IMG/VR virus record: IMGVR_UViG_3300045902_000657
Coordinates: 1-39,667 of that record
Origin: a virus
Length of the DNA: 39,667 nucleotides
Reading direction: 5' to 3' (one strand)
The position numbers and the translations under genes are program-made. This document shows positions 1 to 39,667 of the stretch, piece after piece. The number at the start of each line of letters is the position of its first letter. Within the stretch, counting starts at the first letter, position 1. The notes under the pieces were generated by a model. It saw only the letters and a list, made by a program, of their open reading frames with translations. It ran no database searches and had not been told where the DNA came from.

Positions 1-100
1 GTGTTCTGCTTTTCCACGAGCAGCTTCGGGCCGCCCGCCGGCGTCCGCGCCCAGAGCGCGACGGTGAAGTCGAGAAGGCCTGGAGGTCGAAGAAGAGCGG
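1..100. other. Left edge, no gene assigned
   Basis: No convincing complete gene lies here. On the minus strand one frame running off the left edge reads plausibly (DFTVALWARTP then KLLVEKQN). It has no ATG, and it stays open far upstream, which GC-rich shadows often do. On the plus strand a frame ending near 184 is also protein-like. Either could be the end of a gene that lies mostly outside the window. The left end of the phage may lie here or just beyond, but no terminal sequence can be recognised. Confidence 0.3.
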
Positions 101-118
101 AAAAGGGCTGAAAAGCCC
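101..118 (-). terminator. Possible intrinsic terminator of the leftward operon
   Basis: On the minus strand there is a short hairpin GGGCT-TTTC-AGCCC followed by TTTTCC. It lies about 45 bases past the last small minus-strand reading frame (stop at 163). The stem is only 5 bp and the T run only 4, so termination here is an inference from position and shape. Confidence 0.3.
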
Positions 119-208
119 GAAAGGTGGGCCTGGGAGCGGGGTTGCACACGTCGGGCAAATTTTTAGGTCTTCCAACCCGAAGTGACGGAGGTATTGAAAA
201 CTTCTCGT

Positions 209-358
209 TCAATTCGGGGCCTCGTGCTGCGGGGTCTTGGTGACCAAGCCACGATCGTGACGCGCAACTGCCGCCGGCCCATCGCGCGGATCAGGCCGGA
301 CACGTTGAAGAAGGTCTGTCAGATCAGGAGCGATGGTGGCATCCCGGTCCATGTGCAT
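209..358 (-). CDS. Small hypothetical protein, last gene of leftward operon
   Basis: A 49-residue frame starts with an ATG at 358 directly abutting the stop of the upstream gene. I recognise no family. It begins MHMDRDATIAPDL and is acidic, then becomes Arg/Pro-rich. An overlapping minus frame (163-303, GTG start, beginning MSGLIRAMGRRQL) reads at least as well as protein. The real gene may therefore start in one frame and continue in the other, which would mean a frameshift, or the second frame may be the true gene. Confidence 0.3.
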   Translation of the reverse strand: MHMDRDATIAPDLTDLLQRVRPDPRDGPAAVARHDRGLVTKTPQHEAPN

Positions 359-691
359 TCACCCCACCCTTGCGTGCAGCAACCGTTTCCAGCGGCACCC
401 GCACCGGATCATTTTCTTACCCTGGCTGATCTGCGCCTCGGCGGCGCGGAGGATCTCCGTCTCATCGGCGAGCTCGATGAGGTTGAAGCCCTTCTGCCCG
501 CGCACGATCTGGTCGGGGGCAGCCTCGGCGAGCGCGCGGAGGTAGCGCTCCGGCCAGCCCGTGAGCCGGCCGAGGGCGTCACGGGTCAACCAGCCGTGCT
601 CGCGCAGGACCGCGATCAACCGCGCGAGGTCCGCCTCCGGTTTGGCATCCCGGACGAACGACAGCGGCAGTTGTTCGTCCAGTGCGACCAT
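359..691 (-). CDS. Small winged-helix-like phage protein
   Basis: The product is 110 aa. The ATG at 691 is one base past the stop of the upstream gene (stop codon 693-695), so the two are probably translated as a pair. Residues about 15-60 (ARLIAVLREHGWLTRDALGR and onward) have the pattern of a helix-turn-helix or winged-helix fold. A basic C-terminal tail follows (SQGKKMIRCGCRWKRLLHAR). I have seen this organisation in small proteins near the ends of phage early operons, but I cannot assign a named family. A DNA-binding role is inferred. Confidence 0.55.
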   Translation of the reverse strand: MVALDEQLPLSFVRDAKPEADLARLIAVLREHGWLTRDALGRLTGWPERYLRALAEAAPDQIVRGQKGFNLIELADETEILRAAEAQISQGKKMIRCGCRWKRLLHARVG

Positions 692-692
692 T

Positions 693-1367
693 TTAGAATG
701 GGCAGTCCACCGGCTCATCCGCCTCGCTGCCCGTGACGCGCACCACCGTCCGGCGGCCCTCGCAGCACCGTTTGCAATCGCATTGCAGGCCCGCCTTGGT
801 GCGCATGTCGTGGAGCGTGTCCCCGGCCTGGTTCCGAAGCCCGTGCCGGCCATTGATCCGCGCGCTGAGGGTCATCTTCAACCGCTGCAACTGGCTCGGC
901 CCCTCCTCCAGCTTGCCAGTGCGTTCATTTCGGCGGAACACCGGGTCGTCGGCCAAATCGTCCAGCGCGGGCGGCTGCACGCGCGACCCGCGGTGGAACA
1001 GGTCCTTGATCAACTCGGCCAGGTAACGCTCGGCGCCGTCGCGCCCGCCGGTGTAAAGCGCGAGGCAGGGCAGCAGATCCGACCGGATGAACTGCCGCTC
1101 CGTCCGTGCCGACCCGATCTCCGGCCGGCCATCCTCCATCGCCCCCTGCACCGAATCCGCCAGCATCTTCAGCCGCGCCTTCACCGCATCCACGTCGCGG
1201 GTGCGGTTCAACTCGGTCATGGATTCCACCGTGCGCCCCACGGCGCCGGAGATGACATCGAGCCGCTTCTGGCGGTCGCGCGCGTCCCACTTCTGCGTGG
1301 CGCACGCCGCCGGCCACCAATCACGCATGATGGTGATGATCTGGGGCTTGGTGATTGACGTGCTCAT
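693..1367 (-). CDS. Hypothetical phage early protein with Cys-rich C-terminus
   Basis: The product is 224 aa. The ATG at 1367 overlaps the stop of the IntI-like gene (TCAT on the plus strand, ATGA in the gene direction), and this decides the start. The first 170 residues are mostly helical and charged (ITKPQIITIMRDWW, then VESMTELNRTRDVDAVKAR). The C-terminus has a cysteine cluster CDCKRCCEGRR that could bind zinc. No family is recognised. The coupled overlap places the recombinase gene inside the phage operon rather than next to it. Confidence 0.6.
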   Translation of the reverse strand: MSTSITKPQIITIMRDWWPAACATQKWDARDRQKRLDVISGAVGRTVESMTELNRTRDVDAVKARLKMLADSVQGAMEDGRPEIGSARTERQFIRSDLLPCLALYTGGRDGAERYLAELIKDLFHRGSRVQPPALDDLADDPVFRRNERTGKLEEGPSQLQRLKMTLSARINGRHGLRNQAGDTLHDMRTKAGLQCDCKRCCEGRRTVVRVTGSEADEPVDCPF

Positions 1368-2311
1368 GCGATCTGCAAGGGGCTTGAAACCGCCCCGCAA
1401 TCCAGCGGACTGCGCCCACGCGCCGCCTCCCCGTGCAGGTAAACCATCGTCGTCTCCAGCGACTCGTGCCCGAGCAGGTCTTGAACCGTGCGCGGGTCGT
1501 TCCCGCATTGCATCGCGTGCGTGGCGAAGGCGTGCCGCAAGGTGTGCGGCGTCACCCGCTTGATGATCCCAGCGGCGCGCACCGCGGCCCGCATCTGCTT
1601 CGAGACGCTCTCCGGCGTGGCGTGCCACCGATACTGTCCGCGCACCAGCGTCGAAGGGAAAAGCCATTGCCACCGCAACTCGCGATTGGCACGCGGATAC
1701 TTCGCCGCCAGCCGGCCGGGCAACTCAACCAACCCGTGGCCGTTGGCCGTGTCCAGATCATGCAACGATTTCCGCCACGATAGATGACGCTGCAACGCCG
1801 GGGCCAGCATCACAGGCAACACTGTCAACCGTGATTTATCGCCCTTCCCTGCATGAACCCGCACCGTCAGGGCGCCGAGGTCAACATCCTGCACCCGCAA
1901 CCGGCAGCACTCCATCACCCGCAGGCCGGAGCCATACATCAACCCCGCCATCAGCTTTGCCTGCCCGCGCAAACCGGCGAAGATGCGGCCCAGTTCCTCG
2001 CGCGACGGGATCACGCGAAGCGTCTGATGGACGCGCGGCATCGGCGGGAGATCGAGGGCGCCCATGTCCTCCTTGAGCACGTGCTTGAACACGAAGGCCG
2101 CCGCGTTCAACGCCTGCTTTCTTGACACCGGCGAATAATTCGCCGCGTGCAAACTCAGCAGCCATGCTCGGACATCCGCCCCCGTCCACTGCGACGCCGG
2201 CTTTTGGGTAAACCCGTAGAACTTCCGGCACCAAAACACGTAACACGAGACCGTGTTCGGCTGCAGGCTCTGCTCGGCCATCGCAGCTTTGAGTTTGGTG
2301 ATCAGGCCCAT
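1364..2311 (-). CDS. Integron-integrase-like tyrosine recombinase
   Basis: The product is 315 aa, close to the usual size of integron integrases. It has an N-terminal SAM-like core-binding domain (about 3-90) and a catalytic domain with R131 (in GLR), K156 (AGKGDKSR), H256-x-x-R259 (PHTLRH), H282 (LLGHES) and the nucleophile Y291 (TTMVYLH). The signature that separates IntI from XerC/D-type enzymes is the extra helix segment before box II. Here it is residues about 195-222 (ELPGRLAAKYPRANR, then WQWLFPS). IntI recombines single-stranded folded attC sites with attI. The ATG at 2311 lacks a clear ribosome-binding site, and the stop overlaps the next phage gene. An attC-like site lies 340 bp away on the side where a cassette array is expected. 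Confidence 0.85.
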   Translation of the reverse strand: MGLITKLKAAMAEQSLQPNTVSCYVFWCRKFYGFTQKPASQWTGADVRAWLLSLHAANYSPVSRKQALNAAAFVFKHVLKEDMGALDLPPMPRVHQTLRVIPSREELGRIFAGLRGQAKLMAGLMYGSGLRVMECCRLRVQDVDLGALTVRVHAGKGDKSRLTVLPVMLAPALQRHLSWRKSLHDLDTANGHGLVELPGRLAAKYPRANRELRWQWLFPSTLVRGQYRWHATPESVSKQMRAAVRAAGIIKRVTPHTLRHAFATHAMQCGNDPRTVQDLLGHESLETTMVYLHGEAARGRSPLDCGAVSSPLQIA

Positions 2312-2342
2312 GATAAAACGAACCGGGTTGCTTGAATCAGCT

Positions 2343-2349
2343 GTTCGGC
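2343..2349 (+). other. Candidate attI-type core site GTTCGGC
   Basis: Just upstream of the IntI-like gene, on the cassette side, the plus strand reads CTGTTCGGCGAATGG. The 7-mer GTTCGGC is one base different from the right core of the attC-like site (GTTCGCC) and is the exact complement of that site's left core (GCCGAAC). The position fits attI. Core sites are short and degenerate, so chance similarity is possible. Confidence 0.3.
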
Positions 2350-2368
2350 GAATGGCACGGCTCCGAGT

Positions 2369-2584
2369 TCACGCTGCTCCTCCCTTCCCCACCCACCGGA
2401 AATGCTTCCTGAACGTCTCCGCGTCGCCACGCCACGAGTAGCCGCCGACTTCCTTCTCCGGCGACGGGTCACTCCACGTCGTCACGGTTCCGGCCTGCAC
2501 CTCGGTTACTGTGTGCCTGAGTCCTTGGCCGTCTCCGGGGCCGATGTATTGCCACACTGTCTTTTCTTGGATTGTTGGTGTCAT
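2369..2584 (-). CDS. Hypothetical protein of cassette-like block
   Basis: The product is 71 aa. The ATG at 2584 overlaps the stop of the 258-aa gene (ATGA). It is rich in aromatic and charged residues (WQYIGPGDGQGLRHTVTEVQ; then GYSWRGDAETFRKHFRWVG). I recognise no family. It lies between the candidate attI core and the attC-like site, so if these are real it is the gene of the first cassette. It is oriented against the normal cassette direction. Confidence 0.5.
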   Translation of the reverse strand: MTPTIQEKTVWQYIGPGDGQGLRHTVTEVQAGTVTTWSDPSPEKEVGGYSWRGDAETFRKHFRWVGKGGAA

Positions 2585-3357
2585 AGATTCGTTTCTCCCG
2601 GCTCCGCACCGGCCTCCCGCTCCGCTTCGTTGCGAACGCGCCGATTACAATTCGCCGAACCATGCGCTGCACCCAACTGGCTCGGCGCGGTGCGCGCCTC
2701 GCCAGTCCGAGCGGATTCCTGCGCCGAGCCAGTGGGTGAGCTTGGGTCGTTCGCCTCTACCGTCACCACGGTCACGTGCGGGTTCTCCGCATCTCGTCGG
2801 AAGCGCAAGACCGACCCACGCGATGCGTTATTGTTCCGCAGGTCTATTCGCAGCCCTTCCTCGTTGCCTTTTGCGACACACAGGCAAAAGAGCATCGTCT
2901 GGTATTCCGTCAGTTGGTCGCCGAGTTGATGGATGCGCCGACGCTGGGCGTTCACGGTTTCCATGACGCTGCTGATTTCGGCGTGGAGCTTTGAGATCGT
3001 TGCGTCACCACCAGTGCATCGGCGCACGAGCCATGTCACCCTGTCGGCTGTCGCGTTTGTTCCGATCCAGCAATCGTCCGGAACTTTCCCATAGGCCGCC
3101 AAGGCCGCCTCGATGGCCGCGATGTCTTCCCCTCGACCCACAGCGAGCTTCTTCCAGTAGGAGTCGCCGTAGCTTTTGAGCACGTTGGCTTCGTTCTCCG
3201 CGTTCACGGCCCGGCGTTTCCAGTGCCGTATGCAGTCCAGTCTCGCTCCACTTGGTTCGTGCTCACCGCCGCACTCTCCGCAATACAACCGAGGCGAACC
3301 AGACGGTGGAGCAGAACGCGCCTCCCGCTGTGCCGATTGAGTCTGTTGGTCATTCAT
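2581..3357 (-). CDS. Hypothetical protein with CxxC motif and coiled coil; tail encoded by attC-like site
   Basis: The product is 258 aa. It has an N-terminal CGECGG motif (about residue 27), a basic segment, then a predicted coiled coil (ISKLHAEISSVMETVNAQRR). Residues from about 200 onward (NDPSSPTGSAQ and beyond) are encoded by the attC-like palindrome, so the natural C-terminus was probably replaced when the site arrived. The ATG at 3357 overlaps the end of a short 16-codon leader frame that starts with GTG near 3405 (MSDAPDSAAPNRKQKL). This suggests translational coupling. No function can be assigned. The sequence is less GC-rich than its neighbours. Confidence 0.5.
   Translation of the reverse strand: MNDQQTQSAQREARSAPPSGSPRLYCGECGGEHEPSGARLDCIRHWKRRAVNAENEANVLKSYGDSYWKKLAVGRGEDIAAIEAALAAYGKVPDDCWIGTNATADRVTWLVRRCTGGDATISKLHAEISSVMETVNAQRRRIHQLGDQLTEYQTMLFCLCVAKGNEEGLRIDLRNNNASRGSVLRFRRDAENPHVTVVTVEANDPSSPTGSAQESARTGEARTAPSQLGAAHGSANCNRRVRNEAEREAGAEPGETNL
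2654..2755 (+). other. attC-like integron recombination site (102 bp)
   Basis: The left core GCCGAAC (2654-2660) and right core GTTCGCC (2749-2755) bracket an imperfect palindrome. The left inner site GCTGCACCC pairs with the right GGGTGAGC after removal of one base, which is the extrahelical base typical of the attC left arm. Next comes a longer stem, CTGGCTCGGCG against CGCCGAGCCAG. The right end GTGAGCTTGGGTCGTTCGCC resembles the common attC right end TGAGCTTxxxCGTTxxxx. The position of the extra base sets the orientation as plus, pointing away from the IntI-like gene as in a normal integron. The cores deviate from the RYYYAAC/GTTRRRY consensus at one or more positions. Confidence 0.7.
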
Positions 3358-3411
3358 AGCTTTTGTTTCCGATTCGGAGCCGCGCTGTCGGGCGCGTCGC
3401 TCACCTTTTTG

Positions 3412-3774
3412 TTATGCCGCTTCACCCTTCCACCAGTCCGGCTTCGGGAAGCGGTCGGTGAATGTCAGTTCGTTTTCCTCGGTATGGTCCACCTCGGATG
3501 CTTCGGGCCAGTAATCGGTGAGATTCGCTTTCGGCGGCAGGTATGCCACGACGATTGCGTAGCCATCACCGCTGCCGGTGTGCCACCACGGGCCGGGCGG
3601 CGGGAATTTCACGGGACGCGGATCGTCCTCGTTGGCGTGGAATCGGTAGCGATGCCAACGCGGCATAACCACCGGGTCGAGCGAACCACTGGCCCGCTTT
3701 GCAGTTTCTACGGTCTTTGTTTTCATAAAGTCATTGGCTTCGGCTAGCGTCACTGTCGGCCAGTGGTCGCTCAC
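3412..3774 (-). CDS. Hypothetical cassette-type protein
   Basis: The product is 120 aa from a GTG start (MSDHWPTVTL). It is rich in Trp, Pro and Asp/Glu (PPPGPWWHTGSGDGYAIVVA; then YWPEASEV; ends DRFPKPDWWKGEAA). Short proteins of this look are common as free-standing or integron-cassette genes of unknown function; that is recollection, not a search. The stop codon lies inside GCATAAC, as often happens where a cassette gene runs into the left core of an attC. The matching right core is not seen, so any second site is degraded. Confidence 0.5.
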   Translation of the reverse strand: MSDHWPTVTLAEANDFMKTKTVETAKRASGSLDPVVMPRWHRYRFHANEDDPRPVKFPPPGPWWHTGSGDGYAIVVAYLPPKANLTDYWPEASEVDHTEENELTFTDRFPKPDWWKGEAA

Positions 3775-3798
3775 CCGGAGCGTTCATGGGGGAACCTT

Positions 3799-4362
3799 TC
3801 ACTGCTTCTTTGTGGGCTCAGGCTTCGCCGCCTTGACCACCTTGGCGGCGCTCACCTTCGCGGGCTTCACGGTCACCTTCTCGGTCGTCTCGCGGGTGAC
3901 GCCGAGCTTGGCCAGCTCGTCGTTGCCCAGCGCCTCGAGCGCTTCCACGTTCGGCAGCTCCTCGATGCGCAGGAACGTCGCCGCTTTGAACTTTTCGTCC
4001 TGCGCCGCGCGCGCCTTGATCAGCGCCACGGTCGCCGCCGGGTTGGCCACGACCAGCCCGCTGACCGTGCGCTGTTCCACGGTGCCGAACGGCGTCTTGA
4101 TGCTTTTCTTCCCGTCCTCGCGCCACTCTGGGTGCCGGGCGAAGAGCGCCTTGATCTCCGCATCGAGCTCGGCCAGGCGCTCCTGGTTCACGACGTAATC
4201 CGCCGACCACGCGGCGGCGGCGGCGAGCGAATCCACGCTCATGCGCTGCTCGACCTTCTCGAGTGAGAGCGTGACGGCGGAGTGTTCCTGTTGCAGCTCG
4301 CACAGCCGGGCGAAATCCTGGCTCGGTGCGGCTTGTTCTTCGGGGGATAGTGTTTTGATCAT
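3799..4362 (-). CDS. gam: Mu Gam-like host-nuclease inhibitor
   Basis: The product is 187 aa, about the length of Mu Gam (174 aa). Gam binds double-stranded DNA ends and shields them from RecBCD-type exonucleases. The N-terminal two thirds is a long coiled coil (FARLCELQQEHSAVTLSLEK). The family-typical block GKKSIKTPFGTVEQRTVSGL (about 84-103) follows, and a Lys/Ala-rich tail ends the protein. Only the ATG at 4362 overlaps the upstream stop (ATGA). Its place in the early operon downstream of the transposition genes agrees with Mu gene order. Confidence 0.85.
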   Translation of the reverse strand: MIKTLSPEEQAAPSQDFARLCELQQEHSAVTLSLEKVEQRMSVDSLAAAAAWSADYVVNQERLAELDAEIKALFARHPEWREDGKKSIKTPFGTVEQRTVSGLVVANPAATVALIKARAAQDEKFKAATFLRIEELPNVEALEALGNDELAKLGVTRETTEKVTVKPAKVSAAKVVKAAKPEPTKKQ

Positions 4363-4625
4363 GGGGTCTGTGAGTTGATGGTTGACGGTTGATAGATGAG
4401 TGATTCACCGCGGAGGCGCGGAGGCGCGGAGGAAACCGGCGATCCCTTCTGTCTCAGCGTCTCCGCGCCTCTGCGGTTCAATGCGGCAATTTCCGCGTCG
4501 GTGAAACCGGCGTCCCGCTCGGGGTCGTTGTCGGCCTCGGCGGCGCGCGCGAGCGAGGCCAGCCAGGCGAGCAACAGCAGCATCGTCAGGCCGGTGAGGG
4601 TGATGAAGATCAACAGGATGTTCAT
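4359..4625 (-). CDS. Small single-pass membrane protein with repeat-derived tail
   Basis: The product is 88 aa. Residues 2-28 form one clear membrane helix (NILLIFITLTGLTMLLLLAW). An acidic stretch follows (EADNDPERDAGFTDAEIAAL). From about residue 51 the protein is the translation of a dispersed palindromic repeat (RRGAETLRQKGS; PPRLRGESLIY; STINSQTP), so the original C-terminus has probably been lost. The ATG at 4625 overlaps the previous stop. The function is unknown. Confidence 0.6.
   Translation of the reverse strand: MNILLIFITLTGLTMLLLLAWLASLARAAEADNDPERDAGFTDAEIAALNRRGAETLRQKGSPVSSAPPRLRGESLIYQPSTINSQTP
4371..4480. repeat. Dispersed palindromic repeat (GAGGCGCGGAG family) with GTTGATGG flank
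   Basis: The left arm CACCGCGGAGGCGCGGAG (from 4406) pairs with the right arm CTCCGCGCCTCTGCGGTT (4461-4478) around a loop of about 25 bases. It is flanked on the left by a second low-complexity element (TGAGTTGATGGTTGACGG). The same arms recur at 4656, 11221, 13515, 13577, 12640 and 31795. The element supplies the C-terminal codons of the membrane protein. Confidence 0.8.
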
Positions 4626-5254
4626 GCGGTTTGATGGTTGATGGGTTTTGTGGTTTCACCGCCGAGGCACTGAGACGCGGAGAACGAAGGCAATTCCCCG
4701 CCGTCGCTCTGCGTCTCCGCGTCTCTGCGGTTTACGTGGCGCTCGCGCAGGGCGGGCGGGATGAAGGCGACTTGCAGCACGCGGAAGATGTCCTCCTCGG
4801 TGGCGCTGGCGAGCAGCGAGCCGTCGCTGGCGAACATGCCGTGATACGGGTTCCAGGTGAGCCCGAGCCGCTTGGCGTGTTCGACCAGGTAAATGTTGTG
4901 ATCCTTGCTGCCCGTGCGGCAGAGCAGGAGCGAGCCGAAATTGGTGGGCTTGGTTTCGAGCAGGTCTCGCTGCTCCGGGTGCGCGATGAAGATGTCCACC
5001 TGCAGCTTACCGCCGGCGCGGTTATCGAGTTCCACGATGAGGTTCTGCTGCCCGTCGAGCACGACCTTTGCACGCTGCTTGCAACGCGCGCGCAGCGGCT
5101 CCAACTGGCCCTCCTTGGGCAGCACCACGAGGTCGATGTCGTTGACCCAATCGCGCCCGCGCCGGAGGCTGCCGGCGATCTCGATCTGGTCGCAGTAGGG
5201 TGCGAGGATCTTCTTCACCGATTCCGCGAGGGGCCAGGCGGCGGTGGCTTTCAT
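4622..5254 (-). CDS. DNA polymerase X-type nucleotidyltransferase
   Basis: The product is 210 aa. It carries the family-X palm signature: GS at 28-29 (IAGSLRRGRDWVNDIDLVV) with metal-binding D39 and D41, and a third Asp at D87 (LQVDIFI). The thumb-like segment is GSLLLCRTGSKDHN, VEHAKRLGL and EEDIFRVLQVAFIPPALRE. The family catalyses nucleotide addition, typically in gap repair. The N-terminal HhH/8-kDa domain of full polymerases X is absent, so this is a minimal catalytic unit. The last ~35 residues (VNRRDAETQ onward) are repeat-derived. It sits next to gam in an operon for transposition, so a role in repairing the short gaps left by strand transfer is plausible but inferred. Confidence 0.8.
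   Translation of the reverse strand: MKATAAWPLAESVKKILAPYCDQIEIAGSLRRGRDWVNDIDLVVLPKEGQLEPLRARCKQRAKVVLDGQQNLIVELDNRAGGKLQVDIFIAHPEQRDLLETKPTNFGSLLLCRTGSKDHNIYLVEHAKRLGLTWNPYHGMFASDGSLLASATEEDIFRVLQVAFIPPALRERHVNRRDAETQSDGGELPSFSASQCLGGETTKPINHQTA
4630..4733. repeat. Dispersed palindromic repeat, second copy
   Basis: The left arm CACCGCCGAGGCACTGAG (from 4658) and right arm CTGCGTCTCCGCGTCTCTGC form an imperfect hairpin. A TTTGATGGTTGATGGGTTT element (4630-4648) flanks it. This is the same composite arrangement as the copy at 4371-4480, so both modules may have arrived together or been duplicated. It encodes the C-terminal tail of the nucleotidyltransferase. Confidence 0.75.
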
Positions 5255-5472
5255 CGCGCGCCTCCTGGCTTCGGACTGAGCTCGACGGAGTCTCGCCCCA
5301 CCTTCCGGGCGGCGAGTTCGGCCTCGTAGATTTCCTTTTGCCGCTGGAGCACGCGGATCTCGCTAACCTTGCGGGCTCGCGTCAGCGAGCGCTCCGTCAT
5401 GCGGATTTCCAGTTCAAGCCGGGGCACGCTGGCGCGCTCGGCGAACACTTTGGCGAGGGCGACGTTTTTCAT
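5251..5472 (-). CDS. Small basic helical protein
   Basis: The product is 73 aa from an ATG at 5472 preceded by GGAGGCGCGCG. It is strongly helical and charged (ERASVPRLELEIRMTERSLT). The last residues (GRDSVELSPKPG) include the translation of a dispersed repeat (5279-5302). It is overlapped by its neighbours on both sides (ATGA at each end). No family is recognised. Confidence 0.6.
   Translation of the reverse strand: MKNVALAKVFAERASVPRLELEIRMTERSLTRARKVSEIRVLQRQKEIYEAELAARKVGRDSVELSPKPGGAR
5279..5302. repeat. Dispersed repeat (CGACGGAGTCTCG family)
   Basis: GAGCTCGACGGAGTCTCG followed by CCCCACC. The same element in inverse orientation is at 10330-10352 and, as a facing pair, at 12574-12640. 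It encodes part of the C-terminus of the 73-aa protein. Confidence 0.7.
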
Positions 5473-5810
5473 CGCGCGCCTCCCCCGGTGGTAATGCGGT
5501 CGAGGATGCCCCGCAGCAGCACCGCGCAGCATTGCAGCGCCTCCTCCTCCAACCGGGCCGGATCGGGCCTGCGCTTGAACATCTCCATGCGCAACTCGTG
5601 CAACCCTTCCTCCAGGATGCCGAGGGTGTGATGCCAGCCGGCGTGCGGATCATTGTGGCGCGTCCGCGCGTCCACGACGGCCGCCTCCAGTTTGAGACAC
5701 AGCAACCGCAGACCCTCGTCGTTGCCCGCCTGCACCCAGCCCAGGTTGGTGAGGGTGCGGTAGGGCAATGGCACTCCGGCGCTTTGAGCTTTCCGATTTC
5801 CACTTTTCAC
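5469..5810 (-). CDS. Hypothetical early protein
   Basis: The product is 113 aa from a GTG at 5810. The start overlaps the stop of the upstream 82-aa gene, and the end overlaps the 73-aa gene. It is all-helical in appearance (GLRLLCLKLEAAVVDARTRH; EEGLHELRMEMFKRRPD). The first residues lie in a low-complexity TTTCC-rich element (5778-5808), so the native N-terminus may differ. No family is recognised. Confidence 0.55.
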   Translation of the reverse strand: MKSGNRKAQSAGVPLPYRTLTNLGWVQAGNDEGLRLLCLKLEAAVVDARTRHNDPHAGWHHTLGILEEGLHELRMEMFKRRPDPARLEEEALQCCAVLLRGILDRITTGGGAR

Positions 5811-6055
5811 AAGCCCGCCTCCAGGTTCACGGCCATTTGCAGCTCCTCCAGCCGTTGGGTGATGCGGTGTTGTTCGGCCAGCAGGTCGGACAGCACGATC
5901 GCCGCGATGCCGGGCGCCCCCGAATAAGTTTTGGTAGTTTGACCCGCGGCAAACTTGCTCATGCGAATGGCGTCGTTGAGATTCTTCTCGAACTCCGCCG
6001 CGCGCTGCACCGCCGACGCGGGCGCCGGGGCGATCTTGATGTTTGTTCCATCCAT
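5807..6055 (-). CDS. Small helical early protein after the MuB-type gene
   Basis: The product is 82 aa. The start at 6055 is set by an excellent ribosome-binding site, AAGGAGGAACGT, just upstream. Residues 20-75 look like a helical hairpin (AAEFEKNLNDAIRMSKFAAG; LLAEQHRITQRLEELQMAVN). The family is not recognised. Its place immediately downstream of the transposase/ATPase pair suggests an accessory role in transposition or regulation. Confidence 0.6.
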   Translation of the reverse strand: MDGTNIKIAPAPASAVQRAAEFEKNLNDAIRMSKFAAGQTTKTYSGAPGIAAIVLSDLLAEQHRITQRLEELQMAVNLEAGL

Positions 6056-6077
6056 ACGTTCCTCCTTTTGCTGGTTG

Positions 6078-7226
6078 TTACTCCCACTCCCCTTCTTGCA
6101 CCGCCTGCTTCTCGATGCGCAGGTGTGCATCCACAAAGTGCGCCCACGTGGTGCGCGAGCCGGCCTTCTGGGCGAGCTTGCGGGCGTAGCGTAGGCGCTC
6201 GGTGATGGCCTTGAGGCCGTCGCGTTTGGCGAGCTGGCGCAGAATCTCGTAGGGCTTTTCGGTGATCGCCTCGACGGTCGTCTTCTGGTCGCGATCCGGG
6301 AAGGCGAGCTTGTAACGGCCGAGGATCGCAGCGAGGTCGCCCTTGGTGGGCATGACCGGCAACGCCACACGATGAACGCCGCGGCGCCACACCTGCACCA
6401 GCTCGCCCTGGCTGGCGGCTTGCAGGTTGTCGAGATGCGTCCAGCTCAGCACCATCCCGCACTTGCTGAAGTCGTGGATGCGCCGGATCACTTCGATGCA
6501 GGCGAAGAAACTGGCCAGCCGGTAGGTGTGCTTGAGGAGGTGCAGCTCATCAATGATGAGGAGCGTGCGCGGTGAGAGCCCGTTGCGGATGCGGTCAATC
6601 AGCGCGGCGGTGTTCGAGTTGTCGCTGATGCCGACGCCCTTGGCGATGCGCCGCACCATGCCGCCGAGCCCCGAGGCCGCGTCGAGCTCGACCATGTAGG
6701 TGCGGCCGTGGTTGTTGGTCTGGGTGTAGCGGTGCAGCGCCCAGGTCTTCCCGATGTGGCTCGGCCCCCAGAGGATCACCGGCGTGCGCGATTCGAGCGC
6801 GAGGTCGCACGCGGTGAAGATCTTTTTTGCGGTCGGCGTCTGGATGAACTCGCTGTCCTGCTCCTCCCACTTCTGCCGCTCGCGTTCGAGGAACTTGCGG
6901 ATGTTGACGATCAACTCGGCGGGCGGCTCCATCTGCTCCTTGGTGGTCGGGTGCAGATATTTCCCGGTGCAGAGCTTGTAGATGACGTTGTCCGAGTAAT
7001 CCACCTCCTTGGCGAACTGCCCCAGCGCGACGGGATGCGCCGGATCAATGCACCAGCGGAAGGCCGCGACCAATGCGTCCACCGCCTCCTCGCGATAGTT
7101 CCGCGTGTTGACACGGATCGTGTCCAGGGAGAAGGGCCACGTGGAACGCACCGTGGAATTGACCATCGCCTGCGTGGTCTCCGCCTTCACCATCTCTCCG
7201 CCCGCGCTCTCGTTGCCATCCGACAT
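6078..7226 (-). CDS. MuB-type AAA+ target-DNA ATPase
   Basis: The product is 382 aa; Mu B is 312. Residues 35-100 form an N-terminal DNA-binding-like domain (LGQFAKEVDYSDNVIYKLCT). The AAA+ module has Walker A GPSHIGKT (154-161) and Walker B LLIIDE (223-228), followed by EVIRRIHDF and the sensor-1-like segment CGMVLSWTHLDNL. B proteins form ATP-dependent filaments on target DNA and stimulate the transposase. The gene lies 20 bp downstream of the transposase, in the Mu order A then B. The Ser-His-Ile filling of the P-loop is unusual but keeps the GK[T/S] needed for ATP binding. Confidence 0.88.
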   Translation of the reverse strand: MSDGNESAGGEMVKAETTQAMVNSTVRSTWPFSLDTIRVNTRNYREEAVDALVAAFRWCIDPAHPVALGQFAKEVDYSDNVIYKLCTGKYLHPTTKEQMEPPAELIVNIRKFLERERQKWEEQDSEFIQTPTAKKIFTACDLALESRTPVILWGPSHIGKTWALHRYTQTNNHGRTYMVELDAASGLGGMVRRIAKGVGISDNSNTAALIDRIRNGLSPRTLLIIDELHLLKHTYRLASFFACIEVIRRIHDFSKCGMVLSWTHLDNLQAASQGELVQVWRRGVHRVALPVMPTKGDLAAILGRYKLAFPDRDQKTTVEAITEKPYEILRQLAKRDGLKAITERLRYARKLAQKAGSRTTWAHFVDAHLRIEKQAVQEGEWE

Positions 7227-7246
7227 GTTGCCTCCTGGGTTTCGTG

Positions 7247-9358
7247 CTACAGCAATCCCTCCGCGCTGAAGGCTTCTGCGCCTTCGGCGTTCGAGGCCGG
7301 CTGCTCGGCCTCGGAAATGGTTTCCGCCGCGCCATCCGCGATGGGGGCCGGCTCCAGCAATTCCTCCGCGCCGCCCTTATACCTGCGCAACTCGCGCGCG
7401 TGCTCGGGCGTGTGTCCGCTCTCCGCCGCCCGCGCCGCCGCCACCACGCCGCGGTTGTGATCGAGCATGTGCGCGCGGGCCGCGGCCTCGTCGAACTGCC
7501 GCGCGGCCACGTGGCCGCGCTTGGGCGCCTCCCAAGCCGCCTGCCGGCCCATCTGGCGCTTGATGCCCTCGAGGTCGTTGTCCGACGGCATCTCCCACGC
7601 CTCGACCAGGCCCACGTGCGCGCCGTGCGCGTTGCACAACTGCGCAACGCGGGGATCGAGCGGGTTGAAAAAGAGCAGATACTTCTCACCCGGCAGGTAG
7701 GTGCGCCCGCGGCTGTCGGCGAGGAACCGGAACCGGCCGGGGCCGAACCGCACCTTGTCCTCGAACTCGATCACGCGGTTCTTCGGCACGGTTACCTCGA
7801 CGGCATCCTCCAGCTCGAGCAGGCGGCAATACTGGTTCGGGGTGAGCCGCGTGAGTTCCTCGCGGTGCAAGGCCCACACTTCCGCGCGCGAGCGCTTGAC
7901 CGCGCGCGTCAGGGGCAGCGCGGGGTCGCCGAGCTTCGCGCGCAACACGAGCTGCTCGCTCTCCGGCAGCCGCGCGAGATCCTCGGCCTCATACCAGTTG
8001 GCGGCGTCGGGATCGGGGCGCCATTGCACGCGCTCGAAGCCCAGCGCGTCCCAGCCTTCGAGGTCGTGGTCGGTCTGGGTCATCAGGGTGTGGATCGCGT
8101 CGAAGGCGTAGCGCGAGAACTGGCCGAACGTGGCCACGGGCAGCAACAGTTCCGCGGCGTATTCGGCGGGAAGCTGCTCCGCCTGTTTGAGCACGCGCAG
8201 GGCGTATTGCTCGCGGCCGTGCAGCTCGGCGGGACCGTTGAGGCGCGCGTTGCTGCCGGTGCGGCCGGGCAGCCGCTGCAGGCGGTCCTCGATGATGCGC
8301 CACGCGCCCTCGATGAGCGGCTTGAACTTGAAGTTGCCCTTGCCGCGCGGGGCGAACTGCCCCGGATGCGCCGCGCGCGCGAACATGCTGCCGCGGCTCA
8401 ACCGCACCTTCCCGCCCGTCTCGCAATAGAGTTTCCGCTCCAGCTCGTTCCCGCGCCGCACGGTGGCCGTGCCGTTCTCCAGGAAAAGGATCGTGCCCGC
8501 CTCGTCGCCGCGGTAGCCGTGCGCGCAGAGCCAGTGCAGCAGGAAAAACCGGAACTGCTGCTCGGTCAGCTTGCGCTTCTTCTCGGCGTCGGCGTCCCAG
8601 AGGATCGGCCGCACCGCCATGTCGAAGAACGCGCTCAACCCGTCCACGCCGCCGAAGCAGATCGGCCGCGTGACGATCTTCTGCCCGGCGAAATGCACCT
8701 TCACGTCGAACTCGTGATCGTCGAACTCGTAGCGCTCGCCGAGCTTCAGGCCCACGCGCGTCGTGCGCACGGGCGGCCGGAATTCGCTCGCGGCAAACAA
8801 TCCCTCCTTGGCCGCCGCCTGCTCGTAGGGATCGCGCAACTGCTCGACCACGCGGCGCAACTGCCGCTCGCTCCAGCCTGCCGGATGTTCGAGGCCGGGC
8901 GCGGCCTTGGGCCACTTGTCGTAGCCGGGAATCTTGTCGTAACGCGCCGGCGGCAGGCCGTTGTCGTGATGCGTCTTCCAGATCAGCATCAACTCCTCGT
9001 AAGCGCCGGCGAACGTGCGCGCGTGCTTCTCGTCGAGGCTGAGCACGAACTGCTTGAACTCCGCGGGCAACCCGATAACCACCCCGGTCTGCCACAGACC
9101 GGGGACCATGCGGCGGTCCACCAGCACGCGCCAGTCGCGGCGCCGCATGTAGTCGCCCACGCGTCGGTAGAGCACCTTCGTCTTCGGCAAGCCCTCGCGG
9201 CCGGCCAGGGCACGGCACGCGGCGAGCAGGCTCTTCGCCCGCATCAGGCCCTCCAGCACCTCACAGATCGCGGCCAGCTCCGCATAGGCGTCTCGCGGCA
9301 GGATCAGCAGCTCCGCGGGGTCCACATTCAGACGCGCAACGATGAGGTTGTGGTGCAT
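7247..9358 (-). CDS. MuA-type DDE transposase
   Basis: The product is 703 aa (MuA is 663). The ATG at 9358 follows CGGAGACTAATCACC. The N-terminal 200 residues look like helical DNA-binding domains. An RNase H-like catalytic domain follows, with candidate acidic residues D213/D214 (RYEFDDHEFDV), E294 (LFLENGTATV) and E350 (FKPLIEGAW). The spacing of 56 residues between the last two equals that between D336 and E392 in MuA. A beta-barrel-like domain follows (VPKNRVIEFEDKVRFGPGRF; DSRGRTYLPGEKYLLFF), and an acidic tail ends the protein. The middle residue is Glu in an ENG context, where most DDE enzymes have Asp. It cuts phage ends and joins them to target DNA together with the downstream ATPase. 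Confidence 0.88.
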   Translation of the reverse strand: MHHNLIVARLNVDPAELLILPRDAYAELAAICEVLEGLMRAKSLLAACRALAGREGLPKTKVLYRRVGDYMRRRDWRVLVDRRMVPGLWQTGVVIGLPAEFKQFVLSLDEKHARTFAGAYEELMLIWKTHHDNGLPPARYDKIPGYDKWPKAAPGLEHPAGWSERQLRRVVEQLRDPYEQAAAKEGLFAASEFRPPVRTTRVGLKLGERYEFDDHEFDVKVHFAGQKIVTRPICFGGVDGLSAFFDMAVRPILWDADAEKKRKLTEQQFRFFLLHWLCAHGYRGDEAGTILFLENGTATVRRGNELERKLYCETGGKVRLSRGSMFARAAHPGQFAPRGKGNFKFKPLIEGAWRIIEDRLQRLPGRTGSNARLNGPAELHGREQYALRVLKQAEQLPAEYAAELLLPVATFGQFSRYAFDAIHTLMTQTDHDLEGWDALGFERVQWRPDPDAANWYEAEDLARLPESEQLVLRAKLGDPALPLTRAVKRSRAEVWALHREELTRLTPNQYCRLLELEDAVEVTVPKNRVIEFEDKVRFGPGRFRFLADSRGRTYLPGEKYLLFFNPLDPRVAQLCNAHGAHVGLVEAWEMPSDNDLEGIKRQMGRQAAWEAPKRGHVAARQFDEAAARAHMLDHNRGVVAAARAAESGHTPEHARELRRYKGGAEELLEPAPIADGAAETISEAEQPASNAEGAEAFSAEGLL

Positions 9359-9363
9359 GGTGA

Positions 9364-10212
9364 TTAGTCTCCGAGTTCGGCGGCCAGGCGCTTGGACATC
9401 GCCTTGCACGCGCGTTGCAAGTCCACCAGGACAGCCAGGGGCACGAGCTTCAGGTCGGGATTGTTGGCCATCGAAATCAGATCGAGGCCGGCGCGGCGGC
9501 ACAGGCCGGACAGGTGCTCGCGGCGATGCTCGATTGCGTCGCGGGTCTTGCCGGCCGCCGCGCAATGCTTCTCCCACTCCGCCCACACCTCCTTGCCCAC
9601 GATGCCGGGCTTGCGTTTGGGATAAACCCCGTCCTTGATCAGTGCCGGGTGCCGGGTGCGGATGAACTTCTCCCAGCTCAGGTCGCCCCCGGCCGCCGGC
9701 GGCGCGCCCGCCAGAAACTTGAACGTGAGCTGCGACAGGGTCTTGCCGTCCACCGCCGCGAACACCTGCTCCTGGACCGCACGCGCCTTGTCGCTCAATT
9801 CGGCGGCGGGCAGGGAAAGCACCTCCGAGAGGGACAGGTTTTCCACGTGGAACCGTTCCCCCGGAACAAAGTGGCAACCGTGTCCACTTTGGCCTTTTTC
9901 CAAGGAAATCATCGCAAACCGGGTTGCCTCCATCCAGCGGGTGGCGCGTCTCCAGAAGGGCATGTCGGTCGGATGCTTGCCCTTCGGGAGCGGGATGTCC
10001 GGGAACACATTCGCGTGCAGCCACGGCCCAAACTCACCGTGCTTCACCTGGGCCTTTGCCTCCAGCAGCAGCGCGCCGATGGCCACGATCTTGCGCATCA
10101 TCTTGCCCTCGGCGTATTCCGCCTCGGCCCACGCCAGCTTGATGCGGTCCGCCAGCGCTTTGTCCACGGCGGGCGCCACGGCGCCGCCGGCATGTTTCAC
10201 GAGGTCGCTCAT
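9364..10212 (-). CDS. DUF3102-type phage early protein
   Basis: The product is 282 aa. The segment IGALLLEAKAQVKHGEFGPW (about 46-65) is the DUF3102 signature, a helical region found in many phage and plasmid proteins of unknown role. A helical middle follows (LSEVLSLPAAELSDKARAVQ), then a basic C-terminal region (HRREHLSGLCRRAGLDLIS). The ATG at 10212 overlaps the upstream stop (ATGA), and the stop lies 6 bp before the transposase ATG. A DNA-binding or regulatory role is inferred from the operon position. Confidence 0.65.
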   Translation of the reverse strand: MSDLVKHAGGAVAPAVDKALADRIKLAWAEAEYAEGKMMRKIVAIGALLLEAKAQVKHGEFGPWLHANVFPDIPLPKGKHPTDMPFWRRATRWMEATRFAMISLEKGQSGHGCHFVPGERFHVENLSLSEVLSLPAAELSDKARAVQEQVFAAVDGKTLSQLTFKFLAGAPPAAGGDLSWEKFIRTRHPALIKDGVYPKRKPGIVGKEVWAEWEKHCAAAGKTRDAIEHRREHLSGLCRRAGLDLISMANNPDLKLVPLAVLVDLQRACKAMSKRLAAELGD

Positions 10213-10427
10213 AAAATGTTTCGGTCGAAATACTCAGCGGCGAGGAGGCAGGCGTCGGCTTTGGTCTCGGCGGCGCGCGTCAAGATCGGCCACGCGCCCG
10301 GTCGCGGGGCCAGCCAGGCGAGCTGCACGGTGGGGCGAGACTCCGTCGAGCCGTTGGTGCTCCACTTGCACTTCCACCCGCGGTGCGAGAGTTCCTGAAA
10401 AATCATCATGGCCTCGGGCACGCTCAC
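10209..10427 (-). CDS. Small hypothetical protein with in-frame repeat insertion
   Basis: The product is 72 aa from a GTG four bases after the preceding stop. The outer parts read as a normal small protein (MMIFQELSHRGWKCKW and ACLLAAEYFDRNIL). The middle NGSTESRPT is the translation of the CGACGGAGTCTCG repeat at 10330-10352, inserted without breaking the frame. The family is unknown. Confidence 0.5.
   Translation of the reverse strand: MSVPEAMMIFQELSHRGWKCKWSTNGSTESRPTVQLAWLAPRPGAWPILTRAAETKADACLLAAEYFDRNIL
10330..10352. repeat. Dispersed repeat (CGACGGAGTCTCG family), inside a gene
   Basis: The plus strand reads GTGGGGCGAGACTCCGTCGA then GCC, the inverse of the element at 5279-5302. It lies within the coding frame of the 72-aa protein. 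Confidence 0.7.
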
Positions 10428-10430
10428 GGT

Positions 10431-10619
10431 TCAGTTCAGCCACACGTTCTGCGGCTGGCGATTGCACCAGTTCCAAAACTCCCCCATCGCCTCGACGGCG
10501 AGGAACGATGGCTTCGCCTGCTGCCACTTCTGCTTCAGCTCATCGAGGGTGAGGATGATGGGGATCCGCCGCCGCGGCGTGGCGGGCGGCGTGGGTTCGG
10601 CCGGGTTGACGTTGATCAT
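10431..10619 (-). CDS. Small hypothetical early protein
   Basis: The product is 62 aa. The ATG at 10619 overlaps the stop of the 143-aa gene. It has a proline-rich start (PAEPTPPATPRRRIPIILTL) and then an amphipathic helix and Trp-rich end (GEFWNWCNRQPQNVWLN). No family is recognised. Confidence 0.5.
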   Translation of the reverse strand: MINVNPAEPTPPATPRRRIPIILTLDELKQKWQQAKPSFLAVEAMGEFWNWCNRQPQNVWLN

Positions 10620-11047
10620 AGTTTCCTCCGTTGCAGAAAGCCGCGCGCGCTGGCGCCCCAGACCCACCAGGTGTGGCCAGTTTTTTCGCCGCGCAATTCC
10701 TTGGCGAGGATCAGCCGCAGCACATGCTGGTTGCTCACCACCCACCGATCCTCCAGTTCCGCCGCGCGCCACCGCTCGCGCGATGCCGGGCAGATGTCAT
10801 CGAGGACCTGTTGAGAGTTGAGGGCTGAGGGTTGAGATGCGAAGGCCCCGTGCCAGAAGCGCAACTCGCGCCGTTCGCACTTCGGGTTCACCGCGAGGTC
10901 GAAGGCGAACGGCAGCTCGCCGCTGTCCACCAGCGCCGCGATGGTCTCGGCGTCCTGGCCGAGCACGCTGCGCGCGGTGTCCATGCCCACGAGCTTCACG
11001 TTGGAAGCGATGCGCAGCGGCAGCGGGCGTTGGAGGGTGGCGGTCAC
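10616..11047 (-). CDS. Hypothetical early protein with internal repeat peptide
   Basis: The product is 143 aa. The part encoded around residue 70 (SQPSALNSQQ) comes from a dispersed GGGTTGAGAG-type element (10811-10836) that keeps the frame. On either side the protein looks ordinary: NVKLVGMDTARSVLGQDAET before and RWRAAELEDRWVVSNQHVLR after, the latter with a helix-turn-helix-like pattern. It may be a small regulator, but no family is recognised. Confidence 0.5.
   Translation of the reverse strand: MTATLQRPLPLRIASNVKLVGMDTARSVLGQDAETIAALVDSGELPFAFDLAVNPKCERRELRFWHGAFASQPSALNSQQVLDDICPASRERWRAAELEDRWVVSNQHVLRLILAKELRGEKTGHTWWVWGASARGFLQRRKL
10811..10836. repeat. Low-complexity dispersed element (TTGAGAGTTGAGGGC)
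   Basis: TTGAGAGTTGAGGGCTGAGG followed by GTTGAG. It resembles the TTGATGGTTGA elements at 4371 and 4630. It lies inside the 143-aa gene and is read in frame. Confidence 0.5.
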
Positions 11048-11403
11048 GAGAGGTGCGAGGGGCGAGGTGAGAGGTGAGAGGTGACAGGGGCGAGGTGAGA
11101 GGTTTTCGGTTCTCCCCTCTCCCCTCTTTCCTCTCCCTTCTTGATCGGGCCGGCTGGTGCCTGGTGGGGAGACGAAGGCGCCTGGGGTGGTGCATCGGCG
11201 GCCGGCGCGCCGAGAAAGTGTTCACCGCGGAGCCGCGGAGACGCGGAGCCAGATGAATCAGTGAGGGGGGCCGAGGTAGGAGTGCCCCCGGCCGGCTCCG
11301 CGCCTCCGCGCCTCTGCGGTGAATTCCCCGCCCGCGCCCGCTCGCGCGCCGCTGCACGGGCCATGTAAATGCCCCGCGCACGGTAGCCAATGCCGAAGCT
11401 CAT
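11044..11403 (-). CDS. Repeat-invaded reading frame
   Basis: The frame is 119 aa. The ATG at 11403 follows AAAGGAGGCGGGCG, a strong ribosome-binding site, and overlaps the upstream stop. Only about the first 27 residues (MSFGIGYRARGIYMARAAAR onward) are free of repeat. The rest is translation of two dispersed repeats (11221-11326 and 11047-11140), giving low-complexity peptide such as SHLAPVTSHLSPRPSHLS. The original protein was probably short or has been truncated by the repeats. Whether it is still functional cannot be told. Confidence 0.4.
   Translation of the reverse strand: MSFGIGYRARGIYMARAAARERARAGNSPQRRGGAEPAGGTPTSAPLTDSSGSASPRLRGEHFLGAPAADAPPQAPSSPHQAPAGPIKKGEERGERGEPKTSHLAPVTSHLSPRPSHLS
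11047..11140. repeat. Purine/pyrimidine dispersed repeat (GAGGTGAGAG family)
   Basis: The left part is built of AGAGGTGAGAGGTGACAGGG units and the right part of CTCTCCCCTCTTTCCTCTCC units. They face each other and can form an imperfect hairpin around GTTTTCGG. The element occupies the 3' half of the frame at 11044-11403. Confidence 0.6.
11221..11326. repeat. Dispersed palindromic repeat, third copy
   Basis: The left arm TTCACCGCGGAGCCGCGGAG and right arm CTCCGCGCCTCTGCGGTGAA bracket about 60 bases. It belongs to the same family as 4406-4480 and lies inside the frame at 11044-11403. Confidence 0.75.
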
Positions 11404-11864
11404 CGCCCGCCTCCTTTCGCGTTGCCCGCCCGGTCGGTGCTGCTAATCTTCGCCAGCTCCTTGCTGCCATGTTCACCGATGCCGAAATGACCGCCCTGAT
11501 GCGGAGGGTGATGGACCGGATGATTGAAGCCCGCTGGCTGCACAGCCATCGCTTCACCGAGGGGAAGGGATACTTCCTGGCCTGGACACCCGAGGGCGCC
11601 GAGCGCGCCGCCTGCCTCAAGCGCATCGCTGAGACTTTTGGCCTCCTCGACGGTGATGACCACGCGCTGGCTTTTGACAAAGCGGCGCACGTCGAGAGTC
11701 TTGACGCAACTCCGCACCGTCTGCGGGCTCCACTGAATGACACCCTCGCGGCGTATTGGCGCGAGAGCATCGAACAACTGGGCCTTCGTCACGACGCGGA
11801 CGGGTTGTTGGCTCTTGTTCATATCGTTGACGGATGGGCTCCGCCTCCCGTGAGCTGACTTCAT
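11400..11864 (-). CDS. Hypothetical early protein
   Basis: The product is 154 aa. The ATG at 11864 follows CCGGAGGTGCGCG and overlaps the upstream stop. The first half is basic and may be a helix-turn-helix (VTKAQLFDALAPIRREGVIQ; QTVRSCVKTLDVRRFVKSQR). The second half is Gly/His/Pro-rich (NHPVHHPPHQGGHFGIGEHG). No family is recognised. Confidence 0.5.
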   Translation of the reverse strand: MKSAHGRRSPSVNDMNKSQQPVRVVTKAQLFDALAPIRREGVIQWSPQTVRSCVKTLDVRRFVKSQRVVITVEEAKSLSDALEAGGALGALGCPGQEVSLPLGEAMAVQPAGFNHPVHHPPHQGGHFGIGEHGSKELAKISSTDRAGNAKGGGR

Positions 11865-12088
11865 CGCGCACCTCCGGTAAATTTGAAGGCGAACTCGCGG
11901 AAGCGCCGCTCCGCCTCCTCGTGTAGCTCGCAAATGGAAATCAACGCCCTGCGCTCATCGGGATCGTTGAGCTTGGCGGCCAGGCCCCGCAGCAGGCGCG
12001 AGCGTTGGGGCATAGGCACTCGGGCGGCGCTGTCGAGTATAAACTCGTGCAGCTCGGTCTCGTGCGGATCAGGCTTAGGCTGCGTCAC
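11861..12088 (-). CDS. Small hypothetical early protein
   Basis: The product is 75 aa. It is mostly helical and charged (LRGLAAKLNDPDERRALISI; ELHEEAERRFREFAFKF). Its start overlaps the 3' end of the Ner-like gene by 14 bases. No family is recognised. As the second gene of the early operon it may be regulatory. Confidence 0.5.
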   Translation of the reverse strand: MTQPKPDPHETELHEFILDSAARVPMPQRSRLLRGLAAKLNDPDERRALISICELHEEAERRFREFAFKFTGGAR

Positions 12089-12272
12089 TGAGCACCTCCT
12101 CCAATTTTCTGAGAATGCGGACAGACTTTACCCCGGCCCGCTCACCGCGGGCCGCCGAGTAAACCGACCTCTCAGGAAAGCCGTGTTGCCGAGCAAATGA
12201 ACGAAAGCTGTGGCCAGCTAGATAAAGCCGGCTCCTCATGAGGCGGTAATTTTTGTTTGCCTTCTCAGTCAT
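12075..12272 (-). CDS. Ner/Cro-like small DNA-binding protein
   Basis: The product is 65 aa from the ATG at 12272; an upstream ATG at 12320 would give 81 aa and would overlap the divergent gene. It carries a helix-turn-helix pattern, GHSFRSFARQHGFPERSVYS, followed by KSVRILRKLEEVL. Its place as the first gene of the transposition operon, facing a repressor-like gene, matches Mu ner, which down-regulates early transcription. The homology to Ner itself is not proven. Confidence 0.6.
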   Translation of the reverse strand: MTEKANKNYRLMRSRLYLAGHSFRSFARQHGFPERSVYSAARGERAGVKSVRILRKLEEVLSDAA

Positions 12273-12277
12273 GCTGT

Positions 12278-12298
12278 GCAAATGTGGGCGCACTTTGC
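12278..12298. promoter_or_regulatory. Candidate operator between divergent early and repressor genes
   Basis: There is an inverted repeat with arms GCAAA(T)GTG and CACTTTGC around a GGCG loop. It lies in the 41-bp gap between the two divergent start codons (12272 and 12314). Three GAATTT/GAAATTT blocks spaced about 10 bp apart (12323-12350) lie just inside the plus-strand gene and could be further binding sites. No clear -35/-10 pair was identified. Confidence 0.4.
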
Positions 12299-12313
12299 CC
12301 GGTAAATCGGAGT

Positions 12314-12676
12314 ATGTCAACCGAGAATTTAGAGAATTTCACAGAAATTTTTTCGAGGCGTCTGAAGAAGGCCCGGCTCGACCGGAATCTTTCTCAGGAA
12401 GAGCTCGCCGCGTTGCTTGAGGCGGTGATCAACCAGGAGCCCGACGGCACCTGGCTTGTGGCGGTGAAGGTGGACGGGTTGAAACGACTACGGCGGCCCG
12501 ATCCGGCGGCCCGTCGCCGTGGCGATGAAGCAGTCGGGCGCCACCTACTCGCTGCTGGCCATTCGCCAGTGAAGGCGGGGCGAGGCTCCGCCGAGCCCGG
12601 TTCAAAAGTTCACGGCTCGACGGAGTCTCGTCCCACCACTCCGCGTCTCCGCGCCTCCGCGGTGATAAAAAATTAG
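12314..12676 (+). pseudogene. Truncated XRE-type repressor, probably broken
   Basis: The ATG at 12314 opens a frame beginning MSTENLENFTEIFSRRLKKA then RNLSQEELAALLE, the first two helices of an XRE/Cro-CI helix-turn-helix. The recognition helix and the rest of the domain are missing. The sequence switches abruptly to INQEPDGTWLVAVKVDG. A neighbouring frame (about 12481-12570) then reads NDYGGPIRRPVAVAMKQSGA and TYSLLAIRQ before a stop, so a frameshift is likely around 12480. The open frame ends in dispersed repeats. This looks like a deletion that fused a repressor start to the end of another gene. A working immunity repressor is not evident elsewhere in the window. Confidence 0.5.
12574..12665. 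repeat. Composite dispersed repeat at repressor gene end
   Basis: GGGGCGAGGCTCCGCCGAGC and GGCTCGACGGAGTCTCGTCC face each other as an inverted pair. A half copy of the CTCCGCGCCTCCGCGGTGAT palindrome (12640-12665) follows directly. The stop of the broken repressor frame lies 10 bp further on. Confidence 0.7.
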
Positions 12677-12835
12677 GATTGCACCCGCGTTGCAACGGTG
12701 ACAGCTTCCGCCCGGCCCGGAGGCGCGTGAGCGTTGCTCCGGGCTTGTCGTTTCGGGCGTCCGCCCCCGCCGCGGATTCGTTTGTGTTCCCCCGGAACGG
12801 GCGCCCCTCCAGTCTTCATCTTATACCTCTGCGCG

Positions 12836-13579
12836 TTGAGCCAACGCGCGTTCATCTTCGTCCCTGGAATCCTGCACGACCCCGGCTGGGCCACGGGCTG
12901 GATTGATCGCGCCTGCACATGGGTCAGCGCAAACCTCAAGGGCGACACCGCCCATGAGTTCGAGTATTACGCCCGGCCGCTGACGCGGCGCTTCACGCTC
13001 GACAAGCGCGGGCGCGAGCTGGCCAACCTCATCGCCGAACTCGCCGGCGGCAGCGTCATCCGCAAGCTGATCCTCGTCGGCCACTCGAATGGCGGCGAAG
13101 TCATCTGCCGAGCCCTCGCGAAACTCGCGCCCCACCTGAACCACGCCCGGCGCCGCCAGGGCGGTGAATCGTTCCTCGTTGACCGCGTGCATCTGCTCTC
13201 GCCGGCGTGCTCGGCGGACTTCGAGAACAACGGCCTCAACACCGCGCTCCTGGTCAACAACGTGGGCGACGTGTCGGTCTATGTCGCTGGGCGCGATGGG
13301 AAATTCCTCCATCCAATGTGGTGGGCGCGCATGAGCCGCGCCGTGGGGTTCCTCGGGCTGGGTTACGGGCTGCTTGGGCTCAAGGGGCCGCAGGACGTGG
13401 CCCCGGCCGTGATGGCGCGCGTTCACACTTTCACCGAACCGCAGTTCGAGCACGGGACATGGTTCGCCGATCACGTCTTCGGCAACACCATGCGCCTGGT
13501 CACCGCGCCGCGGGTTGAACCGCGGAGACGCGGAGACGCGGAGATCCAGGTGCCGCAAACGACGGGGGGAAGCCTGTGA
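12836..13579 (+). CDS. Alpha/beta-hydrolase-fold protein in the lysis position
   Basis: The product is about 247 aa if the TTG at 12836 is the start. No ATG or ribosome-binding site is evident, so the start is uncertain. The strand FIFVPGILHDPGW supplies the oxyanion-hole region. The nucleophile elbow is GHSNGG with Ser at about 84. Asp in NNVGDVSV and His in WFADHVFGN are candidates for the rest of the triad. The fold covers lipases and esterases. The gene sits between the repressor and a lipoprotein gene, where Mu-like phages keep endolysin and lysis genes, so envelope degradation is possible but inferred. The last ~20 residues (VEPRRRGDAE) come from a dispersed repeat. Confidence 0.7.
   Translation: MSQRAFIFVPGILHDPGWATGWIDRACTWVSANLKGDTAHEFEYYARPLTRRFTLDKRGRELANLIAELAGGSVIRKLILVGHSNGGEVICRALAKLAPHLNHARRRQGGESFLVDRVHLLSPACSADFENNGLNTALLVNNVGDVSVYVAGRDGKFLHPMWWARMSRAVGFLGLGYGLLGLKGPQDVAPAVMARVHTFTEPQFEHGTWFADHVFGNTMRLVTAPRVEPRRRGDAEIQVPQTTGGSL
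13515..13545. repeat. Half copy of dispersed palindromic repeat
   Basis: GTTGAACCGCGGAGACGCGG followed by AGACGCGGAG, left arm only. It is read as the C-terminal codons of the hydrolase. The next full copy begins 32 bases downstream. Confidence 0.7.
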
Positions 13580-13660
13580 ACCGCAGAGACGCAGAGACGC
13601 GGAGAAAAGCCATGACCCGAAAATTCCTTTTACCTCTGCGCCTCTGCGCCTCTGCGGTGA
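13577..13660. repeat. Dispersed palindromic repeat spanning a gene start
   Basis: The left arm TGAACCGCAGAGACGCAGAG and right arm CTCTGCGCCTCTGCGGTGAT bracket the start of the lipoprotein gene. The left arm supplies the ribosome-binding site (CGGAGAAAAGCC) and the right arm encodes the middle of its signal peptide. Confidence 0.8.
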
Positions 13661-13947
13661 TCGCTGCGCTGGTCACCGGCTGTTCGCTCGTGCCGCGCAA
13701 CACCCTGCGCATCGGCACGGTCACCATCAGTTCGCCCAAGGACGTGACGCTCGAAGACTTCGCGTTGAGCACCGGCCCCGACGGCACGGTGGTCGTCACC
13801 TTCAAGCGGCTGACCTCCACCAATTCCCCCGCCGTGATTGACAAGGCTGCGGCGGGCCAGGTCGCGATCAACGAGAGCATCAAACGCATCGCCGGCGAAG
13901 TCGCCGAACGCGCCGCGGCTGGAGCCGCCAAGGGGGTTACCCCGTGA
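13612..13947 (+). CDS. Small lipoprotein with repeat-encoded signal peptide
   Basis: The product is 111 aa. The ATG at 13612 follows CGGAGAAAAGCC. The signal peptide MTRKFLLPLRLCASAVIAAL ends in a lipobox LVTGC, so lipidation at C24 or so is expected. The mature part is small and Thr/Val-rich (LRIGTVTISSPKDVTLEDFA), with an amphipathic C-terminal helix (ESIKRIAGEVAERAAAGAAK). The core LRLCASAVI of the signal is encoded by the right arm of a dispersed palindrome. Lying between the hydrolase and a membrane protein, it could be a spanin-like or exclusion lipoprotein; neither is shown. Confidence 0.7.
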   Translation: MTRKFLLPLRLCASAVIAALVTGCSLVPRNTLRIGTVTISSPKDVTLEDFALSTGPDGTVVVTFKRLTSTNSPAVIDKAAAGQVAINESIKRIAGEVAERAAAGAAKGVTP

Positions 13948-14047
13948 ACCAACTCCACAAAGCCCGGACCACAAACACGATGAGGGCGCCAACCGCAACC
14001 AACACCGCAAAACCCATCATCGCCTCGAATTGCCGCTCTGGGATCAC
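13937..14047 (-). CDS. Possible small antisense membrane peptide
   Basis: The 115-bp gap between the lipoprotein and the DUF2730-like gene has no good plus-strand frame. On the minus strand a 36-codon frame (GTG at 14047) reads VIPERQFEAMMGFAVLVAVG and ALIVFVVRALWSWFTG. That is a textbook single membrane helix with a charged start and an aromatic end. It has no clear ribosome-binding site and opposes the operon. It may be chance or a small lysis or holin-like product. Confidence 0.25.
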   Translation of the reverse strand: MIPERQFEAMMGFAVLVAVGALIVFVVRALWSWFTG

Positions 14048-14061
14048 CCGCGAAGACTGAC

Positions 14062-14466
14062 ATGAACGAAACCGTGACGCAATGGCTCGTGATTGGCGCC
14101 GTGGTTTACGCGCTGGGCTTCCTCCTGCAGATCGCCACCGCCGCGGTGGCGCTGGCGAAAATCAACAAGGCGCAGAAGCGCGAGGTGTCTTTCGCCGAGG
14201 AGTTCGCGACCCGCAGCGACGTGCGGACGATCAACGACCGCGTGAGCATCACTGAGCGCACGCTGGTCGAGATCCGCCAGGAGATGAAGACCGACCTGGC
14301 CACGCTCCAGCGCGAAGGCTCGGCCCGCGCCGCGAGCATCTACAAGCACGTCGAGGAGGTGCGCACCAACCTCGCCGCGCACATCGAGCGCGTGGACGAC
14401 AAACTCGACCAGGTGCCCCACCAGACCGTGGCGATGCTGCGGGCGACGAAAGGACTAATCTCGTGA
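14062..14466 (+). CDS. DUF2730-like membrane/coiled-coil protein (Mu gp25 position)
   Basis: The product is 134 aa. There is one N-terminal membrane helix (WLVIGAVVYALGFLLQIATA). A long charged coiled coil follows (TRSDVRTINDRVSITERTLV; ARAASIYKHVEEVRTNLAAH). This build and its position directly before the gp26-like and DUF3486 genes match Mu gp25 (DUF2730). The molecular role of the family is not known to me. The stop overlaps the next start (TGATG). Confidence 0.65.
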   Translation: MNETVTQWLVIGAVVYALGFLLQIATAAVALAKINKAQKREVSFAEEFATRSDVRTINDRVSITERTLVEIRQEMKTDLATLQREGSARAASIYKHVEEVRTNLAAHIERVDDKLDQVPHQTVAMLRATKGLIS

Positions 14467-14717
14467 TGCCGCCCGGCCAGCTCCGCACCAACCTGCTGGT
14501 GGCCCTCCGCGGCGCCGGCGGCCAGCCACTCGCCGAGAGCGTGCTGGTGGAAACCATCGTGGGCGCCTCGCCCGGCACGCCGCGCGACGCGGTGCGCGCG
14601 CAATTGCGCGAGCTGGAGCGACTGCAACTGCTCACGGCCGTCCACGATCCGGTGCTCGACCAGAACTGCTGGGCCTTGACCACGGCCGGCGAGGCCAGGG
14701 CCAACCAACTCCGATGA
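14466..14717 (+). CDS. Winged-helix protein, Mu gp26-like
   Basis: The product is 83 aa. It is a compact winged helix: TNLLVALRGAGGQPLAESVL, then PRDAVRAQLRELERLQLLTA as the recognition region, then a wing NCWALTTAGEARA. Proteins like this lie just upstream of the small terminase in many Mu-like phages. They probably bind DNA, though their role is not settled. ATG 14466 overlaps the stop of the preceding gene. Confidence 0.65.
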   Translation: MPPGQLRTNLLVALRGAGGQPLAESVLVETIVGASPGTPRDAVRAQLRELERLQLLTAVHDPVLDQNCWALTTAGEARANQLR

Positions 14718-14720
14718 GCC

Positions 14721-15308
14721 ATGCCGCAACCCAACTTGGAATCCGAACTGACCGAGCCGCAGGTGGAGCAGCTCGACGCGCTGGTGCTGGGCGGACGGCA
14801 CACCTTCGAGCAGCTTGCCGCGTTCTGCCAGTCGCAGGGCTGGCCCTCGCGCTCGCTGGGTTCGTGGACCGGCTACAAGCGGCGGGCGCAACAGCGGTCG
14901 GTCGAACGCTCGATCAGCGATGGCACGTCGCTCCGGCAGACCATCGAGAAACTGGCGGCGGGCGAAACCGACCACCAGGTCCAGTCGATCCTGCGGCTGC
15001 TCGGCCATATCACGATGCAACTCGCGGCCAACGGCACGGCCTCACCGGACCAGTTGCAACTTGCCCAGCGGCTCACGGCGCTCCTGGTCGAAGCGGAGGG
15101 GATGAAAGGCCGGGCCAGGCTGGAAGAGCAGAAGCTCGGGCAACGCCAGCAGGCCATCAACCTGGACCGCGAGAAGTTCATCGAGGCGACGCGCAAGAAG
15201 GTGGACGCCGGGCTGGACGAGATCGCGGAACTCTTCAAGCGCGCGCCGGAACTCCTGGCCGAGTTCACCGCGCTGCGCAGCAAACTTTCGCAACGCCTCG
15301 GCGAGTGA
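14721..15308 (+). CDS. DUF3486 small terminase (Mu gp27-like)
   Basis: The product is 195 aa. The N-terminal helix-turn-helix region (LDALVLGGRHTFEQLAAFCQ then PSRSLGSWTGYKRR) and the long helical middle and C-terminus (EEQKLGQRQQAINLDREKFI) fit the DUF3486 family, which gives pac-site recognition in Mu-like packaging. The product should work with the next gene. The stop overlaps a GTG start (GTGA). Confidence 0.75.
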   Translation: MPQPNLESELTEPQVEQLDALVLGGRHTFEQLAAFCQSQGWPSRSLGSWTGYKRRAQQRSVERSISDGTSLRQTIEKLAAGETDHQVQSILRLLGHITMQLAANGTASPDQLQLAQRLTALLVEAEGMKGRARLEEQKLGQRQQAINLDREKFIEATRKKVDAGLDEIAELFKRAPELLAEFTALRSKLSQRLGE

Positions 15309-17551
15309 GCACCCATTCCCAACGAGAAGTCCGGCCCGGTAGCGGAGCCACGCAGAGCCGACCTGAATCGGCGCGCGCCGCGAAGGGAGTCGCAAGTGGG
15401 CCGGACGCCCTTTCCAAACTCGACGCCCGGATCGGCACCGACCGCCGCGCCGTGCGCGCGCCGCGCGTCGCGAGCTTCCGCGAGTTCCTCGAACAGCACG
15501 CCCGCGTTCCCACCGGTCGCGGCGAGCACGGCCCCTACACCTTCGCCGGGCGCGAGTGCCTGATCGAGATCGTGGACCTGGTGGACCGGGTCATCGCCTC
15601 GGCAGGCGGGCCGCCGTTGACCGACGCGACCATCGCGCTCTGCGGCGGCGCGCAGTTTGGCAAGTCCATCCTCGAACTCAACCTCGGCGCCTATCTCACC
15701 TCGTGCGCCTGGATGAACTGGGGCTTCTACCTGCCGGACAAGGGCCTGGTGGACGGCATGGTGCAGACCAAGTTCCGGCCCGACATCGTGGACCAGATCG
15801 ATTGGTTCGCCGCGATGACCAAGATCGGCAAGGCGGTGAACAAGTCGGGCAAAAGCGTCAACCGCATCGGCGCCTTCAGCGTCACGGACGGCCAGCGCCG
15901 CGCGCAGGGGATGATCCTGGGGCTCAACAAAATCCCCACCTCGTTCACCTTCGACGTGACGACCCTCGACGAGGTGGACGACATCAAGCCCGCGCGCGAA
16001 AAGTTCGTGCGCGGCCGCATGACGAGCAGCCCGGTGCGGCTCATGTTCAAGATCGGCACCCAGCGCGTCGCCGGCCGCGGCCAGCACAAGGCGTGGAAGG
16101 ACGGCAGCCAGGGCGTGATGCTGCACAAGTGCCCGAGCTGCGCGCACGAGCAGAATCTTGAGGAGGCATGGCCGCAGTGTTGCCGGATCAAAATTTCAAC
16201 AGGGCTGGCAGGTCGATTGCAGACGAAAGCCAATGATGGCGACCCGGAGCAAAACCAGCCCACCACCGGCCCCGCGTTGCAACGCCACGCCGGTGGCGAA
16301 TTTCCGCAACTCCAGGCCACGGGGGATTTCCGCCACGAGCCCAACGGCCCGGTGATCGCCACGCACGATCCCTCGCACCATTACTACTTCGCCTGCGTCA
16401 AATGCGGCAGCGAGCTGGACCGCACGCGCGCCGGCTTCCGCTGGTTCCATCGCCGGCCCGAGCAGATCGAGCTGCGCAACTGGTCTTTCCGCGTGTCGCA
16501 GTTCGGCGTCCCGGCCATCGATCTTTCGCAGATCGTCGCCGAATGGGTGCGCGCGGTCGCCGACCCGGAGGCGATGACGACGTTCAACTGCGACCGGCGG
16601 GCGATGCCGGAGAGCACGGCGCAGAAGATCACCACGGACATTCTCGACCGCGCGCGGCGCATCGAGGTGTTCGACCTGCAACCGCGCAAGCGCGAGCACG
16701 CGACGGCCTTCGCCGGCCTGGACACCGGCCGGCGCTGCTGGTTCTTCGCCCGCGAGGTCGAGCGGCCGGATGTGAAGCGCCTCCTCCATGCGGAGCAGAT
16801 CGCGCTGGGCAACGTGGTCGAGCGCACCTTCACCCTCTGCCAGTTGCTCGGCATCTCGGCGCTGTTCATCGATCAGGCGCCGGCCACGGACGAGGCGCGG
16901 ACACTGGCGCTCAAACTCAACGGCCTGGAAAACCTCGGCACCTGGCCGCGTGTGCCGGACAACAAGGATGCCTGGCTGAGTTTCCCGGCGCCGCCGGGGG
17001 GGCATGGCGGCCTCACCTGGGACGGGCGCAACCAGCGCTGGCAGGGGCTGCGCTGCGCGGTGGTGGCATTCACCAAGACCAGGCTCGGCTCCGGCATCGA
17101 GCAGGGGTTCGATATTTTCGAGAAGGGCGGGCAGACGATGTTCGCCCCGCTGATCCGGTGCAACCGCTTCGAGACCATCGACCGCGTGGTGCGTGAGTTT
17201 CTCACGCCGGCCGAGAACGTCAGCGAGGTCATCTTCCCCGGCAAGGGCCAACCCTACATACGCACCGCGCCGGCCATGCGGCTGCCGCGCAAAGGCAGCG
17301 GCACCGCCCCGATCCTCAACCTCCTCGATGACCACCTGCTCGTTGGCTCGGAGCGCGAGGAGGACAACGGGCAGCTCGGCGACTACGTGGACGCTTGCGA
17401 GAACCATCTCCTCCTGGCCGACGGATACAGCGGGCTAGCGGAGCTGGTGGTGGGCATCGGCGGCGTGAAGCAAAAGGCCGCCCTGCAATCCCTCGCCGGC
17501 CGCGACCGCCTGGCAGGACAACGACTGATGAAAATGGGGGTGCCTCTGTGA
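15305..17551 (+). CDS. Large terminase (GpA-like ATPase/nuclease)
   Basis: The product is 748 aa from the GTG overlapping the small-terminase stop. Walker A is GGAQFGKS (114-121) and the Walker B region is VTTLDEVDD (218-226). Two Cys pairs, CPSC (276-279) and CVKC (about 365), flank a Pro/Gln-rich linker and resemble the zinc-binding insert of lambda GpA-type terminases. The nuclease domain starts near FAGLDTGRRCWFF with a further acidic region around LFIDQAPATDE. This enzyme drives DNA into the prohead and cuts it. The zinc-containing layout differs from the usual Mu gp28 protein, so this module may have been swapped. The first ~35 residues are low-complexity and the true start could lie further in. 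Confidence 0.8.
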   Translation: MSTHSQREVRPGSGATQSRPESARAAKGVASGPDALSKLDARIGTDRRAVRAPRVASFREFLEQHARVPTGRGEHGPYTFAGRECLIEIVDLVDRVIASAGGPPLTDATIALCGGAQFGKSILELNLGAYLTSCAWMNWGFYLPDKGLVDGMVQTKFRPDIVDQIDWFAAMTKIGKAVNKSGKSVNRIGAFSVTDGQRRAQGMILGLNKIPTSFTFDVTTLDEVDDIKPAREKFVRGRMTSSPVRLMFKIGTQRVAGRGQHKAWKDGSQGVMLHKCPSCAHEQNLEEAWPQCCRIKISTGLAGRLQTKANDGDPEQNQPTTGPALQRHAGGEFPQLQATGDFRHEPNGPVIATHDPSHHYYFACVKCGSELDRTRAGFRWFHRRPEQIELRNWSFRVSQFGVPAIDLSQIVAEWVRAVADPEAMTTFNCDRRAMPESTAQKITTDILDRARRIEVFDLQPRKREHATAFAGLDTGRRCWFFAREVERPDVKRLLHAEQIALGNVVERTFTLCQLLGISALFIDQAPATDEARTLALKLNGLENLGTWPRVPDNKDAWLSFPAPPGGHGGLTWDGRNQRWQGLRCAVVAFTKTRLGSGIEQGFDIFEKGGQTMFAPLIRCNRFETIDRVVREFLTPAENVSEVIFPGKGQPYIRTAPAMRLPRKGSGTAPILNLLDDHLLVGSEREEDNGQLGDYVDACENHLLLADGYSGLAELVVGIGGVKQKAALQSLAGRDRLAGQRLMKMGVPL

Positions 17552-17599
17552 AATGGCTTGCCCTGATTTTCGGGTTCGCGGCATTTTCGATTTACGCGA

Positions 17600-17971
17600 A
17601 TGAACCCCGGCTCCGCTGTCCTGACACCCGAAACTGCGCACGATGCCTGTGCGCGGGGTCCAGCGCGCGGCGTGAGGCTCTTCCTGACGGAAGCCGAAGC
17701 CGAGAAAATCGGACGCGGGGTGGAATGGCGCCGGAGGCTCGCCGAACTGGAACGGCGCCGGCGCCGGCAGCAGTCCCGATTCGACGCCTTGCAGGCCTCC
17801 CTGGATCGGCTTCTGGAATATGCCGCCGCCGAGGAGCTGAGCCGGCGCAAGCTGGCCGTGAAGATCGGCATCCCCGAATCTTCCCTGCGCAAGATCGGCA
17901 GCGGCCGGGTCAACCCGTCCGACTGGCTGCCGCGGCTGGAAGCCGCCCTCGCGAAACTCAAGCTCTCGTAG
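17600..17971 (+). CDS. Small helix-turn-helix protein between terminase and portal
   Basis: The product is 123 aa. The N-terminal part is a charged coiled coil (EWRRRLAELERRRRRQQSRF). The C-terminal 45 residues form an XRE-like helix-turn-helix (EELSRRKLAVKIGIPESSLR; PSDWLPRLEAALAKL). There is no strong ribosome-binding site at ATG 17600. An overlapping frame starts with GTG 17548 (GTGA overlap with terminase) and reads KWLALIFGFAAFSIYANEPR, a good signal peptide, but it stays open to 18156 in low-quality sequence. The two may be nested genes, or the signal frame may be chance. Confidence 0.55.
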   Translation: MNPGSAVLTPETAHDACARGPARGVRLFLTEAEAEKIGRGVEWRRRLAELERRRRRQQSRFDALQASLDRLLEYAAAEELSRRKLAVKIGIPESSLRKIGSGRVNPSDWLPRLEAALAKLKLS

Positions 17972-18148
17972 TCCGCGGTCCACGGACCCGGCCGGCGCTC
18001 CCGGAGGCGCTCCCCCACCTTCACCCTTCCGCGCCCGGCGGCGTCCACCACAGGGCTCCGCTCACCTCCGGCGGCGCCTTCACCCCCGCCGCCGGGTCGC
18101 GCTTTCCCGCGCCCGCCCCCCGCGCCTTTTTTTTTGGCGGAGGTCGCC
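17972..18148. other. Intergenic gap with C-rich tract and T9 run
   Basis: The 177 bases between the small HTH gene and the portal are C/G-rich, with a short palindrome (GGTCCACGGACC region near 17980) and a run of nine T bases (18127-18135) flanked by GCGCC and GGCGG. No promoter was identified. A C-rich tract followed by a T run could affect transcription, but the ribosome-binding site follows within a few bases, so the portal is expected to be translated from here. Confidence 0.4.
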
Positions 18149-19690
18149 ATGACTGACGCCCCCGCCATCCGGCCGGAGGTGAACACCGGCGCCAGCGCGA
18201 TCTCGACGGAGCGCATCGAGCGCGCGATCCAGTTGCGCTACTCGCCGTTCCCGGAGCTGACGATGGAGCTGCTGACCCGGCAGTTGAACGGGTTCCGCAT
18301 CGGGCACCTGGCGCCGATGGCCCGCACCTGGGAGATCATGTTTGAGCGCGACGGCGAACTTGCCAGCCCGGCGCTCAAGCGCTTTGCCGATGCCGCGCGG
18401 CTCCCCTGGGACATCGAGAAATCGGAGGACTCCGCCGAGGCCGACGCGCACGCCGAGGCGCTGCGCTACTTCTACACTCACCTCACGGCGACCAGCGTGC
18501 TGGACCAGGATGAAACCGGCGGACTGAACCTGCTGCTCCGCCAGGTCATGACGGCGCACGCGCACCGTTACAGCGTCCACGAGATCCTTTTTCGCGTGGA
18601 CAACGCCGCGCGGCGCGAGGTCACCGCCGAGTTCCGCCACTGCCCCGTGTGGTTCTTCGAGTCTCGCCGCGGCCGGCTTGGCTTCCTGCGGCGCGAGGGC
18701 GACTGGCAGGGTGAACTGCTGGCGCCGGGCCGCTGGTTGCGCGCCGTTGGCGCCGGCCACATGCGGCCGTGCTCCATCGCCTATGCGGTCAAACATTTCC
18801 CGTTGCGCGACTGGCTCCTGTTCAGTTCGCGCTTCGGCCTGCCCGGCGTCCACGGCAAGACCGACGCGGCCAAGGGATCGCAGGAGTGGGAGGATTTCGC
18901 CGCCGCGCTGACCGCCTTCGCCAACGACTGGGTCACGCTCACCAACCGCGGCGCCGAGATCACGCTCGTGGACGCCGCCAAATCCAGCGCCGCGCTGCCG
19001 TTCAAGGACCTGGTCGAGCGCAGCGACCGCCTGTATGCGCGCCTCTTTCGCGGCGGCGACCTGAGCACGCAGAGCCGCGAGGGCGACGCGCGCGGCGCCA
19101 GTCTCCAGGACGAAGAGAAGGACGCGATGGCCGAGGACGACACGATCTGGCTGACCGAGACGTGCAATGCCGGCGTGGATGAACCGCTCATCGCCTACCT
19201 CTTCAACACGCCGCCCAAGGCGTGGTTCAAGCTGATGGTCCGCAAGAAGCCGGAGACCGACCGCGAAGTGAAGGGCATGGAGTTCCTCGCCAGGCACGGC
19301 GGTCGCGTTGCCCTGCGCACCGCCCACGAGCGCCTGCAGATCCCCGAGGCTGACGAGGGCGAGGAGACGTTGAGCGCGCCCGTTGCAACGCCCGTGCAAG
19401 CGCCCGGCGGTGAACCCGCCCCGGACGCGGTGGAGAACACCGGCAACGCCGGCCCCGACGTCGTCGCCTACGCCCGCAGCGTGGCTGATGAAGTTGCGCC
19501 GGTCATCGAACGGCTGCAGCGGATACTCGCCATCCAGGACGACGCGCTCATGGAGCGGAAGCTCCGTGAGTTCTACGCCGATTTCCCGCAGCTCGAAAAA
19601 GATCTGCTCGCCGATCCCCGGCCCGCGCGCGTGCTGGAGGAACTGACCGCCCGCGCGCTGGTCAAGGGATTCACCCGGAGACGCTCATGA
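18149..19690 (+). CDS. DUF935 portal protein (Mu gp29-like)
   Basis: The product is 513 aa, the normal size for this family. ATG 18149 is fixed by GGCGGAGGTCGCC. Recognisable blocks are LTRQLNGFRIGHLAPMARTW near the start, the core HEILFRVDNAARREVTAEFR, and RDWLLFSSRFGLPGVHGKTD typical of DUF935. Portals form the dodecameric ring at one vertex through which DNA passes and to which the tail joins. The C-terminal region is helical and acidic after about residue 420. The stop overlaps the protease start by 4 bases (ATGA). Confidence 0.85.
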   Translation: MTDAPAIRPEVNTGASAISTERIERAIQLRYSPFPELTMELLTRQLNGFRIGHLAPMARTWEIMFERDGELASPALKRFADAARLPWDIEKSEDSAEADAHAEALRYFYTHLTATSVLDQDETGGLNLLLRQVMTAHAHRYSVHEILFRVDNAARREVTAEFRHCPVWFFESRRGRLGFLRREGDWQGELLAPGRWLRAVGAGHMRPCSIAYAVKHFPLRDWLLFSSRFGLPGVHGKTDAAKGSQEWEDFAAALTAFANDWVTLTNRGAEITLVDAAKSSAALPFKDLVERSDRLYARLFRGGDLSTQSREGDARGASLQDEEKDAMAEDDTIWLTETCNAGVDEPLIAYLFNTPPKAWFKLMVRKKPETDREVKGMEFLARHGGRVALRTAHERLQIPEADEGEETLSAPVATPVQAPGGEPAPDAVENTGNAGPDVVAYARSVADEVAPVIERLQRILAIQDDALMERKLREFYADFPQLEKDLLADPRPARVLEELTARALVKGFTRRRS

Positions 19691-20937
19691 AACTCGCCCT
19701 CGCCAACTCCTCTGACACCGGCACCGCGCTGGTCCTCGAGAACCTGCTCGCCCTGGACAACGACGGCTGGGCCTTGCTCGCGCCCTACGGGGAGCACCGC
19801 AAGGAACGCACCGTGCGCGCCAACGGCCGCCTCGAGCGCCAGGTGTTCCTGCAGGTCGTGGATGAGCCGGCGGTCGAGGAGCTGCTCGCCAACGAAAACG
19901 GCCCCGGCGTTTTCCAGCGTCTCAAGCGCGCCCTCATCAAGCGGCCCGTGTTTAAGGGCCACCCGGATCTCGCGCAGCACGCGCCCGAGACCGTCGCCAA
20001 CGGCCGCGAGCCCGCGGTGCCCATCGGCGTCGTGGCCGCCAACCGGAAGGGGCCGCGCGGCCTCGAGACGCGCTTCGACCTAACGCCCGACGGCGCCGCG
20101 GCTGTCGAAAACGAGGGGTGCAAGTTTCCCTCGGCCCTCTGGTTGGTGAAGCCCACGGGCGAGGTGCGCGACGGCGCCACCGTGGTGCGGCCCTTCAAGA
20201 TCCTTTCGGTCGGCCTCACGGCCACCCCGAACATTTCCGGCGTGGACTCGCTCGCGAACGCGAAGCCGAACACACCCGCCGCGAGCAACACAGACCCCAC
20301 AACTCCAAACGACACCATGAAGCAACTCCTCATCGGGTGGCTCGCGGCGCAGGGCGTTATCCTCGCCAACGACGCCACTGACCAGGCGGTCCTCGAAGCC
20401 GCGCAGAAACAAATGACCTCCCGCCTCTCGGAGATCACCACGCTCGGCAACGAACGCGCCAACCTCAACACCAGGGTGACCGCCCTCGAAAACGAGAAGG
20501 CCACCCTCGCCACCGAACGCGACCAGCTCAAGACGAAGCTAGGCGAGAAGGAAACCGCCCTCGGCAACGAGCAGTCGGCGCACAAGGCCACCGCCCGGAA
20601 GCTCATCGAGGCACGCGTGGACCTCCACATCACCCAGGGCAAACTCGCCGTCGCCGAACGCGCCGCGAAGATCACCGCCCTGGAAAACAGCGCGAAGCTC
20701 GACGACGAGCTGAAAGCCCTCGACGCGCTGCCCGTGAAGTTCGCCGTCGCCAACGCCACCACCCCGCGCAAGGACGACGCCAACGCAAACACCCGGACCC
20801 CGCGCGAGCAGATCCTCACGCTCGCCAACACCGACGAGCGCTACAAGCACCTGCCTTTCGACCGCGCCTACGACGCGATCCTCAAGGATCACCCCACGCT
20901 GGCCGAGCAGCTCAAGGAAAAGCCCGCGACCAAGTAG
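19687..20937 (+). CDS. Prohead protease with fused scaffold (Mu I/Z type)
   Basis: The product is 416 aa. The N-terminal ~200 residues match the phage I protease family (FDLTPDGAAAVENEGCKFPS; WLVKPTGEVR; VGLTATPNISG). The C-terminal half is a long coiled coil (LNTRVTALENEKATLATERD) ending in a helical tail, as in scaffolds. An internal ATG at 20317 (MKQLLIGWLAAQG) in the same frame would release the scaffold alone (206 aa), as Mu Z is made from within I. The full product would cleave scaffold during prohead maturation. The ATG at 19687 has CGGAG upstream. Confidence 0.8.
   Translation: MKLALANSSDTGTALVLENLLALDNDGWALLAPYGEHRKERTVRANGRLERQVFLQVVDEPAVEELLANENGPGVFQRLKRALIKRPVFKGHPDLAQHAPETVANGREPAVPIGVVAANRKGPRGLETRFDLTPDGAAAVENEGCKFPSALWLVKPTGEVRDGATVVRPFKILSVGLTATPNISGVDSLANAKPNTPAASNTDPTTPNDTMKQLLIGWLAAQGVILANDATDQAVLEAAQKQMTSRLSEITTLGNERANLNTRVTALENEKATLATERDQLKTKLGEKETALGNEQSAHKATARKLIEARVDLHITQGKLAVAERAAKITALENSAKLDDELKALDALPVKFAVANATTPRKDDANANTRTPREQILTLANTDERYKHLPFDRAYDAILKDHPTLAEQLKEKPATK
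20317..20937 (+). CDS. Internal-start scaffold product (predicted)
   Basis: The in-frame ATG at 20317 is preceded by an A/C-rich leader (ACAGACCCCACAACTCCAAA), the same kind of leader that precedes the separate head genes downstream. This supports its use as a true start. The product would be the 206-aa coiled-coil scaffold. This is an inference from the sequence and from the I/Z precedent in Mu. Confidence 0.4.
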   Translation: MKQLLIGWLAAQGVILANDATDQAVLEAAQKQMTSRLSEITTLGNERANLNTRVTALENEKATLATERDQLKTKLGEKETALGNEQSAHKATARKLIEARVDLHITQGKLAVAERAAKITALENSAKLDDELKALDALPVKFAVANATTPRKDDANANTRTPREQILTLANTDERYKHLPFDRAYDAILKDHPTLAEQLKEKPATK

Positions 20938-20981
20938 CCGAACCACGATCACACGAACCTCAACTCAACCCCGTAGATACC

Positions 20982-21242
20982 ATGACCATGAAACCGAACC
21001 TCCTCCTCTCGCCGGACCCCGCTGCAGGCGCTGCACCCGAAACCGACGCCGCCAAGGCCGCGCGCCTCGAGCGCGAAAACGCCGCGCTCAAGCAGCAAAT
21101 CCAGGGCGGCGAAAAGATCGAGACCGCCGTGCGCGCCAAGATGGCCGACGGCCTCACCCGCACGCAGGCCGAAGCCGCCGTGCGCAACCAGGTGAAGTTC
21201 GCCGCGGCCAAGGCCGAGGCGGCCAAGGCCAAAAAGAAGTAA
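20982..21242 (+). CDS. Small head-region coiled-coil protein
   Basis: The product is 86 aa from ATG 20982 (a second ATG lies at 20988). It has a central coiled coil (ARLERENAALKQQIQGGEKI) followed by an Ala/Lys-rich tail. There is no ribosome-binding site; the leader is A/C-rich. It lies between scaffold and decoration genes, so a small head or assembly role is likely. No family is recognised. Confidence 0.6.
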   Translation: MTMKPNLLLSPDPAAGAAPETDAAKAARLERENAALKQQIQGGEKIETAVRAKMADGLTRTQAEAAVRNQVKFAAAKAEAAKAKKK

Positions 21243-21300
21243 CGCGCCCGAGCACGCCAGCAACCCAAACCCGCAACCGAAACCCACACCCCACACGCAC

Positions 21301-21771
21301 ATGAAACTGAAACTCCACCTCGCGATGCTCGCGGCGGCGATCAGCGCCGCCTGGCACCGACTCACCGGCGCCCTCGCGCTGGCCAACACCGTGGCCCTCG
21401 TGCCCAACACCTACCTCGCCGACGCCGCCCTGGGCCGGTTCAAGGTCCTCAAGGCCGGCAGTGACGAATACCACGTGGCCGCCTGCGGCACGGGCGACAT
21501 CCCGTTCGCCATGACCCAGGAGGACTCGGCCGCCGCCGCCGAGGACAACGTCGCCGTGAAGCATTTCGGCGAACTGTGCCACACGCGCGGGACGGCCTCC
21601 GGCGCGATCACCAACGGCGACCTGCTCGTGCCCGGCGCCGCCGGTGCCGTCCGCACGCTGCCGGCCGGCGCGGGCACTTACTACGTCATCGGCCAGGCCA
21701 AGGCCACCGTCGCCGACGGCGCCGAGGTGCCGTTCGTCGCCTTCGGCATCTGCCGCACGGTCGTGTCGTAA
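21301..21771 (+). CDS. Head decoration protein (DUF2190-like)
   Basis: The product is 156 aa. The body is a beta-rich capsid-cement-type fold (VGFG-like ends: AFGICRTVVS; AITNGDLLVPGAAGAVRTLP; VIGQAKATVADGAEVPFVAF). It lies directly before the major capsid gene, where decoration proteins are normally found. The first 25 residues (LKLHLAMLAAAISAAWHRLT) are hydrophobic and could be mistaken for a signal peptide. Confidence 0.65.
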   Translation: MKLKLHLAMLAAAISAAWHRLTGALALANTVALVPNTYLADAALGRFKVLKAGSDEYHVAACGTGDIPFAMTQEDSAAAAEDNVAVKHFGELCHTRGTASGAITNGDLLVPGAAGAVRTLPAGAGTYYVIGQAKATVADGAEVPFVAFGICRTVVS

Positions 21772-21820
21772 GCGCCGATCCAAACCAACCCAGCAACCGC
21801 AACGCATCACTGACCCACAC

Positions 21821-22831
21821 ATGAAACCCATCGCACTCAGCAACTCCCTCTGCCTGGCGCTCGGCATCACGCCCAGCGCCGGGCTCCCCGAGCGGCACGG
21901 CCAGGTCTGTCTCGCCAACGACTCGCTTATCGAGCAGGCCACCTACCGCGAGGAGGTCACCACGTTCGGCATCGGTTACGCCGATCCGCTCCGCAACCAG
22001 CTCGCCGGCCTGCGCGACTTCCTCGCGCCGCGCCGCCCCGCCGGACGCAACGCCATCGTCACGCAATATGACGAGGATCAGCCGTTTGAAGTCGTGGACT
22101 ACAAGAAGGTCCTGCGCAACCCCGGCGCCGATTTTGCCGAGGTCAAGCAGCGCACGTCCACCAAGGTCTCGCGCCTGATCCCCAACCGCGGCCTCACCGT
22201 CCGGCTCGACCGCGACCAGCTCAAGGAGAAGCCCAACTGGGAGAACATGCACGCGCAGTGGCTCATCGACATGCTGATCCGCGCCAGCATCCTCCAGGGG
22301 CTCGCCCTCGCCTCGGCCGCGGCCGTCACGGACACGTTCACCTGGGACTCGAACGCCAATCCCGACCTCGACCTGAAGAACGTCATGGTCAACATCCTGG
22401 CCCCGGCCGTCGGGTTCAAGCCCAACCGCGCCCTCTACGGCGAGGCCGCGACGCTGCAACGCCAGATCGCCTACGAGTCGCAGGACACCGCCGGCGCCTT
22501 TGCCCGCGCGGCGCTGATGAGCGATGACCAGCTCGCCACCGCCCTCGGCGTGGACCGCGTCCGCACCAACGCCGAGCGCTACAACAACGCGTCGGGCAAC
22601 AAGGTCACCTTCCTCGGCTCGAAGGTCCTGCTCTTTACGGGCGTGGACGGCGAATCGCCGGAAGACCCGAGCAACCTGGTGCGCCACGTGGCGCAGGCCA
22701 GCTACGGCGGCGGCGAGTATGCCGTCTATATCACCGAGCAGGGCGTCAAGACCGTGTTCATCACGGTCGAGAACTACGAACTCCCCGTGGTCCAGCACAC
22801 CACCGGCCTCATGGAGATCACCATCCAGTAA
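21821..22831 (+). CDS. Major capsid protein
   Basis: The product is 336 aa. The order and content fit an HK97-type capsid protein: an N-terminal region with EEVTTFGIGYADPLRNQLAG, an E-loop-like segment around RTSTKVSRLIPNRGLTV, and a C-terminal domain with ASYGGGEYAVYITEQGVKTV and the end HTTGLMEITIQ. It follows decoration and scaffold genes and precedes connector genes. There is no ribosome-binding site; the leader is CCACAC-rich. Confidence 0.75.
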   Translation: MKPIALSNSLCLALGITPSAGLPERHGQVCLANDSLIEQATYREEVTTFGIGYADPLRNQLAGLRDFLAPRRPAGRNAIVTQYDEDQPFEVVDYKKVLRNPGADFAEVKQRTSTKVSRLIPNRGLTVRLDRDQLKEKPNWENMHAQWLIDMLIRASILQGLALASAAAVTDTFTWDSNANPDLDLKNVMVNILAPAVGFKPNRALYGEAATLQRQIAYESQDTAGAFARAALMSDDQLATALGVDRVRTNAERYNNASGNKVTFLGSKVLLFTGVDGESPEDPSNLVRHVAQASYGGGEYAVYITEQGVKTVFITVENYELPVVQHTTGLMEITIQ

Positions 22832-22914
22832 TCCAGCACCAACCCAACCACCCGCCCGCGCGCCGCCCCGCCGGCGCGCGGGCCTCCCGAAAACCAACTC
22901 AGCCACACACACCC

Positions 22915-23421
22915 ATGAAAATGCTCCGCTTCATCCTGTTCCTCGTCACGCTGCTGCTGACGCTGCCGGCGCCGGCGCAATCCGCCAACCAGGTCGGCCG
23001 ATCGGCTGTCACCCTCACCCCGCTCACGAACTTGGTCGCCTCCGCCAGCACCGGCGGCCCCACCAACACCGGCGGCGCCGGCTGGTTCATCATCACCAAC
23101 TCGACCCCGGTCCCCGTGATCGAAGGCGAGGACGTGTCGCTCAGCTGCATGGTCACCGCCGGGTCGAACAACGTCTCGACGCTGACAAACTTGTATGACC
23201 TCGGCTACATCCGCGCCGGCGTCACGCAGTGGACCACCACGCGGCCGATTGCCTTCACGTTCCAGACCGCCGGCAGCACCAACAGCGTTGGGTTTACGAA
23301 CGTCCCCGCCACGATGCTGGGCAACGCCCAGCTCCTCCGCTGGTCGGCCACGGCCCTCGGCACCAACACCGGCATGTCCGGCACGGCCGTGCTCTCCAAC
23401 CACCTCGCCATCATCCGCTGA
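22915..23421 (+). CDS. Secreted protein encoded among head genes
   Basis: The product is 168 aa from ATG 22915 with an A/C-rich leader. Residues 1-23 are a good Sec signal (MKMLRFILFLVTLLLTLPAP then AQS). The mature part is Thr/Asn/Gly-rich and looks like an all-beta domain (VTLTPLTNLVASASTGGPTN; DVSLSCMVTAGSNN). No family is recognised. Its location between capsid and DUF1320 genes is odd for an exported protein. The stop overlaps the next ATG. Confidence 0.6.
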   Translation: MKMLRFILFLVTLLLTLPAPAQSANQVGRSAVTLTPLTNLVASASTGGPTNTGGAGWFIITNSTPVPVIEGEDVSLSCMVTAGSNNVSTLTNLYDLGYIRAGVTQWTTTRPIAFTFQTAGSTNSVGFTNVPATMLGNAQLLRWSATALGTNTGMSGTAVLSNHLAIIR

Positions 23422-23879
23422 TGAGCTGGATCGCCATCACCGAGGCGCACGTCAAGAGCGCCGGCCTCACCGGGCCGGAACTCAGCGCCGCGCGCACCAC
23501 GGCCCTGCCCGACGGCGTGACCGACACGCTGGCGGACGTGATCAGCCGGGTGACCGCGGAAGTGCGCGGCCGTGTTGCCGCTTGCGACCAGAACGTGCTC
23601 GGTGAGGGCGCCACGATCCCGGACGAGTGCCTCACCGCGGCGCTCGCCCGGATCGTCTTTGAACTCGGCATCCGCCTGCCCGGCCGCGTCGTGCTCACCG
23701 AGCAGCGCGACAAGGCCAACGACAACGCGCTGCGCTTCCTGCGCGACGTGGCCGCCTGCGACGTGGCCATCGTCCAGCCGGAGACGCCCACCGACGACGT
23801 GGTGCCCGGCGGCAATTCCGCCCAGCTCCTCCGCAGCAGCGAGGACGCGCACCCCTTCCGCAACCTCGGCGCCTCCTGA
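23421..23879 (+). CDS. DUF1320 head-tail connector (Mu gp36-like)
   Basis: The product is 152 aa. The pattern is typical of DUF1320: an N-terminal helical start (WIAITEAHVKSAGLTGPELS), a central helix pair with RVTAEVRGRVAACDQN, then LARIVFELGIRLPG and NALRFLRDVAACDVAI. In Mu the family member is gp36. Its product lies at the head-tail junction. The ATG overlaps the stop of the preceding gene. Confidence 0.75.
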   Translation: MSWIAITEAHVKSAGLTGPELSAARTTALPDGVTDTLADVISRVTAEVRGRVAACDQNVLGEGATIPDECLTAALARIVFELGIRLPGRVVLTEQRDKANDNALRFLRDVAACDVAIVQPETPTDDVVPGGNSAQLLRSSEDAHPFRNLGAS

Positions 23880-23881
23880 CC

Positions 23882-24682
23882 ATGCCCACGCCGATGCCAG
23901 CTCGTGATGCGCTCGCCTCCCTGGCGAGAAAGAAGACGCTGCCGACGAACCTCTCGACGGCGGAGCTGCGCGCCCTCGATGCCGCCGTGCGCCGTGGCTC
24001 GCTGTTCTCTGCGCGCAACAACCTCGAATCCGTCCTGGAAGCGATCCGCGCCACCGTCGGCAGCGTGCTCTCCCCGCGGCAGATCACGCGCGCCGACCGC
24101 GTGACGCCGGAGAATCCCGAGGGCTTCGTCAACGTCGGCTTCGATCCCGCCACCGCGCGCGTCGCGATCCGCGCCGAGTTGCAGCGCGCCGGCTATGCCG
24201 CCGATCCGGACAAGCGCGGCACCATCGAGGACCTCGCCAGCGAGCAGCGCCTCAACCTGGTCGTGAAGACCCAGACCGAGATGGCGCAGGCGTGGGCCTA
24301 TGACCGCGCCGGACAAGACCCCGAGATCCTCGACGCCTTCCCGGCGTATGAACTCTTCCGCGCAGAGTCGCGCGACCAGGAGCGTGATTGGCTCGAACGC
24401 TTCCGCCTCGCGGGCGAGGCCAGCGGCTCGCCGATCAACGACGGCTGGACCATCACGCCCGAGGGCCGGATGGCCGCCCTCAAGAACCACCCGATCTGGG
24501 GACACCTCGGCAGCAGCGAGCTGTTCCCTGACGGCCTCGACAACGACTTCGAACCTTTCGCCTTCAACTCCGGCATGGCGCGCCGCGACGTGGACCGCGC
24601 CGAGGCGATGGAACTCGGGCTCATCGACCGCGACACGCAGATCGCGCCACGCCTGGAACCCCTCGAACTGAAAGCAGCATGA
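23882..24682 (+). CDS. Phage minor head-associated protein (unnamed family)
   Basis: The product is 266 aa. I recognise a phage family with this layout though not by name: AAVRRGSLFSARNNLESVLE, then FVNVGFDPATARVAIRAELQ, a block NLVVKTQTEMAQAWAYDRAG, then AYELFRAESRDQERDW, and an end NSGMARRDVDRAEAMELG. Its position between DUF1320 and gpG-like genes suggests a minor head or assembly function. The start at 23882 is the only suitable ATG; GTG/TTG alternatives were not preferred. Confidence 0.55.
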   Translation: MPTPMPARDALASLARKKTLPTNLSTAELRALDAAVRRGSLFSARNNLESVLEAIRATVGSVLSPRQITRADRVTPENPEGFVNVGFDPATARVAIRAELQRAGYAADPDKRGTIEDLASEQRLNLVVKTQTEMAQAWAYDRAGQDPEILDAFPAYELFRAESRDQERDWLERFRLAGEASGSPINDGWTITPEGRMAALKNHPIWGHLGSSELFPDGLDNDFEPFAFNSGMARRDVDRAEAMELGLIDRDTQIAPRLEPLELKAA

Positions 24683-24906
24683 CCGGCACCGCTAAAAAAT
24701 GGATCGACGACAAGGGCTACGGCTTCGTGCGCCCGGATGACGGCACGGGCGACGTCTTTGTCCACGCGAAGAACATCTGCGCGCATCCGCCGTTGAGCGC
24801 CCTCGCCACCGGGCAGCGCGTGACGTTCGAAATCATCGAGACCGAACGCGGACGCCGCGGCGTGGATGTCTGCCTGCGCACGCCCCAGAACCTCACCCGC
24901 TCATGA
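24679..24906 (+). CDS. Cold-shock-domain protein
   Basis: The product is 75 aa, the classic length. It begins MTGTAKKWIDDKGYGFVRPD with RNP1 KGYGFV and RNP2 VFVHA (DVFVHAKNI). ATG overlaps the stop of the preceding gene and the stop overlaps the next start. CspA-type proteins bind single-stranded nucleic acids and act as RNA chaperones. The reason for one inside a morphogenesis operon is unknown; it could help late mRNA translation or reflect capture of a host gene. Confidence 0.85.
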   Translation: MTGTAKKWIDDKGYGFVRPDDGTGDVFVHAKNICAHPPLSALATGQRVTFEIIETERGRRGVDVCLRTPQNLTRS

Positions 24907-25529
24907 GCATCGGCGTCCAGATCGACATACAAGACACCGCCGGCCCGGCGGTGCGGCGGGTGCTTGAGGGCCTCGGACCGGGCCGGCTCAATCCCGTCAT
25001 CGGCCGCGCCGCGCAGAATCACGTCCGCGACCATCTCTTTCGCCTCAACACCGAGCGGCCCAACCGGCTCGGCGGCCGGCGCACGAACTTCTACGCCGCC
25101 GCGGCGCGCGGCACCCAGTTCACCACCGTGGCCGAGGGCGTGCTCGTATCGGTCAACAAGCTCGGCATCCGGCAGCGGTTCCAGGGGGGCGAGATCAAGC
25201 CCACGGGCGGGCGCAAATTCCTCACCATCCCGGCGATCGCCGAGGCGCACGGCCGCCGCGCGGGCGAATTCAACAATCTGCGCTTCGCGATGCCCGGCGG
25301 CAAACCCGCGCTTGTCGAGGCCGACGCCACGCTCGTGAAGCGGACGAAGAAGGGCTTCAAGGGGACGACCAGTGTCGGCGGCAAGATCATCTTCTGGCTG
25401 CGCCGGTCGGTCACCCAGCAGCCCGATCCCACCGTGCTGCCCTCGCCCGAAGCGCTGGGCGCGGCGGTGAACCGCGCCGCCGGCGACCACGCTGCAAGAC
25501 TCTTGCAACGCACCGGAGGTGCTGCGTGA
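24903..25529 (+). CDS. Phage virion morphogenesis protein (gpG-like)
   Basis: The product is 208 aa. The pattern of the Mu G/gpS-type morphogenesis family is visible: GRAAQNHVRDHLFRLN near the N-terminus, IRQRFQGGEIKPTGGRKFLT then IPA, and a C-terminal region KIIFWLRRSVTQQPDP. Members help complete the tail or the head-tail junction. GC-rich codons and ATGA/GTGA overlaps on both sides fit operon expression. Confidence 0.7.
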   Translation: MSIGVQIDIQDTAGPAVRRVLEGLGPGRLNPVIGRAAQNHVRDHLFRLNTERPNRLGGRRTNFYAAAARGTQFTTVAEGVLVSVNKLGIRQRFQGGEIKPTGGRKFLTIPAIAEAHGRRAGEFNNLRFAMPGGKPALVEADATLVKRTKKGFKGTTSVGGKIIFWLRRSVTQQPDPTVLPSPEALGAAVNRAAGDHAARLLQRTGGAA

Positions 25530-26218
25530 GCCTGCTCCGACAGCAACGCCAGGAGATCAAGGACCGCCTCGAGGCGCTGCCCTACTTCGATGACATCACG
25601 GTCGTCATCGAGGATCAGAAGGATATCGCCAACGAGATCGAGCGCGGCCTCGGCGTGCTGACCGAGAAGGGCGGCAAGCTCGGCGCCGTGGTGATCCTGC
25701 TCACCGCGACCGCGCAGGTGGATTCCGTCGGCGACTTCGGCCCCGTGTTCTCGAACATCCAGCACGTCGTGCGCGCGCTCGAAGCGCCCACGATGAACCG
25801 CGGCGCCGATGGCACGGGCAAGACCTCCTCCGACATCATCGAGCAGGTGATCGCCGCGCTGCACCACTGGACGCCCGCCGCGGCCACCAGTCCGCTGGTC
25901 TGCGCGAAGCAAACCTACTCCGTGGCGGATGATCCCGATTACCCAGGCCACGACGCGCGCTTCGAGTGCTCGGGCACGCTCGCGCTCGTGCTCCCGCAGG
26001 TGGCCACGCCGTCCATTTCGGAGGACGAAGGCGAGCTGACGCTGGCCTGCGCGACCGCCGGCGCCGCGATCTTTTACACGACCAACGGCAAGCGGCCCAA
26101 TCCGCGCAACGGCACGCTCTACACCGCGCCCTTCACGCCCGATCCCGGACTCACGGTGAAGGCGCGCGCCTTTCTGGCCGGTTACCTCCACTCCGAAATT
26201 GCAACGCACAACTCCTGA
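25526..26218 (+). CDS. Tail terminator-type protein with chitobiase-like C-terminal domain
   Basis: The product is 230 aa from GTG 25526. Residues 1-155 look like a tail completion protein (RLEALPYFDDITVVIEDQKD; NIQHVVRALEAPTMNRG), at the place of Mu gp37 (DUF1834). Residues 158-225 are a chitobiase C-terminal (CHB_HEX_C) beta-sandwich: PQVATPSISEDEGELTLACA then IFYTTNGKRPNPRNGTLYTA then PFTPDPGLTVKARAFL. Such a domain usually sits on secreted carbohydrate-active enzymes and on surface proteins. As a fusion to a tail protein it could bind sugars or stabilise the virion surface. Confidence 0.65.
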   Translation: MSLLRQQRQEIKDRLEALPYFDDITVVIEDQKDIANEIERGLGVLTEKGGKLGAVVILLTATAQVDSVGDFGPVFSNIQHVVRALEAPTMNRGADGTGKTSSDIIEQVIAALHHWTPAAATSPLVCAKQTYSVADDPDYPGHDARFECSGTLALVLPQVATPSISEDEGELTLACATAGAAIFYTTNGKRPNPRNGTLYTAPFTPDPGLTVKARAFLAGYLHSEIATHNS

Positions 26219-26221
26219 CCT

Positions 26222-27169
26222 ATGCCCACACCCATCCTGCCCTCCATCATCCGCGGCCCGGCCATCGCGACCTTTGGCGCCTACTCCTTTTATTTCCAGG
26301 GGGCGATCAGTGTGAAGCCCTCCCGTCCGACCTGGGATCCGGACTCGGACATGTTCGGCAAACTCGGCCCGCGCGCCGCCGGCCTGCCCGTTTGGGAGAT
26401 CTCCGGCACGCCGGTCGGCGAGCTGGAATCGCTCGCGAAGTATTTCGTGCGCGGCCCCTCGAATCTCGTGGCCACCAACCCGGTCGGCAGCTCGCTCTTC
26501 ACCGGCGCCATGGTCATCCACACCAAGGCCGGCCAGACCATCACCTTCGCGCGCGCGGGCATTGCCAAGATGCCGCCGCTGATGCTCTCGCCGCGCAAGA
26601 CCGCCTTCGGCGGCATGACCTTCCGTGCCATCGGCGAGTCCAACGTGCAGGCCACCGAGACCACCTGGGCCAAGGTGCTCGCCGCCTCCGGGTTCACCGA
26701 CACCGGCTTCGATGCCTCAAAAGTCATCACCGACATTTACTCGGCCGCCCTGGGCGGGCGCGGCGCGCCCTTCGACGCCATGGGCGCGCGCGAGGGCTTC
26801 GAGATCGAGCCGGAACTCGAGCTCGAGGAGGTGCAGGACGACAACGTGGGCCTGGCCGATGTCCTCATCGCCAGCATCTCGTGCAAGTGCCGCTTCGCGC
26901 CCAACAACCTCACCGAGGCGCAGATTGACGAGCTGGCCAACTGGCACGGCGCGGATGCGGTGCTCCCCGGCGAATCGCTGGGCAAGCTCGCCGAGGATCT
27001 CGTCATCACCGGCGACTCGCTCGTGGCCACGCTTCATCGCGCCGGTGTGGTGAGCAGCGAGCACGGCTACGGCGTGAAGGTGGATCGCAACGGCAACGTG
27101 GAGTTCGCCGCCACGCACTCGACCACCAACGGCGCCCTCAACCCACTTTTCAGTCTCGCCCTCTCGTGA
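26222..27169 (+). CDS. Probable major tail (tube) protein
   Basis: The product is 315 aa. The position after the terminator-like gene, the size, and the all-beta look (TPILPSIIRGPAIATFGAYS; FEIEPELELEEVQDDNVGLA; NGALNPLFSLALS) suggest a tube protein of a long non-contractile tail. There is no sheath gene in the window. Family not recognised from sequence alone. Confidence 0.5.
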   Translation: MPTPILPSIIRGPAIATFGAYSFYFQGAISVKPSRPTWDPDSDMFGKLGPRAAGLPVWEISGTPVGELESLAKYFVRGPSNLVATNPVGSSLFTGAMVIHTKAGQTITFARAGIAKMPPLMLSPRKTAFGGMTFRAIGESNVQATETTWAKVLAASGFTDTGFDASKVITDIYSAALGGRGAPFDAMGAREGFEIEPELELEEVQDDNVGLADVLIASISCKCRFAPNNLTEAQIDELANWHGADAVLPGESLGKLAEDLVITGDSLVATLHRAGVVSSEHGYGVKVDRNGNVEFAATHSTTNGALNPLFSLALS

Positions 27170-27172
27170 ACC

Positions 27173-27598
27173 ATGCGCCTGCGCATTTACGACGACGACG
27201 GCCGCGACGTGGTCCTGATGGACCACGACCGGCCCGAGGAGTTCATCGGCAGCGTGATGACACTCGGCGAGGACCGAGCCATCCAACTGGCCGAGCGGTT
27301 GCGCGCCGACGAGGTGGAACCGTTCTTCCGGGGCAACGCGCAATGCCGGCGCACCCTCAACGTCTGGCGCCGGCACGAGACGAACACGAAGGCCGCGCTT
27401 TTTGTCGAAGAACACCGGAGCGAGGTGCCCGGCGTCGGTACGGCCGAATTGCGATTCAACGACGGCGGCTCCTCCTTCACCCGCTATTTCACCAAGGTCG
27501 CCGTGGCTCGGGTGGAGCTGCAGCGCCGCATCGGCGTGGCCACACACTGGCGCTACGACATGATCTTCACGGGCATCACCAACCGCCGCCCAAACTGA
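27173..27598 (+). CDS. Hypothetical tail protein
   Basis: The product is 141 aa beginning MRLRIYDDDGRDVVLMDHDR. It is likely an alpha/beta protein (ELRFNDGGSSFTRYFTKVAV; HWRYDMIFTGITNRRP). It follows the tube gene with only a few bases between, the place of tail-assembly chaperones. No slippery sequence for a frameshifted product was identified. No family is recognised. Confidence 0.5.
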   Translation: MRLRIYDDDGRDVVLMDHDRPEEFIGSVMTLGEDRAIQLAERLRADEVEPFFRGNAQCRRTLNVWRRHETNTKAALFVEEHRSEVPGVGTAELRFNDGGSSFTRYFTKVAVARVELQRRIGVATHWRYDMIFTGITNRRPN

Positions 27599-27605
27599 AC
27601 TGACT

Positions 27606-28262
27606 ATGGCCCTCAACCGCGAACGCCTCCGCATCCCGCTCCAGCTCAAGAGAGAGGACGGCCTCCAGGACGAGCTCAAGGGCGCCGACGCCCAGATCAT
27701 CCGCGCCAAGGACCTGCAGGTCGAGTTTGCCATCCTCAACGAGGAGGAGGAGGTCGTCGCCGACATCAGCGAGATCGACGAGGTCACCATCGAGATAAAG
27801 CGCAATGACATCCGCACCGGCCCGGCACTGATGACCAAGACGCTCGGCTCGGCGGACCTGAACCAAGCGCTGACCCAGGAGCAGTGGGATGCCGGCACCC
27901 ACCAGCATGGCATCTTCGAGTTCACCTATCAGGAGACCGCCCTGCCGATTCCCAGCAACAAGAGCGCGGAGACCTTCTGGTGCGTCATCAGCGCCACCAC
28001 CAATGACGCGCCGGCGCGCAAGCTCGTCATCCGCGCCGGCACGATCAAATGCTTCGAGTCCGGCGCCGGTCTCGCTGTGCCTGACGTGGTCGAGGGTGAT
28101 CCCGACTACCTCACCGCCGACCAGATCGCCGCCATCTACCTGCCGCGCGTGCCGTCGGGCGGCACCTTCCGCTTCGTCAACGGCCAGCTTCAACTCTGGG
28201 ATACGGGCACGGCCAGCTTCCGGCCCGTCGCGCTCAACAACGGACAACTCGTCGTCACCTGA
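27606..28262 (+). CDS. Hypothetical tail or fibre-attachment protein
   Basis: The product is 218 aa. The N-terminal half is a charged beta/alpha region (KDLQVEFAILNEEEEVVADI; EVTIEIKRNDI). It ends with a Gly/Asn-rich segment FRFVNGQLQLWDTGTASFRP that resembles the short display strands seen at the ends of phage tail-fibre connectors. The role is unknown. It directly precedes the beta-helix protein. Confidence 0.45.
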   Translation: MALNRERLRIPLQLKREDGLQDELKGADAQIIRAKDLQVEFAILNEEEEVVADISEIDEVTIEIKRNDIRTGPALMTKTLGSADLNQALTQEQWDAGTHQHGIFEFTYQETALPIPSNKSAETFWCVISATTNDAPARKLVIRAGTIKCFESGAGLAVPDVVEGDPDYLTADQIAAIYLPRVPSGGTFRFVNGQLQLWDTGTASFRPVALNNGQLVVT

Positions 28263-28263
28263 C

Positions 28264-31200
28264 ATGAAACGCCTCCTTTGCATCCTGCTTGCAACCCCCC
28301 TGCTGGGCCTCGCCCAGCCGACCAATCCGCCCGCGCAGTCCGCCACCGGCTCGGTCTATTCGGTCACGATCCGCACCAACGGTGCCCTGGCGGGCCTGGG
28401 CACGAATCTGTTCACCGCCAACTCGAACCTGCTCAATGCGGCCATCAGCAGTTCCATGGCGGGCGTCAACCCCACCAACCTCCCCGGCACCGGCCTGCTC
28501 ATCACGACCAACAACGCCAACAGCCACACCTTCACTGCGGATACCAACGCGCTCGCGACGCGCGACTTCGTCATCGCCACCTCCAACGGCCTGGTCACCG
28601 TGACGCTCAACACGAGCAATGCCCTGGTCAGCCTGCTCACTGCCTCGCTCGAGCGGCACTTCACGCCGCAGTTCGCCACCAACGGAGCCGGAAAGGTTTA
28701 CCTGGCGCCCGGCGCAGGCGTCACGAACTGGTCCTTCACCGACCTCACCGTGGCCGGCAACGTCACGGGCCTGGTCGTGCGCGTGGATGCCGGCACCAAC
28801 ATCACCGCGCAAACGAACGGCGGCGTGGTGACCATCAACGGCGGCGCCGGCGGCGCCGGCAACAACTTCACCGCGCAGTTCGCCACCAATGGGGCTGGCA
28901 AGGTCTATCTCGCCCCCGGCAACAGCGTCACGAACTGGGCGCTCGCCAGCCCCGCGATCACTGACGGGACCGGCAACTTCACCGACTCGACGCTGGGCAA
29001 CGTCACCGCCGCCGGCCAGTTCTTCCTGAGCCTCACCAACGCCACCGCCACCACCAACTCGTGGCTGGTCGTCAACGCTGTGACCGGCGGCGTGGGCAGC
29101 GTCAGCCTGCGCGACATGAGCGCCGCCTCGCTGGGGTGGACGCGCGGCATCTACCACGCGGTGCGCACCGACGGGCGCGATGGCACCGGCACGCTGCTCG
29201 ATCCCTATGACGTGAGCACGGCGACGAAGTTCAACACCCGGCTCCGGGCGCTCTACGACGCGGGGACCACCTACTTCCTGTATCCCTCCACCAACTATCA
29301 ATGCACCAATTACGTGATCTTCGTGGACGACTACACGCGGCTGGAGGGCATTGGCGACGTCGTCATCAACATGCCCGCCAACGTCGGCGGTCCGCAGGCC
29401 GGCACCGCCAACGGCTGGTGGCTGGTCATCCAGAACGATTCCCGCGGGGTGATCGGCGCCGAGATGAAGAACATCACCATCGAATGCAACGGGCACCTGA
29501 ACACGATTGAAACCAACGCCCTCGGCGGCGTCAGCCTCCACGGTCACGGCCTGCGGCTGGACAACGTGCGCGTGCGCAATCCCATGGGCAACTATCCGGT
29601 GAAGGAGTCGTGGGGCATCATCGCCTGGGCGGCGCAACCGCGCCCGGAGATCGGCTGGGTGGGCGGCAACCAGGTCCTTAACTGCTCGGTCATCGGCACC
29701 AATGGCACCCTGCGCGCCACCAACAAGGGCTACGTGACGGGGATCAGCGCCGGGGTCACCGGCTTCGGCCTCAACTCCGTGACCAACACGCTGGTCGAAA
29801 GCCTCATCCACAACTGCACCGTCATCGGCCCCAGCCCCACCAACTGGGCGGCCTTCAACGTCGGTAACCACGCGCGCATCACCGCCAACCGCGTCGCCAA
29901 TGTCGAAATGTTCGGCTACCAGGAGGCGCACTCCGGCCCCACCCATGGCGCCGTGGTGGGCAACGAGGGCGAGAAGATGCGCGGCGGCATCTACTCCCCC
30001 GCCGCCAATCAGGGCGGCACCAACCTCGTGATCACCGACAACCGATTCAAGGTGCTGCCACTCACCAACGGCGCCGTCAGCACCTTCGGCATCTCCGTGA
30101 AACGGGAATCGGCGGGGCCGGGCTTTTTCGATCTGGTCGTGAAGAACAACCACATCGAGGTGGATGAGAGCGCCGGGAACTGGCTGGGCACGCCTTATGA
30201 GTTCCGCGACATCACCGGTGGCGTGATCTCGGGCAACACCGTCGGCCGCAAGGCGCTCGGCACCGCCGTCGTGGTGAACGTCACCAACGTGTTGTTCGGC
30301 CAGAACTCGCGCCTGGACGGCTCGCTCATCGCCGGCTTCCCCGGCGCCCGCCTGCTGGGCGACGCCACCAACACCGGCCACCTGACCGTCACGTCCAACC
30401 TCACTGTGTCGTCGCTCGCCTCCGCCCGCGTGGTAGTGACGACCAACGGCGGCCTGTTCACCGGCATCGCCGTGTCCGACCTCGGCATCAGCGGGTCGTC
30501 CGCCGTCAGCAATGTGTGGGACGGGCTGCCCACCACGAACATCGTGTTTTGCGTGGACCCGGCGATCAATGGTTTGACCAACCGGCTGGCGCAAAATGGC
30601 TACCGCTACTACACGACGCTGCAAGCCGCCGTCACCAATGCCCTGACCGACGACCCCCTCAAGCGAGCCGTGGTCGTGCTCGTGGCCGACAGCAGCAGCA
30701 GCAGCTTTGGCGACGCGGGCATTCCCCACGCGCCCAACCTCACCCTCCTTTCCGTGGCGGGCCGGGCCACCATCGGGACCATCACCAACAACCCCGGCGG
30801 CCAGGTAACCTTCCACGCCCGCGGACCAATGTTGATCACGAGGATCAACACCAGCGGCGCCAGCTACACCACGCCGGGCGCACCCGGCGCCAGCGGCCAG
30901 AATGGCGGAGACGTCACCATTTACGGCGACAGTTCCGTGGTCGTATCCAATATCACCGCGGTCGGCGGCAGTGGCGCTCCCGGCGCCGACGGGTCGGGCG
31001 GGCCTGGCAGTGATGGCGGCTCAGCTGGTGCCTCTGGAGGCATCACGCTGTTCGGCGTGCGGGTCAACACGCTGGATGTGACCGCTGGCGATGGCGGCAA
31101 TGGGGGCAACGGCGATGGAGGCGATGAAGCAGCGGGCAACGGTGGCAGCTCTGGAAGCTGGGGCGTGATCACGTTGCGCGACGGTGCCAGTGTTGATTTG

Positions 31201-31473
31201 TTGATCGCGCCACCGGGCAACCCTGGCACGCAGGGATCGCCTTCGGGCATGGGTGGCTCAGGCTCGCCTGGCACCCAATATGTTGACTTCACCCTCATCG
31301 CCTGGGACGGCTCGTTCATTTCTTACGCGCAGATCAGCGCAGTTGACACGTTGGTCTCATGGGTTGTTCCGACCGGGTTCCGCCTCGTCACTTACGGCAT
31401 CAACGACGCCACCACCCGTCTCGCCATCTGGGGCGGCGCTGCTTGGTCCTACCCCGACATCACCGGCTTATGA
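28264..31473 (+). CDS. Secreted beta-helix adhesin/tail-fibre-like protein
   Basis: The product is 1069 aa from ATG 28264. A Sec signal MKRLLCILLATPLLGLAQPT starts it. A Thr/Asn-rich N-terminal region follows, including a 25-residue tandem duplication (FTPQFATNGAGKVYLAPGAG and FTAQFATNGAGKVYLAPGNS). Residues about 300-720 show a right-handed parallel beta-helix pattern (ITIECNGHLNTIETNALGGV; NLVITDNRFKVLPLTNGAVS). A Gly-rich collagen-like stretch lies at about 870-1000 (GGSGAPGADGSGGPGSDGG). Beta-helices are common in tailspikes and pectate-lyase-type proteins. Between tube and tape-measure genes, a receptor-binding or glycan-degrading role is inferred. The stop overlaps the next ATG. Confidence 0.6.
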   Translation: MKRLLCILLATPLLGLAQPTNPPAQSATGSVYSVTIRTNGALAGLGTNLFTANSNLLNAAISSSMAGVNPTNLPGTGLLITTNNANSHTFTADTNALATRDFVIATSNGLVTVTLNTSNALVSLLTASLERHFTPQFATNGAGKVYLAPGAGVTNWSFTDLTVAGNVTGLVVRVDAGTNITAQTNGGVVTINGGAGGAGNNFTAQFATNGAGKVYLAPGNSVTNWALASPAITDGTGNFTDSTLGNVTAAGQFFLSLTNATATTNSWLVVNAVTGGVGSVSLRDMSAASLGWTRGIYHAVRTDGRDGTGTLLDPYDVSTATKFNTRLRALYDAGTTYFLYPSTNYQCTNYVIFVDDYTRLEGIGDVVINMPANVGGPQAGTANGWWLVIQNDSRGVIGAEMKNITIECNGHLNTIETNALGGVSLHGHGLRLDNVRVRNPMGNYPVKESWGIIAWAAQPRPEIGWVGGNQVLNCSVIGTNGTLRATNKGYVTGISAGVTGFGLNSVTNTLVESLIHNCTVIGPSPTNWAAFNVGNHARITANRVANVEMFGYQEAHSGPTHGAVVGNEGEKMRGGIYSPAANQGGTNLVITDNRFKVLPLTNGAVSTFGISVKRESAGPGFFDLVVKNNHIEVDESAGNWLGTPYEFRDITGGVISGNTVGRKALGTAVVVNVTNVLFGQNSRLDGSLIAGFPGARLLGDATNTGHLTVTSNLTVSSLASARVVVTTNGGLFTGIAVSDLGISGSSAVSNVWDGLPTTNIVFCVDPAINGLTNRLAQNGYRYYTTLQAAVTNALTDDPLKRAVVVLVADSSSSSFGDAGIPHAPNLTLLSVAGRATIGTITNNPGGQVTFHARGPMLITRINTSGASYTTPGAPGASGQNGGDVTIYGDSSVVVSNITAVGGSGAPGADGSGGPGSDGGSAGASGGITLFGVRVNTLDVTAGDGGNGGNGDGGDEAAGNGGSSGSWGVITLRDGASVDLLIAPPGNPGTQGSPSGMGGSGSPGTQYVDFTLIAWDGSFISYAQISAVDTLVSWVVPTGFRLVTYGINDATTRLAIWGGAAWSYPDITGL
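28657..28938. repeat. 75-bp in-frame tandem motif duplication (two copies)
   Basis: Copies at 28657-28731 and 28864-28938 encode the motif QFATNGAGKVYLAPG then VTNW. Between them lies GGCGGCGCCGGCGGCGCCGG (28842 region), itself a short repeat. The duplication is internal to the beta-helix protein. Confidence 0.7.
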
Positions 31474-31781
31474 AAAAACTCCTCGCCCTCGCGGGCTTGA
31501 TCCTGCTGGCTGCGACCGCTTCGGCGCAGACAACCACCAACGTCACGGTCACGGTCACCATGACCCTCGGCCAATGGGGCGCGCTTACCAACGCGACGCG
31601 TGCCCACAATCAACTGACGACCAACACCTTCACGCCGCAGGCGCTGCTGGCTGCGCAATGCACCAACTTCGTCCGTCAGGCCGTATCCAAGGCGCAGGAC
31701 GACGACTTTGCCACCATGCGCACACGCTTCCTGCGGCTCACCCCCGCGCAGCGCCGCGCCGTGATCCAGGCGTTGCCGTGA
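31470..31781 (+). CDS. Small secreted protein
   Basis: The product is 103 aa. ATG 31470 overlaps the preceding stop (ATGA). A clear Sec signal (MKKLLALAGLILLAATASAQ) is followed by a Thr/Asn-rich then helical mature region (VTVTMTLGQWGALTNATRAH; FVRQAVSKAQDDDFATMR). No family is recognised. It may work with the two large secreted proteins on either side. The stop overlaps a GTG start. Confidence 0.6.
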   Translation: MKKLLALAGLILLAATASAQTTTNVTVTVTMTLGQWGALTNATRAHNQLTTNTFTPQALLAAQCTNFVRQAVSKAQDDDFATMRTRFLRLTPAQRRAVIQALP

Positions 31782-34222
31782 CTTTGGGCCGCCAAGCTCT
31801 GCGCCTCTGCGCCTCGGCGGTGATCACGGCGCTTCCGGTTTTCAGCGCCACGTTCACCGGCGGCACGTTCAACTTCGCCCCGCCGCCGCAACCGGGCGTG
31901 AGCAACTTCACGCTCGCCTCGCCCGCCACCACCAGCGCGGGCGTGTATTCCAACGGCTACCTCATCCGCACCCTCTGGTCGGCGCTGCCGCTGGGCGCCG
32001 GCACGCACGCGATCACGTGGGACGGGTTGACCGATGACGGCGACGCGGTGTCGCCCGGCACCTACACGGCGCGCGTGCTGATCCACAACACGACCTATCG
32101 CTGGCTCGGCACCCTCGGGAACTCGTCGAGCGACCTCGGGCAGTCCACGAACATTTTCAAGGCGCACTTCTTCACGCACGAGATGGTGGCCGTGGACGGC
32201 AAGATCTGGGAGGCGGCGGGCTACAACGAGGGGCAGCGCATCCTGCGCTACTGGCACGACAACGACCCCGGCAAACTCTACTCGCACGGCCAGCGCCTGC
32301 GCGGCGACACCGCCTTCACCTCCGTCGCCAGCGACGGCACGAACATCTTTTACGGGTCCAGCGGCAGCACCCAGGGCGGCGAGGACGGCACGCTCGGCAA
32401 CTTCATCATCGCGGTGAACAAGGACACGCTGGCCGAAAAGACCTTCAGCGCGGGCGCCGCCCGCGGCGCGTGGGCCAGCGCGTTTGACTACACGCAGACC
32501 ACGGCCGACATCATCACCGGGCTGGCCTGGCAGAGCAACCGCCTCTTTGTCGCCCATCAGCCGAGCAACGAGATCGTCGTGTTCAACTCGGACACCGGCG
32601 GCTACCTCACCAAGTTCACCCAGGTCGCCTCGCCCCGGCACGTCGCGGCGATGAGCAACCTGCTCGCGGTGATCTACGTCACCAACAGCACCGAGCGCCG
32701 CGTCGCGCTCATCACCAACGCCGTGACCGGCACGCCCGCCGTGGCCACCAACTGGGCCACCAGCGAGGGCGTGTGCGTGGCCTTCGACCCGACCGACGGC
32801 CTGCCCGTGGTCGTGGACGCCGGCACGCGGCACCAGGTGCGCAAGTTCGATTTCACCGGGGCCGAGGTGTGGGCCTTCGGCCTGAACGGTGGCTACCTGT
32901 CCAACAGCCCGGCCGTGACCAGCAACAAGTTCGCGTTTTGGTGGACGGGTCTCAACGGCCTGCCCGGCTTCGGGTGGATTGCATTTTTGCCGGACGGCAA
33001 GTTCTGGCTCTGCGATCCGGGCAACCTGCGGATTCAGCGGTGGAACGCGGCGCGCACGGCGGTTGAGGCGGAGGTGGCCTACTCGCCCGGCGACAAGACG
33101 TATTGCATCAACGCCGACCTCAACGACGGCACGCGCCTGTTCAACGGCTTCCTCGAATATCGATTTGATCCGGCCAAGACCTTCGCCCCCAGCAACGGTT
33201 CGTGGGAGTTGGTGCGCAACTGGACGCCGGCCACCAACGCCGCCTACACCTACAAGCCGGGCGAACACCTTGGATTCAAGCACATCGCCACCCTGGCCAA
33301 CGGACGGACCTACGGCGCAATTTACGACCCAAACGACGGCGGGTTCACCCTGCGCATGGTTGAGTTGCGCACCAACTTCGGCCTGGCCTTCAGCGACGTG
33401 CTGGTCGGCTGGGAAGGGACGATGCAGAAGGACGGCGCGTGGCACTGGCAGGCCGGCGGCAGCGGCCTCGGCAGCACGTGGAGCGTCACCCGCGCCTCGT
33501 TGACCAACTTCGACGGCAACGGCTTTCCGCAGTATGACACGAGCGTTTCCACGATGCGCGGCAACGTCGGCGCCACGACGCTCATCACCAAGACCAAGAA
33601 CGCCAGCGACCCCTACTGGCGGGACGGCGCGTTCAACTTCAACTCGGGCACGCGCGTCGGCTTCCAGTTGATCGGCGGGCACCTGCTCCAGTTCCACGCC
33701 GGGAAGGAGCCGTCCTCCACCGGCTACCGCCTTGGCACCATTGACACCAACGGCCTCTGGGTGTTCCGGTCGCTCCGGCCCGGCAACGCCGTCTGGGCGG
33801 ACCCGGCGCCCTTTGAGCAATCGAACTCCGAGACGAACATCGCCACCACCAACCTGTTCCTGGTCAACGTCAACAACTACCCCGGCTCGATGGCCTGGGT
33901 GCAGGACTCCAACATCATCGCCGGCAACCACGGCGAGTATTTCAGCCACAGCGCCAACGGCGCGCAGGCCAACCGCTTCCACCACTTCCACACCAACGGC
34001 CTGTTCTTCGGGCACCTCGGCCTGCCGAGCAACGGCGAGATCAACAACCACGGCATCGCGTTGGCGGGCGCCGCCGGCAACTCGCACACCTGGCAGGTCG
34101 TCCGCAACGGCGCAAAGTTGCACGTCGTCCACGGCGACGAGAACACGCGCGGCGGTCCGGGCGTGTGGGAGATCAGCGGGCAGGACAGCGCCAGCATCAG
34201 CAACGTAACCTTGATCCGATGA
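31778..34222 (+). CDS. Secreted protein with FlgD-type Ig domain; possible beta-propeller
   Basis: The product is 814 aa from GTG 31778 (GTGA overlap). The signal peptide GRQALRLCASAVITALPVFS is encoded by a half copy of the dispersed palindrome. Residues ~35-105 are a FlgD-type Ig-like domain (TRLW-type motif: LIRTLWSALPLGAGTHAITW then DGLTDDGDAVSPGTYTARV). The rest has repeated strand patterns with Trp/Gly/Asp turns (SNRLFVAHQPSNEIVVFNSD; FLPDGKFWLCDPGNLRIQRW), as in NHL or similar propellers. Its function in a phage is unknown; it may be a surface-binding or host-modifying protein. Confidence 0.6.
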   Translation: MTLGRQALRLCASAVITALPVFSATFTGGTFNFAPPPQPGVSNFTLASPATTSAGVYSNGYLIRTLWSALPLGAGTHAITWDGLTDDGDAVSPGTYTARVLIHNTTYRWLGTLGNSSSDLGQSTNIFKAHFFTHEMVAVDGKIWEAAGYNEGQRILRYWHDNDPGKLYSHGQRLRGDTAFTSVASDGTNIFYGSSGSTQGGEDGTLGNFIIAVNKDTLAEKTFSAGAARGAWASAFDYTQTTADIITGLAWQSNRLFVAHQPSNEIVVFNSDTGGYLTKFTQVASPRHVAAMSNLLAVIYVTNSTERRVALITNAVTGTPAVATNWATSEGVCVAFDPTDGLPVVVDAGTRHQVRKFDFTGAEVWAFGLNGGYLSNSPAVTSNKFAFWWTGLNGLPGFGWIAFLPDGKFWLCDPGNLRIQRWNAARTAVEAEVAYSPGDKTYCINADLNDGTRLFNGFLEYRFDPAKTFAPSNGSWELVRNWTPATNAAYTYKPGEHLGFKHIATLANGRTYGAIYDPNDGGFTLRMVELRTNFGLAFSDVLVGWEGTMQKDGAWHWQAGGSGLGSTWSVTRASLTNFDGNGFPQYDTSVSTMRGNVGATTLITKTKNASDPYWRDGAFNFNSGTRVGFQLIGGHLLQFHAGKEPSSTGYRLGTIDTNGLWVFRSLRPGNAVWADPAPFEQSNSETNIATTNLFLVNVNNYPGSMAWVQDSNIIAGNHGEYFSHSANGAQANRFHHFHTNGLFFGHLGLPSNGEINNHGIALAGAAGNSHTWQVVRNGAKLHVVHGDENTRGGPGVWEISGQDSASISNVTLIR
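31795..31824. repeat. Half copy of dispersed palindromic repeat inside signal-peptide codons
   Basis: The right arm only: CTCTGCGCCTCTGCGCCTCG then GCGGTGATCA. It encodes LRLCASAVI of the preceding feature's signal peptide, exactly as the right arm at 13640-13660 does for the lipoprotein. Confidence 0.75.
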
Positions 34223-34257
34223 TTTCCGCTTTCCCGATTTCCGCTTTCCGCTTTGCC
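34221..34257. repeat. Low-complexity TTTCCGCTTTCCG element
   Basis: GATTTCCGCTTTCCCGATTT then CCGCTTTCCGCTTTGCC fills the gap between the secreted protein and the tape-measure gene. A related TTTCCGATTTCCAC stretch lies at 5786-5806. It resembles other interspersed low-complexity elements of the window. Confidence 0.5.
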
Positions 34258-34262
34258 TGATT

Positions 34263-36083
34263 ATGGCCGACCAGACTCTCGACATCCTGATCCGCACGAA
34301 GGCTGAGCTCGCCGGGGCGCAGGCGGCCGCGCGCGCGCTCGAGCAGCAGATCGGCAAGGCCAAGGCGCTGGGCCAGGACTACGGCGCGCTCAAGACGCAG
34401 CTCGACAAGGTCAACGCCTCCATCGCCGCCGCCGCGCCGGCCAGCGAGGCGGCGGCCTCGGCACTGCAGGGATTCGCCGCACGGGCGTTCACGGCCGCCT
34501 CCGCCGTGCTGGCGATCAAGCAGGCCCTTGGGGAATTCGCGCAGCAAGAGGCAGCCACGACCGGCGCGCTGCAGGCGCTGGCCAACCAGGGCGGGCTGAG
34601 CGCCGCCAACATCGCGCTCATCGAGGAGAGCGCGCAGAAGTATCAAGCCCTCGGCATCGCCGGGGAAAGCTGGCTCCGCGTAGTCGAGACGCTGCTTTCG
34701 CGCGGCGGCCTGGCTGAGAACCTGCAACGCGACCTGGAGGCCATTGGCGCGCTGACAGCCTTGATGAAGGGGGACGCGCAGGGGGCCGCGCAGGTGTGGA
34801 CCCGCGCGCTCAACGGCAGCTTCCGGCAGCTCAACTTGCTCGGCATCGAGGTGGACAAGAACGCCGATCTTGCAACGCAGTTGCAACAGGCCCTCCGCCA
34901 GTTGTCCGAGCGCGGCGCGGGCCTGTTGGAAAGCCAGTCGCGAACCCTGTCCGGCCAGCTCAACCTGGTGCGATTGGCGCTCAACAATGTTTTCGAGGGG
35001 GTCGGCGCGCTGATCACGCGGACGCCCCTGCTCAGAATTGCGTTCACGGGCCTGACTGGCGTCCTGCGACTCATTGCCGATCTGCTGCCAGAGGTGGACG
35101 CCTCGGCGGCCCAGATCACAAACCGCTTGCCGATTTTCAAGCGGCGTCTGGATGAAGTCGCCGAAGCGGGGGAATCAGCCGCCGAAGGCGGGCTGGACGA
35201 TCTTCAAAAAAAGGCCGGCAGCATCAAAGATGCTTTCGACCTCGCGACGGAATCACTGAGAGCGCATCAGGCGATGGCGGACCAGATCAGTGACGCTGAA
35301 TTGGCCGCCGAGATTGCTGCCATTGACGCCGAGGAGGCGGGGGCGGCGGCTACGCCGGAAAACAAGGCGTCATTTGCCCGCCGCCGCCTCGCCGCACGCA
35401 ACGTCTCGGCGGACCGCAAGGACGCGCGCGACCGCGCCTTCCTGGAATCACAGCTCGCGCTCAATCAGCGGAAAACGGCCGAGGAACAGGTGGGAATTCA
35501 AAATGCCGCCGCCGCCACGGAGAAGACGCGTGCGTCCTTCATTGCCGCAGCGGGAGCCGCCGGCATGGCACCCTCGGATGTAACTCCGGAGCGCCTCCGC
35601 GCGCTCGAGGCGGGGCTGCAGATGGAAGCCCGTGACCCATTCAAAAGCCGCGAGGAAATCGAGAAACGGCGGACTGCATTGATCGAACTCGGCAAAGCCC
35701 ACAAAGCCGTTGTTGAAGCCGAGCGGAAGGAGCAACAAGCGCGCGATGCGGCCGGGGCCACCACCGGCCCGCTCTCCCTTGAAAGCGAGGCGATCCGCAG
35801 CCGGTTGCGGATCTTGGACATCAATGCCCGCGCTAGAGAAAATTCCACCCTCGCCGAGCGGCGCCGCATCCTTGACTCGGACCCGGACCTGGCCACGGCA
35901 AGAGATGCATTCCTCTCCGGGGCGATGCCGGACATCTCCGGCGGGGCCGGCCGGGCGGCCAACAGCTCGCAGCAGGCCGCCCAAGCCGTGACGACGATAG
36001 CCGCCTCTTACGAGCAACTCGCCGCCGCGCTCATCGAAGCCCAGCGCAAAATCAAGGCGCTGGAAGCCAACCGCACCCCCTGA
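34263..36083 (+). CDS. Tail tape-measure protein
   Basis: The product is 606 aa. The protein is nearly all helical, with coiled coils (RTKAELAGAQAAARALEQQI; QALRQLSERGAGLLESQSRT), a hydrophobic middle (PLLRIAFTGLTGVLRLIADL) and a charged C-terminal half with Ala-rich segments. Tape measures set tail length at roughly 1.5 angstroms per residue, so a tail of the order of 90 nm is expected (inference). It lacks the lysozyme or peptidase domain found in some relatives. The stop overlaps the next start. Confidence 0.75.
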   Translation: MADQTLDILIRTKAELAGAQAAARALEQQIGKAKALGQDYGALKTQLDKVNASIAAAAPASEAAASALQGFAARAFTAASAVLAIKQALGEFAQQEAATTGALQALANQGGLSAANIALIEESAQKYQALGIAGESWLRVVETLLSRGGLAENLQRDLEAIGALTALMKGDAQGAAQVWTRALNGSFRQLNLLGIEVDKNADLATQLQQALRQLSERGAGLLESQSRTLSGQLNLVRLALNNVFEGVGALITRTPLLRIAFTGLTGVLRLIADLLPEVDASAAQITNRLPIFKRRLDEVAEAGESAAEGGLDDLQKKAGSIKDAFDLATESLRAHQAMADQISDAELAAEIAAIDAEEAGAAATPENKASFARRRLAARNVSADRKDARDRAFLESQLALNQRKTAEEQVGIQNAAAATEKTRASFIAAAGAAGMAPSDVTPERLRALEAGLQMEARDPFKSREEIEKRRTALIELGKAHKAVVEAERKEQQARDAAGATTGPLSLESEAIRSRLRILDINARARENSTLAERRRILDSDPDLATARDAFLSGAMPDISGGAGRAANSSQQAAQAVTTIAASYEQLAAALIEAQRKIKALEANRTP

Positions 36084-37948
36084 TGCCCGCCCCAGCTCCA
36101 TGGACACTGACCCACGATGGCGTGACCAAGAGTCTTGCCGAGTGGGGATTGTCCGCGCTCCGTTTCGAGTTCGCCTCCCAGGACTTCGACCGCGCCACCT
36201 TCCTCCACGACGGCGCGAATGTGGATGCGGATGACCTCTTCGCCTACGGCGACACCGTGACCATCGCCCACGGCGCCACGCAATGGTTCGTCGGCCGCGT
36301 CCGCGCCACGCCCTCGACCGGCCGGGGCAATGCCGAGGCGAAGAGTTATGAGGTGCTGGGCGGATGGGATTACCTCGCACGGCGCGTTTATCAGCAGGCG
36401 CACAAGGTCTTCGCCACGCCGGGCGATGCCAGCTCCGGCCTGGTGGATGAGTATGAATCCCTCGTGAGCCTTCCGCGCCGGGTGCAGAACGTGCCCCTGC
36501 CCGGCACCGGCTTCTATCTGGCCGCCATCACCACCGGCCAGCAGATCAAGGACGTGTGCGATTATGTCGCCACGCAGCACGTCGCACAATTCGGCGGCAG
36601 CGCCCCCTTCACGGTGGATGACTCAGACCTCCCCGATCTCAATCCACCCCTCGATCAGCGCGCCGACACGCCGGCCAGCGAAATCATCCGGCTCATGCTG
36701 CGCTGGTCGCCGGAGGCCGTGGCCTGGTTCGATTACTCGACCACGCCCCCGACCTTCAAATGCAAGCGCAACACGGCCATGACCACGGTGAGCGTCGCCC
36801 TGACCGACCTGGTGGGGCTGGACATCCGGCCGGAACCGCAGTTGCAAGTGCCTTGCGTGGCGATCAAATACCGCCGCACCGACACCATCAACGACCAACC
36901 CGCGCTGGTGATCGTGGACGATATTCACCCGCCCGGCGCCACGGGCCGCGAGGAGGATGCTTTCTCATCCACCATCGACCTCGAAGGGAACACCATCTCG
37001 CGGGTGAACCTGACGGTGGCCATCGAGACGGAGGACATCCCGGCCGCCGGCAACAACGCCCCATACATCGCATGGCTGAAGCAGCACTTGCCCTGGCTCG
37101 ATGACGCGAAGAACACGGACATCGAAGTGATCTCCGCGGATTCGCCCACGTTCACCCGCAAGCTCATTTCGCAGAGCGTCCCCGCTTGGACGGGCAAAGT
37201 GGTCGCCCGCGACACGCTCAAGGTCACTGTGAGCTACAAGGTGCGCACCGATCCGAGCACGGCCAACGAGAACAACGTGCTCGAAACCAAGACGCGCACA
37301 GTCGCCATCCGCATCGCCACCACGGACGCCGAAACCACCGAATACAGCATCGTCCAGAGCGCATCGAGCGGCGGCGGCGAAGAGGCGCCCCAGGGGCTGG
37401 CCGAAAAGATTTACAACGCCTTTGCGAGCCTCCAATGGAGCGGCAGCTTCAGCGTGACCGAGGGCGAGGTGGCGGGCGCCTTCCGCATCGGGCAGAAGCT
37501 TAACATCACCGGCGGCCGGCCGGAATGGGCGACCATGGGCGCCATCGTGCAGGCGGTGAGCGAGGACGTGGACAGCGGCACCACCACGGTCCGCTTTGGG
37601 CCGCCGCAACACCTCAACCTCAGCGACCTCGTGGCACTGATGCGGGTCACGCGGAACCGCCTCACTTTCCACAGCACCGCCACCCAGGAGAGCGGCGAGA
37701 CGCCGGCCGGCGATTCGGACCTGGAGCTGGAGGGCGACGGCCCGTTGGAGAATAGCAGCGCCGGCGACGGCCCGACCAAGCGCATGGCGATCACGGACAC
37801 CGCAACCGCCAACGCCAAGATTGATCTCAACGCCACCGCCACCGTCGTCTCGGGCACCGCGCGGCCCATGGCGGTGCGCGAGTTGCCCACCTGCGAAGCC
37901 GGGGTTCAGAAAAAGCGGCTATTCATTTGTTCGGAGGCTTACGTGTGA
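36083..37948 (+). CDS. Tail hub/tip protein
   Basis: The product is 621 aa from ATG 36083 overlapping the tape-measure stop. The N-terminal ~180 residues resemble the beta-barrel ring region of phage hub proteins (GVTKSLAEWGLSALRFEFAS; GDTVTIAHGATQWFVGRVRA). The middle is mixed alpha/beta, and from about 430 it is a Ser/Thr-rich beta region (IGQKLNITGGRPEWATMGAI). The place just after the tape measure is where hub proteins of long-tailed phages are encoded. Family assignment is tentative. Confidence 0.6.
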   Translation: MPAPAPWTLTHDGVTKSLAEWGLSALRFEFASQDFDRATFLHDGANVDADDLFAYGDTVTIAHGATQWFVGRVRATPSTGRGNAEAKSYEVLGGWDYLARRVYQQAHKVFATPGDASSGLVDEYESLVSLPRRVQNVPLPGTGFYLAAITTGQQIKDVCDYVATQHVAQFGGSAPFTVDDSDLPDLNPPLDQRADTPASEIIRLMLRWSPEAVAWFDYSTTPPTFKCKRNTAMTTVSVALTDLVGLDIRPEPQLQVPCVAIKYRRTDTINDQPALVIVDDIHPPGATGREEDAFSSTIDLEGNTISRVNLTVAIETEDIPAAGNNAPYIAWLKQHLPWLDDAKNTDIEVISADSPTFTRKLISQSVPAWTGKVVARDTLKVTVSYKVRTDPSTANENNVLETKTRTVAIRIATTDAETTEYSIVQSASSGGGEEAPQGLAEKIYNAFASLQWSGSFSVTEGEVAGAFRIGQKLNITGGRPEWATMGAIVQAVSEDVDSGTTTVRFGPPQHLNLSDLVALMRVTRNRLTFHSTATQESGETPAGDSDLELEGDGPLENSSAGDGPTKRMAITDTATANAKIDLNATATVVSGTARPMAVRELPTCEAGVQKKRLFICSEAYV

Positions 37949-39513
37949 GCTGCAGCTCCGGGATTGGACAATGCAACTGTGTCAATCCTTACGAGGATCT
38001 GACCCTGACGATCCGGGCGTTTGTTGGGACGACGGAGGTCAATCGGCCGGTGTCAGGTTCTTGGACTGGACCCGCGATCGCCCCGCCCCCGTATCCGCTC
38101 ACGTTTAGCGGAACCACCCCGCTCACGGTCTCCTTCAGGCGCAAACCATTTCCTCAAGGCGTCGAGCCGTCGGTGGTGCTGTGCAACTTTCAGGTCTTGC
38201 CGCCTCCGGGCCAAACGGTCTGGCAGAGTTTCGAGTGCGAGAACCCGGTGTCCGCTTTCGCCGGCGGCCTTGCCACGGTGGATATGTATGATTGGGGTGA
38301 TCCGGTGCCGCCGCAGAGAACCAATCCGGCGACGTTCATCTGGCGGCGGCAGGGGACCTCCTGCACGCTGACCGAGTTCATCAATTACAGGGAGGCCACC
38401 CTTTTCCAACACGGCTTCCCGGCGTTTCGGCCGTTCACGCGCGTCGGATTGTGGAAGTATGGCGGCGGCGGCGCCTGGAGCACCGACGCCGGCCTGAAGA
38501 ACTTTTTCCTTGTTGGCGAGGGCATCCAGCTTGCCCAGGAGGAGGACAAATACGGCCCCTGCTACTGGTGCAAGGCCAACACTCCCACCCCGGCACCGGG
38601 GCCGGGCGATGCGGCGTTCGCGACCTTTTTCGAGCAGGTTGAGTCCGGGGTTTTAACTAACAGCATCCCTACGGGGACCGGGCTGAACCTGTTCAACTTC
38701 CGGTGGGCGACGTGCTCGATCAGCGGGGCCTCGGCGATCTTCAGCGAAAGCATCTTTGAGGTGGGGGACTTTTGCCAGGAAGTGGGGTTGGGTGGCGGGT
38801 TCGTCATCGCGCAATGCATCGCCCCGATTACGGGGCCGACTGTGCGGCCGAGGGATGACCCGGCTCATTGGCTGCCGATGGGGACAACGCAGCGTTACCC
38901 GCTCTTCGACCTTTCCTCGACGGGTGGGGTTTATACGACGCTGAGCCAGCGCTCGCGTTTCAAGTGGCGGTTCACGAATGGCACGGCAACCCAGTTTGCC
39001 ACGAGTGAAATTGCCAACGCCTACGCCGTGGCCGTTGCCTCTACGGGCAGCCAAACCAGGCCTCGTTGGGCCTATCTCGGCACACCCGCCAGGAGGACCG
39101 AAGTGGCCACGCCGGTGGGCAACCGCAGCAAGGATGTGGCGGGCGTGATCTGGCCCCACGGGCCGGGGTCAACCGTGCGTTTGTTTGAGGCCACGGCTAC
39201 CGGGCAACATTGGGCTTACAGCGGCCCCGCCATCTTCACCGATGGGCCTGGGGCCGATAACCCTCCATGGGAGACCCATCTGGATGAGATCGAGCAATGG
39301 ATCGAACTGGGTAGCCTCGTGACCCCCTCCTCGATGGCCTCTCAGGCCCAAAGCTCCGCATCGTCATCGGCGCCATTCCGGCAGGCGGGAGCGCATAGCG
39401 GCGCCGGCACGGTCACGAACGGCCAGGTAATCATCCTTCCCGGCTATGGTGAGCAGACTTGGGCCAAGGGGGAAAGTGTGATCCGGACGGCAGCAGGCTA
39501 CGAGTGCCTGTGA
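37945..39513 (+). CDS. Tail-tip/host-specificity candidate, Cys-rich start
   Basis: The product is 522 aa from GTG 37945, with GGAGG nine bases upstream; the start overlaps the previous stop (GTGA). The N-terminus has several Cys in a short span (SCSSGIGQCNCVNPYEDL). The body is beta-rich with many Trp/Gly/Pro (FRRKPFPQGVEPSVVLCNFQ; WKYGGGGAWSTDAGLKNFFL), the profile of tail-tip or receptor-binding proteins. No named family is recognised. The C-terminal segment SSMASQAQSSASSSAPFRQA is low-complexity. Confidence 0.5.
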   Translation: MSCSSGIGQCNCVNPYEDLTLTIRAFVGTTEVNRPVSGSWTGPAIAPPPYPLTFSGTTPLTVSFRRKPFPQGVEPSVVLCNFQVLPPPGQTVWQSFECENPVSAFAGGLATVDMYDWGDPVPPQRTNPATFIWRRQGTSCTLTEFINYREATLFQHGFPAFRPFTRVGLWKYGGGGAWSTDAGLKNFFLVGEGIQLAQEEDKYGPCYWCKANTPTPAPGPGDAAFATFFEQVESGVLTNSIPTGTGLNLFNFRWATCSISGASAIFSESIFEVGDFCQEVGLGGGFVIAQCIAPITGPTVRPRDDPAHWLPMGTTQRYPLFDLSSTGGVYTTLSQRSRFKWRFTNGTATQFATSEIANAYAVAVASTGSQTRPRWAYLGTPARRTEVATPVGNRSKDVAGVIWPHGPGSTVRLFEATATGQHWAYSGPAIFTDGPGADNPPWETHLDEIEQWIELGSLVTPSSMASQAQSSASSSAPFRQAGAHSGAGTVTNGQVIILPGYGEQTWAKGESVIRTAAGYECL

Positions 39514-39667
39514 TCCGATCAGGCTTGCAAACATACTGCAACGCCACGGCAACCATCCTGGACTTTATCAAACCTCCGTCAGTTTTTCTCAAGCCTCGCG
39601 GCTTTTTACCCCGCGCAGGAACGCTACGCCCGCGCTCTCCTGCAACGGCAGCTCGCCGTCCAACAAC
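39510..39667 (+). CDS. Partial gene cut by the window edge
   Basis: A GTG at 39510 overlaps the previous stop (GTGA), like the upstream genes, and gives VIRSGLQTYCNATATILDFI. That frame then reads poorly. The other frame from about 39570 (NLRQFFSSLAAFYPAQERYA then RALLQRQLAVQQ) looks more like a natural protein but has no start codon. A frameshift near 39570, or a start in another codon, would reconcile them. More sequence on the right is needed to decide. Confidence 0.35.
   Translation, partial: MIRSGLQTYCNATATILDFIKPPSVFLKPRGFLPRAGTLRPRSPATAARRPT

Follow-up and report, generated by a model that had tools for sequence, protein, structure and literature searches.

An integron-like cassette array with inverted genes in the early operon of a Mu-like phage

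The complete IMG/VR virus record IMGVR_UViG_3300045902_000657 (39,667 bases; the whole of this stretch was analysed and is called the window here) very probably carries an integron of working type that belongs to the phage itself, with a phage-dedicated integron integrase (IntI) and with inverted cassettes that are read together with the early operon. What has been established by observation is the identity of IntI and its clade, the structure of the attC sites, the cassette boundary rule, a conserved attI-like flank, the variability of the cassettes, their inversion, and the start codons within attC loops. Activity, the route of expression, and the benefit to the phage are inferred; data on recombination, excision, or expression are absent.

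By its gene content (MuA, MuB, Gam, and Mu-like structural genes), the window is a Mu-like transposable phage, for which replicative transposition is inferred. Its early operon runs leftward, beside a rightward structural side that includes a terminase, a portal, and a Mu I protease-like protein. The early genes that concern the integron are the following:

693..1367, minus strand: GemA-like early gene, downstream of intI and translationally coupled to it; a 37% identical homologue lies at the same operon end in contig L009
1364..2311, minus strand: intI, phage integron integrase of 315 aa (TIGR02249, tree, 2A3V match); its stop overlaps the next start (ATGA)
3799..4362, minus strand: Mu Gam-like gene (PF07352, E 1.8e-11), adjoining the distal end of the array
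6078..7226, minus strand: MuB-like transposition ATPase (phrog_296, E 7e-30; AAA_22)
7247..10024, minus strand: MuA-like transposase (phrog_310, E 6e-15); relatives have homologues beside MuB

The name GemA-like reflects resemblance only, without a family match. The overlap that couples intI to this gene had been described in a first-pass annotation of the DNA; read directly, it is ATGA, and L009 has it as well. Among 17 MuB-related records, IntI is present in some and was not seen in the available sequence of others, e.g. L149; consequently, the integron is accessory in Mu-like relatives. L149 itself is Mu-like (MuB 58%) and has a GemA-like gene plus a homologue of window 359-694, with IntI and attC absent from the available stretch, making it a possible candidate for an empty-site comparison.

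The first-pass annotation had taken the intI product for an IntI-like protein with catalytic residues R131, H256, R259, H282, and Y291, and both points hold. The NCBIfam model TIGR02249, 'integron integrase', scores 274.7 bits on the window protein against a curated cut-off of 265, with residues 2-313 of 315 aligned, while the XerC, XerD, and XerA models fall far under their own cut-offs and the PHROGs phage-integrase models score far below TIGR02249. The best PDB match is 2A3V, the IntI4 of V. cholerae (E 1.8e-48). The protein has both the IntI-specific segment and the catalytic R-H-R-H-Y set that define an integron integrase, and the five catalytic residues are invariant among the phage IntIs.

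Phylogeny had been set beforehand as a test that could refute this identification. A tree was built from the phage IntIs, 29 Verrucomicrobiota IntIs, class 1, Vibrio, and Shewanella IntIs, and XerD; L013, a duplicate of L012, was excluded. The window IntI is nested among the integron integrases, apart from XerD, as one of 10 phage IntIs whose clade occupies one side of a branch with support 100/100 and a stem of 0.93. No host chromosomal IntI in the tree falls inside this clade, and the window IntI is about 36-46% identical to the host chromosomal IntIs. An ordinary phage tyrosine integrase or XerC/D is thus ruled out by the profile scores and the tree placement. Close relatives with IntI include L009, whose IntI is 68% identical to that of the window and which is a contig of 4.5 kb belonging to a Verrucomicrobia subdivision 3 MAG, and the phage contigs L011-L015, L027, L028, L080, and L081. 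A single-protein scan of viral contigs gave no matches, and alignments were used instead. From this one MAG, the host of the phage family is inferred to lie, at least partly, within the Verrucomicrobiota. All members are metagenomic contigs, with no cultured phage among them.

Other Mu-like relatives, L145 (15033-15727, 15933-16889), L150 (12197-13237), and L087/L157, have MuB proteins 45-64% identical to that of the window and IntIs that are merely 33-41% identical; in L145, two attCs are chained. Phages of this kind may have acquired IntI on more than one occasion. In L007 (Virus Rctr41k; 4689-5633 and 6801-7274), an IntI-like gene 33% identical to the window's is closely followed by a C5 methyltransferase gene, whose product is 39% identical to that of a cassette gene of L014.

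Between the attI-like site and the Gam gene lie three complete cassettes, each ending in an attC site:

2312..2349, plus strand: attI-like site; crossover G^TT between 2343 and 2344; phage side conserved in 10 related loci
2344..2749, plus strand: cassette 1, 406 bp; start TTCGGC, R'' GCCGAAC (7/7)
2654..2755, plus strand: attC1; R'' GCCGAAC, R' GTTCGCC; two extra left-arm bases
2750..3411, plus strand: cassette 2, 662 bp; start TTCGCC, R'' GGCGAAC (7/7)
3293..3417, plus strand: attC2; R'' GGCGAAC, R' GTTATGC; about three extra left-arm bases
3412..3782, plus strand: cassette 3, 371 bp; start TTATGC, R'' GCATAAC (7/7)
3663..3788, plus strand: attC3; R'' GCATAAC, R' GTTCATG

A cassette of an integron is a circle before insertion, and this requires that its opening 7-mer match its own R'' box. 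In 3/3 cassettes of the window, the first seven bases and the cassette's own R'' box are exact reverse complements, so that the boundary rule is met at 7/7 each time. The three sites also have the expected anatomy of an attC (R''/R', L''/L', and extrahelical bases), with 2-3 extra bases on the left arm. The arms of attC1 are GCTGCACCCAACTGGC / GCT-CACCC-ACTGGC, with two extra bases on the intI-proximal arm, the arrangement seen in canonical attCs, and its bottom strand folds with z = -4.1; those of attC3 are CCGGGTCGAGCGAACCACTGGCC / CCGGGT-GAGCG-ACCACTGGCC, with z = -4.3. The weakest of the three is attC2 (arm 29, fold z +0.7, not significant); nonetheless, its boundaries chain at 7/7. The palindrome that had been noted about 340 bp from the intI start is attC1, at 343 bp. 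Thus, the earlier placing of an attC beside intI was correct, but its count was too low, since attC2, attC3, and two cassettes had been missed.

The attC finder was our own script, controlled with shuffles and with ordinary arrays in place of a published covariance model; the boundary rule and the shuffles were judged to be stronger than such a model. In 1000 dinucleotide shuffles of 2312-3810, 988 contained no comparable attC and 12 contained one, against the three observed, and a chained pair at 7/7 appeared in 0/1000. A search in which R''-R' pairing was required missed attC2 and attC3. This requirement was wrong because the R' of an integrated cassette belongs to the next cassette, and it was dropped.

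The same arrangement recurs, with other contents, in related phages. Nine of them have the same integrase behind a conserved attI-like boundary and different cassettes. Ten loci share the flank that separates the array from intI (gene strand xxxxAACAG), with the four x bases following the cassette; this conserved flank, ending in G^TT and adjoining intI, meets the description of an attI site, although its function is inferred. Boundaries match at 7/7 for 4/4 cassettes in L015, 2/2 in L014, three in L027, and one in L081, and at 6/7 and 7/7 in L009; some boundaries in L009, L011, L028, and L012 match at just 5 or 6 of 7. A fourth L027 cassette was discarded as a gapped chance match. In L011 and L015, the DNA is alike upstream and through intI, the arrays have no DNA in common, and similarity returns at the attI edge. 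The comparison of relatives proposed earlier has yielded attC sites as well as a variable segment, one edge of which is the intI-side boundary named beforehand (2343/2344); this test, like the phylogeny, did not refute the integron reading. Cassettes of three relatives encode DNA methyltransferases (C5 in L014, N6/N4 in L015 and L027), and by Pfam, another L015 cassette gene encodes an HTH protein. The product of an L086 cassette gene is 67% identical to that of a gene in L119 and 50% to that of a gene in L002, all of them beside attC sites, and an L028 cassette gene has a counterpart with 47% identity in L145, a Mu-like phage whose IntI is a different one. Such cassettes are also present in phage records without a detected IntI.

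The recombination geometry, intI-attI-attC, is standard, because the extra bases sit on the intI-proximal arm at nearly every resolved attC, as they do in arrays L016 and L078 when analysed with the same script; the normal orientation assigned to the palindrome in the first-pass annotation is borne out in this way. A reversed geometry, which would put attI at the distal edge of the array, is excluded by the extra bases together with the conserved half-site on the intI side. What is unusual is the direction of the genes. The cassette genes run towards intI, co-directional with the early operon, and are thus inverted relative to attC, a feature that, like the start codons in attC loops, was absent from the earlier reading. 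In the window, these genes are the following:

2369..2584, minus strand: ORF71, gene of cassette 1, inverted with respect to attC; start codon overlapping the ORF258 stop (ATGA)
2581..3357, minus strand: ORF258, cassette 2 gene, inverted; ATG at 3357 in the attC2 loop
3412..3726, minus strand: ORF120, 104 aa, inverted; ATG at 3726 in the attC3 loop

The C-terminus of ORF258 extends through attC1 into cassette 1. The attC1 loop lacks a start codon, and ORF71 starts 70 nt beyond attC1. Homologues of ORF120 in other phages start at about the end of attC, without the roughly 22-residue N-terminus that attC encodes. A protein with two tandem ORF120-like domains is present in a large viral contig (L140:4681-6276).

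All of the cassette genes with a Pfam match (one C5 methyltransferase, two N6/N4 methyltransferases, and the HTH protein) lie on the inverted strand. ORFs of at least 60 aa that start in the attC loop were found at 15/17 attCs accompanying a phage IntI and at 20/24 attCs from other phage contigs, compared with 2/36 in host or ordinary arrays. The set of 24 sites, mostly collected by DNA pattern after the idea had been formed, is the fairer test. When the direction of the longest ORF was scored, 11/17 phage-IntI sites, 17/24 sites of other phage contigs, and 8/36 controls were inverted. However, this score is noisy because genes extending past the cassette edge were excluded, and the loop-start test was used instead. 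The crossover lies upstream of the start codon, and recombination therefore leaves the start, the N-terminus, and the frame intact. Most loop start codons are partly unpaired in the predicted mRNA fold; a clear Shine-Dalgarno sequence precedes only some of them.

Two viral contigs have arrays of the ordinary kind. L016 (IMGVR_UViG_2834908352_000001) is a 48-kb contig ending in a class-1-like array of at least 13 attCs with mostly direct genes. L133 (IMGVR_UViG_3300046522_000744) has eight ordinary-type attCs and direct genes despite having the GCAGCGCATGGTTCGGC core of the window. Since the pattern matches include this ordinary direct array, GCAGCGCATGGTTCGGC alone is no marker of the phage type.

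Several other accounts of these observations have been considered. Published work has documented the capture of host integron segments by phages, such as those of V. anguillarum and P1 (PMC9892861), and IntI-like genes are numerous in Verrucomicrobiota hosts. The window might accordingly hold nothing more than a piece of a host chromosomal integron, picked up by the phage and passively carried. This is very unlikely, given that the phage IntIs constitute a single long-stem clade (100/100) without a host chromosomal IntI, that the reading frame, the attI-like flank, and intact R boxes have been kept across 10 phages, and that direct genes, rather than inverted, loop-start ones, predominate in the host array L078 and in the phage-contig arrays L016 and L133. 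It is improbable, if slightly less so, that the hairpins are translational or other regulatory elements of early genes, with IntI acting elsewhere (e.g. in multimer resolution) and the cassettes now immobile. The position of start codons in the loops, mostly partly unpaired in the predicted mRNA fold, and the clusters of such sites in phage records without a detected IntI would suit a regulatory role; yet a regulatory hairpin need not retain two extra bases on one arm, AAC/GTT R boxes, or a 7/7 match between cassette start and R'', and certain gene families recur as cassettes from one phage to another.

An error of orientation, in which the genes would really lie on the attC top strand, the cassettes would be ordinary, and intI would be at the wrong end, is hardly credible. 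An attC is nearly palindromic, and its orientation does rest on small asymmetries, but the extra bases are intI-proximal at nearly every resolved site, as in L016 and L078, and a second, independent sign (a conserved half-site on the intI side and variable bases after GTT) agrees. The possibility that a Mu-like phage and a bacterial integron were joined during assembly arises from the fact that all of the data are metagenome assemblies; since contigs from different samples and one MAG agree both in the clade and in the type of phage operon around it, it can be virtually dismissed.

An integron belonging to the phage thus remains the preferred reading, and the following model is proposed for it. 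The phage-dedicated IntI would recognise the attI-like site just upstream of intI, and circular cassettes would be inserted or removed through folded attC bottom strands at G^TT, a step inferred from integron biochemistry. The inverted cassette genes between Gam and intI would be read from the phage early transcript and not from an integron Pc promoter; a Pc reading away from intI would be antisense to these genes because they face the other way. In this arrangement, attC forms the 5' end of the cassette gene: the start codon is usually in the loop, and the arm adjoining the gene body supplies the codons for the first residues. A likely use is the swapping of accessory and anti-restriction genes among phages of this host group. 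Two roles had been suggested earlier. Of these, exchange of accessory genes at the end of the early operon is a better fit than a platform for bacterial cassettes, given that the cassette genes, some of which encode DNA methyltransferases, are inverted so as to be read together with the phage operon. A broader hypothesis, which is somewhat favoured but held with less assurance, is that there is a phage-specialised cassette pool, separate from the bacterial one, whose attC serves both as recombination site and as translation-start region, and which is shared by phages with different types of IntI to swap anti-restriction and other early genes.

Phage-borne integrons as such are already published. 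Qi et al. 2023 (PMC9892861) described integrons, an In0, and attC clusters (CALINs) in phages and found that phage attCs were recombined with attI1 by IntI1 in an assay. The complete phage integrons in that work were class 1, Vibrio, or Shewanella integrons close to those of hosts, and the intIA of an In0 phage had been taken from the host. The window resembles these phages in having IntI, attC/attI, and cassettes in a phage genome, methyltransferase cassettes included; in contrast, none was reported in Mu-like phages of Verrucomicrobiota, and no inverted loop-start genes were described. The attC of TJE1, from a cluster of Qi et al. and checked here, is 60 nt long and terminates a methyltransferase gene in direct orientation. 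The sedentary chromosomal integrons of Verrucomicrobiota (L078) share the intI-attI-attC geometry, the two extra attC bases, and an IntI about 41% identical, but their genes are mostly direct, with attC at the 3' end, and loop-start ORFs of at least 60 aa occur at only 2/10 attCs of L078, the longest being 74 aa. In the atypical integrons of the Treponema type (PMC3607928), transcription of intI leads towards attI, and the cassettes come after intI. These integrons share with the window a common direction of transcription for intI and the cassette genes; in the window, however, transcription of intI leads away from attI, and the cassette genes point at intI. An inverted integron of the Treponema type was rejected, as the attI-like site lies upstream of the intI start. 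With Mu-like transposable phages, the window shares MuA, MuB, Gam, the Mu I protease, and a leftward early operon beside rightward structural genes, and it differs in that its early operon holds an integron with exchangeable genes. In the open literature (subscription papers and preprints being outside the scope), the searches turned up neither inverted loop-start cassettes nor a Mu-like phage with a dedicated integron. What looks new is an IntI clade dedicated to phages whose inverted cassettes, with their starts in the loop, sit in the early operon of a transposable phage.

If this is true, a phage lineage maintains an integron of its own rather than just carrying that of a host, and the design of the cassette (inverted gene, start in the attC loop, crossover upstream of the frame) is adapted to phage transcription. 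There would then be a concrete mechanism behind the mosaic of accessory and anti-restriction genes in phages, together with a clean test of the mutual constraint between attC structure and gene expression. The findings also suggest that, with such cassettes, tools that expect attC at the 3' end may pick the wrong gene.

Two other features of the early region were observed. Window 4622-5254, within the early operon, encodes a PolX-like nucleotidyltransferase with DNA polymerase beta palm and thumb domains, homologues of which are found near IntI in L027, L028, L080, and L145. In addition, GC-rich REP-like palindromes of the type ACCGC(A/G)GAG(A/G)CGC(A/G)GAG lie between early genes at 4404-4477, 4655-4697, and 13554-13688.

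Follow-up and report, generated by a model that had tools for sequence, protein, structure and literature searches.

An attC site in a Mu-like phage that probably belongs to a resident integron with reversed cassette genes

Results

The window analysed here is the whole of a 39,667-nucleotide viral contig (IMG/VR record IMGVR_UViG_3300045902_000657). Judged from its sequence, the segment at 2654-2755 is a genuine integron recombination site (attC). With considerable confidence, we explain this site, attC1, as part of a small complete integron (intI, attI and three cassettes) that a Mu-like phage carries within its early block, an explanation that includes the mechanism proposed below. At the level of sequence, we document the integrase, an attI-like site, the attCs, the closure of the cassettes, a clade to which the integrase belongs and turnover of arrays at attI. 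Integrons are known as platforms for gene capture in bacteria, and reports of integrons in phages have treated them as rare acquisitions. If Mu-like phages have a resident lineage of their own, with cassette genes oriented to suit the phage operon, phages would be both owners and traders of cassettes; such a lineage offers a testable explanation for the exchange of early accessory genes among these Mu-like phages.

The attC sites

attC1 lies on the plus strand (2654..2755) with core boxes R'' = GCCGAAC at 2654-2660 and R' = GTTCGCC at 2749-2755. When the whole window was scanned on both strands for AAC...GTT pairs that enclose a paired inner stem, attC1 had the top arm-pairing score (stem score 18.5) and attC3 (3663-3788) was second at 18.0. 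The sole other site above 11 scored 12.5, and the best score in 20 Markov shuffles of the window was 12.0. The first-pass annotation of this DNA had recognized a folded, attC-like site with paired cores, and its coordinates proved exact to the base. It had also proposed folding the bottom strand as a check. The bottom (minus) strand of 102 nt folded at -34.6 kcal/mol (z -4.1), and 0 of 200 shuffles folded as well. Unpaired bases are present in the left (L'') arm, CT[G]CACCC[A]ACTGG, where we count two partnerless bases and not the single extrahelical base counted earlier. A plain dispersed repeat in genomes without an integrase, the outcome that the annotation had set against its own reading, was not encountered: attC1 is single-copy within the record and an integrase is present. 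A dispersed repeat was rejected on the copy number, and a structured RNA was rejected because Rfam gave no match and no tRNA was found.

The cores of attC1 (GCCGAAC/GTTCGCC) depart from the canonical RYYYAAC/GTTRRRY. The C at the fourth core base had been taken as the mark of a divergent attC class; we rejected such a class because the same C is found at the fourth R' base in 8 of 40 attCs of bacterial chromosomal integrons, as well as in 11 of the 29 attCs of the phage clade described below. The canonical R' was matched by 9/29 and the canonical R'' by 5/29 attCs in that clade, compared with 14/40 and 13/40, respectively, in the bacterial controls.

The annotation had found attC1 but overlooked the integrase, attI and two further attCs. 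attC2 (3293..3417, plus strand; R'' GGCGAAC, R' GTTATGC) has three unpaired L'' bases, a stem score of 10.5 and a closure of 9; its whole-site fold is no better than that of shuffles (z +0.73), and its support comes from the arms and the closure. attC3 (3663..3788, plus strand; R'' GCATAAC, R' GTTCATG) has a bottom-strand fold with z -4.3 and the left arm CCGGGT[C]GAGCGA[A]CCACTGGCC. The features of an attC, namely the pairing of R'' with R' and of L'' with L', unpaired L'' bases and an unpaired central spacer, are clear in attC1 and attC3.

The cassettes and their genes

Within the early block of the Mu-like phage, the array is situated between a Mu Gam-like gene and the integrase gene. It consists of cassette 1 (406 bp, 2344..2749), cassette 2 (662 bp, 2750..3411) and cassette 3 (371 bp, 3412..3782), all read on the plus strand. 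The start of cassette 1 is complementary to its own R'' over 11 nt, and cassettes 2 and 3 close over 9 nt and 10 nt. Because attC1 forms the boundary between cassettes 1 and 2, and the adjoining 258-aa gene belongs to cassette 2, we abandoned the earlier proposal that cassette integration had replaced the natural end of that gene.

The cassette genes are on the minus strand. Cassette 1 carries a gene of 71 aa (2369..2584) that was called by the direction test described below and is antiparallel to the attC polarity; it had no match in Pfam, NCBIfam or PHROG. The gene of cassette 2 (258 aa, 2581..3357) ends with a stop codon that shares bases with the start codon of the 71-aa gene (ATGA). The gene of cassette 3 (104 aa, 3412..3726, or 120 aa from a GTG at 3774) has its TAA stop inside the R' box with which the cassette begins.

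Closure was strong across the phage clade. When stem score was the sole criterion for R'', closure over at least 7 nt was seen in 28 of 29 cassettes from 15 clade loci, while only 25 of 812 mismatched start/R'' pairings reached 7 nt or more, and 0 of 10,000 permutations reached the observed total. Most clade cassettes closed over 9-13 nt; extended pairing of 9-11 nt is described in Bouvier 2009 (PMC2727003). An attC finder run with thresholds that we set ourselves returned 34 outward and 0 inward attC-like sites in 16 outward regions totalling 82,317 bases, compared with an average of 0.55 in both-strand shuffles.

The integrase and attI

The integron integrase gene, intI, encodes 315 aa (1364..2311, minus strand). 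Its TIGR02249 score (274.7 bits) passes the curated cut-off of 265 but is near it. Among 50 viral records, 42 pass the same cut-off; of the eight below it, seven belong to the clade of the window's integrase and one has a truncated integrase. In an alignment with IntI1 and the Vibrio and Shewanella IntI, residues R131, K156, H256, R259, H282 and Y291 are invariant, and we take these to be the catalytic residues. The protein also carries the KYPxA...W.W.F stretch that is typical of the IntI family, as aligned with IntI1. The window and its clade relatives have an intact reading frame, except for records cut at contig ends.

Directly 5' of intI is an attI-like site (2320..2349, plus strand), with cleavage expected after G2343 (G^TTCGGC). 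The half-site on the intI side, roughly GGTTNGTTNAATNNNCTG, is similar in the window and 13 relatives, and the array side (TTNNNN) is variable in the same set. No LexA box was found near intI. The single CTGT..ACAG match, at 4288, is away from intI and is expected by chance, and LexA control of intI was rejected.

A tyrosine recombinase in a phage might simply be the phage's own lysogeny integrase, in which case the folded sites would be its att sites or regulators. Integration by tyrosine recombinases is frequent in temperate phages, and the PHROGs label for the gene is simply 'integrase'. However, integration in Mu is the job of Mu A and Mu B, and this phage already has both. Several attCs with closure in each phage argue against lysogeny att sites, related phages exchange arrays at attI, and the protein passes the integron-integrase model. 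We regard a lysogeny integrase as extremely improbable.

The phage and the integrase clade

The last backbone gene before the array is the Mu Gam-like gene (3799..4362, minus strand; PF07352, 44.6 bits over a cut-off of 28.3). Upstream on the same strand are genes for a Mu B-like transposition protein (6078..7226; phrog_296, E 7e-30) and a Mu A-like transposase (7247..10024; phrog_310, E 5.9e-15), and genes for the terminase large subunit, portal and head maturation protease (phrog_675, phrog_113 and phrog_328) occupy 14714..20937 on the plus strand. Thus, the genome has the Mu A, Mu B and head and packaging genes of a Mu-like transposable phage. The early block also contains a gene for a DNA polymerase beta thumb domain protein (4622-5254, minus strand), and related genes are found near intI in L121, L123, L124 and L130.

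An IntI alignment (A1) scanned against IMG/VR yielded 497 relatives; the best 80 were retained, and 50 records were tested further. A second scan with an alignment of the clade added four more clade members. Near-identical viral records were merged only where noticed (L126 and L127, 99.995%) or where a cassette was identical to the letter. The window's clade comprises 17 integrases, 16 from viral contigs (the window included) and one from a 4.5-kb Verrucomicrobia MAG contig, and it forms one side of a branch with an SH-aLRT of 99 in a 66-row tree, from which 12 of 78 integrase rows had been omitted as short fragments. Its nearest neighbours in the tree, L069 and L136, both carry Mu B-like genes. 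The sole guide to the host is the MAG contig (L087), which makes a Verrucomicrobiota bacterium probable.

In nine distinct phages, Mu B is located upstream of intI and is encoded on its strand: the window, L121, L124, L125, L126 (= L127), L128, L130, L131 and L134. The contigs L122, L123 and L132 begin near intI and fall outside this comparison. In L129, Mu B is 11.7 kb downstream of intI and a portal gene is upstream on the other strand; L135 has no Mu B within its 61 kb. The integron is not universal among such phages, as only four of 22 Mu B relatives have an IntI and three more have attC arrays only.

These data bear on whether one phage picked up a piece of a bacterial chromosomal integron by chance, as in Vibrio anguillarum prophages. 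The MAG's phylum is rich in integrons, with an IntI at E <= 1e-50 in 108 of 387 genomes, and Qi 2023 (PMC9892861) reports phage integrons of which some are subsets of the host's own integron. The chromosomal integrons of the phylum likewise have an IntI, attCs with unpaired bases and closure, but their integrases have about half the score: the best IntI outside the clade reached 296 bits, compared with 577 for the MAG contig, which is itself part of the model. This large gap, a single clade in which 16 of 17 integrases are viral, the constant early-block position in nine distinct phages, and cassette genes opposite in direction to the forward genes of the chromosomal controls all argue against a chance pick-up, which we consider very unlikely.

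Several related contigs had features of their own. L126 and L138 share backbone DNA that is 77-92% identical, yet their integrases are of different lineages (63% and 39% identical to that of the window), as if replaced. In L234, five attCs that point toward Mu B, with chaining core boxes, are found downstream of Mu B at 11482-12641; no integrase was found in the 10 kb examined. A stretch that is 86% identical in L087 (1321-1456) and the 70-kb viral contig L133 (7878-8013) covers an attC; the integrases of these two contigs are only distantly alike.

Array turnover at attI

Over the Mu A/B region, the related phages L125 and L134 share 75% identity, and shorter matching blocks (83% and 76%) extend as far as 7732 in L125 and 5861 in L134. 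From there to attI, which is at position 8958 in both, the two do not align and their arrays are entirely different. Past attI, the two align again, at 79% identity in the integrase and 88% in the downstream flank. We regard this apparent swap at attI as the strongest comparative sign of cassette exchange.

If the integrase and sites were inactive remnants of a decayed integron, the weak fold of attC2, the non-canonical cores and the absence of arrays from all but 7 of 22 Mu B relatives would be accounted for. An intact integrase frame in the window and in clade relatives (apart from cuts at contig ends), closures of 9-13 nt in most cassettes and wholly different arrays in phages with 79% identical integrase regions are not what decay would leave, and a relic seems to us most improbable.

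Direction of the cassette genes

The strand of each cassette gene was called by an amino-acid composition score, and the polarity of each attC was taken from its unpaired bases. Large ORFs of the fetched loci served to train the composition model, and the threshold of the direction test (3 units) was our own choice. The unpaired bases and a class 1 control set the attC polarity in the window as plus. In the canonical layout, the gene is upstream of attC and co-directional with it. This layout was not seen in the window, where all three cassettes are reversed (gene antiparallel to attC), and in the phage clade 28 of 29 cassettes were reversed, one was ambiguous and none was forward. Conversely, 23 of 30 cassettes in the controls (chromosomal integrons of the MAG's phylum and class 1) were forward, one was reversed and six were ambiguous; one control cassette was counted twice (L112 and L207), so that 22 forward controls are distinct. 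Chained cassettes were obtained from only six of 20 fetched chromosomal loci, and L112 and L005 completed the set of control loci.

Protein families agreed with these calls. Eight Pfam families were found among 46 reversed-strand ORFs (29 from the clade and 17 from other viral lineages), compared with none among 44 opposite-strand ORFs; a pair of L029 ORFs that apparently repeats that of L028 was excluded from both sets. The families include N6_N4_Mtase (four ORFs), MethyltransfD12 and PAPS_reduct.

The same layout would be read as normal if the polarity of the clade's attCs were flipped, with the other strand as substrate and the unpaired bases misread. Closure is symmetric and is, by itself, uninformative on attC polarity, and we found no biochemistry on this integrase clade in the literature. 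Against flipped polarity, the polarity rule assigns the attC of the class 1 aadA2 cassette to the strand of its gene, which is correct. The attI half-site is kept on the intI side while the bases after G^TT vary, which fits outward insertion, and the homology between L125 and L134 ends at attI. We judge flipped polarity to be unlikely, and we retain the reading in which the integron's attCs have standard polarity and its genes are reversed. With standard polarity and antiparallel genes, the cassette genes are co-oriented with the phage early genes.

Among 39 cassettes of other viral IntI lineages, 20 were reversed, 16 forward and three ambiguous. Arrays whose attCs point away from intI were reversed, except for L054 (ambiguous) and L060 (mixed), and the forward cassettes outside L060 came from L024, L052, L086 and L003, four records in which attC and intI share a strand. 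It follows from this pattern that the cassette genes called in viral contigs, L060 excepted, run in the direction of intI. These results suggest that gene direction relative to attC follows the expression mode of the array and not the recombination site. Cassette genes antiparallel to attC were also observed with other IntI lineages in L028-L031, L037, L045, L057, L059, L063 and L143. L060, a contig of the viral collection that derives from an isolate genome, has a long array with two reversed cassettes followed by mostly forward ones.

Stop codons and C-termini across cassette boundaries

Since the genes are antiparallel, their 3' ends fall at the cassette start, against the attC of the neighbour or attI. 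In 19 of 27 clade cassettes, the stop codon was past the boundary, in the neighbouring attC or on the attI side, usually by 6-42 nt, and in 12 of 27 the ORF started inside the cassette's own attC. The gene of cassette 2 goes further. It has no stop within attC1, which encodes residues 201-235, and continues for 23 codons of cassette 1 sequence. The minus strand of attC1 is thus translated as part of the C-terminus of the 258-aa protein, as first annotated, although the tail is 58 residues long (35 from attC1 and 23 beyond) and not about 55. Because boundary crossing is common (19/27), this attC-coded tail can be considered an extreme case of a common state. The arms of attC and attI double as coding sequence and stop codons for adjoining genes.

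Comparison with known integrons and a proposed mechanism

A class 1 integron (control L005) resembles that of the window in the order intI-attI-attC and in attC polarity, but its cassette genes point away from intI while those of the window point toward it. Class 1 cassette genes depend on the promoter Pc. In the previously reported phages TJE1 and V. anguillarum p16, a single chained attC in each is on the strand of the annotated genes around it, which is the ordinary layout, whereas genes of the window's clade are antiparallel to attC. As described in part of a report on Treponema integrons (PMC3607928), intI is transcribed toward attI in that type. Cassette genes there run in the direction of intI, as they do here, but in the window attI adjoins the 5' end of intI, and the reversal is limited to the cassette genes. 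An inverse integron of the Treponema type was rejected because attI is 5' of intI.

According to the sections of Qi et al. 2023 (PMC9892861) that we cite, integrons and CALINs were found in 21 phages among 10,705 NCBI phage genomes (three complete integrons, one In0 and 17 CALINs); methyltransferase cassettes were present and attC activity was tested. The phages in those sections are like ours in having intI, attC sites and cassettes, DNA methyltransferase cassettes among them. A phage-specific integrase lineage is not described in those sections, whereas here the integrases form one clade in Mu-like phages. In the open PMC literature, a body outside which most subscription journals and preprints fall, our searches revealed neither a description of integrons as a resident lineage of Mu-like phages nor one of arrays with consistently reversed cassette genes.

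We propose that IntI, like other integron integrases, would recombine the folded bottom-strand attCs of circular cassettes into attI. Cassettes would be inserted in the usual direction, with the genes within them antiparallel. Transcription of the early genes of the phage (A, B and Gam) would then continue through the cassettes toward intI, and such read-through would make a Pc-type promoter unneeded. Cassette genes would take their stop codons and short tails from the adjoining attC or attI. By these means, the phage could swap accessory genes and leave its backbone untouched; several of these genes in relatives, such as the one at 7182-8231 in L130, are predicted to be DNA methyltransferases, which may serve in counter-defence.

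Somewhat more tentatively, we favour the view that these elements constitute a phage-specific class of integron, with an integrase lineage of its own in Mu-like phages and a separate pool of cassettes that have attC 5' of the gene and are expressed by read-through of the early transcript. If this is true, the reversed layout would be a general strategy by which phages swap counter-defence genes such as methyltransferases.

Repeats elsewhere in the window

Two sets of short repeats were also observed. GC-rich, near-identical dispersed repeats (ACCGCGGAGRCGCGGAG...) are found at 4403-4480, 4655-4735, 11221-11324, 12628-12665, 13516-13658 and 31786-31833, between or in early phage genes, and several form facing inverted pairs. 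A repeat of 23-26 nt, GCTCGACGGAGTCTCGCCCCACC, is present in both orientations at 5280-5302, 10329-10354 and 12612-12637.
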